Positions 1 through 64,000 of a stretch of DNA of 64,000 nucleotides are shown one piece after another. Below the pieces are notes generated by a model. The model was not told where the DNA came from. It searched no databases and was given only the letters and a program-made list of their open reading frames with translations. Where the stretch lies: assembly GCF_000003815.2 (NCBI RefSeq), contig NC_049986.1:23462630-23526629 (forward strand). The letters are read 5' to 3'. The DNA is from Branchiostoma floridae (lineage: Eukaryota; Chordata; Leptocardii; Amphioxiformes; Branchiostomatidae). Numbering within the stretch: position 1 is the first letter of the stretch; each line of letters opens with the position of its first letter. The translations under genes were made by a program, and so were the position numbers.

Positions 1-924
1 ACTGTATACAGGTAATTTGTTGTTTTGGGCTAGTCATATTCGCTTGGTTTTTGGGCCTGCTTAATCTATGGTACAGGCAGGGTTAAGTGGTGGAGGCTTA
101 GCTTTGTTCTGTTTTAAATTCAGTATCGTTTGTTGCATTTTGTCGCGGCAAATATATGATGAAATTCCCCTTCTAAGCAACTGCTCATTGGTTTGCGGGG
201 ATGTTTGCTGGGTGTTTGCTTTGACTACAACAGCTTCTGAACTTTTCAAAGCTTCCATTGCCAGCAGCTTGCCATCTATAAATGGGATTGACAAGGACAT
301 TTTTCATAGTAAATTATGCTGTTAAATTTGGCATAGATACTACAGGAGATTTAGGTTTGGGTTGGATGGATTGAATGAAAATATCGTACCACCCTGGGGA
401 CTAACTGTTGCTGCTGCATGGGGGCTACCACTATGTTGTCTAATGTCTATGGAACTACAGATAAAAGTATCATTGGTCAAATTATGCGAGTAAAACATTC
501 CGATGTCAAGTGAATAACACCCCAGAAATAAATCTTTAATGAATATCATTGGAAGAACACAAACCAAGGAGACTTAGCAGCTGCATTAGGTCAGTACATT
601 GAAATAGGAAGATATTAGTATATCATGTGACAGAGTAACTACATGTGCATGGGCCATCTGAGACAAAAAAAGGTAGCGTCTCAACAACTTCAAAGTACTG
701 TGGTTGGTTACATACTTAAGAAATCCAAAATAAGTAATGTTCATCCCTGTCCAAACTTACAAATTCAGAAAATGGAATTTCAGAGTCAGACTTTTGCATG
801 GTGCACAACCAACACAGTAAAAAGCTCATTTTTCCAACCACGTACCACAGACAAAAAGGCAAAAATACACAATAGGTCTACAGAAACCCAATACATTTCA
901 TGCAGGCCTGAGGTCTACGAACTC
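1..924. other. Unassigned non-coding sequence
   Basis: I see no recognisable exon or element here. Short open frames on both strands (for example minus 61-300) have no domain, signal peptide or splice context that would support a gene. The stretch precedes the first family A repeat unit. Confidence 0.4.
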
Positions 925-2235
925 TTGTTATATTCTGTTGTTATTTGAATAGGTTATTGGTTTGAAACTCCAGAGCTACCTTATTAATAAAAAGAAGTAA
1001 AAATGGAACGAAAAATGACCTAACGGAGGCTAAACGAACGGTTGAATCAATTTACGCTTAAAACGTTCGAATAAGAAATTTTGACAATCGAAAAAATCCT
1101 TCCCAGACTTTCCAAGATATCAGTAGGTAAGATGCAGCTGGTCTATCAACAATCGGGATTTAGTTTCCTGTTGTTTTGGCTATAACTACAACTGCGAACC
1201 CCAAACACTTGCTAGAACTACATGTTCTACAGGTTAGAAAATACTTCTGCATTATGCAGATGCATTCCAGATGCTTTACAAATGAAATGTATTAGTAAGA
1301 GTAGTTTTAGAACCTATGTTTTATATTAGTCTCAGAAACAATGTCATCATGTGTACTGTATTACCACCTTTCTATCTGTACGCCTGTACTTAGTCCGATG
1401 GGGCATGGATGGACGATAAAGAATATTATTATTATCAAAAATGCGTTCCAGTCATGCCTCCATGCTGATTACAAAGAGCGTCAAGAGAGTGCTAAGAAAC
1501 CTGACGTAACTTACAACTGTGGTAAAATGGTGATATTTCTAACGGTAAAGAAAGTAGACAACAAGAACATGTAGATTTTTAACCCATACATGTTTGTGCC
1601 CGTACATGGCACATATTTTTCTCGGGTGTTATCGCCCATTGTTCGTTAACGGGGTAGAATGAATTGGAGTAAAAAAACATGAAAAAAATTAATGCTCTCC
1701 GACTCCAAAACACTTTACTAATGGTATGGACTTGTTACAACTACCCTCATGCCATCTGTTTGCGGCGTGAAGAGGTTTAATTTGTGACATTTTCACAAGT
1801 TTGAATATTCTGAGGAGAAATGGTACCATAAGTTACACGACAATTAAATCACATTATCATTATGACGTTAAATGAAATTTGAATCGGTGGTGAAAATCTC
1901 TACAAGTGGAATAAGGTAGGGGAAATGGCAGCGAAACCATTTTAGGTCATGGTTTGTCCTAAAGTAGGAAATTGTAGTTGTTGTTGTAGCTGTAACAACA
2001 GCAGCCCAGCCCAAACAGCGCCTATGACTAGACAAAGTATCTAGAATTTACCAACTTTCAAAAATACTTCTGCACAAGATTTGTTCAACTGCGAAGCAAT
2101 CTTTCAATTCCAATTTCAATATTCTTGTGCAACATCATTTTAAGAGTAAGAAGACTCTCAAAACTTTCCAGTCTAGGGACCTAAATATGTATGAGATTAG
2201 AACCTTTTTGCTACAATTTACATCTCCATCACAAG

Positions 2236-2365
2236 TCGGGTCACGAGGCGTAATTGTTGGACTTCGTCTCCTGGGTTCAAATTCTGAGATGCTATCGATC
2301 AAGTGCCATTGTTTAAGGCACCTTACACGACTTTTCTCACTCTACCCAGGTGTAGAATAGGTACC
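2236..2365 (+). repeat. tRNA-derived SINE-like segment inside repeat A
   Basis: A B-box-like GGTTCAAATTC (near 2275) follows a degenerate A-box region (GAGGCGTAATTG). Downstream comes the body word TTTCTCACTCTACCCAGGTG, shared with other SINE copies in the window (11.1 kb and, inverted, 63.6 kb). The same segment is present in unit 2 at about 6710-6845. Confidence 0.5.
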
Positions 2366-4339
2366 TTTATAATTACCTTAACCAACTTTGTAATTACTGG
2401 GGGAAATTCTTACACAGAGAGCATTTAGACACGGCATTATCAACTTTCCTGATAAACTGCCCCGCAGCACCCAGTGTCCATTTTCCTTACTTTAGTGTCT
2501 TCTGTACCAAAGCGTTTGTACGAGAAATCTTAGTGAGTCGTGAAACAAACCTCGGAGTTTCAGAGATATGAATATGTAAGATGGCGCTGGTTTATCAACA
2601 GTGCGAAAATTAGATCTCGCTTGTTGTTGTTTAGTTACAGGTACACTTGCGAAGCCTGAACACACATAAAACTTTAGCTACGAACGATTGACTTATAATT
2701 GACAAAATCTATTTTACAGCGTGCAACTAAAAAACGCCCAGTCTTACAGAATTGATAACATTGTTGACAATAGAACAACTAAAATGCATGTAAAGTTAAA
2801 AGTGATCATGAAATATGGAAGTTGGTGATTTCAACTTTGCGAAGCTTGGGGAAAAATCTACCAGCAGGACAAGGTAGAAGTATTCTTTCAACTGAAAGGC
2901 CCTGTTTTTTTTTTTACTTTGCAGAGATTTCGCGTCTAGTTGTTCTAGCTGTAGAAACAATTGTACGCCCCGAACAATGCCTATGACTGAAAATAACATC
3001 TATGTTATAACCATATAATTTTCTCCCGTAGGAATCTATGTGTCATATGCTATCTCAATTAAATTCTTTTTTTTTTAATTCTCCTGTCGATTCAACAGAT
3101 GAGCAGGCAGACAGGCATTTTGCCGGTGGTTTCGGCAACCTGTTTGCCTGACCTGCACGTGACTTTTTATGGTGAAGGAGGGATATGCAATTCCTTCTCC
3201 ACCCTCTCATCTACTGAAGCAATGGGTCTCACAGGGACAGAGTGCTAATTTAATTCAAATAGTATAGCAAATGCCATTTGAGCTTATCAACAACAAAACG
3301 CTCTCAATCATAAATTTTCTGGGACTGGGAACATGAGAGGACCGAAGTTTCACATAGATACTGAAACGTGAAGTACTCATGAAGACCTCAAACGTTAAAC
3401 GTGAAGTACTCATGACGAAAACTAAACATTTATGCCCGTCTCCGTAGATAGAAGAGTCTGAAACTTAAGTTAATGTGGGATATGGCGCTGGAAACCCGTG
3501 TTACAAGTGATTACGCAACGGGAACGGTTGACATCGTGGGCTATGATAACAATCGGGTATATGAAACAATACCGAATATCACAATATCCACTATTTAGAA
3601 AGAAATTCTTCTTTATTGATTTCAATAAGAAGCTAATAACGGGAAAATATCAGAAGCCGGACACACATAAAACAGTAACCTGGGTTCCAACTATGATGAT
3701 TAAGTGGGCAGGCCCTGTGTCATCAGAAATGGGGGTCTTCAGTTGTTGCGTCAGACTTAGTTTACTAGCGAATATTTTGCAACGAAGGGGTAAAATCCTT
3801 GACCAGAAGGATTAAAACGTTCCCATGGCATCAGATGAAATAACTGCGTACGTGGAACCTGTGTCACGGCAATGGGGATCTTCCGCTTGTTTGTTCCGGT
3901 TGTTTTTTCTGCGTGTTTTGTATGAAATTATTTTGGTGCTGTACATTTTGTAATCGGATGATCAAAAAACAACTTGGTAGATAGGGATGGGAGAATTACA
4001 AAGGACACATGGACGCCCTCCTCTTGTTTGTATTGTAGTTTTGGTATACCTGTAAACCCGGGTGTTCACCTAAATCAAATTAATTATAACATTAAAACTT
4101 CGACTCCCCAGTAGAACATTTATAGTACATAACTATAAATAAGGCCGATGGAGTATTTATCGAGTTGAAAAAAAGGCACAAACATAACTGTTGCAATGTA
4201 TGCGCAAGATGATTAAATTAAAATTTGCTTCTACTTTCTTAATAAGTTATAAAATCATCATAATTCTTGTTACAAAATGATAATTTTCGTGATTTACTAT
4301 AAAGCTTTCTAATTTACATTGCAGCCCAAAATGCCCTGG

Positions 4340-4575
4340 TGACACCTTTACACTTTTGAGGTGCCATCTGGCATAGCTGCAGAGTGTTTGGCCTAGAAGA
4401 CAGTAGTCCTGAGTTTAAATTCTGTCCGAGGCTTTTAACTCCACCCAGGTAAAAACTTGCTTTGGTTACCTGACTTTGAGTGGGGAAAAAGACGCTGAGA
4501 GGTCCGGAAGCCTTCCATTACCATGTCCTAGAAACAGTGGAAAACGACCTCAAAAAGGTCATGGAACTTCCTTTA
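4340..4575 (+). repeat. Degenerate SINE-like segment
   Basis: A tRNA-like head with a weak B box (GAGTTTAAATTCTG) is followed by CCACCCAGGTAAAAACTTGC and a body resembling the other SINEs. It has diverged, and I see no target-site duplication. Confidence 0.35.
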
Positions 4576-5326
4576 CTTTTATCTTTAGCAACCTTTTAAT
4601 TAATGGGGTAAGTATACCTAGATGGAAAATGTGACATTTTATAAATTACTTCCAGGCGAACGGATGATTTTTTTTCTTATATTTCCTCACATAATCAGAA
4701 ACAGCTTACATCAATCCGTACATGAAACGATCAAAACTGACTGCGGCGAAAACTGTCATATTGTTACTGAATTATTTCCAGGCAACTAGATGATGTTTCG
4801 TTTATTTCGTCACATAATCAGACACAGCTCATATTTATACGTGCGTGAAATGGTAAAAACTGACCGTGGCTATGATTTCAATGACATTTTGTGTATCACG
4901 GAAGAAATATTTTGTATCTATCTGGATTTAACCCGGGATTTCCTATCATTATATAAGTGACAGTAATAGCCACGAAGAGTAAAAAAAATCTTTCTTACCA
5001 CCTAAAACACTGTTGTGTATCATATGGAGTGGAGGAAGAGGGAAGAGAGTGGGGTGGGCAAACTACAGTACTTGACGAAAAGGCTAAACATTTTCCCAAG
5101 GTTGTAGCTGAGAGAGCTGCATACATGGATCATTTGTTTGTTCCGGTTGTTGTTGTTTTTCTGCACGATTTGCAGAAGTATGCATTAAGAAGACGTCTAT
5201 TTTGCAATCTGATAATAAAAAAGAAATATTGAAAAAGGATATAGTAATTTGAAAATTCGCCTAGGTTTTTCATTAACAACTGTTCGGTATTTGCTCTGTA
5301 ACTCCATGATGCGACACTTCTGTTTA

Positions 5327-8300
5327 TATTCTGTTGTTATTTAAATAGGTTATTGGTTTGAAACTCCAGAGCTACCTTATTAATAAAAAAAAGTAAAAAT
5401 GGAACGAAAAATGACCTAACGGAGGCTAAACGAACGGTTGAATCAATTTACGCTTAAAACGTTCGAATAAGAAATTTTGACAATCGAAAAAATCCTTCCC
5501 AGACTTTCCAAGATATCAGTAGGTAAGATGCAGCTGGTCTATCAACAATCGGGATTTAGTTTCCTGTTGTTTTGGCTATAACTACAACTGCGAACCCCAA
5601 ACACTTGCTAGAACTACATGTTCTACAGGTTAGAAAATACTTCTGCATTATGCAGATGCATTCCAGATGCTTTACAAATGAAATGTATTAGTAAGAGTAG
5701 TTTTAGAACCTATGTTTTATATTAGTCTCAGAAACAATGTCATCATGTGTACTGTATTACCACCTTTCTATCTGTACGCCTGTACTTAGTCCGATGGGGC
5801 ATGGATGGACGATAAAGAATATTATTATTATCAAAAATGTGTTCCAGTCATGCCTCCATGCTGATTACAAAGAGCGTCAAGAGAGTGCTAAGAAACCTGA
5901 CGTACCTTACAGCTTTGGTAAAATGGTGATATTTCTAACGGTAAAAAAAGTACACAACAAGAACATGTAGATTTTTAACCCATGATGAAGAAAGACTGAT
6001 TGTTGATGCAGAGTGTCCAGACCACTGCATCAGCAGGTCACAGTGGACTACTACTACTTCATGTTTGTGCCTGTACATGGCACATATTTTTCTCAGGTGT
6101 TATCTTAAGGTGAGTATAACGCCCATTGTTCATTAACGGGGTAAATTACAGTAGAAGACTGTGAAAAATGATGTCCAAACACTTAATTAACGATATAAAC
6201 CTGCTACAACTGACCCCTTGCTATTTGCGTGCGGAGGTTTAATTTGTGACATTTTCACATGTTTTAACATTCTGAGGAGAAATGGTACCATAACTTACAC
6301 GACAATTAAATTGCATTATCATTATGACGTTAAATGAAATTTGAATCGGTGGTGAAAATCTCTATCAGTGGAATAAGGTAGGGGAAATGGCAGCGAAACC
6401 ATTTTAGGTCATGGTTTGTCCGTAATATATATATAATGTAGGAAATTGTAGTTGTTGTTGTAGCTGTAACAACAGCAGCCCAACCCAAACAGCGCCTATG
6501 ACTAGACAAAGTATCTAGAATTTACCAACTTTCAAAAATACTTCTGCGCAAGATTTGTTCAACTGCGAAGCAATCTTTCAATTCCAATTTCAATATTCTT
6601 ATGCAACATCATTTTAAGAGTAAGAAGACTCTCAAAACTTCCCAGTCTAGGGACCTAAATATGTATGAGATTAGAACCTTTTTGCTACAATTTACATCTC
6701 CATCACAAGTCGGGTCACGAGGCGTAATTGTTGGACTTCGGGTCCTGGGTTCAAATTCTGAGATGCTATCGATCAAGTGCCATTGTTTAAGGCACCTTAC
6801 ACGACTTTTCTCACTCTACCCAGGTGTAGAAAAGGTACCTTTATAATTACCTTAACCAACTTTGTAATTACGGGGGAAATGCTAAATTCTTACACAGAGA
6901 GCATTTAGACACGGCATTATCAACTTTCCTGATAAACTGCCCCGCAGCACCCAGTGTCCATTTTCCTTACTTTAGTGTCTTCTGTACCAAAGCGTTTGTA
7001 CGAGAAATCTTAGTGAGTCGTGAAACAAACCTCGGCGTTTCAGAGATATGACTGTAAGATGGCGCTGGTTTATCCACAGTGCGAAGATTAGATCTCGCTT
7101 GTTGTTGTTAAGTTACAGGTACACTTGCGAAGCCCGAACACACATAAAACTTTAGCTACGAACGATTGACTTATAATTGACAAAATCTATTTTACAGCGT
7201 GCAACTAAAAAACGCCCAGTCTTACAGAATTGATATGGTAACATTGTTGACAATAGAACAACTAAAATGCATGTAAAGTTAAAAGTGATCATGAAATATG
7301 GAAGTTGGTGATTTCAACTTTGCGAAGCTTGGGGAAAAATCTACCAGCAGGACAAGGTAGAAGTATTCTTTCAACTGAAAGGCCCTGTTTTTTTTACTTT
7401 GCAGAGATTTCGCGTCTAGCTGTTCTAGCTGTAGAAACAATTGTACGCCCCGAACAATGCCTATGACTGAAAATAACATCTTTGTTATAACCATATAATT
7501 TTCTCCCGTAGGAATCTATGTGTCATATGCTATCTCAATTAAATTCTTTTTTTTTTTAATTCTCCTGTCGATTCAACAGATGAGCAGGCAGACAGACATT
7601 TTGCCGGTGGTTTCGGCAACCTGTTTGCCTGACCTGCACGTGACTTTTTATGGTGAAGGAGGGATATGCAATTCCTTCTCCACCCTCTCATCTACTGAAG
7701 CAATGGGTCTCACAGGGACAGAATGCTAATTCAATTCAAATAGTATAGCAAATGCCATTTGAGCTTATCAACAACAAAACGCTCTTAATCATAAATTATC
7801 TGAGACTGGGAACACGAGAGGACCGAAGTTTCCCAAAGATACTGAAACATGAAGTACTCATGAAGTTCTCAAACGTTAAACGTAAGGTACTCATAGAGGA
7901 AAACTAAACATTTATGTCCTTCTCCGTAGATTGGAGTGTCTGAAACATGAGTTAAATGGAGAAGGGAAATACGTATTATGGCGCTCGAAACATAGGAAAC
8001 CCGTGTTACAAGTGATTTCGCAACGGGAAAGGTTGACAAAGTGGGCTATGATGACAATCGGGTAAAAGAAAGAATATTACAAGATCAGGAAATTGTCAAG
8101 AAATCCTTCTTTCTTGATTTCAATAAGAAGCTAAGGAAGGGAAAATATCAGAAGCAGGACACACATAAAAAAATAAACTGGGTTCTAGCTACGATGAGTA
8201 TGGGGCAGGCCCTGTGTCATCAGAAAGGGGGATCTTCAGTTGTTGCGTCAGCCTGAGTTTGGTAGCGTATGTTTCGCAACGAAGGGGCAAACTCCTTGAC

Positions 8301-8998
8301 CAGAAGGATTAAAAACTTCCCATGGCATCAGATGAAATAACTGCGTACGTGGAACCTGCGTCACGGCAAAGGGGATCTTCCGCTTGTTTGTTCCGGTTGT
8401 TTTTTGTGCGTGTTTGAATGAAATTATTTTGATGCTGTACATTTTGTAATCGGATGATCAAAAAACAACTGCAGATAGAGATGGGAAAATTGCGATATCC
8501 ACATTTAAGCCCTCTTCTTATTTGTCTATTGTAGTTTTGGCATACTTGTAAAGCCCGGGTGCTCACCTAAATCAAAGTAATTATAACATTGACAGTTTGC
8601 CTCCCCAGTAGAACATGTTTAGTATATACGGATACAAGAAATCCGAATTACATGTGTGTCGCTTGGGAAATATTTTGTTTTTAGCATGATTTTCCCCGCA
8701 ATTTACCATCATTATATGAGATCGTTAAAAATCGACCCCAACAAACTTGAATACTGTTACGTATCATATAAAATGGAGCGAGGGGTAAGGGAGTGGGGTG
8801 GGCACTCTATTTGACGAAAAGGATAAAAATTGTCCAAGGCTGTAGCTGAGAGAGCTGCATACACGGAGTTTGGTTTGTTCCGGTTGTTTTTTTCTGCACG
8901 ATTTGAATGTATGCATTGAGAAGTCTATTTTTCAATCTGATGATAAAAAATATTGATGAAATAATTTGAAAAAGTGTGGCAATTAAAATTATTGCCAT
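5327..8998 (+). repeat. Family A repeat, unit 2 (direct tandem copy)
   Basis: Direct repeat of 925-4.9 kb, with identity that looks above 95% in the first 2.6 kb (1341-1574 versus 5737-5970 differ at only a few bases). Small indels distinguish it, including an extra block near 5983-6060 and an AT run near 6425. It is shorter than unit 1: the segment matching 4.1-4.8 kb is mostly missing, and the 3' part (8.0-9.0 kb) is more diverged. The high identity points to recent tandem duplication or gene conversion. Confidence 0.85.
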
Positions 8999-9081
8999 GG
9001 CGACGGTTTATTGTTTATAAGTAAAAAAGATTGTTGTTGTTGATGGATTTTCATAGTCGTATTTCATTCGCCTGACGATTA

Positions 9082-9492
9082 ATGTTCAGAGAGCATTTAT
9101 TTATTTATTATTTATTTATTTATTATTTATTTATTTATTATTTATTTATCATTTATTTATCATTTATTTATCATTTATTTATCATTTACTTATCATTTAC
9201 TTATCATTTACTTATCATTTATTTATCATTTATTCATCATTTATTTATTATCTATTTATTTATTATTTATTTATTATTTATCTATTATTTATTTATTATT
9301 TATTTATTATTTATTTATTACTTATTTATTTATTATTTAATTATTAATTATTATTTATTATTTATTATTTATTTATTATTTATTATTTATTATTTATTAT
9401 TTATTATTTATTATTTATTATTTATTATTTATTATTTATTATTTATTATTTATTATTTATTATTTATTATTTATTATTTATTATTTATTTAT
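9082..9492 (+). repeat. TTTA/TTATTTA microsatellite
   Basis: About 410 bp made only of ATTT-type words (TTTATTTA, then TTATTTA heptamers). A 141-codon open frame across it, rich in Ile, Tyr, Leu and Phe, is a by-product of the repeat. Confidence 0.95.
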
Positions 9493-10196
9493 CTCCGGTA
9501 CGTCTGAAGTCCTAGGCTTTTCTCAATTTTGAATACAGAAAACACTGCTGTGCACACGTATAGGCCTATACCGGTATGTGCCCTGCGACTGGAAAGCTTA
9601 CCCGTGGAGGTAATGGTTCAGTCCGGCATGATGCAACTACGCACGCGCGGACTTTTGCATTCCTGACATTCCTGTACAGTTTTTGGAATTCTTTGCAAAC
9701 AGTCACTCACTATACTATTAGGCTCGCCCATGAGGCGTCGCCAAAATTCGCCTAGGTTTTTCCGTGACGATTGTTCTACATTTACTCTGTTGCTCCATGG
9801 TGCGACATTGGTTCTGTGCACAACAAATGCAGTGGAAACTGTAACACATTTCATTTGACCCAGATTCGATACCGAAAGAAACAGACTATTCAAAAGAGTG
9901 GCCGAAATCACACCAAGCTCTTCACTGCTGAAAAACACACAAAAGATACTCTTCCTACTAAGATCATCAACTCAATCTATCATAGAAAATATGGGAAGTT
10001 TTATTTTCAACTGCTTTCAAAAAAGAAGTGAAACCCTGCAATAGTAACTTAGGTATACTAGTATTTTGCATGTTAGATTTTAGATCATTTACTTACCAGT
10101 CCACATTCAAATACTTCATGTTAGCACGTTAGTATTTAATTTTATTCATTTGCAATTAGCCCCATGGGCATGTATTGACAATAAAACACATCAAAT
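9493..10196. other. Intervening sequence with family A fragment
   Basis: The segment 9748-9820 (AAAATTCGCCTAGGTTTTTC and following) matches the tail of repeat A unit 1 at 5253-5310. The rest shows no recognisable gene or element. Confidence 0.4.
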
Positions 10197-13100
10197 TCTG
10201 TTGTTATTTGATAGAGTATCAGTTTGAAACTCCAGATCTACCCGAAACAAAACCGATGGGAAAAGATACGAAAAGCTAACGATTACCGATACAAATTACC
10301 AATAGGGCATGAATGAACAATAAATGCTATTATCATCATTATAAAAGCATTCCAGCCATGCCGTGCTGACCACAAAGAGCGGCAAGAGACGAATTAGACA
10401 AAAAGAACTTGTAGATTTTAATTGGACCCAAACATGTTTGTGCGTGCACATGGCACATGTTTTTCTCGGGTGTTATTTCAAGGTGAGTATAACGCTCATT
10501 GTTCGTTAACGGGGTAAATTGGAGCATAAAACTGTGGTAAAAATGAAGCACTTAACTAACAACTAACGAAATAAACTGTTACAAATGTCTTTTTGCCATT
10601 TTGAGTGCGTTGTTAGTAGGTTTAATTTGTGACATTTTCACATGTTTGAACATTCTGAGAAGAAATGGTATCATTACTTACATTACAAAGTAAATTACAT
10701 TATCATCATAACGATTAATAAAATTTGAATCAATGTTGAAAATCTTTAACAGCGTAATAAGGTAGAGGAAATGGCAGCGATGCCATTTAGTGGCCTGGCT
10801 TGTTTATAATGTAGAGAATTGTAGTTGTTGTTGCTTCTGTAACTATACCTGCCATGACCAAACAGTGCCTATGTATGAACACAGTATCTAAAATATACCA
10901 AATCTCAGCAATACTTTTGCATAAGATTTGTTGAACTGCGAAGCAATCTTTACATTTCATTTTCAATATTCTTGTGCAACATAATTTTAAGAATATCTAA
11001 GCAGATCCTGCACAATTTCCAGCTGAACACTTTTAAACAACACCGGGTCAATGTGACAGTCTACTAAAGAACTATAAATATGTGTTTAGAACCTTTTTGC
11101 TACAATTTACATTTCTATTACAGGTGGGTTCGCGTGGCGTAAGTGTAAGGTATCGGGTCCTGGGTTCAAATCCCGAAATACTATAGCTACCGATCCTGAC
11201 TTCTCTCACTCTACCCAGGTGTAAAATCGCTACCTGACGTGGGGAGGAAATTCTACAATGGCGGAGGAAGGAGAGTGTTGGGATCCCCCTTCCATATCGT
11301 ATCATAGACACAATGGATACCAATCTAATGCCCTTAAGGCTTTAACAGGCAATGCTGCTACGGTTAGCTTTATCTTTACCAACTTTGCAATAAGTGGGGC
11401 AAATGCCTAAATTTCTACCCATAGATAATTTAAACACGACATTATCAACTTTCCTGATAAACTGCCCGCAACATTCAGTGTCCAGCTCCTTACTTTAGCG
11501 TCTTCTGTACCAAAGCGTTTGTGCGTGAGATTTTAGCGAGTCGTGCAACAAACCCTGGAGTTTCAGAGATATGACTATGTAAGATGGCGCTGGTTTATCA
11601 ACAGTGCGAAGATTAGATCTCGCTTGTTGTTGTTTAGATAAAGATACACTTTCGAAGCCCGAACACTTTAGGCACCATCGATTGACTAATAATTATTAAA
11701 AACTATTTGACTGTGTGTAACTACATTTAAGCAATATTTACACTTTTCTCGAAAAGATAGCAAAGAAACTGCTATGTCTGTAATATGATAGCTTTGGTAT
11801 GGTAACATTGTTGACCACAGCACAACTAGAATACATGTAGAATTGAAACTGATCATAAAATATGGAAATTGGTGATTTAAACGTTGCGATCATCGGGGAA
11901 ATCTTTTAATCAGGACGAGGTAGGAAAATCGCAGAAGTATCCTTCCTGGAGAAGGCCTCTGTTTTTCTACTTTGCGGGGATTTCGCCTCCAGTTTTTATA
12001 CCTGTAAAAACAGCTGTCCAACTCGAACGATGCCATTGAATAAAAATAAAATCCATGTCATAACGTCATTTCAGCTATACTTGTGAGCAACGTGTGTGAA
12101 AAATTAAACCGCTAGAAGTCAGATTCGACTGAATCGTCTGCAAAGTTTGTGTTATAGTACCTGAAATGACCGTCAAAACCTCCAACTGGAAACGTTTGTA
12201 GAACCAGGAGAATGTAACAATATTAGAGTTCGGAAACGTGCAAATCCTTCCTACAATTTACCATTCTATGCGGCGGAAAACACACGGTATTGCCAACCTC
12301 CATCAGCTTTCAAAGAAAATGCTCCACAGACAGATAGCCCTAATGTTTTCTTACACAAGTTTTTAATGTCACGAATGGTATACGCTGTACCCTAAGCACA
12401 TATATGAGAACACGTCCTTTCTGTCAAGAAATGCTCACTGTATGTTGTGCTTATTTTGAAGGTACAACTACAAGAGGTGGAAATTATGTACATAGATACT
12501 GATATATAGTTACTTCCCTCTATTTTCAGATGGCCATGGACGTCAGTGTGTGTAAACTTTCATGTAGAGTTAAAACATATTTTACTTGCTCTGAAGCTTC
12601 ATTTAAGTGATTTTGTGACTGTTGCTGTGGGCTAAAAACAACTCCCTGGTTTGACCCCATTCCACCAGATTGTACTAGATAGTGAGACGTAAATAGGGGT
12701 TGTGTATCCCTCTATTAAAAAATCATGCAGAATAGTATAAAATACCTGAAATTTGAATCAGTGGTGGAAATATCTACCAGGGGAATAAGGCAAGCGAAAT
12801 GGCATCTATAAAATATAGGACCTCGGTTAACGTTTGTCCGTAATGTAGGGAATTGTAGTTGTTGTTGTAGCTGTAGCTACACTTGCCATGCCCGAGCACT
12901 GCATATGACTGAAAATAGTATCCATTTCATAAACACATTTCAGCAATTCTTTTTCACAATACATGTAAAATAAAACTGTTTCTAGCTTTAAGACACGAAG
13001 TAATAATTGAATTTCCATTTGTCTCTTTTGCAACAACTTTCACAGAATGAAAAATATATAAAAAGATATCCTCCTAAATCTCCAACTGAAGACCTCTACA

Positions 13101-15880
13101 CAACTCCGGGTCAATGGGACAGGCTAAAGAGCTGAAAATGCATGAGATGACACCTAAATTTTACCACAATTTACATCTTTATGCATAGAAAACTAAACAC
13201 GGCATCTAATAAACTGCCCCGTAGCACTCGTATCCATCCCCTAACTTCATTGTCTTCTGTATTAAAGTATGTACGGTGTATGGGGAGTATTTTCCCTCTG
13301 GCTATATATTTGATGACTTATGACTGAAATGTTTTAATAAATGACGGGTATTCTATGGACCCTAAGCTCACATAAGAGATACGCTTTCTCCCTGATAATG
13401 GCAACGTTACTTCTCTCTGTACATAGTAAATTGTTTGACAAAAGAACCATGAGAACGCACAGATTTATCGACTTATAAGACTCATTAGGACTTACAGGAA
13501 ATATCTCTGATATATAATTTGTCTGCCCTTGCCCCTTCACTCATGATCTCAATGTGGCCGATTTGAGCTTTCATGAATAAACAAAAGTTCAAAGAAATAT
13601 CCATCGGATACCCTCGGCATTTTCTTACAATAGTTTTTCATTGTGCGAATGTTAACGTTATTTGTTAACATTATACTCTGTACCAAAAGCATATATGAGA
13701 ACACGCCCTCCCTGCTCAATGCATATTGCACTTGTTTTAAGGTAGAACCACAAGAGGTGGAAAAAACACTCAGAAACTGTGATACAGTTAATTCCTAGTG
13801 CTTTCACATGCAAAATAATTTTCCATGTTACAATTGAAGTCAGTCTCTTTAACTTTTTATGTAGAATTAGAAAATATTTTACCGGCTTTGAAGCTTGAGG
13901 CTTCGTTCAAGTGATTTCGTGACTGTTACTTTCGGCTGATAACAACACCCATGTAAGACCCACTTTCCACAAGACGGTACTAGATACTAAACAGTGACCT
14001 AAATTGGATTTCTGTATTTCTCGATTTCATCATTAGAAAATCATGTAGAATGTAGAAGTATAACTTTAAACACAACAAAAAAACACCAAGCTTCATCATG
14101 AACCGTAAAATTCGTTGGGTCATGTGTCAATTTTTAGGTTGCACGTTATGGTGAACGGTCTTTTGAATAAATGGAGTTGAAAGCTTCTTATCTCAATCAT
14201 AGCCTAATGCTACCGATTTCCTCACGATGATTTTCCCTGGGATAAACTTTCCTAAACGACAGTCCCGTAGGACTCTTTGTGCTGTATCCTAACTTATTGT
14301 TTCTTATATTAAAACCAATTTTTGCTTTACGACAAAACGTTCCTTATGAATCATCTAGACTAGGGACACGAGAGAACTAAAGTTGCTAATAGATACCGAG
14401 TCGTGAAGTACTCATGACGGTTTCATATAGGAAAAGAAAGCAAACATGTTGACATCGTTACACAAAAGGCAAGTTAACGCCTTTTTTGGCTCACAAAATT
14501 AAAACGATTTGGACTCCCCATCAAAGATCTCATTGAATTTTATCAGGGTTACATACGGCCTACTTTAGAGTACGCTTCCCTCAGTTTCGAGCCCGAGTAT
14601 CACGGCGCTGCAATCCATGAAGATCGAGCGAGTACAAAAGCCTGCCCTCAGTATCATTCTTGGCCCCCAATATACGTGTTATAACGAAGCCCTAACATAT
14701 TTATGTCTCCCATTCTTAGAAAACAGGAGGAAAACCTTAGCCTTCAGTTTGCAATCTGCTATCTTTAGAAGCTGGCCACCCACAACCCGTTCGGAAATCC
14801 ATGCTTGAAACCTAAACGGTGCGAACCAACTTTGCATTCCATACTGTGTAGAAGTAGTGCGATGTATTTTAATGTTCACCGACTGAATCAATGAACCGAT
14901 CTTATATTTGTGTCTGTTCTCTTAGGAAGAAGTGTCTGGAAACTTTAATGGAGAAGGGAAATATATATTTTGTTGCTCGAGGCGGGGGAAAGGTTGCCAG
15001 TGAGCTTGGGCTATAACAATCGGGTAAATGGAAGAACGCTAGATATTGCACGATCCAGTATTTGGCAAGAAATTATTTTCTCTTGATTTCAATTAAAAGC
15101 TAATGACGGGAAAATATCAGAAGCCACACAAACAGTTTTAGCTATTGCGTCAGACTGTGTTTGGTAGCGAATATTTTGCAAAGAAGGGGCAAACATCTTG
15201 ACCAGAAGGATTAAAAACTTCCCATGGCATGAGATGTAATAACTGCGTACGTGGAACCTGAATCACAAAAAACGAGATCTTCGGCTTGTTTGTTCCGGTT
15301 GTTATTCCTGAGTGTTTTGAATGAAATTGTTGAGTGTTTTGGTGCTGTACATTTTGTAATCGGATGATCAAAAACAACTTAATAGATAGGGATGGGAGAA
15401 ATACAAAGGACAATCGAAGCCCTACCCTTGTCTCTAATTTAGTTTTGGTATGCACCTAAATTTAAGTTATTAGAACATTAGAAGTTTAAATCCCTAGCAG
15501 AAAATTTTGAGTACATTACGGATACAATATCTGTTCAAGATGATTGACTGAAATTTTCTGTTATATTCTAAATTATCTAAGTCTTCTTAGAAAATAATAA
15601 TTTTTGTTATTTGTTATGATTTACCCCGCAGTTTCTAGCATTAGAACACTGTGAGTAGCAGCAACGAAAAGTAAATTAACAACCATACCACTTAAAACAC
15701 TGTTGTAAATAATATCTAGTGGAGGGGGAATGGAGTGGGGTGGGCAAACTACTTGACCAGAAAAAATTTCCACGGTTGCATACAAGCTTTTGTTTGTTCC
15801 GGTTGTTTTTCTGTACGATTTGAATGTATGCAGCAAGAAGACCTTTATTTTGCAATCTGATGATCAAAACCGTACAAAAA
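10197..15880 (+). repeat. Family A repeat, diverged unit 3
   Basis: Starts with the family A opening words (ATTCTGTTGTTATTTGATAG) and ends with the same tail as unit 1 (GATTTGAATGTATGCA near 15825). It is clearly diverged and longer than the other units: segments related to the 1.87-kb and 2.8-kb parts of unit 1 appear more than once (10.73, 11.87 and 12.74 kb). 13.0-14.9 kb is only weakly related, and I see no gene in it. Confidence 0.7.
11105..11350 (+). repeat. tRNA-derived SINE
   Basis: The B box GGTTCAAATCC (near 11163) is close to the pol III consensus, with an A-box-like GTGGCGTAAGTG about 30 bp upstream. The body has the shared CTCTCACTCTACCCAGGTG and GGAGGAAGGAGAGTGTTGGGAT words, also found inverted at 63.55-63.74 kb. 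Confidence 0.6.
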
Positions 15881-15919
15881 ATGCATTCGCATTGAGTTTT
15901 CATCTGATAACTGCTCGAC

Positions 15920-16345
15920 TTTTCCTCTGTATTTATTTGTTAGCTTGTCGGTTATCAGTTTGGAACTACAGAGCTGCCTTGAATAAAACTTACGGAAAAG
16001 GGAACGAAAAATGACTGCTTGTTAGCTAACCGAACGGTTAAATTAATTTATGTTCGATACGTTTACATACAAAAATCAACAGGGGTGGAAATCCAATCGA
16101 AGAGTTTTTGAGATATCAGTAGGTAAGACGCATCTGGTCTATCAACAATGCGGGAATTTCGTTTTCTGTTGTTTTATCTCTAACCACACCTGTGAACTCA
16201 GAACAGTGGCTAGAACTACTTGCATGTACTAACGATTGAAAATACTCATTTTTCTCAAATGCAGTCCAGTAAGCTGCCCACAAGGAGCGTCACGAATCTG
16301 CTAAGTAAATCTGGGGTAACTTTCAGCTTAAGCGCCGTGACATAC
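15920..16345 (+). repeat. Family A repeat, partial unit 4
   Basis: Covers the first about 400 bp of the family A unit (TATCAGTTTGGAACTACAGAGC, then TATCAGTAGGTAAGACG and CTGGTCTATCAACAATGCG). It is adjacent to arm L, and the inverted copy at 56.6-57.1 kb is also joined to an inverted L, so A and L form one compound unit. Confidence 0.7.
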
Positions 16346-16470
16346 ATTTTCTACTGTAACTACTGTAACACAGGCTCGTACAAACCCTACCCACTGAGAA
16401 AATGTACCCCTACTGATACTTTGTGTATCGTAATTAGAATAGACGAGAAGTCACCCCTTGGATTGGTAAG

Positions 16471-16700
16471 GGGGCCTTTCCACTAGACGGCGATCGCGCT
16501 GCGCTCTCACTGCGACCTAAATAGGATATGGGTAACCTTCGCTTTCACACTAAGTATATCATACAAAACGTAAAAGTGTGACTGAGAAGACAACAAAACA
16601 CACAAAGTGTAAAAAAAATTCGTTTTTTTTCTATTGAATTCATTGAGCGATCTGTCAATTTTGAGGTCGCAGAGAGAGCGCCGTCCTAGTGGAAATGGGG
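16471..16700. mobile_element. MITE-like element with terminal inverted repeats
   Basis: Left end GGCCTTTCCACTAGACGGCG and, reverse-complemented, right end CCCATTTCCACTAGGACGGC are inverted repeats. They continue through CTCTCACTGCGACCT and CTCTCTCTGCGACCT. The about 230-bp interior is non-coding. The matching inverted arm at 56.5 kb lacks it, so it inserted after that repeat had spread. I could not define a target-site duplication. Confidence 0.65.
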
Positions 16701-16739
16701 TATAACAATCAGGCCAACATATCTGACCGTCACTTGTCC

Positions 16740-17712
16740 CCAAAACATCTAAATTACTACAGGATCATGACAGAGATTATTTTTACCAAATAGGCGCATT
16801 CTACAAAATGATCGTCCGCTACATACGTTGTTTGAAGATAAAATAATAATGGCAGCAGAAACGTTTAGAAGTGGATTCCCACGGTTTGTACTTATATGAA
16901 CCTTATATACACAAAACCGCAAACCTTTTTCTCCAACCTTGTCGACAAACTCGGTATACAACTTTTGCTTTTTGCGTATAACGTACTTGTATTGAAGCTA
17001 AGAACAGATTGACATAAGGGTTGGTAAAATACTGAACTACGATTGGAGAAGTTTAGTTCTGCGCGCTTACGCTGTTTACAATGTATGTATAGGGAGGGTG
17101 GGAGGATTTTGTTCTGCGTTGAAATAGAAGGACTCCAAAAGACGGATTGACTTAAACATAAAAAGAAGATAATCCACACACCTGATTTGACTGTTGAACT
17201 TGAGGAAACTTGAAGTGAAGCGACAAATCTGCTGCTCTCTCCTCGTACGCTAATATTGGATTATACAGTCACAAAATATTCTTTAGCTATTCGCTTCGAA
17301 CCACCTCTCACCTCAAATGGCCATACAATATTCTGTATCTATTCTTTTCCCATGACCTTTCACCTAAAATGGCCATACGGTATTCTGTTTCTATTCTTTT
17401 CCCGTGACCTTTCACCTAAAATGGCCGTCAAAACATACCGCTGAAAAGCTATGTTTTCTTCAATGTAGTATATGGGTCATATTACTTTGTTTTGTTTCCG
17501 GGGTCATATTGGGCGTTGGAAGTCCCCATTGCAAAGAATGACTCGACTCACGCACGCCTCCTTCGGTGATCACAAGTTTTGCAAAAGGATCATATAAACA
17601 TTGAAAGAAGTTTGGGATATTATCTTTGAAATCTTTATTTAAAATACTAGTACCATCTTTCAGACATTTTGTGTCTGAAGTGTGTTGGTGTTTACATACA
17701 CTCCTCCAGGGA
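16740..17712 (+). repeat. Repeat arm L (inverted partner at 55.75-56.53 kb)
   Basis: Recurs in inverted orientation at about 55745-56530. Examples: TTTCACCTAAAATGGCCGTC at 17409 against its complement near 56020; the CATTCTACAAAATGATCGTC region at 16800 against its complement near 56365; the ACACTCCTCCAGGGAAAA word near 17700 against its complement near 55757. It also holds sub-repeats of the AAAATGGCC words at 17.31, 17.36 and 17.41 kb. Non-coding. Confidence 0.7.
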
Positions 17713-17771
17713 AAATTGCATTTAAAGCTGTTAAAAAAGACACCATATTACAGTACCAAAAATTGAGCCCC

Positions 17772-19045
17772 TGTTTGTTTTTATTGTAGGTTGTCTGGTT
17801 GACTACTAATACGCAACGCCCTAGGCTGGGCACTACCTAAATCCAGGTAACTACAAAAATTAATGGAACATAAATTATTTTATCTTGTATTCTTCTCCTT
17901 TGGTAAGCTCCATTGATATGTATGGTTCCAGAACATGTAGCGGAAACAGAAAATCTTACAAACGGGTTCCTGTGGTTTACGCTTCTACAGTAATCCCCAA
18001 CTTGGTGTACGGACAAATCCATAGGTAGCACTCTGTGCACAATTTACTATGTTAGATTATTACTTTTCCACTACATACAGATGTATTAAAGCCAATGCCA
18101 AATTACACACAAAATCCAGCAAGGATAGACAAAAAAACTGAAACATATTAAACTACTATTGTGACACAATCTGTGCCTTCACGCCGCTTTAGTGTCTGTA
18201 AAGATGTTAAGGAAAGGTGGGAGGATATTATTGTCTCTGAGAGAAGAAAAGGACATCAAAACAGATTGAATTAAATTTGAAAAGCAGATGCACATCTGTT
18301 TCGACTGTCTGTTGAGGAAAATTGAATTGAAGCGGCAAATGTAATGCTTTATTCTCTTACGGTTATGGGATTATAGTATCATACAATACTCTTTGACTAT
18401 TCTTTTCACACGACCTTTCACCTAAAATGGCCGTCAAACCAAAGCACAAAGAAGCAACTGATACATTATTTTTATGTTTGATATGAGTGATATTACCTCA
18501 TTTCCGTTTCCGGTATCACGTCTGTGTGTTGTAACTCGAAAGTACAAGGGATGGCTCAACTCAAGGCTTATCCACGCCCCCTTGCGGAGCTCGAAAGTTG
18601 TGCAACACTTCATGTTTCAAAGGCTAAGGAACCTTTCCTGTCCATTTGTTTGACGCTTTGCATTAAATAAAGCAAGGGATGGGCTGTTGCCATGAACTTG
18701 GTTTTGAGAAATATCTACTTGAAAGGTTTGTTCCGCGACTTTTGAAATATAACTTGTTACACTCAGATTGACAAAACAGTACGCTTTTAAGTAAATGAAT
18801 AGGGACAAATAATGGTATGTCAGACGGGGAGAACTGGTACTATATAAGTTTTTTAAGTAGAATTAATTTTATGTGACGAGTAAATACCAATAGTAATATC
18901 GCTTTCTTTCCAAAAACGTCACAAAAAACTTGCAACGAACATGGATATTGGTAATAAACTGTTAACATTTTTAAGGGATTTCTAGCGATAAACATTTTAA
19001 ACTCCATATTCTGTAACTGCACCAATAGAGATAATTCATTTTTAC
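17772..19045 (+). repeat. Repeat 'body', copy 1
   Basis: About 1.27 kb repeated in the same orientation at 54.28-55.57 kb with a few percent difference, starting at TTTTTATTGTAGGTTGTCTG and running to the ACAATAGAGAT/CCAATAGAGAT word. The two copies lie just outside the RTK gene. I recognise no coding function. Confidence 0.8.
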
Positions 19046-19169
19046 CTCTTTGTACATATATTGCAAATAACAAAATAAGGACAGCATTGAATTCTAATTT
19101 TATACTATATACTACAATAACACAATAAACCTAAGCATCAATACCTTTTCTAATGTAATATATACCCTT

Positions 19170-19410
19170 GCTACCATGCAGACGACATTGTCTTTTTAAT
19201 GTCTACTGTGGTCTCACACCACGGTGATCGGTGCCCCGACCGCTGCGACAGGAGCATTGAAGCAAGGAGCTTGGTTGAAGTAGAAGAAGCCCTAGAAGAA
19301 AATGAAGAACAACATGTCACTGACGAAAAATACTGGATAGTAGTTGAAACATCTGACCGTTTCCAGAATCATAATTATCCAGTTGCTTGAGTAACTACTT
19401 TTTGGTGTAT
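19170..19410 (+). repeat. Dispersed repeat fragment
   Basis: The 3' part (CTGACCGTTTCCAGAATCAT, then TTGCTTGAGTAACTACTTTTTGGTG) recurs at 41.70-41.77 kb inside an RTK intron. The 63-codon open frame starting at 19199 is probably incidental. Confidence 0.4.
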
Positions 19411-19518
19411 CTTATTACCTAGGAAGAACAACTTTATCGCAACAACGACTGTTAACCTAGCAACATGTGAGCAAATCATAACTGACCACTAAAAACGTCA
19501 AGAACCAACATAATGAAT

Positions 19519-19633
19519 TTATCGCTTTTTAAAATATCTCACATTGGGGTCTGCCTCCAGTTGCTCTCTGATTGATGTTGCCTCTGGCCTGTTCTTCTCG
19601 TTAAACTTCCAGCACTGCTTCATCAGGTCATAC
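19519..19633 (-). CDS. RTK exon 20: end of kinase domain and stop
   Basis: Encodes [17 protein letters not shown] (alpha-H/I, C-W...R-P), then EADPNV and RYFKKR before TAA. The tail after the kinase domain is only about a dozen residues, so few C-terminal docking tyrosines are available. Confidence 0.9.
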
Positions 19634-22600
19634 CTGCAAGTCATAAATATATGGTCTGTAAAGTTCAAGATTTATGAATTGGAGACTCATTCCTAGTATC
19701 CTGATCAGACTCACGATTTTACGAGATCACAATCTCCGTCTCGACATTTTGTATGTTGCGTACATGGGAAGTTGAGGATGAAGTGTATTTTGGACTAGTT
19801 CTCTATCTACTTTCTCAAGCAATGAGAGCGGCGGAGGACAGAGATAGGCGGGGGGGGGGTGGTGGATGGGCTAGTAGGGGTGCCCCATTCATGATAGATG
19901 AGGTGAGGTGTGAAAATCACATTCAGGCACACATAAACAAAATCATTTGACATAGACGCATCGTCAAACTACTTTAAGCCATGCCAACAGAAAAGATTAA
20001 GATGTGATCAAACATAGCGAGACCTCACCTTTGGTATGTGCACATCTGGGGCTTGGGGAGTCTGAAGTGGTTCTGCAAAGCATCGTACAGACTTTCTGCA
20101 GTCTCTATTCCAGAGTAAGGCATGCGGCCCAGCTGCGCCACTTCCCACAGCAGAACCCCGAAAGACCAGCTGCATGGACAGTGAGGACATTTGTTCATAT
20201 GAGAATCGAGGGGTAAGAGTAAGCGTGGTCATCGTATGCAGCACTGAGAAATATGTTCATTATGATCATTGGTGTTAAGCTACCCATAGAAACCTGACGT
20301 TTGGAGTGATGACGAAAAATTGTTGGTCTCTACAATTGAGTAATTAGATGTCAAACCAATACTCTTTCTAAGCTGCATGATTATATGTTATAACGTTCTT
20401 TTGAATTCTCCGTTACTTCAGATTTTTCGACAAATGAGAAGGTAAACAGGCATTTGCCGATGAGTTCGGCAACCTGTTTGCCTGACCTGCACATGACTTT
20501 TTATGGTAAAAGAGGGGTGTGCAATTCCTTCTCCACCCTCTCGTCTACTGACGCCCATAGTCCCGCAGGTGCTCCAGCATGTACTGAATTTGAATTATAA
20601 ACGTTCCGACTCGATTTGTGCATAATCAGTACTCAATTATGTCAATCACCACATGGCAAAAATTAAACAATTTTCATCAAACTATCGTTGAGCTATCCTC
20701 CTTTTAAGTTTTAGAATGTTGTAATATGGTTACAATGGCACACTCACACGTCACTCTTGTGGGTGAACCTAGCCTCGTTCTTCAGGCCCTCCGGAGCCAT
20801 CCACTTCAGCGGCAGGAGGTCGTTACGCTGAAGGAATAGATAAAGACAGTGTTAAGAAACAGTGGGGTTCTTTCAACTATTATTGAACCTAGAGATTCGC
20901 GACCAAAGGTAACACAAATGCGTATGATTAAACTGTGATATTGTTGTGTGATTGATTAATTCACTAGCCATTGTTGGGTATAACACGATTGCTAAATTGT
21001 TGGCCGTTTTTGCTGTTTTTATTATTTGTTTTCTTTTTTTATACATACTACAAATACCCAACGAATACTATAGGGTGTGACCTACACCGTCCTGCCGATG
21101 GTACCCCACAGCGTACATGTCCCGGGCCAGCCCGAAGTCCGCGATCTTGGCGGTTCCCTTCCCACAGATCAGGATGTTCCGGGCAGCGATGTCTCGGTGA
21201 ACAAGCTGGATACAGGAAGGACAACATATATGTAGTACTAGCGATTTGCCCGTAGTCTTTGGAACCACTTACATCTAATAGATGATAGTTAATCAAGCCA
21301 GATTGTCCAATTTTGACAACGTTTTAGACACGTTTGGAACTATTGTTTTTTTTTACCTTCATGCTTGCCAGATGCTCCAGACCGCAGCACACTTCCACCA
21401 TCATGTTCTCGAAGATGTGCCGTTTGTTGACCAGAACGGTCCTGTTGAGTTTGGACTCCGCACGTAACGTCCACAGCAGGTGCAGGAGGCATCCTTGCTC
21501 TGCGTATTCCAGCACCAGTTGAAGTGGTCCTATAATTAAACCCATTTACAGTAGAAGCCAGTTATTTGCACAATGGATTAACGCACACTTCTGTTAACTG
21601 CACGGAATCACAAAATCCAAAACCGGTGCGGTCCAGCTGGATAACTTCGCCTTATAGCACCAGCCGGATAATTGCACGAAATACATTGGCAAACAGGCCG
21701 TGTAATTAAACGGCTTCTACTGTTCTATCATAGTCTGTATAGACTGGACTGACAGTAGTGGTAATAATATCATACTAATGCTGACCCTAGAATGATATGA
21801 CGGCATTCAGAAGAAAATTAACAGTTACACATCCATTAACCAAAGACCACAACAAACAAACAAACAACTGACCATCTCTAAAACAGATGCCTTTCAGCCC
21901 GATGATGTTGTCATGGTTACCACACAACAACATAATGCAGGTTTCCCTCAGAAGGGCTTCCTTAGAGTGGGTCTCTTCTTCATCTGGACAAATATAAACA
22001 TGTAAGCAACAAACAGAAAACGTTTCATCGTGCATTTTCGAATATGCTAAAAGAAACCATTCTGACCTGTTCTTGTCATTAATGTTACCCAATTTCATCC
22101 TCATAGAATAGTCTACTAAGGTTAGACATCCAGGTAAGCAATATTCAGCGTCACTAGAATGAACTAGCAGAACAATTCAATACAAGTACAGCTAGTCCAT
22201 TCTAGTGACGCTGCAGAAGAGTGATGGATGTCACTCGAAACGTCCGGAAGTAAATATACGTTTTCAATCCAGTTGTAGAGATTGAATTGTATCTGAAAAT
22301 CTACAAGTAATTACATTTTAGCCTCTTCACAGCCACCACCACGTCGTCTTCCCCAGGTTGCGACAGCGTTGCCTTGACGACAGAGGTATGTCCAGAAAAG
22401 GGGTAATTGTACGAAGTTAGTGTGTACGAACTTGTACGAAGTTAAAGGTAGATATAGACCGTAATCGGTAAACTTCGGAAGTGTTAAGTGACGTCATCTA
22501 ACTTTGTACAGGTAGGCAGGGTTGGTGTACGATGTACGATGTACGAACTTAAAAAATCTAACTTAGTACATAGGGGAAGGGTTGATGTACGATGTACGAT

Positions 22601-25600
22601 GTACGAACTTAAAAATCTAACTTAGCACAGAGAGGCAGGGTTGATGTACGATGTACGATGTACGAACTTAAAAAATCTAACTTAGTACATAGGGGCAGGG
22701 TTGGTGTACGATGTACGATGTACGAACTTAAAAAATCTAACTTAGTACATAGGGGCAGGGTTGATGTACGATGTACGATGTACGAACTTAAAAATCTAAC
22801 TTAGTACAGAGGGGCAGGGTTGATGTACGATGTACGATGTACGAACTTAAAAAATCTAACTTAGTACAGAGGGGCAGGGTTGATGTACGATGTACGAACT
22901 TAAAAAATCTAACTTAGTACAGAGGGGCAGGGTTGATGTACGATGTACGATGTACGAACTTAAAAAAAATCTAACTTAGTACAGAGGGGCAGGGTTGATG
23001 TACGATGTACGATGTACGAACTTAAAAAATCTAACTTAGTACAGAGGGGCAGGGTTGATGTACGATGTACGAACTTAAAAAATCTAACTTAGTACAGAGG
23101 GGCAGGGTTGATGTACGATGTACGATGTACGAACTTAAAAAAAATCTAACTTAGTACAGAGGGGCAGGGTTGATGTACGATGTACGATGTACGAACTTAA
23201 AAAATCTAACTTAGTACAGAGGGGCAGGGTTGATGTACGATGTACGATGTACGAACTTAAAAAATCTAACTTAGTACAGAGGGGCAGGGTTGATGTACGA
23301 TGTACGAACTTAAAAAATCTAACTTAGTACAGAGGGGCAGGGTTGATGTACGTACACAATGTTCGAGAAGAGGGAAAACTGGAGAGAGCCGGTGTGACAG
23401 CGATCTCGCCCCCCCCCCCCAAGAGCAGCTGGTTACTACATTTTACAGGTGCGCTACCTGGTACTATACTGCACCTGGGGAGTAACGTGTATGGTGTGTT
23501 ACCTGGTACCTTATGGCACCTTATTACCGTACCGTAAGATGCCTGTCATACCTCGAAAGTCGATACTATATTGTTCGGTGCAAACATGACATTGAAATGA
23601 AAAAGACAATTTTTGCAGCTGAGGTGGCATAAAAACAGTGCTACTGCGAACGTATAAATCAACACCGTCTATTGTACGGAATACGTCAGCTATATGTTTC
23701 CAATTTGTCACAGTGTTTTCTTTCTTGTGCTGGAAACATTTCCAAAGCACTAACAAAAACACACGTGAATAATAGTTTCTCATTATAAACACTATCTACG
23801 CGCAAGTTGATATAGCTGTTGCTAAATGATACACAAACACTGGTAAAGTACCTGTCTTAAGAAACACGGGTAAATGCATCAGTTCCTAAATACTAGAAAA
23901 AACAGTCATGTTGGAGGTGAAGATATCCCTTGGCCAGGTGCATATACCAAAATGTGCGTTATTCTAATTAATACCTAATATTTGCATAATTAATAAAGAC
24001 ATTACATAGTTCTTTTGTGGTCACTTCATGGTAGAGACTTCATATTGGAGATATATAGGTTGTTTGAGGACAGGTGAATACAATGAAATACATCTTATGT
24101 CAAGACTCAGGTATATGCAATAATGGGAATACAAGGGACCCAACCCTCCTTGTCTGAAACAAGTTCAACTATCTTATTACCATGTAATTACGTTAATATT
24201 GATACTATGAATGGAGTTATGTATCAAACTCGTGTACTTATATCATTCTGAAACTGCATTTTGTGATTTATACCAATCAACTTCTAAAATGTCATGTAAA
24301 CCCGTTTTTTTTGTGGGGGGGGCGAAATCGCTAAAGGGGGGCGAGGTAGGGGGGCGAGATCACTAGCCGGGGAGGGCGAGATCGCTAGCGATTTCGCCCC
24401 GGGGGGGCGAGATCGCTAGTGATTTCGCCCCCGGGGGGGCGAGATCACGGGGGGGCGAGATCGCTGTCACACCGGACTGCTGACCTTGTAAATTATCAAA
24501 AATAAATGTTCAACAAAAGATAAATGCAATACATGTTGCATTTTCATTATTTTCAGACAAAACATCGTTATTCTACATGTTTCACATTTACCATGTGCAA
24601 CAGGTGAAAGTAGAATAAAATGCTGCGTACAGAGTTAGCATAACCCACAGCATAATCAAAATATCTTAACTTCGTACATCGTACATCGTACATTAGGTCC
24701 GCCCCATGTACGAACTTAGCATAACCCACAAAATAGAAAAATCTTAACTTCGAACATCGTACATCGTACATTAGGTCCGCCCCATGTACGAACTTAGCAA
24801 AACCCACAAAGTAGAAAACATATTAACTTCGAACATCGTACATTAGGTCCGCCCCATGTACGAACTTAGCGTAGCTACGTCACAGATAATTGTCGACGTT
24901 TAACTTTGCCGACAGCGGTTGTCGGAAGTTGTCGGAAGCTAGAAGTTGTCGGAAATTACGTGTGACGTAGGCTGATCCAAACTTCGTACATTTCACCCAT
25001 TTCTGGACATGTATGAAGTACGGGATAGAATATATAGTTTTTCCTGAGGTTTTTCCTACATTCTGTCTTCCACCTGTCAAATCGATTCATTTTTGCGCCA
25101 ATCTTGCAAAGAATGACTTTTTACAGTTCATTTTAAACTAGTCAGTATGCAAGGGTCATTTTTAGATGTAATGTTTTTGATTTCTCCACTTCAAATCAAT
25201 GTGTCGCTGGAAGAATTCATCATCGCACGGAGGGAGGATTCTTTTAGAATTCAATTATGGATTATGGTGGTGATGTTCTTGAATTAATTTTTGCTCACAA
25301 GTACCACTGAAAGGGTCTATTATCTCACTAGGTGAATTTGTAGAATTTAATTTTGATGATCTGCAAAGTCAACTTTATAGTGGAAGTTTTTTTAATGTTC
25401 TAGAGTAACTTGAATTATCCTACGAAAAGTCTGTCCTCGCAAGTTTTTTTTGTAAAGACACCTTTCGAACAGTCTGTTTTGCATAGGGTTTTAGATAGGT
25501 AAAATATGCTGTATTTGCTAGCAACTATCGCCTGTTTAGTTGATATTGGAAATAAAATTAAAATAAGGTCAACGATAGACGATAGGTATAAGCAGTATAG

Positions 25601-28600
25601 CAATGGGTGTACCGACTTGAGTAAAAATATTTCCATAAAAGATTTTGTCGTTAGTAAATGGCGCGTTCATACAACATTCATTGGAGTACCTTGGGTATGA
25701 TAGCTGAATGTGCATTGCCTTCCTACGGCGCTTGGGATAGCAGATGGTCATCCCGTGGTTCCGGCCGAACCTCGCCAGGACCATAAACGTGGAGCCCGAA
25801 GCTGTCTTATGAACCTGGATAGAAATAGATATGTTATTAAAAGTAAGGTAAGAAATAATTGAAGTTCAAAATGACGTAATGATCGTCATCATCATCGAAT
25901 GATTGTTAGACCGAACTTGCGGCACCGGTACGGCACTGCGGGATTCAAAAGAAATTCAACGAATTCCAGAGATAAAGAACGAATTTGTTTGACGTTGTGT
26001 GTATTTGTTGCTTTCTAAGTCATATTACGCAATAAGTAAACTACAAAGAAATCGGCGGAAATTACACGGCAGTGCCGCAGTGAACGAACCCCGCACTGTC
26101 GCACTGGTTATTCAAGTGCAGTGAGATACCACTAAGTTTTGGATCAACGGCGTTTCAGAGGTTCTCGGTCTCACCCAGAGACAAGAGAAAAAAAATTATA
26201 TACAAGAAGTCATGTAACATAACCAGCATGCACTTACATTGCTTACGTTTCGATGTCTCTCAGACACCTTCGTCAGAGCTTCTAACTGGAGTTCTGCTTC
26301 TAAGCGCTATATGTAGCCTATGTAGGTGGCGCTTTTGCAGTAAAAAAACAGCAATCCCAAACGTGGATAAGCGTTTAGTTTAACTCCAGTTAAAAGCTCT
26401 GACGACATCGAAATGTAAGCAATGTAAGTACCTGCTGGTTGTGTAAAATGAATTCTCTTACTTTTTATATTTGATGTTGATTTGAACCATTGTTTTATAT
26501 TAATGTATGTAATCCAGCTCTACTTGTTTTGGACAAACATTCGATCTAGATATTATTATGTTATCAATCATAAGGCCACCGTTCCCAATATGCATCACAC
26601 ATTGGTGTCCGCATGTGGGAAACTATGCAGTTTTTGGATGATAATGAACTAATTTGAAAAAAAATGACATGCTTTATTGGCACATTGTAGTATCCCTGGG
26701 GTTAAATTGCAATACACTATAATACAGACAGGAGTATGTCTCCATGGAAGACTGCTGCATACTTTTTTTGCTACAATTGAACTTTCAAGCGTAAGAACAA
26801 TGGTTATTACATACCCTCTCTAGCTCTCTTAAACTTTAACAGATAGTAACCAGGAATCAAGAAGTGCAGACATTTCTATACCCAAGACATCGTTACATCC
26901 TAATGTTATAATTACCTGCACAACATCAAAAATCTACGAGCTTCTTAAAAAATAAATCAAAATTTGCACTATTCTGTATTCATTTAAATAGGTTAAGCTT
27001 TCACCACCATTATTGATAGAGACATCTGTTTAGTCCTAAATACTACCAAGTTACCTTGATGAATACAAAGTTGGTGACAGGACGGCCACAGGTAGGAAGC
27101 CTTGTTGGAGCTAACTTTGTTACATTGCCTTGTGCTGTGGGGTGGTATCCGGTTTGCATTAGGCTCATCCGGTTTGTATTAGCTCCATCAACTCTGTAGC
27201 AAATAAAACAGATAAGTGTATATTTCTAATTATTTTAGAAAAACGTTTAAGAAATAAAGAATATCTGTTCCTATATTTTTAGTATATCAAAGAAGAGGGA
27301 AGAAGTCGAATTCACTGAGTAAAATAGGATTTTTGAGTAGGTAGATATTGTATATATTTCATCTATCTGTCAGTTGTTGTTTTGTTGCGACCTGTACCTA
27401 ACCCAGTGGGTACGTATGTACAATAAAGGTCTTTTTGATTCATAAATAAAGACAATGTGACAAAGGTAAAAACAGTGCACCTAAGCCATCAGAGACCACA
27501 GATTTGTCCAGTTGTCATATTCTACTAAACAATAAGTAAAAATCCCCCTCAAAATTAACAGAGTTATGACAAGGAAAATGTGTTCAAAATAAGATTAAAT
27601 TCGCAATCTTTGATAGTTTAAATCTTCCCGTCTGAATTGAGAGAGCTGTCTTGTTTCAATTTTGCTTCCAAAGACGATTATTTTCTGTTTCAAGGAAGGC
27701 CTTCAATTTGACTAAACTCTTGATAAGATGGGCCGCAAGTGCAATGGAAAATTCTCGATTTTAGACTTCTCGTCATCTGAGAGGCAAATAAAACATTTTG
27801 TTTTGGGATTTTTTTTATTTTAAGCAAAGTTACTGTCAAAAATATGCGTAAAAATAGCATTTTTCGCACTTAATTACCAATAATTCAAAATCGAAGGCAT
27901 TTTTTAAAAATCCCAATATCAAAAATCGCGGGAAAACCGTTGCGGTCATTTTGAGCCGTTAAGGAGTTAAGTTGGACTCTTCTTGGTCGAGATCTTAAAC
28001 GATGTTTGCACGCATATCATGCCGCACAGATAGCGGGAGGGTGTAATTGATACCGGTGTAAACAACACTTATGATATTCAAGGTCACCAACAAAGACGCC
28101 AGTAGCTTTGTTACATATTGCAGATCCACCACAAAGTGATAGCATAGATGTGCTGTCCAGAAAATTGTTTATATTGGTGAAAAGGTATATTTTTCGCCTG
28201 ATTCAAGTTAGTTGGGGGAAAAAGGCCAAAAAGCACTGTTTTACCTGCAATGACCGCAGATGACCCTAAATAGAACACGGGTTCTGTTCACATTACGTCA
28301 GATGGAACACCATGGAAGAAGGTTCAAATTCGGCTAGACATGGGAGGTTTTGAGCCCGTATTTGACCACCGTGGAAAAAAAGAAATATTCTTATTTCTAA
28401 GGGTTATATGTTAGATACTGCATTGTGACGCGTACGGCAAAGCTTACTTTGAGAGCACGTATGCACTGATGTCCTTTGAAAAAACAATTCTTACCTTTGC
28501 GTGATATGAAAATTAGCGAATGCCGGTTTTACTGCGGTTGTCCTGTCCTTCCATCCCGATAGGAAACTGATGGACATGTATGTTGCCACACAACTCAAAG

Positions 28601-31600
28601 AAAGTGCAAGAAACAAGAAATCTCGTGCCATAATGAGGTTGTTTGGTTCCCTCAGTCAGAACGGTACCCTTTAATCTCGTTACCACTCTCGAGCTGCAAA
28701 AGTGAGCAAATGTCAAACAAGATTGGCAATGAAAAATACGATGCCATGGCATATATTACAACAAAACGCTAAATGTTGTGGGGTTTTGGGGCTACATTCT
28801 GGTAAATGGGTGTACTAGATATTTAATCATATGACCCATGTATAATTTTTTGCATAAAGCACTTTAAAATGATATTTAGGGGGATTTGTTCTGGTCAGTT
28901 TCCAATGGCCAGAGGGGTCAATGACGTGAAGAATATAACTTCAGGCCTTTACATGTCTATTTATCTTAATTGAATAGGCAACCAATCAAGTAACCTGATT
29001 CAATATCCTAAGGAGGATTTGGCAGCCAATCAGCGAGCCTGATGCTATCTGAGGATTCCATTTTTGCAAGGAAGTTTTTTAATTTATCTATGGACTTTGG
29101 TGATTATGTAATGTTAAGTCTTTCAGATGGAGTATTTAGGACTGGTCTGTTTTGCAATTTTATATGGGCTGTGCTGGAAGAGTCCATTCTTCCGCGGATA
29201 GGGGGGGCATTTTTTAAATTCATGTTTTTTTTTTACTTTTGTGATTATGTTAAAGTCCTGGGATGTATTTTTGGACTTCTCCACTTAACATATAGAAGTA
29301 TCAAATATATTGGTTTGCAGAAGTGTTTTTAAACTGATCTATTTTATCGTTTCATGCACGGGAGACGTTTGTTTGCTAAATTAAATTTTGGACTGGATTT
29401 GTTTTTCAACAGGCTATGTTTTCATTTGGATTATTTCTGAGCTGGTCTATCGTGCAAATTCACATAAGGTGCACTGGAAGGGTCCATTCTTGCAGAGGGA
29501 AAAAGACGCAAGGGTGTACGGAGGATATTGTCCTTCATAATATAACCTTTAGTAAACATGCTTTAGTTTCAGTATATCAGCGCTCAGTGTACATTTTGAA
29601 GGGTGGTAAACATTGAATCTTTAGTAAGAGTTGCTGAACGATTAGCACGAGCTGACAAACACGTACAACATGTACTGGGTGTGGCTAACCCCCAAGTGGG
29701 GCTTCTAATTTGAGTCACATGAGGTCAGAATTTGAGGCTGCTAATTTACTAATTAGATCAATTAACTAATTAGATCTTCGCTTAAATGTTCCTAGCTACC
29801 TTGTCTCTCACAACGCACGCCAAATTAAATGATTGACGAAAAAGGAGTCGCCTTGGTAGAATTTTTAGTGGTGTTCTAAAAACATTACGAGATCAAAGTA
29901 CGAGTCTGATATGATCCGCACTCGAATGCTTCCAATCACACAAGAGCGGACCATTCGTGAACGGGGGTGTTTCCGCACGTTTTAGAAATAAGTGAAAAAT
30001 AGAATAAGTCCGAAATTATTACAAAAGAAGTCTCTTGAGAGACATTTTGTACTGCTGGTTATTTTAGTAAGACTCAGGAAGTTTCTTTAGGCCCTCTGAA
30101 ATGAATCCAATTGTGAAATTTTGGGAGACAAACGCAGACAGAAGTCTTTAAAGGTTTAAAATGTCAAAGTGTCAAACAATTTTTCGTGCGATTGACTAGC
30201 TAACGTATTTTTTCCGAGAATACATAGCTAGCAACATTAAACTGTATCCTTTCTTGGTTTTATTTAAGATACAAGTCAGGTCTAAAGCTAGAGTAATTAT
30301 TAACTACTTTATGTTTTTAAGAAAGTAAATTAATCCCAAAAGCTGATATTAGTTTCCAGTGCTATTCTATGAAACACATATTGGTAAAAGCAACATGAGA
30401 TGATATTTTCTATTCAAGAGACCACAAAGGACTGAAACATTCTAAATATTGCTATTAAATGAAGTATCACAATGTCCACATTTACGTATATAAGTACCCT
30501 TAGAAGACAATGGGGACGCTGACATACAATGTACAATAAAAAGTGTTGCCAAAACATTGGCTGTAATACCTTAACATACTAATTAATTACCTTTGCTATC
30601 TAATTATGAAGACTTATAATCACAAATACGAGATTTTGTACACTCTTACCTTGCCATTTAACGAATCTTCAGGATATTCGGGGTACGTGTCCCGGTTGAC
30701 ATTTAGTGACTTCTGCGTGACGTAGCTTGTTAAGTACAAGTTGACTAACCAGTATAGTCACATGGTACTGGTGTCCTTCACCCCTAGTCTACGAGCCCGT
30801 ATGCGCAAAAACAGAGGCTCTTTAATTCAAAACCTTATATTTGCATTATCGCATTACAAGTTGTATGTCCGGAGAAAGCACCTTTAATAATTTTTTTTAC
30901 AAACATAGCATTCAAAGTACGTTCTCTCTCACGTTATAGCAAACTGTGTGTATCAACAAACAATTACGTATAGATTCTTTATAGTTTAATCTCTAAATTA
31001 ACTAGCAACTGAATCTAATGACAAACTAAGGAATTAATACAGAATTTCTTTGAATTGTAGGTTGATTGCAGTCATTCTTACCATATGGAAAATGTAGAAC
31101 AATATATCGTGTATACTGTAGTCTGAAAGCTCAATCTCAGCTTACTAGTGCAGGGTTCTACTTATGTTTCGGAAGTAGTGAATTCGAAACACAAGAGATT
31201 CCACTTTTTTTTTCAATGCGCGGCAGTTGTGACATGGGGGAGGGAGTCGTTTCGCCTGTAATTTTGTTTCGCCTGTTAATGTGATTTTGATAGTAATGTA
31301 CAACCCTTTGCAAAAGCCTTTTTATAAACAGGGTGCACCCAAAATTGGAGCAATTTTTATGTGGGTGCACCCAAATATTTGCGTAGGTTTATAGTATGTA
31401 AACATACTAGTATGCACCATATCATTGATATCCAAGTGTTAGAAATATGATAAAATGTCTGTCATGGTACTTGTTTTTTAAGTTGAATTTGGGTTCATCA
31501 AGATTTTAGGTACTCAGACGAGGAGCAGTGAGCTTTGTAATTAGTTTTGTTTTCTACATTATTACCTCCATGACATTTCGTGGACGAAATATTTTACCCT

Positions 31601-34600
31601 GCGTTTGTCTGTCTGTCTGTCAACAAGATAACTCAAGAATGGCTAAGTGAAATGGTTTCATACTTCATACTTTCATGTGTGTTGTTAGTTAGTAATAAAA
31701 GATAAAAATGATTGGATTTTGGGCCACCTAGCGGCTTCCCTTGGTACTGCTGCGCAACTGCCGGGATCGGAAACTCGTGTTCTGAACAAGCTACGGTCAC
31801 TATTTTGAATTGTTAGATAGCTTTTGTGCTCAGGAAAAAGTGACATAAGTTTGAGCTCACTAGCGGCTAGTTTTGGGATAGCAGGAGCATTTTTGTCAAA
31901 AACTTCTAAAGGCGATGATAACTCAAGAAGAGAACAATACCTTAGACAATGTTGTAGAAATGAAATACTAATTATGCAAAATAGGAGCATTTGCATAATT
32001 AATGAGAATACTCTATCATAGTATTTTTCTATGTATCTCTTGTCCCGGACGTAATATGGTTTTGACATTAGAGTGGTAGATAGCTTTCAGTGTCATGACA
32101 AAGTGGGGCAAGTCTTAGCCCCCTTACATTTTATTTTGGAACTTTCCAAAGAGGATAACTGCAGAAAGGATTAAGGGATAGGCATCATTTTAAACAGGCA
32201 TGTAGCTTAGACATAGATGTTCATAATGATATCCAAGTTATGCAAATGGGGACTTAATTTGCATAATTAATGAGGGAAATGTATGATTCCCTTGTTTTCA
32301 ATAACTTGACTTCAATAAATGTAAAACACGTTAATTATGATAGGTGGAATATAAGCAGATACCACAATGAGGAATTTATTTGCATAATTTATGTAAACAT
32401 TGCAAAAACATGATGGTAATCTTATTATTGTGACATGTGCACGTTAGTCAATGATGAACAACACCATGCATAAATTATGTTAATGCATTAGTTAATGCAT
32501 TAGTCAATTGCATGGAATTTACAAAAGCTCTTAATATTTCATGGAGGGAGGTCGCCGAACTCTAGTTCTAGTGCACCCAAAAAGTCTTTGGTGCACCCTA
32601 TTTTTTAAGTTGGATTTTAGAAAAGTGTTGACCTGCATTACGTTTGTGTTGTGATTGTTTAGAAACGGTTGTACTAATTGTTAGTTTATTGTGTTTACAA
32701 ATGACAGGTCTACTGACTTTGCAAAGAAAATGTTGCTTTGCTGTATTACTGACTGCTGGAACGGGTGGAACTAACAACGTGAAACTTAGATTTAACACAT
32801 TTACCCTGGAAATGGTAAATGAGACCTGTTAGGTTCATCCTTTCGAGGCGAGTATATCCGGAGTCCTTTTTCAGTAAAAGATTTTGAACTCGTCTATTCT
32901 AACTGGAGGATCTGCCAGAAGAGTCAATTCTTGCAGGGGCTTTACCTTTTTTTTTAAACTTTATTTTGAAACTGTCAATTTTTGCATGTGATAATAAATA
33001 AGTAAAATAACTTGCATTTTCTGTATGTTGCATTTCCAGTTTGTATTGTTTTAAAAATAGCTACTTGAAAACTGTCATTTGCAAGTAAGCAAATGTTAAG
33101 AATTTCACCAAATTGAGCAATATACGTAAGCACACTAAACAGTTTGTATACAACTAGACAGGTGCGCCAATAACAACACTGTACCTACAGTATGTGCATG
33201 TTTCTACATCACTTAACACCGCTGAGTTTCTTCAAGATCTGTTTCGTCTCTTCGTTTTGTCTCTCAACCACATCCCAACAAGCGTCCGCCCATCGGTCTT
33301 CCTTCCATTTCAGTTCTTTACAGAAGGGCGAATCAATCACAAATTCCTGACTCCATTTACCAGCAGGAAAGACTCTTTTACCACCTACTGAGTTACAATG
33401 TTTGTTCACCTCACCATTCAGGGTCTTGTAATATGTGACCTCTTCCCAAAACTCCGGTCCCTCATTTGTTACACGTTGCCAAAATGTCTTATTCAAGTAG
33501 TCGTACATCATATAATCGATATTGCTCATTTTCCTGTGAGTTTCTTCCTGTTCTGTAGTTAGAGAGACGTGTTCTTTCTTAGTATGAAGAGCATGCAGCT
33601 TTTGTGTTGTGTGTAGAATGTCGTAAAGTCTCCAGCAAAACTTCCTTCTCAGAAGAACTAAGGACTCCTCCCAGTACTCTGTTATCAGGACCACCGAGTA
33701 CCAACCCGCAACGGTCCTGTGTAAAGAATAATCTAAAATTAAGAAACGTTTCCATACATCATGAAGTTCGTCTGTTTAAAATTCGTTTCTTAACATCTTA
33801 ACCCTAAAAGCAGCAGATTTGACGAAACTCGCATTCTGTAAGCAGTCTTTCAATTTGAAAGCTCCCAAGGCGCAAAAGTGCTAATTGCATTAAAGGTTGC
33901 TTTCCTATTACTATATTAGAAAAGATACTTGAACAAGCTATTGGACCTATCTGGATGTATTTACGTGTGTTTCCCAATTTTGCTTAGCTTGTAAAATTTT
34001 GGAGTCTGTAGTAAACAAAACGAAAGTTTCTGTTCTGTAATAATTTGTCAATGAAGTTTGTTTTCTCCAAGGCTAACCTGGACATGCTAATGTATCAGTG
34101 TAACAAACTCAGCATCGTTTCCTCAATACTGACACGGTTATAATCTATATGAGCCTATATCAAATAACAAAATTAAATATGTTACAATTAATGTATGACT
34201 TACCAAGTCAAATTATTATTATCAATCATGCATTAAGTAAAACATCAGTGAAATGCAATAAAAAGACTAATATAACCCACCTAATTTCTTCATATATTTG
34301 GCTTTCATTTTTGCTGGTCATCAGCCTTTTCGGGAACCCCATGGTGTACGCTTGAAAATTTTTGTGTTTCGAATATGTTTTCTTCCGGTCGTGAGTTGTA
34401 TTAAGAAACGCTCCGAGTGGATTTTCAATACGCCGGGCAACTCTACTCTTCCAAAAGAAGATTGACCGGAAATGATTGAGAGGCTCCCGAAAGATGCCGA
34501 TATACTTGGTGCCGGGCTCCATGACTCGGTCCATGGCTGGCTTGTTCATGACTGAATGGTGTATGATGAGGCTGTATTTTCTTCCAGGGGACGGTCTACA

Positions 34601-37600
34601 GTCGTCCTTTGTCAGTTTTCCACTGTGGGGCATATTTTGATGGGTTTGTATCAATGTATGACATTCAATTAGGCACCATACCACGGATGCGGGTTGAAAT
34701 ATATTATTTTCCTGGTGTTTCTTCCCATCCTCCTCCTTCAGTCAAATATTTAAATCTCATTACGGGGTCAAAAGACCTGAAAGTTGGTACGAGGGGGAAA
34801 TGGACCAATAACCCCACGTGCTTTTATTTTTTATTTCATAACTGCCTTTGAAATTATTCTATTGAGGTTTTATGATGATTTTTGGACCGAACGTGTATTG
34901 TGTATAATATCAATTGTACTTCTACCAACACAGACGGACTTTAAGAAAATACCGTTTTTTTTTAGATTTGCTAATATGGGAATGCATATTGCAGCTTGAA
35001 TGAAAATATTTCCATGTTATATTTTGTAGATAGTACATGACACATTCTTTTTGCAACATATCTTATATTACCTTGGGTATGATAGCTGAATGTGTCTAGC
35101 CTTCCTACGGAGCGCGGGATAGCAGATGGTCATCCCGTGGTTCCGGCCGAACCTCGCCAGTACCCTAAACGTGGAGCCAGAAGCTGTCTTATGAACCTGG
35201 ATAGAAATAAATGTGTTATTGGGAGTTAGTTACAGAAATAGTTGAGGTATAAAATGAGTAATTCATTATCATCATCATCATCAAATGAGAGATTGTTGTA
35301 TTGCAAAGTAAGAAACAAAGCTTCACCAAGAAATAAGAGAAAATAAATCTTTGGAAAAATGAAGCCTCCAATGAATGTCTTCAAAACTAATCATTTGTAA
35401 CTGTTACTTAGCATGCAGACATTACCCTTTAAGAAACACTGTTAAGAGAGAAAACACCTGAATCCAAGAACATAATTCTCTTCTTGCTTTGAATAAAATT
35501 TCGATCAAAACATTATTATCTTAACAATCATAAGATCACCATTCCCATTGCGTCATTCATCACACATTGGTCTCTGTATGTGGGAAACTATTAAATTTAT
35601 ACTAAACGTAAGAACATTCCTGGTTAGGACATAAATCTTCACAGATTTACTTGAGATAAAGGGGATACATAAAGGCCACATGTTTTTCTGTTTATTTTGC
35701 CAGAGTACATTTTATGGGTGGTTTTAAATTGCACTCACGGTGTCATAATGGGGTGAATTCTAAGGCTTGGTTAAATACAATCTAATGTATACAACTGGAT
35801 AAGATTATCCAGAGATGAGGTATGGATGCTTTGATTGACATCCATCAATCACTTTTCTTAAGCATAACTATAGAATGAAGTAGAAGAGCAACACAATACA
35901 AGTTAATCTAACTGGAAAAAACGGTTGGACTTGTCTAAGTCATAAAAGTTACAATGTTTACAAATCTAACTCATAATATTATTCAAATCATGTTTGGAAA
36001 GTTCTTATACTAAGACAACACCATAGGAATATTTACTGTTAGCATTGTAGAGATTAAATTGTCTTTAAATATTGTTTACCTGTAACAAAGAAACGAAGAT
36101 AATCTAAATCCAATACATCGTTACAACGTAATGCTACATGCACTACATGGTTATCAGGTCATTGCAGTTGATTCTTCGAATAGTCATAAAATATTTGCAT
36201 CAAATTGTACCCATCTAAATAGGCTAAGCCTATACGATCATCACTGATACTGGCATTTATTAAGTCCTAAATGCTATCATTGTTCCCTTCACACGAGAGC
36301 ACAAATGAGCCGGAATGCCGTCCGAATGTATTTTTTTTTCTATTCATGGCAATTCCTCGCAATTCGTACTGTATTCTAAACATTCTTACTGCATTCGATA
36401 TATTCGTCCCCGTTCTTTTGGCTGGCTCGACAGTTTTTCACATGTTAAAAACTGTCGAGGTGCATTCGAAGTGGAGAAATATCGAATGGCATGCGCATTC
36501 GTAGTGGATTCTTAGTGTATTCTAACTATTCTGACTGCAGTCTGACCGCATTCTACGGCATTCTAACATTATTCGAAACATTCTTATCCCATTCGATGGA
36601 GAACCGAAACGGCAAGCCACCTCGAATCCTGCCAGAATGTGACCGAAAGAATATTTGGAATGCCGTAAGAATGTCTAGAATGCATTAAGAATTCACAGGA
36701 ATAGACAAGAATTTTCATTCTGACGGCATTCCGGCTCATTCCTTCTGGTGTGGATTTAAGGCCCATTTGGAATTCCCACCCGAATGGTCCCGAATGTGAC
36801 ACGAAGTTTGCAAATACTTCAATCCGGCTGGTTCGGCTTGATTCCTGCTAATTCGATTTCCGTGTGAAGGCCCTATTACCTTGATGAATACAAAATTGGT
36901 GACAGGACGGCCACAGGTAGGAAGGCTTGTTGGAACCGACGTCATTACACTGTTCTGTGTTGAGGGAAGGTATCCTGTCTGCATCAGGCTCTTGAACTTT
37001 GACCTGTATCAAATAGAAACAGTAATTTCCTCCTCAAAGTTAATGTAAGAGTCCAAACCCCCGAAACAAATGGTATGGCCCAGTGGTGGGGGTCAGAGGT
37101 CACGAGAACCGGTTTAGACCAGTTCCGGAGATGCACATATTGAATATAGACTGCACTGTCGAACACTCCGTGTCTTGAGTCTCCTTTCTTGTAGTAACCT
37201 TGGGTAGAGGGAAATGGCGACACATTTTCGTCTTACATTAATGGTATACTACGTAATTTATCTAAAGGAACCACCAGAGTTAAACCCTCATGGCTGTAAA
37301 TAACAAAGTGTGTACGATGTACTGATGTTGCAACTTCTCTCACTGAGCCTTGGTATTCAACGCTAAAGGATAGAAGCTTAATATGTAAAGAAGTGGCAGT
37401 AAAATATAGTTTTTACTGACCAAATATTACGTAGTATAACTTTAACAACGAATCACAGTGGCAAAGGTGATGATTTCAATGAAATCATCACCTTTGCCAC
37501 TGTGATTCGTGTCTTGTATCCTTCACTTAGCCCGGTGTGGCATACAGTGCAGTAATGTACTTCATTTATTCTAAAGTCTTTCGAAAACATTCTTTTTTTT

Positions 37601-40600
37601 ACCTTTTGGCGGCATAGAGATTAGCAAATGCCGGTTTTACTGAGATCTCCGTGTCTTTCCATCCCCGTGGAAAACTGATGGACATGTATGTTGTTACACA
37701 AGTCAGGAAAAGTGCGAGAAATATGAACTCTCGTGCCATGACCATCTCGTGACGTCACCACTGTCAAGCTGTAGAAGTGAGCGAACGAAAAACATTAAAA
37801 AAACACGTAAGGAAATGTATGGGTAAGGTCTGCATGAGTTTAGTGCGTTTTACCAACACACCTCGCGTACTAGTAATTTACCACAATTGAAAATCTGCCA
37901 AAAGGTTGTTGATTGTTAATTCATTATTCATTGCTACATAATCTATTGAAAAATAAAACTCCCATCTGGAATTTAGTACTCATTTAAAGGTCGTTATACA
38001 TCTATATCATAGTTCTAACATTCGTATTCATTGTATCAAAAGAGAAATTTGGCCAAAAGCACTGGACCAGACTATCGTGAGCCAAATACTTCTGTTATTT
38101 CTAGATGGAGTCTATTTTCTGCCATTAAAGTATGTGCCAAAAACATGCAAAGCTTGGGTACTACTGGCTTTGGTTGTTATAAATAGAAACTATCAAATTT
38201 CACTGTTATCGTCTATATCAAACACGGTAAACAAAACGTTAAAACATACCGTCTTCTAACTGACTGTCGATTCAGTTGCACGATACGTCGATGTATCTAG
38301 GTAATAAGGTACGCCAAAAAAGGCCAATCAGGCCAACCGAGAAATTCCAGTATCTAGTATGACGGGTTGCAGATACATGTGAACACTTACCAACCTGTCG
38401 GTTGACGAATAATATGTGGGCATGGCACGTGAATAGGTCTGAAAGCAGGCCTTCCAAGAAGACGTGCGTCATCAAATGTTTTCTTCTTCTCTACTTTTCG
38501 CCGAAGGCTAGGCGACCTAGTTACAAATTTGACAACATACTTGGACATTAGCCGATGTTCAAACCTGCTACGAAATCGCATTATCTAGTGTGACTTTTTT
38601 GTTATATAAACTTTCAAACCTGTCACTGCAAAGCAAACCTTGTAAACTTTTGCTTCATGTATTAAACCTATTCAGACGAAAGGGGGGGGGAGGTATGGTC
38701 GCCAACAACATATACAAATGTATTGGCTGCCGGGTTCGACTGGTCGCTTCTCTCTAGCCGCCGGCTAGGGATTAACATATAAATCGGCACCGACCGCACA
38801 CGGCGATCGGTTGCTAGGAGGTATGTCCAGAAAAGGGGTAAATGTACGAAGTTAGTGTGTACGAACTTGTACGAACTTGTACGAAGTTAAAGGTAGATAT
38901 AAACCGTAATCGGTAAAGTTCGGAAGTTTTAAGTGACGTCATCTAACTTTGTACAGGTAGGCAGGGTTGGTGTACGATGTACGATGTACGAACTTAAAAA
39001 ATCTAACTTAGTACAGAGGGGCAGGGTTGATGTACGATGTACGATGTACGAACTTAAAAAATCCAACTTAGTACATAGGGGCAGGGTTGATGTACGATGT
39101 ACGATGTACGAACTTAAAAAATTTAACTTAGTACAGAGGGGCAGGGTTGATGTACGATGTACGATGTACGAGCTTAAAAAATCCAACTTAGTACATAGGG
39201 GCAGGGTTGATGTACGATGTACGATGTACGAGCTTAAAAAATCCAACTTAGTACATAGGGGCAGGGTTGATGTACGATGTACGATGTACGAACTTAAAAA
39301 ATCTAACTTAGTACAGAGGGGCAGGGTTGATGTACGATGTACGATGTACGAACTTAAAAAATCTAACTTAGTACAGAGGGGCAGGGTTGATGTACGATGT
39401 ACGAACTTAAAAAATCCAACTTAGTACAGAGGGGCAGGGTTGATGTACGATGTACGATGTACGAACTTAAAAAATCTAACTTAGTACAGAGGGGCAGGGT
39501 TGATGTACGATGTACGATGTACGAACTTAAAAAATCCAACTTAGTACAGAGGGGCAGGGTTGATGTACGATGTACGATGTACGAACTTAAAAAAATTAAC
39601 TTAGTACAGAGGGGCAGGGTTGATGTACGATGTACGATGTACGAACTTAAAAAACTTTACCTTTCCTACTTAAAGATAGATACTGACGTGTGTAAACAAG
39701 TGTTCAGTTGCTTGTCTAGGTACAGCAGGATGACAAAGTACATGAGTCGTGAAAGATTCATCTTCTTCCTGCTGTACCTAGCCCATCTCCACAATGTTCG
39801 AGAAGAGAGAAAACTGGAGAGAGCAGGACTGCTGACCTTGTAAATTATCAAAATTAATGTTTAACAAAAGATAAATGCAATACATGTTGCATTTTTATTA
39901 TTTTCAGACAAAACATCGTTATTCTACATGTTTCACATTTACCATGTGCGACAGGTGAAATTAGAATAGAATGCTGCGTACAGAGTTAGCATAACCCACA
40001 GCATAGTCAAAATATATTAACTTCGTACATCGTACTTCGTACATTAGGTCCGCTCCATGTACAAAGTTAGCATAACCCCCAAAATAGAAAAATCTTAACT
40101 TCGTACATCGTACATCGTACATTAGGTCCGCCCCATGTACGAACTTAGCATAACCCACAAAATAGAAAACATCTTAACTTCGAACATCGTACATCGTACA
40201 TTAGGTCCGCCCCATGTACGAACTTAACGTAGCTACGTCACAGATAATTGTCGACGTTTCCCGAACTTTGCCGACAGCGGTTGTCGGAAGTTGTCGGAAG
40301 CTAGAAGTTGTCGGAAATTACGTGTGACGTAGGCTGATCCAAACTTCGTACATTTCACCCATTTCTGGACATGTATGTGACGACATGTCCAAAAGCGCCC
40401 TCTCCCAGAAGCTGTCCGCCCTGCAACCAGCTCCTGTGGATTTCCCGTTCCTTCAGCAGCTCCATGTCGATACTGCTCGATCTGGGTACCCCTACATGCG
40501 GTATCACAGCCTGGGAACAGTTTGAGATAGAAATTTATGATAAAATACAATGAGCACATTGTGCTAAAAGAGACACCTCCCAGAGTAGCTCAGCCGACTT

Positions 40601-43600
40601 TACTGTAATATCATGATTTGTATAATGTAACATTCATGGTCACTTACAAAGGGTTGAAGATCCAAATTACTTAGCATACATCGTATGTCCCAAATGAAAA
40701 TCAAATGTACAAAAGAATCCATCGTGAACTTGATGAGAGCTCCCTTTTATATATAATCTGAAATACATAATCGGTTTGGTGAGGTTGTATCTTATTTTGA
40801 GCACAGTTGCCAGCCTAACAGGTGACAGATATAACCGAAGAACCTACCTGTAGATTCTGACCCAGCTGTACAACTTCAAGATCGCCGATGATTTTTACCC
40901 GCCTCCTGTGCCGTAACAGGAAAATGGCACCAAGGAGGAGAAGACCAAATCCGGCTGCTGACAGGCTGATGGTGGCCAGTAGACTTAAGCTCTTGCGAGC
41001 AACTGTGTTGATATACGAAAACAGCATGATTATTCACGGAACTGAAATGAGTTTAGTTTCGTGTGGGAATGCAGCAAAGCATCAAAGCTACCGATTTCTT
41101 GGGACATCGTCTAAGAGTGGGTGAATGCGTTGTCCAGAGCATTACGATTTAGCCGCTGGTCGCTAAGACCATATGCATTTAAATAAAGTCATGGACGCCC
41201 GGGTCCATAATGTGCATCACCTGGTGCGCAGCCCATGTCCCTATAGCATGTCTGCCACTCGGTACAGTTGCATACCCGGTTACACTCCTGGCCGTAAAAA
41301 TTATCCTGGCAGCCTGTGGACGGAATATACCATCATAACATTGAGGTCAAATATGAGACTCTGTATTGCAGATGAGTTGAAATGCCGTTATGTGTTCGAG
41401 CAAAAGTTCATCTAAATGCTAATGGTAGGAACTTTAGATACCTGCTATTCTTATCTGCTCAGTGACTCTGAATTTGTCTCCGTTGGTGGCGAACGCCTCA
41501 CATGTCACGTTTCCCTCGTGTTCAGGCAGGAATGATTTGTAGTGTAGAGTAGATGTAGAACTATGGAGAAAATGAGGATAGAGCTATTGGTTCTTTTAAG
41601 CACCTGTATAAACAGGAATGCCTCGCTAGTTAGGCACAGTTTATTTTACGTCGAAATAAGACAGCCTTCATCAGTGTCTCTTGCCAAAGGCAATGGATGC
41701 TGCCTAAGACGTCTGACCGTTTCCAAATCATATCCATTTGCTTGTTAATGAGTAACTGCTTTTTGGTGCGCATTTTCTTTCATAATTATTGATATGCAAA
41801 TACTAAAATCAACTTTGTTTTCTTAATTTGTTATATTCTTTCGATTTCATTATGCATTTTATTCTTTTGTTGTGTCACCATGTGTTCTTTTGTTTTTTTT
41901 GCGCAATGTGGTAATGTTTTATCATTGATGTACGCAAGTTGATTTGCACCCTTTTTGTATGTTTTTTTAAATGTTTTGTTGTTGCTTCATAGGGCTATGT
42001 TTTGTTTTTATATGCAAGTCACTTTAAAAACCACTCTGGTGGCGATATGGCATAAATGAACGAAATATAACGGATTTCCGTTAATGAAATTAGTTCTGCT
42101 TGGGTTCGCGGAACGCTAGCACTTTTACCAAACCAGCTTTCGGCCGGAAATTGTGCACTTGTAAGCAAATGGAAATAATATCTGTAACATTTGGCGATTT
42201 TAAAAATCTGATAGTAACCTCAGAAATGTTCATTAAAAAGCACAGAATGACGTTTTCACATTTACAAGCCATGCTTATTGTACTACAATTGCTTTTTGTA
42301 TCTGTATTTTTTTGTTGAATAAAAATATTAAATTTTTTTCAGATTTGTGGTAATGGAAGAGAGTCCCTTACCCACTGATTGTGATGTCTGGGGAATTATT
42401 CCCAAAGAGCCAGGTGACGTTCGTGACTTGGATATTGTGGCCAATGCATCTGAGCTGTAGGTCCTGTCCATACCGCAAGTCTATCAGATCAGTTGTTGGA
42501 CTTTCGATGCTCAAGACTGAATATTCTTGATATAAGAAATAACAAGAAAAGTTACAAAGGCACCCTCTGGACGATGGAAAATCAATAACTGGTGAATGAC
42601 AGGAATCATGATTATCCACATATCAGTCAGATGGGTTTTTTTCACGTTCTCCGCCAAATGAAAATCTTTTGAGGGTCATATCTAGTTTACAGACTAGCTA
42701 GAAAAATAAGAGTGAAATTGACAATCCATTCATATACAATGTATATAGCGAGGATAAATGTCAATAGGAGAAATCACAGGTCACTCATAAAATCTTCTAA
42801 TTCTATGACCTGGCAAAGGCCTGGAAGAAGCTAAATATTTCTATAGTAAGCCTCCAAAATGACCAAGACATTACTATCAGACTTAACTTTAAGACAGTTA
42901 AAACAGTTGCTATGGACAGAGGAAAATTCACGAAGAAGTTTCACAGCGAAGCTGTTATTATGCAGGCCGTTGGGATGAGGTCACATTACCGACCTATGTT
43001 GCAGTTCCTTCCCCTCCAGCCAGGGGCGCACCTGCACGCCCCGTTGAAGCTGTGGCATGAGGCTCCGTTATAACACTGGCAGCGTTCCGCACAGAACCGG
43101 CCGAACCGCCCGATGGGACAGGCTGGAGAACAACCATTTTGATATCATCCCATGCAGTATCTAGCTTTTCAGTTTTTCAAACTCGGGGTCTAAATGATCA
43201 TCTATGACCTAATGCTCTGGAAAAACGTACACAATTGTTTACCAATTGCAAGTTCTACCACTAAGAAGTCTTGCAAGTGACATACGACGTTCCCTCGATA
43301 GAACTCTTCCTACCTGTTACTGTTAGGTTTGTTACAATTGTTTCCACTGTTGTAAAAGGCATCTCGCATACAACGGTGTTCTGGTCAGCATTCTGCTTTC
43401 CAACCTGGTGATAAAATGTAAAAACTCTTCAACACTTAAGTTCGCCTGTTTGACCTGTCATATAGAGCACATGTTTTGTTTAACTTAAACATGCATTTAT
43501 ATGCCATGATAACTATTTTGTCAAGTTGAATTTTTCCCAACAAAATATACCTTGGTAAGTTTCCGCTATTATTTGCTACTATTACTGGCGCAAGTTAGAA

Positions 43601-46600
43601 TGCAATATCTAACTTTAGCTTCATGAAGAAACTATCAGTAGAGTAGCCTTCATTATGTCATGATTATCGTTTTCAAACCTAGTAGTACGTTAATGTCAAG
43701 AATCCGTATCACAAAATATATGAACATGCTTTGAATTCGATGTTTACCATTCTATGTAATTCCCTTACCTTTACATCGTAAAATGTGTATTTTATAACTG
43801 CGTTAGTCCTTTCAAATTCCAACTCTTCATAACTTTTAAACGGGATCCATGGCCATTCCTCCGGCTTCCATTGACTGTAAGGATGCACAAATTTGAATAT
43901 CATATGTCAAATACTTTAGTACAATAGTGTATGATGCTCGAGAATGCCAGAAATAGATAATTCTATTTCGAACTAAATGAGAAGCTGACCTTTGTCCCGG
44001 CACGATGAACTGCACTGTACCGCTAAGCACGGCAGACGTGTCGGAGGTGTAGTAACACCTGGGTAAGGGTGGCTGAAAGCCAGGGATCGGGAAGACCCAG
44101 TCTGGGATGACGTACAATTCGAGAGTATCTGTGGAGCAACAAAACAATAAGAGATGGCAGACTTCACTCCCTTCTCCGCAATGGTTTCACAGGCACTTCC
44201 GGTTCAATTGACTAAAATCGCTCATGCTTATACAGTTTATAAGAATGAAAGAAGTTCCTGGACATCGCATAGAATATTGCAAATGTAAGGAATGGTAAAT
44301 TGAAGAAAAATTGTATAATTTCCTTACCACTTGTGTTGCTGTAGGATTTGTAGCCGTATTCCCAGTCGAGGGGACTTAGAAGTACTCCGGCAAACGTGTA
44401 GCTAGTCTCACTCAGCACGAAACCCTAAAAAAGGGCAGAAAAAATAAATCATGACGTCGTCAGGAAGGAAGAACGTTATTGCACGACAAATGTACATGGT
44501 ATACCCGGTACAAAAGTATGGCAACAGCTATTACATGAAGTACAAAATAGAGGTACAGGTATAGGATAAATCTTAACATCGTAGTTAACGCAACGATAAG
44601 GGCTAACATGCATAATTCATTCATATAGTATCATAATGAAGTAGGCTAATCATGAGCTTCAGTATTCTTTCTTTCTAATAGCAAAGTAGTCCTTCATGTA
44701 TTTGCCTATTTTTGCATTATGGGAGTTCTGGCATCTAAATAAATGTGCAAATCTGTCTGTAGCATCGAGTCTTTTGAAATCTGTTGTACTTGGTTCGAGA
44801 AACGTGAATAATTCATTGCGTAAACTAGCGTATCTAAAACATTCCATTATAAAATGAAATTCATCTTCAATATGATTTGGGCAGAATGGACACTTTGGTC
44901 AGGGGCTACATTGTAGTATCTGCCTGTTTCAACATTTAACTTATGGCTACCAATTCTTAACTGAGTCATTGCTTTGCGAATCTCAAAGTTATCTATATTA
45001 TAAAGGTACATTTCTTGTTCATAGCATTTTCTTGATTTGCTAAGAAAAAACAGTTGTGAATTGTTTTCAATATAACTAAACCACTCCTGTATGCATATAT
45101 CTTGTAGCCTGGTGCGCAGTTGGTTAATAATATAATCCGTTTTATAATCAGGTAACTCTCCTGACTCAGAGGCAAAATGGCTGACCATGAACATATAAAA
45201 ACACGGATATAGATTGTTCAGAGCTTGATAATGCATACGCAGCAGATTGCGCACAAGGATTTTGTTCTAAACGCCTCCGTTTTTAACCGAATTTCTATTG
45301 CCCTTGAATTTATCTATGGCAATATCATACAAAACGTACAAGCATAGAGAAATGACAACAAAGCACAAAAAGCGCTTTTATATTTTCTAACTATGGCATT
45401 CGCTAAGCGCTCTATTGAATTGCTCGGCTGCAGCGACGACTCCAACCTGCCGCAGATTTTGTGAGATACCTGCTTAAAGTAGTTGATGAGTTACAAAGCA
45501 CCAGCCAAATAAATGTTGACCCTATTCTTGTATGTCATACGTGTACGTGGGCCATTGATAACGCTAGATAGGTGTGTTCTGGACCGGGTGCTAACTTAGT
45601 GTTCTTTCTACTCCGCGTGCACCGAGTGTGAAATTCGAAGACCGGATCTGGACGACATGGACTATTGTGAAGGTGAAGTTGAAGTTGTTACATTTTTTAA
45701 GTTGAAATTGTAACATTTGTGAAGGCGAAGTTGTTACATTTTTGTTTCTTTGAAAAGTTTCCTAAACTTTTGGCGCATTTGGTATTGACAAGTGTGTTTT
45801 CTCCGGTGGATATGACATGAATAAAATACAACATAGTGTATTCCGCATCACCTTCGGTCCCTGGCTTGTACCTTGGGTAATACGTAAGCCGTCGTTTTGC
45901 ATATATTTACCTTCGCTGTGCTGTGGTTAAAAACTGGTGCCGTTTGGGGGATGAAAGTATCTTCATTGAAGATTGCGAATCTATCCCATGCTGCAAAAGT
46001 GAGACAGAGGCAATTTCATGTAAGTGACGACTAAAAAAGTCACCTTAAGCGTTACCGAGAAATGTAACGTTCTTTTACCACAATTGCACATGACACAACG
46101 CATGACACTTTCCGTTAGTCATCAATCATAGTCATACGGTGTATTACAGCACCGTTGGAGTTATACCGCCCCTTACGGGGTGGCATACCCCTTCTTCTAG
46201 CTGAATACAAGACGGGGATGCGCCAGGTCTCCCATCCGGGCTAATGATGTAAATCACCATGTGGCTGATACGGTATGGAGGTTCGCCATCCGGGTGATTT
46301 GAAGTGAATCACCAACTCCAGACTGAAGGGTTTGTTCCACCGCACACCGCACCATCGCACTTGTGTGGGTACTTTGACGTGCATGGGGTGTGGCTCACCC
46401 CATACACAGGACCTCCATTTAACGTCCTATCCGAGGGACGGCCCTAGCCGAAGCTAGGTACTCATTTCCACCTGAGTAAAGTGAGGAAAGTCGTGTAAAG
46501 TGCCTTTCCCAAGGGCACAAGATCGGTAACACGGCAGGCGGATTCGAACCCGCAACCTCTCGGTCACGGGCCGGACACGGTCCCGCTGTACTACGCGGTC

Positions 46601-48503
46601 CCACTTTCCATTACTCAATTATGGAAAACTAACAGACTCTACAATAGATTAAATACCACTTAGAGCAGCCGCCCAGACCCCGGCCAGCCTCTGTGGGGAG
46701 AGGACAGTTACAACCCAGAACAGCGGAATGTATGTGTTACACAGACTAACCAGAGACTATGTAGTATAGGGTGAGACTATGTGTTGTCCTCTTTGTACAA
46801 TAACGTCAATTACATTAATTTTGTTGATTGAATCATTGAGGTGTACTCACTGTTGCCTCTTGTAGTAAAGGTAATGTTGAAGTCAGTTCTCTGCAGAGCC
46901 ATTGCCCCGCGGCTGTACACAACGTGCATCTGACTCCCCGTACTGGCGGTGGACAGGTGCAGACGGCCTGCGTCAGCTGTTGGGGCAGAAAGAAAATGGT
47001 GCTTATAGGTTAAAGGGTAGTTCACGATTTCAAGCACGCATGTGCAGTATGTTGCATCGTGGGTAATATGTAGAATGACGTCATTGGTCGTTTCTATATA
47101 GTTCACAGGCCCAACGTTGACGTTACAGCGCTGCACTGCACATATGCATTTCAAACTGTGGCGGGGGAATTAGAGCAATTGACAAGATTTTACAAGAAAC
47201 ATCTACGTACTGCAAAAAGAACTGGAAGGCAGTTTGAACAAGACTAGACTTTGCAAAATTCAAGACAGTTATGAAAAGAGGCTTACCCCAAAATGTTTGC
47301 TTCAACAACCTACACTTTCCACTGTTGGTTGTGTAATTTGCGTAGGATTGGTTGTGTTAGATTTTGTTCACATAACGTTTCCTAACACAAATGAATTTCC
47401 ATGCTAACGGTTCGGCAGCTTTTACGTAAAAAAGAAGGCTGTAAAATGTACTTGTCTGGTCTCCGCAGAACTCATCGGTGATTCTGAAGGCTGAAGAGTC
47501 TCCGTCATGAAACGTGAGAACGTCAGAAGTGCAGTTGTCTGAGCCTCGCCGGAATCCGGAGGTGTCGAAGTTGATCTAGTATACATAAGATATATAGATA
47601 CTATTTACATTAGCTGAAAATATGTTATATCGTTTACAAACATATATATATTTCATTTGTTTTTCAGCCTCCAAAAGATGCTGGTAAGGAAAGGAAAGGA
47701 AAGATTTAGAAATGCAGTACGTCATCGTCTTGTATTCAACAAAAACAGCGAAAGAAGGAGTCACGTATTTACCAGTATAATCCTGTCAGGATCAGCTCTG
47801 ATGTCCCACTCGCATTGGTCTGACGTCACATCCGTTACGCTCCATATATGGCCACGTTTTCCGGTCAGATGATGTGTGCTCCCGCAATATGCTAAGGTCA
47901 AGAAGTATAGATATATGGTTCATAGCACTTCGTAGCGGACTGATGATTTTGGCTGCTCCTCCGCAATGTATTTCATTTGAATATGCTATCGCAAGTTGAC
48001 AACAGGTTGCTGCAATATACTTACAGCACTATGAAATATGCTGATACGGATACCCGTCTACAGAATGCCCTGTTATTGTTATGATATGAACAGCTATAGA
48101 TTCTAAAATTTACTATAGAAAAAAGCCATTTCATTCCCTTTTCGACATATCAGTGCTAGCTGGAAAGATGCTCGCTATTTGGGTAATCCGACAACCCTGT
48201 CCTCACAGTCAGGTGCTAAATTATTAGCATCTTAACCCCAAGGGTCTGTAATATCTGTAATCAGAGCTCTAGTAACCTCAATACGGCAGTACGTGTCCCA
48301 TGTGCGGCCATAGGACTAGGAGGGTTGTCAACCAAGAGCACAGAGAGGCTAGGATTACTGCTACAATCTATTATCTAAAAGTGTGGTGGGTTCTTTCATG
48401 CTATCATCTGTGTTGACCTGTACTCACCAGTTTGTACTGGGTGGATGATGTTCATGCAGAGCTGGAGAAGGATGGCGACAGGGACGCCCAGGTTCATGGT
48501 CAT
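19519..48503 (-). CDS. Receptor tyrosine kinase: CUB-EGF-Ig-TM-kinase (gene span)
   Basis: Type I single-pass receptor tyrosine kinase predicted to phosphorylate tyrosines after ligand binding at the plasma membrane. Exons, 5' to 3' on the minus strand: 48503-48428, 47891-47773, 47575-47452, 46976-46851, 45990-45911, 44424-44328, 44128-43990, 43874-43769, 43404-43314, 43122-42994, 42516-42372, 41560-41442, 41002-40848, 40510-40378 joined across the insertion to 22374-22315, 21983-21873, 21529-21357, 21205-about 21092, 20827-20748, 20169-20029, 19633-19519. All phases agree except the junction 3' of the HRD/DFG exon. Total is 2433 nt (810 residues) with the insert removed. Visible motifs are a signal peptide, CUB, EGF, a split Ig domain, TM helix, GEGAFG loop, VAVK lysine, [11 protein letters not shown] and WMAPE. 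The kinase resembles the FGFR/VEGFR/Tie-type branch, but I cannot place the family. As sequenced, the gene is broken by the 22383-40377 insertion. Confidence 0.9.
20029..20169 (-). CDS. RTK exon 19: kinase C-lobe
   Basis: Starts W-S-F-G-V-L-L-W-E, the alpha-F region, then GRMPYSGIE and [11 protein letters not shown]. Acceptor CCATGCAG, donor AAAG|GTGAGG in phase 2. Confidence 0.9.
20420..20580. repeat. Dispersed 150-bp repeat in RTK intron
   Basis: Third copy of a segment also at 3090-3240 and 7570-7725 (shared words GGCAACCTGTTTGCCTGACC and CAATTCCTTCTCCACCCTCT). It also occurs outside family A, so it is an independent short element carried by A. Confidence 0.55.
20748..20827 (-). CDS. RTK exon 18: activation-loop end, APE motif
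   Basis: Encodes [15 protein letters not shown] and FTHKSD. The reading frame is fixed by WMAPE. Acceptor CCTTCAG; donor GACGT|GTGAGT splits the Val codon completed by exon 19. Confidence 0.9.
21092..21205 (-). CDS. RTK exon 17: catalytic loop and DFG, odd 3' boundary
   Basis: Encodes [10 protein letters not shown] (catalytic loop), [10 protein letters not shown] (DFG) and GYHRQ. The acceptor ATCCAG|CTT is normal. The only nearby GT donors (at 21088 and further 3') leave one extra base, and joining to exon 18 then reads GCG TAA, an immediate stop. An in-frame join needs a non-GT donor: CAG|GACGGT, used here, or GAC|GGTGTA, 3 bases longer, which fits FGFR activation-loop spacing better. Confidence 0.75.
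21357..21529 (-). CDS. RTK exon 16: kinase hinge and alpha-E
   Basis: Encodes [18 protein letters not shown] (beta5 and hinge), a short kinase insert, then [11 protein letters not shown] leading into the catalytic loop. Donor AAG|GTAAAA, acceptor TTATAG. A Tigger-like MITE lies in the intron just upstream. Confidence 0.9.
21549..21722. mobile_element. Tigger/pogo-like MITE
   Basis: 174 bp with inverted ends CAGTAGAAGCCAGTTATTTG and CAGTAGAAGCCGTTTAATTA (right end reverse-complemented). It lies in the intron between RTK exons 15 and 16. A TA precedes the left end, but the right TA is not preserved. Confidence 0.65.
21873..21983 (-). CDS. RTK exon 15: kinase alpha-C helix
   Basis: Encodes [20 protein letters not shown] with the alpha-C glutamate, then [13 protein letters not shown] (beta4). 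Acceptor TCCAG, donor GATG|GTCAGT (phase 1). Confidence 0.85.
22130..22215. repeat. Imperfect inverted repeat in RTK intron
   Basis: CAGCGTCACTAGAATGAACT and its near-complement AGTCCATTCTAGTGACGCTG lie about 35 bp apart. The segment continues into a likely MITE tail (GAAACGTCCGGAAGTAAATA). Non-coding. Confidence 0.5.
22315..22382 (-). CDS. RTK exon 14, 3' part: kinase beta2-beta3
   Basis: Resumes the interrupted exon: the second copy of the 8-bp duplication (22375-22382), then K-A-T-L-S-Q and [11 protein letters not shown] with the ATP-anchoring beta3 lysine. Donor AAAAT|GTAATT leaves phase 1. With one duplication copy and the insert left out, this part joins the GEGAFG half exactly in frame, giving the expected G-x-V-x-K-A order. 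Confidence 0.9.
22375..22382 (+). repeat. Target-site duplication, left copy (TGACGACA)
   Basis: Identical to 40378-40385. It corresponds to codons for the V-V-K part of the kinase glycine-rich loop. Confidence 0.85.
22500..23352 (+). repeat. 60-bp tandem repeat array in E copy 1
   Basis: Unit: TCTAACTTAGTACAGAGGGG, then CAGGGTTGATG, two or three GTACGAT-type words, GAACTTAAAAAA. About 15 units; some lack one 7-bp GATGTAC step. Sequence is very homogeneous. Likely binding sites or a mutational product; it encodes nothing. Confidence 0.95.
23390..24474. mobile_element. Nested inverted-repeat element in E copy 1
   Basis: About 1,085 bp absent from E copy 2, where the flanks join directly (GAGAGCAGGACTGC). 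Its ends are inverted repeats: CCGGTGTGACAGCGATCTCG, and the complement of CGAGATCGCTGTCACACCGG. The left end continues into a C13 run, the right end into G runs. 24.31-24.47 kb has several GGGGGGCGAGATCGC and GATTTCGCCCC repeats. The target-site duplication is too short or absent to define. No coding frame. Confidence 0.75.
24620..24872 (-). repeat. About 77-bp subterminal array in E copy 1
   Basis: Three units with TTAACTTCGAACATCGTACA, TTAGGTCCGCCCCATGTACG and AACTTAGCATAACCCACA. The GTACATC words are complementary to those of the left array. Confidence 0.9.
25016..25689. other. Cargo edge without recognisable exon
   Basis: Between E copy 1 and exon 3 of the truncated Gal3ST copy. I searched for Gal3ST exon 4 and 5 motifs (FREP, NKTFW) and saw none, which supports truncation of that paralogue. 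Confidence 0.5.
25918..26122. mobile_element. MITE-like element, copy in cargo
   Basis: Inverted ends GGCACCGGTACGGCACTGCG and, reverse-complemented, ACCAGTGCGACAGTGCGGGG. A second copy lies at 50.46-50.66 kb outside the cargo. It is in intron 2 of the truncated Gal3ST. Confidence 0.6.
26215..26445. mobile_element. MITE-like element with long inverted ends
   Basis: ACATAACCAGCATGCACTTA and ATTGCTTACGTTTCGATGTC at the left are mirrored by GACATCGAAATGTAAGCAAT and CCTGCTGGTTGTGT at the right. The inner arms AGAGCTTCTAACTGGAGTT and AACTCCAGTTAAAAGCTCT also pair. A related end is at 55.66-55.71 kb. Confidence 0.65.
27385..27445 (+). repeat. LINE 3'-tail-like fragment
   Basis: ACCTGTACCTAACCCAGTGG, then GTATGTACAATAAAGGTC, resembles the tail at 1385-1440 (GTACTTAGTCCGATGGGG ... 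ATGGACGATAAAG). This ending is typical of L2/CR1-type elements; only a short remnant is present. Confidence 0.4.
28640..33208. other. Cargo intergenic region
   Basis: The conserved 5' UTR segment of the truncated copy lies at 28632 to about 28694 (acceptor TTTTGCAG then CTCGAGAGTGGTAACG). The rest is A+T-rich with loosely repeated words (GAAGAGTCCATTCTT at 29.18 kb, GAAGGGTCCATTCTT at 29.48 kb, GAAGAGTCAATTCTT at 32.92 kb). No exon is recognised. 31.56-32.57 kb is listed separately. Confidence 0.4.
31322..32605. repeat. Repeat-rich segment bounded by GGTGCACCC words
   Basis: GGTGCACCC occurs at about 31330, 31363 and 32588. Inside, a segment begins ATTACCTCCATGACATTTCG (31560) and ends near CATGGAGGGAGGTCGCCGAA (32541), with several ATTTGCATAATTAATGAG words between. 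It looks like a decayed interspersed element, class unknown. Confidence 0.4.
33209..33716 (-). CDS. Gal3ST-like exon 5: C-terminal half
   Basis: Encodes [19 protein letters not shown], a charged helix, [12 protein letters not shown] and a KKLSGVK end with stop at 33209-33211. Acceptor TTTACACAG. N-K-T is a likely glycosylation site. Confidence 0.9.
33209..37739 (-). CDS. Galactose-3-O-sulfotransferase (Gal3ST)-like, complete gene
   Basis: Predicted Golgi type II enzyme that moves sulfate from PAPS to the 3-OH of terminal galactose on glycolipids or glycans (Gal3ST/cerebroside sulfotransferase family). Exons 37739-37603, 37003-36880, 35196-35072, 34622-34281 and 33716-33209 total 1236 nt, 411 residues, close to the family norm of 420-490. 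All junctions are GT-AG and phases agree. Order: cytosolic stub, signal anchor ([19 protein letters not shown]), PAPS 5' motif VHKTASGST, 3'-phosphate motif [10 protein letters not shown], then [12 protein letters not shown] and YDYLNKTFW, both typical of the family. The start chosen (MAREFIF) is the one shared with the paralogue; an in-frame Met two codons upstream is possible. Exact substrate unknown. It lies wholly inside the transposon-bounded cargo. Confidence 0.9.
34281..34622 (-). CDS. Gal3ST-like exon 4: 3'-phosphate site
   Basis: Encodes [18 protein letters not shown], then [19 protein letters not shown] with the R-x-P-x-x-x-F-x-S motif that binds the PAPS 3'-phosphate. Donor TTAG|GTGGGT. 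Confidence 0.9.
35072..35196 (-). CDS. Gal3ST-like exon 3: PAPS 5'-phosphosulfate site
   Basis: Encodes [20 protein letters not shown] and [16 protein letters not shown]. The K-T-A-S signature matches the family. Differs from the paralogue at scattered sites only. Confidence 0.9.
36282..36874. mobile_element. Harbinger-like MITE in Gal3ST intron 2
   Basis: Ends CCCTTCACACGAGAGCACAA and, reverse-complemented, GGGCCTTCACACGGAAATCG. A second internal inverted pair (GAGCCGGAATGCCGTC / GACGGCATTCCGGCTC) is present. It is flanked by ATT (36279-36281 and 36875-36877). The paralogue intron near 27050 is the empty site (TACCAAGTTACC). 3-bp duplications fit PIF/Harbinger. GAATG words recur throughout. 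Confidence 0.7.
36880..37003 (-). CDS. Gal3ST-like exon 2: stem
   Basis: Encodes SLMQTGYLP, then [16 protein letters not shown] leading into the PAPS site. It is 15 nt shorter than in the paralogue. A MITE sits in the next intron, 6 bp from the donor. Confidence 0.85.
37448..37510. repeat. Perfect 31-bp palindrome with 1-nt spacer
   Basis: Left arm begins ACGAATCACAGTGGCAAAGG and its exact complement follows after one A. It lies in intron 1 of the Gal3ST-like gene. The transcript would form a 31-bp hairpin. Confidence 0.9.
37603..37739 (-). CDS. Gal3ST-like exon 1: start and membrane anchor
   Basis: Encodes MAREFIF, the hydrophobic anchor, then a WKD stem. Upstream the untranslated part runs to an acceptor CTTCTACAG at about 37769, which the truncated paralogue also has, and in-frame stops precede the ATG. 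Donor AAAAG|GTAAAA. Confidence 0.85.
38391..38600 (-). other. Candidate 5' non-coding exon of Gal3ST-like gene
   Basis: A strong donor GGTTG|GTAAGT lies at 38391 on the minus strand, about 600 bp upstream of the conserved 5' UTR acceptor. A 64-codon open frame ([10 protein letters not shown]...) covers it, but stops in the next exon separate it from the enzyme frame, so at most it is leader. Confidence 0.35.
38818..40377 (+). mobile_element. E element, copy 2
   Basis: Same orientation as copy 1, with the same ends GAGGTATGTCCAG and CTGGACATGTATG. 12 tandem 60-bp units (38.94-39.65 kb), then a segment with an imperfect inverted pair (TTGTCTAGGTACAGCAGGATGA / TTCCTGCTGTACCTAG at 39.71-39.78 kb) not found in copy 1, then three about 77-bp inverted units (39.98-40.22 kb). 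It lacks the nested element of copy 1. The 60-bp period leaves long open frames on both strands that are not genes. Confidence 0.85.
38940..39655 (+). repeat. 60-bp tandem repeat array in E copy 2
   Basis: 12 units of the same 60-mer as in copy 1. Some units share variants (ATCCAACTTAGTACATAGGG) in neighbouring pairs, showing local duplication within this copy. Confidence 0.95.
40378..40385 (+). repeat. Target-site duplication, right copy (TGACGACA)
   Basis: Matches 22375-22382 exactly and sits directly after the E copy 2 terminus CATGTATG. Confidence 0.85.
40378..40510 (-). CDS. RTK exon 14, 5' part: juxtamembrane and glycine-rich loop, cut by insertion
   Basis: Acceptor TTCCCAG. Encodes [21 protein letters not shown], the kinase beta1 strand and ATP-binding loop, then H-V-V. 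Right after CAT GTC GTC the sequence leaves the gene and enters transposon E copy 2. The last 8 bp (TGACGACA on the plus strand, 40378-40385) are the target-site duplication. Continuing in the kinase frame into E reaches TGA ten codons after the last loop glycine (G, then [10 protein letters not shown], stop). Confidence 0.9.
40848..41002 (-). CDS. RTK exon 13: transmembrane helix and juxtamembrane
   Basis: A hydrophobic stretch ([20 protein letters not shown]) is followed by the basic stop-transfer RHRRR, then the juxtamembrane segment. Acceptor CAACACAG, donor CTACAG|GTAGGT in phase 0. Confidence 0.9.
41442..41560 (-). CDS. RTK exon 12: Ig-like domain, C-terminal half
   Basis: Encodes [15 protein letters not shown], giving the second Ig cysteine in an x-x-C-x-A context, then RVTEQIRIA. 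Acceptor CCATAG, donor CAG|GTATCT. Confidence 0.85.
41640..41780 (+). repeat. Dispersed repeat fragment in RTK intron
   Basis: Shares CTGACCGTTTCCAAATCATA and GAGTAACTGCTTTTTGGTG with 19.34-19.41 kb. Confidence 0.4.
42372..42516 (-). CDS. RTK exon 11: Ig-like domain, N-terminal half
   Basis: Encodes [13 protein letters not shown], then [11 protein letters not shown], the first Cys and Trp of an Ig fold. The NVT sequon may be glycosylated. Donor GG|GTAAGG leaves phase 2. Confidence 0.85.
42994..43122 (-). CDS. RTK exon 10: EGF-like domain
   Basis: Single-exon EGF-like module with eight cysteines: [24 protein letters not shown], then APGWRGRNC. The spacing and the G-W-x-G-x-x-C end resemble the Tie/MEGF/laminin type of EGF. 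Donor TAG|GTCGGT (phase 1) is chosen over a site 4 bp downstream because only it joins in frame to exon 11. Confidence 0.9.
   Translation of the reverse strand, partial: PVPSGGSAGSVRNAASVITEPHATASTGRAGAPLAGGEGTAT
43314..43404 (-). CDS. RTK exon 9: ectodomain, possible Ig-like end
   Basis: Encodes NTVVCEMPF and VTNLTVT, which could be the last strands of an Ig-like fold (V-x-C-x). A matching first cysteine is not obvious upstream. Donor ACAG|GTAGGA leaves phase 1. Confidence 0.7.
43769..43874 (-). CDS. RTK exon 8: ectodomain, no known domain
   Basis: Encodes [13 protein letters not shown] and YTFYDVK. Tryptophan- and proline-rich at its start. Acceptor TTACAG, donor AAG|GTAAGG. Confidence 0.75.
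43990..44128 (-). CDS. RTK exon 7: ectodomain, no known domain
   Basis: Encodes [18 protein letters not shown] and later VQFIVPGQ. Beta-strand-like alternation is visible, but no Ig or FNIII signature is clear. Acceptor CCACAG, donor AG|GTCAGC (phase 2). Confidence 0.75.
44328..44424 (-). CDS. RTK exon 6: ectodomain, no known domain
   Basis: Encodes [20 protein letters not shown] and ends at NTS. Acceptor TTTTTTAG, donor G|GTAAGG. A 1.5-kb intron on its 5' side holds a decayed LINE fragment (44.65-45.26 kb). Confidence 0.75.
44655..45262 (-). pseudogene. Decayed LINE ORF2 C-terminal fragment
   Basis: Encodes [20 protein letters not shown], then, after a one-base frame change near 44890, [19 protein letters not shown], the Cys-Cys-His-Cys knuckle found at the C-terminus of many non-LTR retrotransposon polyproteins. 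The reverse transcriptase domain is absent. It sits in an RTK intron on the same strand. Confidence 0.75.
45911..45990 (-). CDS. RTK exon 5: ectodomain, no known domain
   Basis: Encodes [12 protein letters not shown] and a NHSTAK end with an N-glycosylation sequon. Acceptor TTTTGCAG and donor AAG|GTAAAT keep phase. I recognise no domain. Confidence 0.75.
46140..46605 (-). mobile_element. tRNA-derived SINE
   Basis: Head at about 46600 with A box GCGTAGTACAGCGGGA and perfect B box GGTTCGAATCC (46540-46550). The body has TGTGCCCTTGGGAAAGGCAC, shared with the SINE at 53.94 kb. It lies in an RTK intron, same strand. Length about 460 bp. Confidence 0.8.
46851..46976 (-). CDS. RTK exon 4: end of CUB domain
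   Basis: Encodes [14 protein letters not shown], fitting the last strands of a CUB fold, then NITFTTRGN with a potential N-glycosylation site. Phase 1 in, phase 1 out (AACA|GTGAGT). Confidence 0.8.
47452..47575 (-). CDS. RTK exon 3: CUB domain, C-terminal half
   Basis: Encodes INFDTSGF, then a [14 protein letters not shown] segment and EFCGDQ. These are the CUB hallmark second-cysteine pair (C-x2-D-x-L-x3-DG ... F-C-G). Donor AA|GTACAT leaves phase 1. Confidence 0.9.
47773..47891 (-). CDS. RTK exon 2: CUB domain, N-terminal half
   Basis: Begins after acceptor CCTTAG and encodes [10 protein letters not shown], then GHIWS and QCEWDI, the usual start of a CUB domain (C-G-x-L-x-G ... C-x-W-x-I). 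Donor CTG|GTAAAT ends in phase 0. Confidence 0.85.
48428..48503 (-). CDS. RTK exon 1: start codon and signal peptide
   Basis: Starts [18 protein letters not shown], a short polar N-terminus followed by a hydrophobic core typical of a signal peptide. A second in-frame Met lies two codons on. Donor G|GTGAGTA leaves phase 1, matching the next exon. A GATACAG-type minisatellite begins about 170 bp upstream. No TATA box is obvious. Confidence 0.8.
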
Positions 48504-48669
48504 GTTGGGAACAGCTTAAAGACGTACCGAGAACAGAAGGGGGTCCTCACTGCGTAGCTGCACCTGGAGTTAGATGTACAACGGTTAGGCTTCATGTGTC
48601 GTTCAGTATGGTATGAACCAGCTACTGGTGATCTGGAGTGCATGCGACTCTGGTGTGTTATGACAAATG

Positions 48670-49185
48670 ATAGATGCAGAAGCTGGTGTGCTACAAAAAA
48701 GGGCGGTTATACTGGCTATATAAAGATATAAACGCTACTGTGTTAGGAAACTGTTACGCTGAATGGCGGTTATACCGGCTATTCAGATACAGATACAAAT
48801 ATAGAAGCTGGTGTGTTACGCCGAAGGGCGGTTATACCGGCTATACAGATACAGATACAGAAGCTGGTGTGTTACGCCGAAGGGCGGTGATACCGGCTAT
48901 ACAGATACAGATACAGATACAGAAGCTGGTGTGTTACGCTGAAGGGCGGTTATACCGGCTATACTGATACAGAAGCTAGTGTGTAACACCGAAGGGCGGT
49001 TATACCGGCTATATAGATACAGAAGCTGGTGTGTAACGCCGAAGGGTGGTTATACCGGCTATATAGATACAGATACAGAAGCTGGCGTGTTACGCCGAAG
49101 TGCGGTTATACCGGCTATACAGATACAGATACAGAAGTGTGTTATGCTGAAGGGCGGTTATAACGACTATACAGATACAAAATCA
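48670..49185 (+). repeat. Minisatellite just upstream of the RTK start
   Basis: About ten units of 45-60 bp with CAGATACAGAAGCTGGTGTG, TTACGCCGAAGGGCGGTTAT and ACCGGCTATA; the GATACA hexamer is itself repeated one to three times. Begins about 170 bp 5' of the RTK ATG. Confidence 0.9.
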
Positions 49186-49602
49186 ATGGTGTTGAGACGA
49201 GTGATACCTAAAGCGGCGGTACAAGTGCAAATGTAGAACCTCCTTATAGGGCAGATAGGTACAAAATTGGACACATTGTAAATCTGTTGGTTTATGCCGA
49301 ATTTGTATGGTTCACGTCAAGGAAAACCCCTGTATGTACACCTGCCGTGAGGTAATTTTACAATGTTTGTTTTAAGCGACCTACGGACAAAGGCATACAG
49401 CGTGCGATGCAATGTGCAAACCTTGCCTGAGCCAAAACTCTTTTGTTATGTAAATTTCCCTTTCGTCTGTGTAGTTTGATTCTTATTATTGTGCTCTCAG
49501 ATAAAGTATTGTCCACTTCTACCAGACCATAGACATATAGCCGATTAATCGTCTAGAAAACTCTGTCTCCTTACTCACAAACACCCCAATATACACACGC
49601 AT

Positions 49603-49613
49603 GCAACCACACA

Positions 49614-49657
<44 letters not shown>

Positions 49658-49805
49658 GTCACACACATTCAGACACACAAGTACACGCAAGCACTCGCAC
49701 AAACACAGGAATACACACACAAACATACATACATACATACATACATACATACATACATACATACATACATACATACGAACATACATACGAACATACATAC
49801 ATACA
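49603..49805 (+). repeat. CA and CATA microsatellites
   Basis: (CA)n at 49.61-49.65 kb, then (CATA)n at 49.72-49.80 kb. Open frames of Thr/His or Tyr/Val/Cys across it are artefacts. Confidence 0.95.
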
Positions 49806-50454
49806 AAAAATGAAACGTTCAGTTAGCTGTTCTGCAGTTTAACAACATTATTAACCCAAATGAAAGTGCCGTTACGGCGACTGCTGCTTACACTTTTACA
49901 CTGCAGAACCTTACATATAAACTACTAGATAATACAACATTACACGAACGAAATCTACTAGCACAGGTAGACCCACCTGTTCGCCGTGAGTTGCCAACAG
50001 GAAATAAAGAATGCAGGTTTGAGGCACTTCAGTCTTTATTTGTTTGAACCTTTGTTAATTCATGAAAGCTCAAATTGGCCGGCACACCGCTTTTCAATGA
50101 GCTCATAAGGGTCTATTTCTGTAGGTTTGTACTAGGGTTAATGATCCACAGAGCTGCAACAAATAACCTGTCCGTAAGGCATGTCGCCCTGACGTGGCAA
50201 AGTTGACAAAGTTGGCTGTATGTTGCCTCCCCTCTCTCTAAAAGGCTTATAACACCAGAGCTATGTTGCTGAATCGTATGATTCTAACTGCATGGCAAAG
50301 GTCTTTATTTATTCCCAATCTAGGTCAGAATCACAACTTGGTTGTATATAAAGACCGTTGTTAAACAGGAACATTAAAACCTTGATAATTTCCTCCATGG
50401 GTCATGCACCACGTAAACGGGACCAGGTAAGTAGGTAGGGAGGACTCTCACTGC

Positions 50455-50662
50455 ACTTGTGGCACCATGCGGCACTGCAGAGTTCGTAGATGACTTAATG
50501 AATTTCAGAGATAGAGAACGAATTTTGTTGTCTTCTAGATGATAATTTTACGTATCACGCAATATCTAAATTATCAAAAATCGCGCAAATAACAAACAGT
50601 GCTGCAGTCAACGAACCCCGCAGTGCCGCACCGGTGCTCCAAGTGCAGTGAAAGTCCACCTG
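50455..50662. mobile_element. MITE-like element, second copy
   Basis: Same family as 25.92-26.12 kb: ends GGCACCATGCGGCACTGCAG and, reverse-complemented, GCACCGGTGCGGCACTGCGG, with GAACGAATTT words inside. Confidence 0.6.
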
Positions 50663-50664
50663 TA

Positions 50665-50905
50665 GGTAGGTAAACGTAGCCTTTCTAAGGTCGAATTGGC
50701 AGTCGGTTGTTTGAACTTTGCCTGGGACACTGTATTGGAAGGCGGAATCCAACCCTCTTTTCCCACCGCCGGTTTCAACTCCCCTATTACACCTGGCGAG
50801 ACTGAGGAAAGTGCCTTTCAAAAGAGCACAAGATCGGGAACCCAGGACCTCTGCCTTTTGACCGGGGTAAATAATAATGATCTGGTGTTACACCCTGCAT
50901 TACGC
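50665..50905 (-). repeat. Degenerate SINE
   Basis: Inverted SINE body (GAGGAAAGTGCCTTTCAAAAG, AAGATCGGGAACCCAGGACC) with a broken B box. Confidence 0.5.
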
Positions 50906-51074
50906 TAAACGATCCCACAAAGTACTAACTCAATTTACTCCAGGTACTCGGAAGGTTAATGCTTTATAATGCAACTGCTGCCTTGTCCAAGTTCAATGCC
51001 AAGTGGCCAATACAATCACGTTTGGGATTCAAAAAATCTTGTTAGCAGAACCAGAACACTCTTCTCTGGAGTAC

Positions 51075-51313
51075 AGTGTGGCTTCAAGTGTTGCATGACT
51101 ATCTTTTACTGTGTCTTCTATTTCTTCGTGTTCTTGGACTTTTATTGTGTCTTCGTTCATTTCTTATGTGTTTCTTGATAGCCTTTATTGTGTCTTCATC
51201 CATTTCGTGTCTATTCTTTAACTATCTTTTATTGTGTCTTCTTCCATTCCTTCAGTGTTTTTTTTACTATCTAGATCTTGTATTGTGTCATCAATTTCTT
51301 GAGTGTTTCTTAA
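51075..51313 (+). repeat. Minisatellite, left part
   Basis: Loose 45-60-bp units with TTTTATTGTGTCTTC and CATTTCTT...GTGTTTCTTGA. Continues at 52771 after the LINE insertion. Confidence 0.8.
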
Positions 51314-51803
51314 TTATCCTTTATTTTTTTTTCAAGGCTTTATTCGTAAAACAAACAGTACATTTGTAAAAAAAAACAGAGTATCTAAGCTACTATTGTA
51401 CATGGAGTAATTCGAAGTACTAGTGTCCACTCGTATAAGTAAGAGTACCTTTCTTAGGCACAATTGGTAAAGCGCATGGAAAAGGAATCTTCGTCTATAT
51501 AAGCATTTCTCTCATATACTTATACAGTAACAGGCTATATGTATAACCACTATACACCACATGATTGCCACAATTGTCATGGAATAATTATGATACATGT
51601 AAATGGCTACACAAACAACAAATTATTTTTAACATTCAAGACTTTTTCTTTCATAACAAGGGATAGTTTACAGTATGTTATAACACAGTAGATCTAGACT
51701 GGACTAGAACTATAGTTTACATACGCATGTGTTTAACAGTTGTTGTTTTTTTTTTATGAGCTTACAAATCATTATTTAATACTTAAGTACATAGAAGTAA
51801 ACA

Positions 51804-52379
51804 TTACAGAACATGAAGCCTGTTCTTGAGTTCACATTTGAAGATGTTAGATAAGTTATGGCCTGAAATTGGCAGAGGGCACTTCCTAGAAAAAATCCAT
51901 GTTTTAAAGATAACCCACTTTGCTATAGATATAATTCGTATTCTTCTCTTCAGAATATTTTCGTTTATTGGCTGGTTTACCTTTCCCAGTATCATCTCTT
52001 CAAAATCAATATAAGGGTTACTGGGGCTAAATGGTACAGAAGTATGTACCAAATTCCACAGGTTAGTTAGCCTTTTACATTCCAGGAACATATGTTTATA
52101 ATTGTCAACATTACCACTGTCACATAATTTACATATAGGATCAACTACGTGACCATCTTCATCTTGTATTTTCCATTTGTTTAATTTCTCACCACATGGT
52201 AAAATTTGATGAAGTAGTTTGTAATTAAGCTCTGCTATTTGTGTTTCTTTACATGAAGTTGTGCCTAGCATTTTCCAAATCTTCTTCCAATTAAGTGAGC
52301 ATATATCAAAATGTGTCTGCCATTTCTGTTGGCAGTTTGGAACTATAAATATTTGTAACATAAGGTTTCTGTATAACAC
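51804..52379 (-). pseudogene. LINE ORF2 C-terminal domain (open for 191 codons)
   Basis: Longest open frame in the window, but clearly retrotransposon-derived: an L1-like W...ELNYKLLHQILP helix, a C-x2-C...H-x4-C knuckle and a basic C-terminus. Without the RT domain it cannot mobilise itself. Confidence 0.8.
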
Positions 52380-52437
52380 TGAAGTTTTTGGAAAATCTAA
52401 GGCTGGTGTTTCTAACGTTTCTCTTTCGATACAATTT

Positions 52438-52770
52438 TTACGTATGGCCCTTTTTACACCTCAGTCCATTGCCTGCAGGTGTTGTTTTCGTGTTAACATC
52501 AATAAATACAGCATTATGATCACTTCTTATTCCTGGATAATGACCAGCTTCTGAGATATTTCTTCTAGCTGTTTTTGATACAAGCCAGTAGTCCAGTCTA
52601 CAAGCAATTGCATTCCTTTTCCAAGTAAAGTTTTTAAGTCGTGGGTGTAGTATTCGAAAAATGTCAATTAAGTCAAAGAAATTGCAAAAATCTTTCAAAG
52701 ATTGATTTTTTTCTTGTGTAGAGCCACCAATTTTGTCTAGGCTTGTATCAAAGAAGGCATTGAAATCCTT
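52438..52770 (-). pseudogene. LINE endonuclease C-terminal fragment
   Basis: Contains the GDFN-like, RLDY and SDH motifs of apurinic-type endonucleases of L1-like elements. Truncated at the DFN motif by incomplete reverse transcription. Confidence 0.8.
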
Positions 52771-52965
52771 TTATCCTTTATTGTGTCTTCATTTCTTAAT
52801 ATTTTCTTGACTGTCTTTCATTGTGTCTTCATCCATTTCTTAAGTGTTTCTTGGCTGCCTTTTATTGTATCCATTTCTTTAATATTCTAGACTATCTTTT
52901 ATTGTGTTTTCATCCATTTCGTAAGTGTTTCTTGATTATCTCATTCATTCACTCACTCTTTAAAG
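52771..52965 (+). repeat. Minisatellite, right part
   Basis: Continuation of 51075-51313 (TTATTGTGTCTTCATCCATTTC repeated). Confidence 0.8.
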
Positions 52966-53940
52966 AGTCACCGAAGGAAAGACGAGACGAGTTTATTCAT
53001 CCAAGGATGAATTTTATTTTTTCTTGTTCAACATTGCGAGTCTGACACCCAGTCTGTTAGTGTTGACAGTAGATTACAATATTGTTAACACGGAAGTTAT
53101 TATTATCATCACACGGTGTTAGAGGCATACTATGGCAGCAGGAGATACGGTAATGGGTAGTGATGTCCAAATTAAAACAGAAATCAGATGCAACGACTGT
53201 CAATGAGCACTGTTATTAATCCAAAAAGTATTTTAACACAGAAAATAAAGTTGGCAAGGTGTAACGATGTATTACCGGAGTTTGAAGATATGGGACAAAA
53301 ATAATGCAGAATAAGTCACTATTGTTGAATGTTGTATCAGTCCTACATGAGACGAAGCAGGGTTGTGTTACAGCAGCAGTAGGTAAATACTATGTTTACT
53401 ACATGTCTGCTAGGCAAAGCTGGGATGCTCAGCAATGACAGCTGTGGGTGGGGCTATTTACATACCTGTAATTATAAAAACAATAACACAGTTAGTGGTT
53501 TATATCACATCGTTTTTCTTTAAATAAATAAAATACAAAATACACACAAAGTGGTGCCGTACTGAAGCTGAAAGCTTATGTTAGCGGCACGACTAACAAA
53601 ACACAGTCAATAGCACACACAAGAGTACGCGAATCGTTATTTTAAGTATAAATATATGACAATATATTCCACCCGGAGATATGATCTGTGCACATAATCC
53701 CCGAGCAGACTTTGAAAGAAAAGATAGTCAAGTTTGCTGACATTCTTTATAACAATTATTCATCCAAACTGTTATAGAATTTGAGCATTATTTGTTAGTT
53801 TTGTTATATTTTGTTTCTATCATTGAATTCATTTATTGTAAATGTCTGTAAACCGTCGATTGAATGGCGATATGTATCCCTCCTGGTTAACTAGATAAAC
53901 AAACAAACAAACAGACAAACAAAATAAATTTTTATTTTGT
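52966..53940. other. No feature recognised
   Basis: No exon, RNA gene or element identified. A short (CAAA)n-type run lies at 53.90-53.93 kb before the SINE. Confidence 0.4.
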
Positions 53941-54285
53941 CATGGCGTCGTGTGTGGCGTAACTGGTAGAGCGTTCGGCTCGGAATCTAGAGGTCCCGCA
54001 TTCGATACCCGCCGTGCCCCCGACGTTGTGCCCTTGGGAAAGGCACTAAACCCGACCTTACTCACTTCGTCCACGTGAATAAGTGGATACCTGACTTCGG
54101 TCGGGGAGGTAAAAGAAAAAAAGGACCTTTACCTTCTGTCTGTACTGTGTATGTGTCACTGTTAATATAAGTTGTAAAAACTTGAGTGCAGTGACACATT
54201 GTCCTCGTCTGTCCAAAAGCAAATAGAAAAAAATAATGTTGGGATCGTTTACCTCCGCGTCCCCCACCACGGACAAATTACAATT
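53941..54285 (+). mobile_element. tRNA-derived SINE
   Basis: A-box-like GTGGCGTAACTGGTAGAGCG, B-box-like CATTCGATACCC, then TGTGCCCTTGGGAAAGGCAC. Inserted at or near the left edge of repeat 'body' copy 2. Confidence 0.75.
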
Positions 54286-55575
54286 GTTTTTATTGTAGGT
54301 TGTCTGGTTGACTACTAATACGCAACGCCCTAAGCTGGGCACTACCTAAATCCAGGTAACTACAAAAATTAATGGAACATAAATCATTTTATCTTGTATT
54401 CTTCTCCTTTGGTAAGCTCCATTGATATGTATGGTTCCAGAACATGTAGCGGAAACAGAAAATCTTACAAACGGGTTCCTGTGGTTTACGCTTCTACAGT
54501 AATCCCCAACTTGGTGTACGGATAAATCCACAGGCAGCACTCTGTACACAATTTACTATGTTAGATTATTACTTTTCCACTACATACAGATGTATTAAAG
54601 CCAATGCCAAATTACACACAAAATCCAGCAAGGATAGACAAAAAAACTGAAACATATTAAACTACTATTGTGACACAATCTGTGCCTTCACGCCGCTTTA
54701 GCGTCTGTAAAGATGTTAAGGAAAGGTGGGAGGATATTATTGTCTCTGAGAGAAGAAAAGGACATCAAAACTGAGATTGAATTAAACTTGAAAAGCAGAT
54801 GCACATCTGTTTCGACTGTCTGTTGAGGAAAATTGAATTGAAGCGGCAAATGTAATGCTTTCTTATCTTACGGTTATGGGATTATAGTATCATACAATAC
54901 TCTTTGACTATTCTTTTCACACGACCTTTCACCTAAAATGGCCGTCAAACCAAAGCACAAAGAAGCAACTGATACATTATTTTTATGTTTGGTATGGGGG
55001 ATATTACCTCATTTCCTTTTCCGGTATCATATCTGTGTGTTGTAGCTCGAAAGTACAAGGGATGGCTCAACTCAAGGCTTATCCACGCCCCCTTGCGGAG
55101 CTCGAAAGTTCTGCAACACTTCATGTTTCAAAGGCTAAGGAACATTTCCTGTCCATTTGCTTGACGCTTTGCATTAAATAAAGCAAGGGATGGGCTGTTG
55201 CCTTAAACTTGGTCTTGAGCATCATCTACTTGAAAGATTTGTTCCATGACTTTGAAATATAACGTATGGCACCCAGAAGACAAAACAGCACGCTTTTACG
55301 TCAATGAATAGAGACAAATGATGGTCACCCTGACTGGAAGAGAAAATTGCTACTGTTTCATAAGTAGAATGAATTTTGCGTGGCGATAAAATACCGACGT
55401 TAGAAACTGAATATCCGTAATTCGTTTTTTTTTTCGAAAACGTCACAAAACATGCAACGAACATAGATATTGGTAATCTTAGCTGTATACATTTGCTAAG
55501 GGATTTCTAGCGATAAACATTTTAAACTCCATATTCTGTCCAAAAGTGTTCGATTGGTAACTGTAACAATAGAGA
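54281..55575 (+). repeat. Repeat 'body', copy 2
   Basis: Direct repeat of 17.77-19.05 kb, mostly single-base differences up to 55.2 kb and more diverged after. Confidence 0.8.
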
Positions 55576-55744
55576 TCCGTAAATAGTTTCATCAGGTTGA
55601 TGTATAAAAGTGAAAGTGAAAGGTTGGTAGATTACTCATGTAGCAAGGTTCTTTGTTACACAACCAAATTTGTACTCACTTCCAACGTTTCGATGTCTGT
55701 CAGACCATCACAAAACAAAACATTTCATTCAGGTTTGAGTTTTC

Positions 55745-56530
55745 AGGCTCTTGTTTTCCCTGGAGGAGTGTATGTAAATACCAACGCAATTGAGACACAA
55801 AACGTCTGAAAGATGGTATATTATATAATGATTTCAGAAATGATTATCCCATCCACATCTTTCAATTTTTAATTATCCTACTGCAAAACTTGTGAGCACC
55901 GAAAGGAGGCGTGCATGAGTCGAGTCATGCCTTGCACAGGCAAGACACCGGAAACGATGTAATATGACCCTTGTCCTACATTGAAGAAAACGTAGCTTTT
56001 TAGTGTTATGTTGTGACGGCCATTTTAGGTGAGAGGTCATGGGAAGAGAATAGCTTTGAAATAATCCCATACTCAATCGTACGAGAAGATTGCAGCGGAT
56101 TTGTCGCTTAATTTCAACTTCCCTCAAGCCGAAGTTCAACAGACAGTCAAACCAGGTGCGTGGATTATATGCTTTTCATGTTGTCTAATTCAATCCAACG
56201 TTGGGTGTCCTTCTGTTTCCGGAGATACGTTTGTCGGCAAGTTTGGAGAATACCGTTTACGGTTCTGTGTATATAACTAGGTGCAAACCGTGGGAATGCG
56301 CTTCTAAACCTTTCTGCCACCACTTTTTTTTTTATCTTCAAACAAGGTGTATGTAGCGGACGATCTTTTTGTAGAATGCGCCCTTCATGAGCGTGTAGTA
56401 AGTTACGTAGATGTTTTCGGGGCAAACGACATTCAGATATAATGGCCTGTTTGTTGCTAATCAAGGGGGTGGGGACTCCTCTTCTACCCATGGTTCATGA
56501 AGTGTCATTAGGGGTTCAGTTCATCAACGT
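55745..56530 (-). repeat. Repeat arm L, inverted copy
   Basis: Complement of 16.74-17.71 kb. It follows 'body' copy 2 and precedes inverted family A, whereas at the left the order is A, L, body. Confidence 0.7.
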
Positions 56531-56599
56531 GGAGGGTTTGAAGGAGCATGTCCAGTGTTAGTCTAGAAAATATGCCACCATATCAAAGCTGTAAGTTAC

Positions 56600-57100
56600 G
56601 CCAGGTTTATTAGTAGCTCCTTGACGCTCTTTGTGCGTATTTTCCAATCGTTAGTACATGCGCGTAGTTCTAGCCACTGTTCGGGATTCACAGGTGTAGA
56701 TATAGCAAAAACAACAGAAAACTAAATCCCCGCATTGTCGATAGACCAGCTCTAACCGACTGATATCTCGGAAACCCAAGATCGGATTTTCCGCTTGTTA
56801 AGTTTTAAAAAAACTTGGATTTCCGAGATATCAGTCGGTAAGAAGGAGCTGGTCTATCAACAATGCGGGGATTTAGTTTTCTGTTGTTTGGGCTATAACT
56901 ACACCTGACCGAACGCTTAAATAAATTTATGTTCAATATTTAGTATTCAACATAAATTTATTTAAGCGTTCGTTCAACTTTCTTTGAGTCATTTTTCGTT
57001 CCCTTTTCATCAATTTGCTTAGGGCAGCTCTGGAGTTTAAAACTGATAACTGATTCCCAAGTAACAACAGAATATAAACAGAACCGATGTCTCACCGCGG
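56600..57100 (-). repeat. Inverted family A start with head-to-head palindromes
   Basis: 56691-56908 is an imperfect palindrome (arms from CAGGTGTAGATATAGC to GCTATAACTACACCTG, including CCCCGCATTGTCGATAGACC and its near-complement). 56910-56972 is a second with exact 24-bp arms (CGAACGCTTAAATAAATTTA...). Confidence 0.8.
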
Positions 57101-57461
57101 AGTAACAGAATTTCTGAAATCACTGAAAAATCTAGGCAAATTTTCAAATCATTTCAGCCTTTTTTCGATGCTTTTTATCATCAGATTGCAAAAAAGACGT
57201 CTTCTTACTGCATAAATTCAATCGTGCGTAAAAACAACAACAACCGGAACAAAAAAAGAACGCTCCGTGTATGCAGCTCTCTCAGCTACAACCCTGGGGA
57301 TTATTCAGCCATTTGTTTAAGTAGTTTGCCCACCCCACTCCCTTCCCCCTCCCTCCATGCCATATAATACACAACAGTGTATGTTGTAGATGGTATGGTA
57401 GGTTTTTGTACTTTTCGTAGATGCTATAGTCTTACTTGTATGATGGGAAACTGCGAGGTGA

Positions 57462-57561
57462 NNNNNNNNNNNNNNNNNNNNNNNNNNNNNNNNNNNNNNN
57501 NNNNNNNNNNNNNNNNNNNNNNNNNNNNNNNNNNNNNNNNNNNNNNNNNNNNNNNNNNNNN
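57462..57561. other. Assembly gap (100 N)
   Basis: Run of N within the 1.3-kb array; the round length suggests a gap of unknown size. Confidence 0.95.
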
Positions 57562-59148
57562 AAATCATTTTTAATTAAGAAGAATGAAAAGATGATTTAA
57601 AAAGACAACAGAAAATTCTATTTCAATCGTAGATATTATGTCCTTTATGTACTCAAAATGTTCTACTGGTCGAACTGTCAATGCTCTAATTACTTTGATT
57701 TGGGCAAGAACCCGGGCATAATAAGTATACGAAAATTATTTGAAAACAAGAAAAGGGCTTGTAGGTGGACATTGTAATTCTCTCATCTTTATCTTTCAAG
57801 TTTTTTTTATCATCCGATTACAAAATGTACAGCACCGTGGTTACAAAATAAGTTCGTTTCATAAACTCAGAAATAACAACCCGAACAAACAAGCGGAAGA
57901 TCCCCATTGCCGTGACACAGGTTCCACGTACGCAGTTATTACATCAGATGCCATGCGAAGTTTTTAATCCTTCTGGTCAAGGATTTTGCCCCTTTGTTAC
58001 ATAATATACACTACCAAACTCAGTCTTATGCAACAGCTGGGGATCTCCCTTTCTGATGACACAGGGCCTGCCCGCATAACCATCATAGCTAAAACCCAAC
58101 TTACTGTTTTATGCATGTCCGGCTTCTGTTGTTTTTCCTTCAGTAGCTTTTGATTGAAACCATACAAAAATGAAGGATTTCTTGTAAAGTCTTGATCGTG
58201 TGATATTATTCTATTTACCCGATCGTAATTATAGCCCGAGTTAATGACAACCTTTCCCGTTGCGTAACCACTTGTAACACAGGTTTTCCTCCGTTTCCAG
58301 TGCCAAAATATAGTTAGTATTGAACATTAATTTATTCAAGCGTTCGTTCAGTTTCCATTGAGTCATTTTTCGTTCCTTTTTCATCAATTTTGCTTAGGGC
58401 AGCTCTGGAGTTTAAAACTGATAACTGATTCCCAAATAACAACAGAATATAAACAGAACCGATGTCTCACCGCGGAGTAACCGAATTTCTGAAATCACTG
58501 AAAAATCGAGGCAAATTTTCAAATCATTTCAGCCTTTTTTCGATGCTTTTTATCATCAGATTGCAAAAAAAAAGACGTCTTCTTACTGCAAAAATTCAAT
58601 CGTGCAGAAAAAACAACAACAACCGGAACAAAAAAAGAACGCTCCGTGTATGCAGCTCTCTCAGCTACAACCCTGGGGATTATTCAGCCATTTGTTTAAG
58701 TAGTTTGCCCACCCCACTCCCTTCCCCCTCCCTCCATGCCATATCATACACAACAGTGTATGTTGTAGATGGTATGGTAGATTTTTTTTACTTTTCGTAG
58801 ATGCTATAGTCTTACTTGTATGATGGGAAACTGCGAGGTGAATCATAATAAATCACGGAAATCATTTCTAATTAAGAAGAATGAAAAGATGATTTTAAAA
58901 GACAACAGAAAATTCTAATTCAATCGTCGATATTATGTCCTTTATGTACTCAAAATGTTCTACTGGTCGAACTGTCAATACTCTAATTACTTTGATTTGG
59001 GCAAGAACCCGGGCATAATAAGTATACGAAAATTATTTGAAAACAAGAAAAGGGCTTGTAGGTGGACATTGTAATTCTCTCATCTTTATCTTTCAAGTTT
59101 TTTTTATCATCCGATTACAAAATGTACAGCACCGTGGTTACAAAATTA

Positions 59149-59443
59149 NNNNNNNNNNNNNNNNNNNNNNNNNNNNNNNNNNNNNNNNNNNNNNNNNNNN
59201 NNNNNNNNNNNNNNNNNNNNNNNNNNNNNNNNNNNNNNNNNNNNNNNNNNNNNNNNNNNNNNNNNNNNNNNNNNNNNNNNNNNNNNNNNNNNNNNNNNNN
59301 NNNNNNNNNNNNNNNNNNNNNNNNNNNNNNNNNNNNNNNNNNNNNNNNNNNNNNNNNNNNNNNNNNNNNNNNNNNNNNNNNNNNNNNNNNNNNNNNNNNN
59401 NNNNNNNNNNNNNNNNNNNNNNNNNNNNNNNNNNNNNNNNNNN
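59149..59443. other. Assembly gap (295 N)
   Basis: Run of N; the neighbouring array units show what sequence is expected here. Confidence 0.95.
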
Positions 59444-60864
59444 CAGTAGCTTTTGATTGAAACCATACAATAAATGAAGGATTTCTTGTAAAGTCTTGAT
59501 CGTGTGATATTATTCTATTTACCCGATCGTAATTATAGCCCGAGTTAATGACAACCTTTATTCCCGTTGCGTAACCACTTGTAACACAGGTTCTCCTCCG
59601 TTTCCAGTGACAAAATATAGTTAGTATTGAACATTAATTTATTCAAGCGTTCGTTCAGTTTCTATTGAGTCATTTTTCGTTCCTTTTTCATCAATTTTGC
59701 TTAGGGCAGCTCTGGAGTTTAAAACTGATAACTGATTCCCAAATAACAACAGAATATAAACAGAACCGATGTCTCACCGCGGAGTAACAGAATTTCTGAA
59801 ATCACTGGAAAATCTAGGCAAATTTTCAAATCATTTCAGCCTTTTTTCGATTTTTTTTATCATCAGATTGCAAAAAAAGACGTCTTCTTACTGCATAAAT
59901 TCAATCGTGCGTAAAAACAACAACAACCGAAACAAAAAAAGAACGCTCCGTGTATGCAGCTCTCTCAGCTACAACCCTGGGGATTATTCAGCCATTTGTT
60001 TAAGTAGTTTGCCCACCCCACTCCCTTCCCCCTCCCTCCATGCCATATCATACACAACAGTGTATGTTGTAGATGGTATGGTAGGTTTTTGTACTTTTCG
60101 TAGATGCTATAGTCTTACTTGTATGATGGGAAACTGCGAGGTGAATCATAATAAATCACGGAAATCATTTTTAATTAAGAAGAATGAAAAGATGATTTTA
60201 AAAGACAACAGAAAATTCTAATTCAATCGTAGATATTATGTCCTTTATGTACTCAAAATGTTCTACTGGTCGAACTGTCAATGCTCTAATTACTTTGATT
60301 TGGGCAAGAACCCGGGCATAATAAGTATACGAAAATTATTTGAAAACAAGAAAAGGGCTTGTAGGTGGACATTGTAATTCTCTCATCTTTATCTTTCAAG
60401 TTTTTTTTATCATCCGATTACAAAATGTACAGCACCGTGGTTACAAAATAAGTTCGTTTCATAAACTCAGAAATAACAACCCGAACAAACAAGCGGAAGA
60501 TCCCCATTGCCGTGACACAGGTTCCACGTACGCAGTTATTACATCAGATGCCATGCGAAGTTTTTAATCCTTCTGGTCAAGGATTTTGCCCCTTTGTTAC
60601 ATAATATACACTACCAAACTCAGTCTTATGCAACAGCTGGGGATCTCCCTTTCTGATGACACAGGGCCTGCCCGCATAACCATCATAGCTAAAACCCAAC
60701 TTACTGTTTTATGCATGTCCGGCTTCTGTTGTTTTTCCTTCAGTAGCTTTTGATTGAAACCATACAAAAATGAAGGATTTCTTGTAAAGTCTTGATCGTG
60801 TGATATTATTCTATTTACCCGATCGTATTATAGCCCGAGGTAATGACAACCTTTCCCGTTGCGT

Positions 60865-61150
60865 NNNNNNNNNNNNNNNNNNNNNNNNNNNNNNNNNNNN
60901 NNNNNNNNNNNNNNNNNNNNNNNNNNNNNNNNNNNNNNNNNNNNNNNNNNNNNNNNNNNNNNNNNNNNNNNNNNNNNNNNNNNNNNNNNNNNNNNNNNNN
61001 NNNNNNNNNNNNNNNNNNNNNNNNNNNNNNNNNNNNNNNNNNNNNNNNNNNNNNNNNNNNNNNNNNNNNNNNNNNNNNNNNNNNNNNNNNNNNNNNNNNN
61101 NNNNNNNNNNNNNNNNNNNNNNNNNNNNNNNNNNNNNNNNNNNNNNNNNN
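60865..61150. other. Assembly gap (286 N)
   Basis: Run of N in the tandem array. Confidence 0.95.
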
Positions 61151-62298
61151 ATCATCAGATTGCAAAAAAAGACGTCTTCTTACTGCATAAATTCAATCGT
61201 GCAGAAAAAACAACAACAACCGAAACAAAAAAAGAACGCTCCGTGTATGCAGCTCTCTCAGCTACAACCCTGGGGATTATTCAGCCATTTGTTTAAGTAG
61301 TTTGCCCACCCCACCCCACTCCCTTCCCCCTCCCTCCATGCCATATAATACACAACAGTGTATGTTGTAGATGGTATGGTAGGTTTTTGTACTTTTCGTA
61401 GATGCTATAGTCTTACTTGTATGATGGGAAACTGCGAGGTGAATCATAACAAATCACGGAAATTATCATCTTTTAATTAAAAAGAATAAAGATAATTTTA
61501 AAAGACAACAGAAAATTTTAATTCAGTCGTAGATATTATATCCGTTATGTACTCAAAATGTTCTACTGGTCGAACTGTCAATGCTCTAATTACTTTGATT
61601 TGGGCAAACACTCGGGCATGATAAGTATACAAAAATTAGAATAAAACAAGAAAAGGGCTTTTATGTGGATATTGTAATTCTCTCATCTTTATATTTCAAG
61701 TTTTTTTAATCATCCGATTACAAAATGTATAGCACCATAGTTACAAAATAATTTCATTTCATAAACGCAGAAATAACAACCTGAACAAACAAGCGGAAGA
61801 TCCCCGTTGTAAGTGACACAGGTTCCACATGCGAAGTTATCTAATCTTATGCAATGGGAAGTTTTTAATCCTTCTGGTCAAGGAGTTTGCCCCTTCGTTG
61901 CGAAATACATGTTACCAAACTCAGTCTTATGCAACAACTGGGTATCTCCCTTTCTGATGACACAGGGCCTGCCCGCATAATTATTATAGCTAAAACCCAG
62001 GTTACTGTTTTATGTGTGCCCTGCTTCCGATATTTTCCCTTTCTTAACTTCTGATTGAAATCAAGAAAGTAGTATTTCTTGCCAATTACCGTATCGTATG
62101 ATTTTCAGTATTCCTTCATTTAACCGATTGTTATCATAGCCCACGTTGTCAACCTTTCCCGGTGCGCAATCAGTTGTAACACGGGTTTCCTATGTTTCGA
62201 GCGTCACAATATATATTTCTCTCCTTGACTTCAATCTACGTAGACGGGGACATATATATATGATGTCAACCGGCCTTTTAGACTTCCGCATCTACCGT

Positions 62299-62557
62299 NN
62301 NNNNNNNNNNNNNNNNNNNNNNNNNNNNNNNNNNNNNNNNNNNNNNNNNNNNNNNNNNNNNNNNNNNNNNNNNNNNNNNNNNNNNNNNNNNNNNNNNNNN
62401 NNNNNNNNNNNNNNNNNNNNNNNNNNNNNNNNNNNNNNNNNNNNNNNNNNNNNNNNNNNNNNNNNNNNNNNNNNNNNNNNNNNNNNNNNNNNNNNNNNNN
62501 NNNNNNNNNNNNNNNNNNNNNNNNNNNNNNNNNNNNNNNNNNNNNNNNNNNNNNNNN
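62299..62557. other. Assembly gap (259 N)
   Basis: Run of N between the array and the inverted family A segment. Confidence 0.95.
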
Positions 62558-62999
62558 AGCTATAACAACTAGAGGCGAAATGCCTGCAAAGTGGAAAAAC
62601 AGGCCTTTCTCCTGAAAGGATATTTCTGTGATTTTCCTACCTAGTCCTGCTGGTAGAGATTCCCCAATGATTGCAAAGTAGAAATCACCAACTTTCATAT
62701 TATATCATCAGTTTTAATATTACTTGGATTCTTTTAGTTGTCCAGCCGTAAGTGATGCTGCCATATCAAAGCTGCAATATGAAAAACGTAGTGGTTTCGG
62801 TTCCTTTCTTATTGAGAAATTGCAAATATTGCTTAAATGTAGTTACAGGTTGTCAAAAAGTTTTTGTCAATTAGTAGTCAATCGGTACTATATGAAGTGT
62901 TCAGGCTTTGCATATCTAAACAACAAACAAGATCTAATCTTCGCTCTGTGGGTAAACCAGCGCCATCTTACATAGTTATATAACATTTGCATACACTGG

Positions 63000-63515
63000 C
63001 ACTAGCCAGTACAACAAACTAACAGACAACATAAGAAACATTACAACACTAAAAGGCTTTAAAACAGCTCTGAAGAACATATGTAATATCTGACCTCATG
63101 TAATATTGGAACTTAGTATGAAATGCACCTTTGTCTCTAATGTGCCTTACTGTTCAATCTTTACATATGATTTACTATCCATACTTTGTAAATTTCAGTT
63201 TCATTAATTTTCACTTTACACATGATTTGATACATGATTTGACCTCTGACCTCCACTCCATCTCTTGACATATTGATTTTGACCTTGGAACGTTTTCGAT
63301 TTGAGTATTGGACACTGATTATGTTTTGACGCACCGGTTTTATGTTTTCTGTACTGTATGTTGTCCCTGGGTGTTCAAAGATCGACTGATTGTTACCACG
63401 TTTTGTCCTGTACCTGTTATTTACATGTATGTTTGATGGGCCCCCTTGGAAATCAACTATGCACTGTTGTAGGGGCTACCTATTCGTTACAAGATGAAAT
63501 AAATAAATAAATAGC
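63000..63515 (+). repeat. LINE 3' end with AAAT tail
   Basis: Ends TGTAGGGGCTACCTATTCGT, then ATGAAATAAATAAATAAATA, a tail style of L2/CR1-like elements. No coding frame remains. Confidence 0.5.
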
Positions 63516-63539
63516 TATCCACTGTGCCTAGGGTACGAT

Positions 63540-63740
63540 GTGGAATTCGAAGTGGGAGCCCAACACTCTCCTCCCACCGCCTTTACCTCCCCATGTCAGG
63601 TACCCATTTCACACCAGGGTAGAGTAAGAAAAGTCTTGTTAAGTGCCTTACTCAATTGCACATGATCGGTAGTATCTCAGGATTTGAACCCAGGACCCGA
63701 AGTCCAGCAATTACGCCTCGCGACCTGACTTCTCATAGAC
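63540..63740 (-). repeat. tRNA-derived SINE, inverted
   Basis: Complement carries GGGTTCAAATCCTGAGATAC (B box) and the CTTACTCTACCCTGGTG body words, matching the SINE in family A at 2.24 and 11.12 kb. Confidence 0.6.
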
Positions 63741-64000
63741 ATGTAAATTGTAGAAAGGTAAAGGTTCTAATCTCATACATATTTAGGTCTCTAGACTGTC
63801 CCATTGACCCGGTGCTGTTTAAAGGTGCTCATATGGAAATTTTGGAGGGTCTTCTTACTCTTAACATAAGTTTGCACAAGAACATTGATATTGGAATTAA
63901 AAGAATGCTTCGCAGTTGAACAAATCTTGTGCAAAAGTATTGCTGAAATTTGGTATATTTTAGATACTTTGTCCAGTCATAGGCACTGTTTAGGTTGGGC

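What the first reader, a model, noticed from the sequence alone, without database searches (positions are those of the whole stretch)
22375..40385. An 18-kb E-cargo-E composite transposon inserted into the ATP-binding loop exon of a receptor tyrosine kinase, with an 8-bp target-site duplication
The exon encoding GEGAFG-H-V-V stops at 40378 and its continuation (K-A-T-L-S-Q to the VAVK lysine) starts at 22374. The two breakpoints carry the same 8 bp, TGACGACA. Counting it once and dropping 22383-40377 restores the kinase frame codon for codon. The insert has related E elements at both ends in the same orientation and 13.8 kb of unrelated gene-bearing DNA between them. Only the outermost E edges carry the duplication, so the E-cargo-E unit appears to have moved as one. 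Macrotransposons made of two non-autonomous ends with a complete host gene as cargo are rarely documented in animals.
Basis: partly seen in the sequence, partly recalled or inferred. Interest (0 to 1): 0.95.

Follow-up and report, generated by a model that had tools for sequence, protein, structure and literature searches.

The report
Transposon pair that moved a gene
In this lancelet-type genome two copies of a small jumping element appear to have moved together as one 18-kb block, carrying part of a sulfotransferase gene from another chromosome into the middle of a receptor kinase exon.

Summary
E1 (22383-25015) and E2 (38818-40377) lie in the same orientation with 13.8 kb between them; TGACGACA sits at the outer edges only. 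Joining the flanks restores the kinase frame, and an uninterrupted RTK copy on the same contig overlaps the two halves by exactly 8 bp.

New: the cargo is a colinear copy (3.5% substitutions) of contig C16, 87859-101687, which lacks both E. Other E copies make 8-bp TSDs (18 of 23 two-ended copies exact). Best reading: two E insertions bracketed a C16 segment on some haplotype and moved en bloc (macrotransposition).

Main rival: assembly chimaera through E repeats. The assembly is probably the Sanger-based, haplotype-merged B. floridae one, and another E copy looks mis-joined. A subtype test limits but does not exclude a split element: the join in E2 would have to lie in its last about 417 bp. 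Macrotransposition is known from maize Ac/Ds; the element family, chordate setting and visible donor make this a new variant. E's superfamily (KDZ/Zisupton-like) is only suggested.

The parts
22315..22374 (-). 3' half of the interrupted RTK exon ([20 protein letters not shown]), outer exon edge approximate
22375..22382 (.). outer target-site duplication TGACGACA, left copy
22383..25015 (+). E1, left element (2633 bp); begins GAGGTATGTCCAGAAA, ends TTTCTGGACATGTATG
22496..23352 (+). 60-bp tandem array inside E1 (14.6 copies)
23389..24475 (.). nested insert in E1 with inverted ends (CCGGTGTGACAGCGATCTCGCC); absent from E2
25016..38817 (.). cargo, colinear with C16:87859-101687, 465 substitutions in 13319 aligned bases; right edge uncertain by 1 base
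25569..25865 (-). open frame with a stray copy of the Gal3[10 protein letters not shown] exon
33209..33775 (-). Gal3ST C-terminal exon (PF06990, E 2.2e-16); 98% identical to C16:95991-96554
34226..34741 (-). open frame with the Gal3ST middle exon (PF06990, E 7e-06; 25.6 bits, under the 27-bit cut-off)
35071..35229 (-). open frame with the Gal3ST exon that bears HKTASGST (PAPS-binding loop by recall)
38818..40377 (+). E2, right element (1560 bp), closest in rare states to L044 on its left side and to -417 from its right end
38941..39654 (+). 60-bp tandem array inside E2 (12 copies)
39670..39843 (+). coding remnant in E2 (...[46 protein letters not shown]), possibly the last exon of a KDZ-type transposase
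40378..40385 (.). outer target-site duplication TGACGACA, right copy
40386..40510 (-). 5' half of the interrupted RTK exon (...[13 protein letters not shown]), outer exon edge approximate

Best explanation
The 18-kb unit is a macrotransposon. On some haplotype two non-autonomous E elements inserted in the same orientation 13.8 kb apart in the C16 Gal3ST cluster, each with its own 8-bp TSD (AAGTACGG; GTTGCTAG). A transposase acting in trans then paired the left end of E1 with the right end of E2 and moved everything between them into the P-loop exon of a receptor tyrosine kinase on C8, duplicating TGACGACA. The result is a second copy of a Gal3ST segment on another chromosome and a broken member of an RTK cluster. 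Shown: the cargo copy, precise inner and outer edges, the 8-bp TSD rule, uninterrupted sequence at the C16 edges and at the target in related RTK copies. Inferred: the donor haplotype with both E copies, the transposase, and movement en bloc.
For: Outer 8 bp and frame. Target: in the RTK copy at C8:23563992-23566608 the two flank alignments overlap at 23565650-23565657, exactly 8 bp; all 6 other RTK exon copies found run through the site (one of them, L055, differs at one base of the 8-mer). Donor: cargo colinear with C16:87859-101687, which reads straight through both inner edges; blastn found no E in C16:30001-130000, 4077 bases of which are N. E family: 18 of 23 other two-ended copies have exact 8-bp TSDs. 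Of 49 listed left ends, 26 have a same-strand right end within 30 kb and 22 of these match exactly; the window pair (17987 bp) is the longest. Subtype: E2 shares states found otherwise only in L044 at left positions 85 and 101 and at -417 from the right end, and L044 also holds E2's internal remnant; E1 has the main state at all three sites. Cargo divergence of 3.5% is of the order I recall for B. floridae heterozygosity, so the move is young or the donor was another haplotype.
Against: No haplotype with E at the C16 edges was seen. No intact transposase was tied to E. The genome is one merged assembly, and one E copy (L040, C7) has discordant flanks whose first 72 right-flank bases also follow an E with matching TSDs on C1. 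The subtype test is weak in E2's right part: -482, -409, -372 and -227 are shared with L024, L034 and L048 as well as L044, and L024 and L048 have a main-type left end, so an element with an E1-like left and an E2-like right end exists in the family. E1's left end shares a 10-bp repeat-unit deletion with L044, L021, L026 and L047. Only one composite of this size was found.
Confidence: 0.6

Rival explanations
1. Assembly chimaera: the RTK exon really holds one E, and the other haplotype of C16 holds two E copies around the cargo; the assembler or haplotype merging spliced the C16 haplotig into the RTK E.
For: Size and 19 large contigs fit the B. floridae assembly made from about tenfold Sanger reads of one diploid animal, haplotypes assembled apart and merged with HaploMerger2. 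E copies are 98-100% identical over their last 164 bp. Cargo divergence fits an allele. L040 looks like an E-mediated misjoin, and 8 of the 30 fetched E loci contain N runs. An element like L024 or L048 would fit both outer ends.
Against: Needs two joins around one insert. If the resident E was L024-like, the join in E2 must fall in its last about 417 of 1560 bp; if main-type, in its last about 227 bp; if L044-like, the join in E1 must fall in its first 25 bp. No gap in the region. 18 of 23 other two-ended E copies carry matching TSDs, so are joined correctly.
Confidence: 0.27
2. Ectopic recombination: a circle carrying cargo plus one E, or repair of a break in an RTK-resident E using the C16 haplotype, placed the cargo inside a pre-existing E.
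For: Gives the same outer TSD and the same inner edges. E copies are similar enough for exchange, and L040 could be a product of such exchange.
Against: Predicts chimaeric E1 and E2 within the same limits as above, and needs a third E insertion, in the RTK exon.
Confidence: 0.1
3. Two independent E insertions into a cargo that was already in the RTK exon.
For: None beyond E being common.
Against: Inner and outer flanks differ for both E copies, while 18 of 23 other copies carry matching TSDs; the RTK relatives lack the cargo at this point.
Confidence: 0.01

Closest known systems
Ac/Ds (hAT) macrotransposons of maize
   Same: Two nearby elements act as one through their outer ends; 8-bp TSD; flanking host DNA moved; reinsertion of a 10.3-kb unit and excision of a 28-kb unit reported (PMC9910405, passages).
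   Different: The maize cases were followed in a genetic system with active Ac. Here E is another family in an animal genome and the event is inferred from one assembly.
P-element macrotransposition proposed for an Anopheles MITE (AgaP2-P12MITE)
   Same: Two neighbouring copies moving en bloc, 8-bp TSD (PMC1562414, passages).
   Different: There it is a hypothesis for the origin of a MITE; here cargo, E-free donor copy and uninterrupted target copies can be compared directly.
Galileo (P superfamily) ectopic recombination in Drosophila
   Same: Two related elements flank rearranged DNA; TSDs and chimaerism serve as the test (PMC2775673, passages).
   Different: Galileo copies lie in opposite orientation, are chimaeric and have exchanged TSDs; E1 and E2 lie in the same orientation and chimaerism is not evident, though not excluded.
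Zisupton / KDZ DNA transposons
   Same: 8-bp TSDs reported for Zisupton (PMC12730594, passages); E relatives carry a short remnant resembling the C-terminal part of the KDZ domain.
   Different: No autonomous E with a full transposase found; the match is below Pfam's cut-off. In Pristionchus the authors could not detect TSDs for Zisupton elements (PMC9297572, passages).

Membership tests
Macrotransposon (pair of linked elements moving with the DNA between) | Two related elements in direct orientation at the two ends | tested here: met
Macrotransposon (pair of linked elements moving with the DNA between) | TSD of the family's length at the outer edges only | tested here: met
   8 bp outside, different 8-mers inside; family TSD 8 bp
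Macrotransposon (pair of linked elements moving with the DNA between) | Cargo matches a donor locus exactly from inner edge to inner edge | tested here: met
   C16:87859-101687; this C16 copy lacks both E
Macrotransposon (pair of linked elements moving with the DNA between) | A donor chromosome carrying both elements around the cargo | not testable with these tools
   only one merged haplotype is held
Macrotransposon (pair of linked elements moving with the DNA between) | End elements not chimaeric | tested here: inconclusive
   E2 agrees with L044 from its left end to -417 from its right end; beyond that it agrees equally with L044 and L024, and the last 150 bp carry no variant in E2
Macrotransposon (pair of linked elements moving with the DNA between) | Mobilisation by a transposase in trans | not testable with these tools
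   needs an excision or transposition assay
KDZ (Zisupton) superfamily | 8-bp TSD | tested here: met
   Zisupton length from PMC12730594
KDZ (Zisupton) superfamily | KDZ transposase domain (PF18758) in E or in a relative sharing its ends | tested here: inconclusive
   2 of 5 remnant sequences hit PF18758 at E 0.018 and 0.051, below cut-off; E2's own remnant does not. hhalign probability 70.7 over 26 columns, from shallow alignments. Genomic KDZ exons L071 and L072, 2 of 6 wanted, show no E-like 3' end within about 1 kb
hAT superfamily | 8-bp TSD | tested here: met
   hAT length by recall and from Ac
hAT superfamily | hAT transposase sequence in E | tested here: inconclusive
   no hAT family among Pfam hits for the E2 remnant and its relatives, but only a short remnant could be tested

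The most novel reading that the evidence does not exclude
A natural chordate macrotransposon: a non-autonomous DNA element family, possibly KDZ/Zisupton-type, copied or moved a multi-exon host gene segment from one chromosome to another by en-bloc transposition, with the E-free donor copy, both inner flanks, the outer TSD and uninterrupted target copies all readable in one genome. This would be a route for gene duplication besides retroposition and unequal crossing-over.
Probability: 0.55. Interest if true: 0.72.

Novelty: new variant of a known kind. Interest (0 to 1): 0.58.

Why it matters
If true, it is a worked natural example, in an animal, of paired non-autonomous elements moving a gene-bearing segment between chromosomes and breaking another gene. 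It offers direct PCR and long-read tests, and suggests that abundant non-autonomous elements in polymorphic genomes can scatter gene copies. If it is instead an artefact, it warns that E-type repeats can mis-join older, haplotype-merged assemblies in a way that mimics transposition exactly, TSD included.

Tried and rejected
Rejected: two separate E insertions (inner and outer flanks differ). Tandem duplication of an RTK with one E: the cargo edges are C16 sequence, not RTK.

Second composites sought: the C3 8.1-kb unit with TSD AAGATCAA (L049) showed one left and one right end, one long N run and no visible transposase; taken as a large E relative. The C6 pair with the same left flank CCATTGTC is one insertion with its flank, present twice in opposite orientation. 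The C8/C3 pair sharing TAGATTGT is one duplicated locus whose C8 copy keeps about 20 bp of E. L044's discordant flanks go with a 257-bp direct repeat around E. L042 and L039 were left unresolved. L040 looks chimaeric with C1. The 23 left ends without a nearby listed right end were not followed one by one, except L056, L069, L070, L073 and L074.

Led nowhere: autonomous E. Long E relatives L069 and L070 have no transposase frame of 120 residues or more outside the tandem-array translations. Two KDZ exons, L071 and L072, do not share E's 3' end. A Pfam hit of the E2 frame to YicC-like_N (E 4.1e-05, just under cut-off) overlaps the tandem-array translation and is taken as spurious. My first motif search for the Gal3ST loop missed it because the pattern was too strict; it was found by reading ORFs.

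Weakened on re-checking: I first read E2 as one rare subtype near both ends. One search shows that most right-end states are shared with L024, L034 and L048, and that L024 and L048 have main-type left ends; only -417 is L044-only. I lowered macrotransposition from 0.66 to 0.60 and raised the chimaera (0.22 to 0.27) and recombination (0.08 to 0.10) rivals for that reason.

Literature: 10 searches. 'macrotransposon' gave 7 papers, 2 of which I opened (passages); 'macrotransposition' gave 11, 4 of which I opened (passages). None of the listings or passages seen describes a natural animal unit with an identified donor; the rest were seen as listing entries only, and many subscription papers are not held. 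PMC9339288 is not held.
Full report
Setting. The window is contig C8:23462630-23526629 of a 513.4-Mb genome in 431 contigs. Contigs numbered 1-19 include several of chromosome size (C8 25.6 Mb, C16 19.2 Mb, C3 34.2 Mb), which fits the 19 chromosomal scaffolds of the Branchiostoma floridae assembly of PMC7269912 (passages). That assembly was made with ARACHNE from about tenfold Sanger reads of one diploid animal, haplotypes assembled apart and then merged.

The observation. TGACGACA stands at 22375-22382 and 40378-40385; joining the flanks restores ...[33 protein letters not shown].... Pfam (PK_Tyr_Ser-Thr E 7.2e-05, just under cut-off) and solved structures (best an RTKC8 kinase domain, E 2e-05, then CSF1R, E 6e-04) identify a tyrosine-kinase P-loop exon. 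E1 (2633 bp) and E2 (1560 bp) are same-oriented relatives with short imperfect terminal inverted repeats (GAGGTATGTCCAGAAA / CATACATGTCCAGAAA, 12 of 16 agreeing, read) and 60-bp arrays. E1 also holds a 1087-bp nested insert.

Target site. One search found six other copies of this RTK exon on C8 between 23.56 and 23.77 Mb; there may be more. All 6 run through the insertion point, with one base of the 8-mer changed in L055. The nearest relative, within C8:23562794-23570000, aligns to window 20706-22382 (92%) and to 40378-41337 (97%), and the two alignments overlap by exactly the 8 bases 23565650-23565657. This is the expected picture of an empty site; whether this copy is a paralogue or a misplaced allele is not settled.

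Donor site. A protein search with the last Gal3ST exon found one other copy at 98% identity, on C16; the next best is 86% (150 of 184 candidates scored). I fetched C16:30001-130000, which holds 4077 N. The cargo 25016-38817 is colinear with C16:87859-101687, with 465 substitutions in 13319 aligned bases (3.5%; 0.6-9.1% by kilobase) and ten indels of 20 bp or more, one of which coincides with a 100-N gap on C16. The match ends exactly at the two inner E edges. C16 reads CTACTCCA|AAGTACGG on the left and GTTGCTAGG|GTATTC on the right, and blastn with E1, E2 and their ends found nothing in these 100 kb. So the parental sequence exists without either E; the donor with both E must have been another haplotype or a later state.

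The E family. A search with E2's last 164 bp returned 40 scored copies (of 77 candidates) at 98-100% identity, the window's own included. Of the 30 loci given, 24 hold both ends. Apart from the window's E2, 18 of 23 have an exact 8-bp TSD (3 of the 18 are one tandem triplicate); L032 is off by one base in a low-complexity flank, and L039, L040, L042 and L044 are discordant. Pattern scans listed 49 left ends and 32 right ends, leaving out flanks with G at the outermost base and ends with any mismatch. With 10 further right ends from the given loci, 26 of 49 left ends have a same-strand right end within 30 kb. 22 of these match exactly, including the window's outer pair at 17987 bp; of the other 4, two differ by one base, one is off by one position and one is L040. 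The next longest matching pair is 8089 bp apart. One further locus shows loss of E leaving about 20 bp of its end.

Is it one move? If the RTK exon had held a single E that was later split (by recombination with a circle, by repair, or by misassembly), E1's left end and E2's right end would belong to one element. I aligned 25 left ends and 17 right parts (the 17 of 31 whose similarity to E2 begins within its first 60 bases). E2 shares states found otherwise only in L044 at left positions 85 and 101 and at -417 from the right end; L044's locus also carries E2's internal remnant (C12:255674). E1 has the main state at these sites. Against my first reading, the states at -482, -409, -372 and -227 are shared with L024, L034 and L048 too, and L024 and L048 have main-type left ends. 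A resident element like L024 would therefore fit both outer ends, with the join anywhere in the last about 417 bp of E2; a main-type resident needs a join in the last about 227 bp, an L044-like one a join in E1's first 25 bp. E1's left end also shares a 10-bp repeat-unit deletion with L044, L021, L026 and L047. The test narrows the rivals to about a quarter of E2's length but does not exclude them.

The caution. L040 on C7 has left flank CAAAATAC and right flank TAAATTTT. The first 72 bp of its right flank were found at one other place (40 of 424 candidates scored), right of an E with concordant TAAATTTT on C1, where an N run follows. This is an E-mediated misjoin or an ectopic exchange, and shows that the rival processes are real here. 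N runs occur in 8 of the 30 given E loci. I keep 0.27 for an assembly chimaera and 0.10 for recombination.

What E is. E2 and several relatives keep a last-exon-like remnant (9 matches). Two of five remnants hit PF18758 (KDZ) weakly, E 0.018 and 0.051, at profile positions 179-210; E2's own does not. hhalign of the remnant alignment against two genomic KDZ exons gives probability 70.7 over 26 columns, from shallow alignments. Zisupton makes 8-bp TSDs (PMC12730594, passages), and B. floridae is named among species with Zisupton homologues, though that paper could not detect TSDs in its nematode (PMC9297572, passages). The genome has 12 PF18758 matches; the two whose 3' sides I could fetch, of six wanted, do not share E's 3' end. 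Membership is suggested, not shown; hAT (Ac) and P elements also make 8-bp TSDs.

Cargo content. Three Gal3ST open frames on the minus strand (35071-35229, 34226-34741, 33209-33775) are colinear with the C16 copy; the C16 middle frame has a stop near its upstream side in this reading, possibly outside the true exon. A further copy of the HKTASGST exon lies at 25569-25865. No membrane-anchor exon was identified, so whether a working gene was carried is open.

Known and new. En-bloc movement of linked elements is established for maize Ac/Ds (PMC9910405, passages) and proposed for P elements in Anopheles (PMC1562414, passages). The searches for 'macrotransposon' (7 papers) and 'macrotransposition' (11 papers) listed no natural chordate case that I could see, but most entries were seen as listings only. 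I rate it a new variant of a known kind.

Noticed in passing
L040 (C7:15501504-15501667, -) and L043 (C1:29396478-29396641, +): Different E bodies share the same right flank (72 bp, then an N run on C1); left flanks differ. Looks like an E-mediated misjoin, an exchange or a second transfer.
   Followed up: partly
L030 (C3:7776630) and L056 (C8:13410600-13411600): The same sequence on two chromosomes; on C3 with an E beside TAGATTGT, on C8 with only about 20 bp of the E left end and some adjacent bases lost, like an imprecise excision.
   Followed up: yes
L036-L038 (C18:6064814-6069619): Three E copies in a row with the same flanking 8-mer TGGCTCTC: tandem amplification of E plus flank.
   Followed up: no
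C6:19679108 and C6:19826297 (L073, L074): Two E left ends with the same flank in opposite orientation 147 kb apart: an inverted duplication of one insertion, or misplaced haplotypes.
   Followed up: partly
L049 (C3:32920601-32928900): 8.1-kb E relative with TSD AAGATCAA, E-like ends and a 1.6-kb N run inside; possible long family member.
   Followed up: partly
window 19201-22382, 40378-44795 and 47220-51127 versus C8:23550063-23570000: Blocks of the RTK region recur about 40-81 kb downstream in changed order, 92-98% identical: a tandem RTK array or unmerged haplotypes.
   Followed up: partly
L044 (C12:256204-256366): An E copy, E2's closest relative by rare left-end states, lies between two 257-bp direct repeats (98%), so its TSD cannot be read.
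   Followed up: partly
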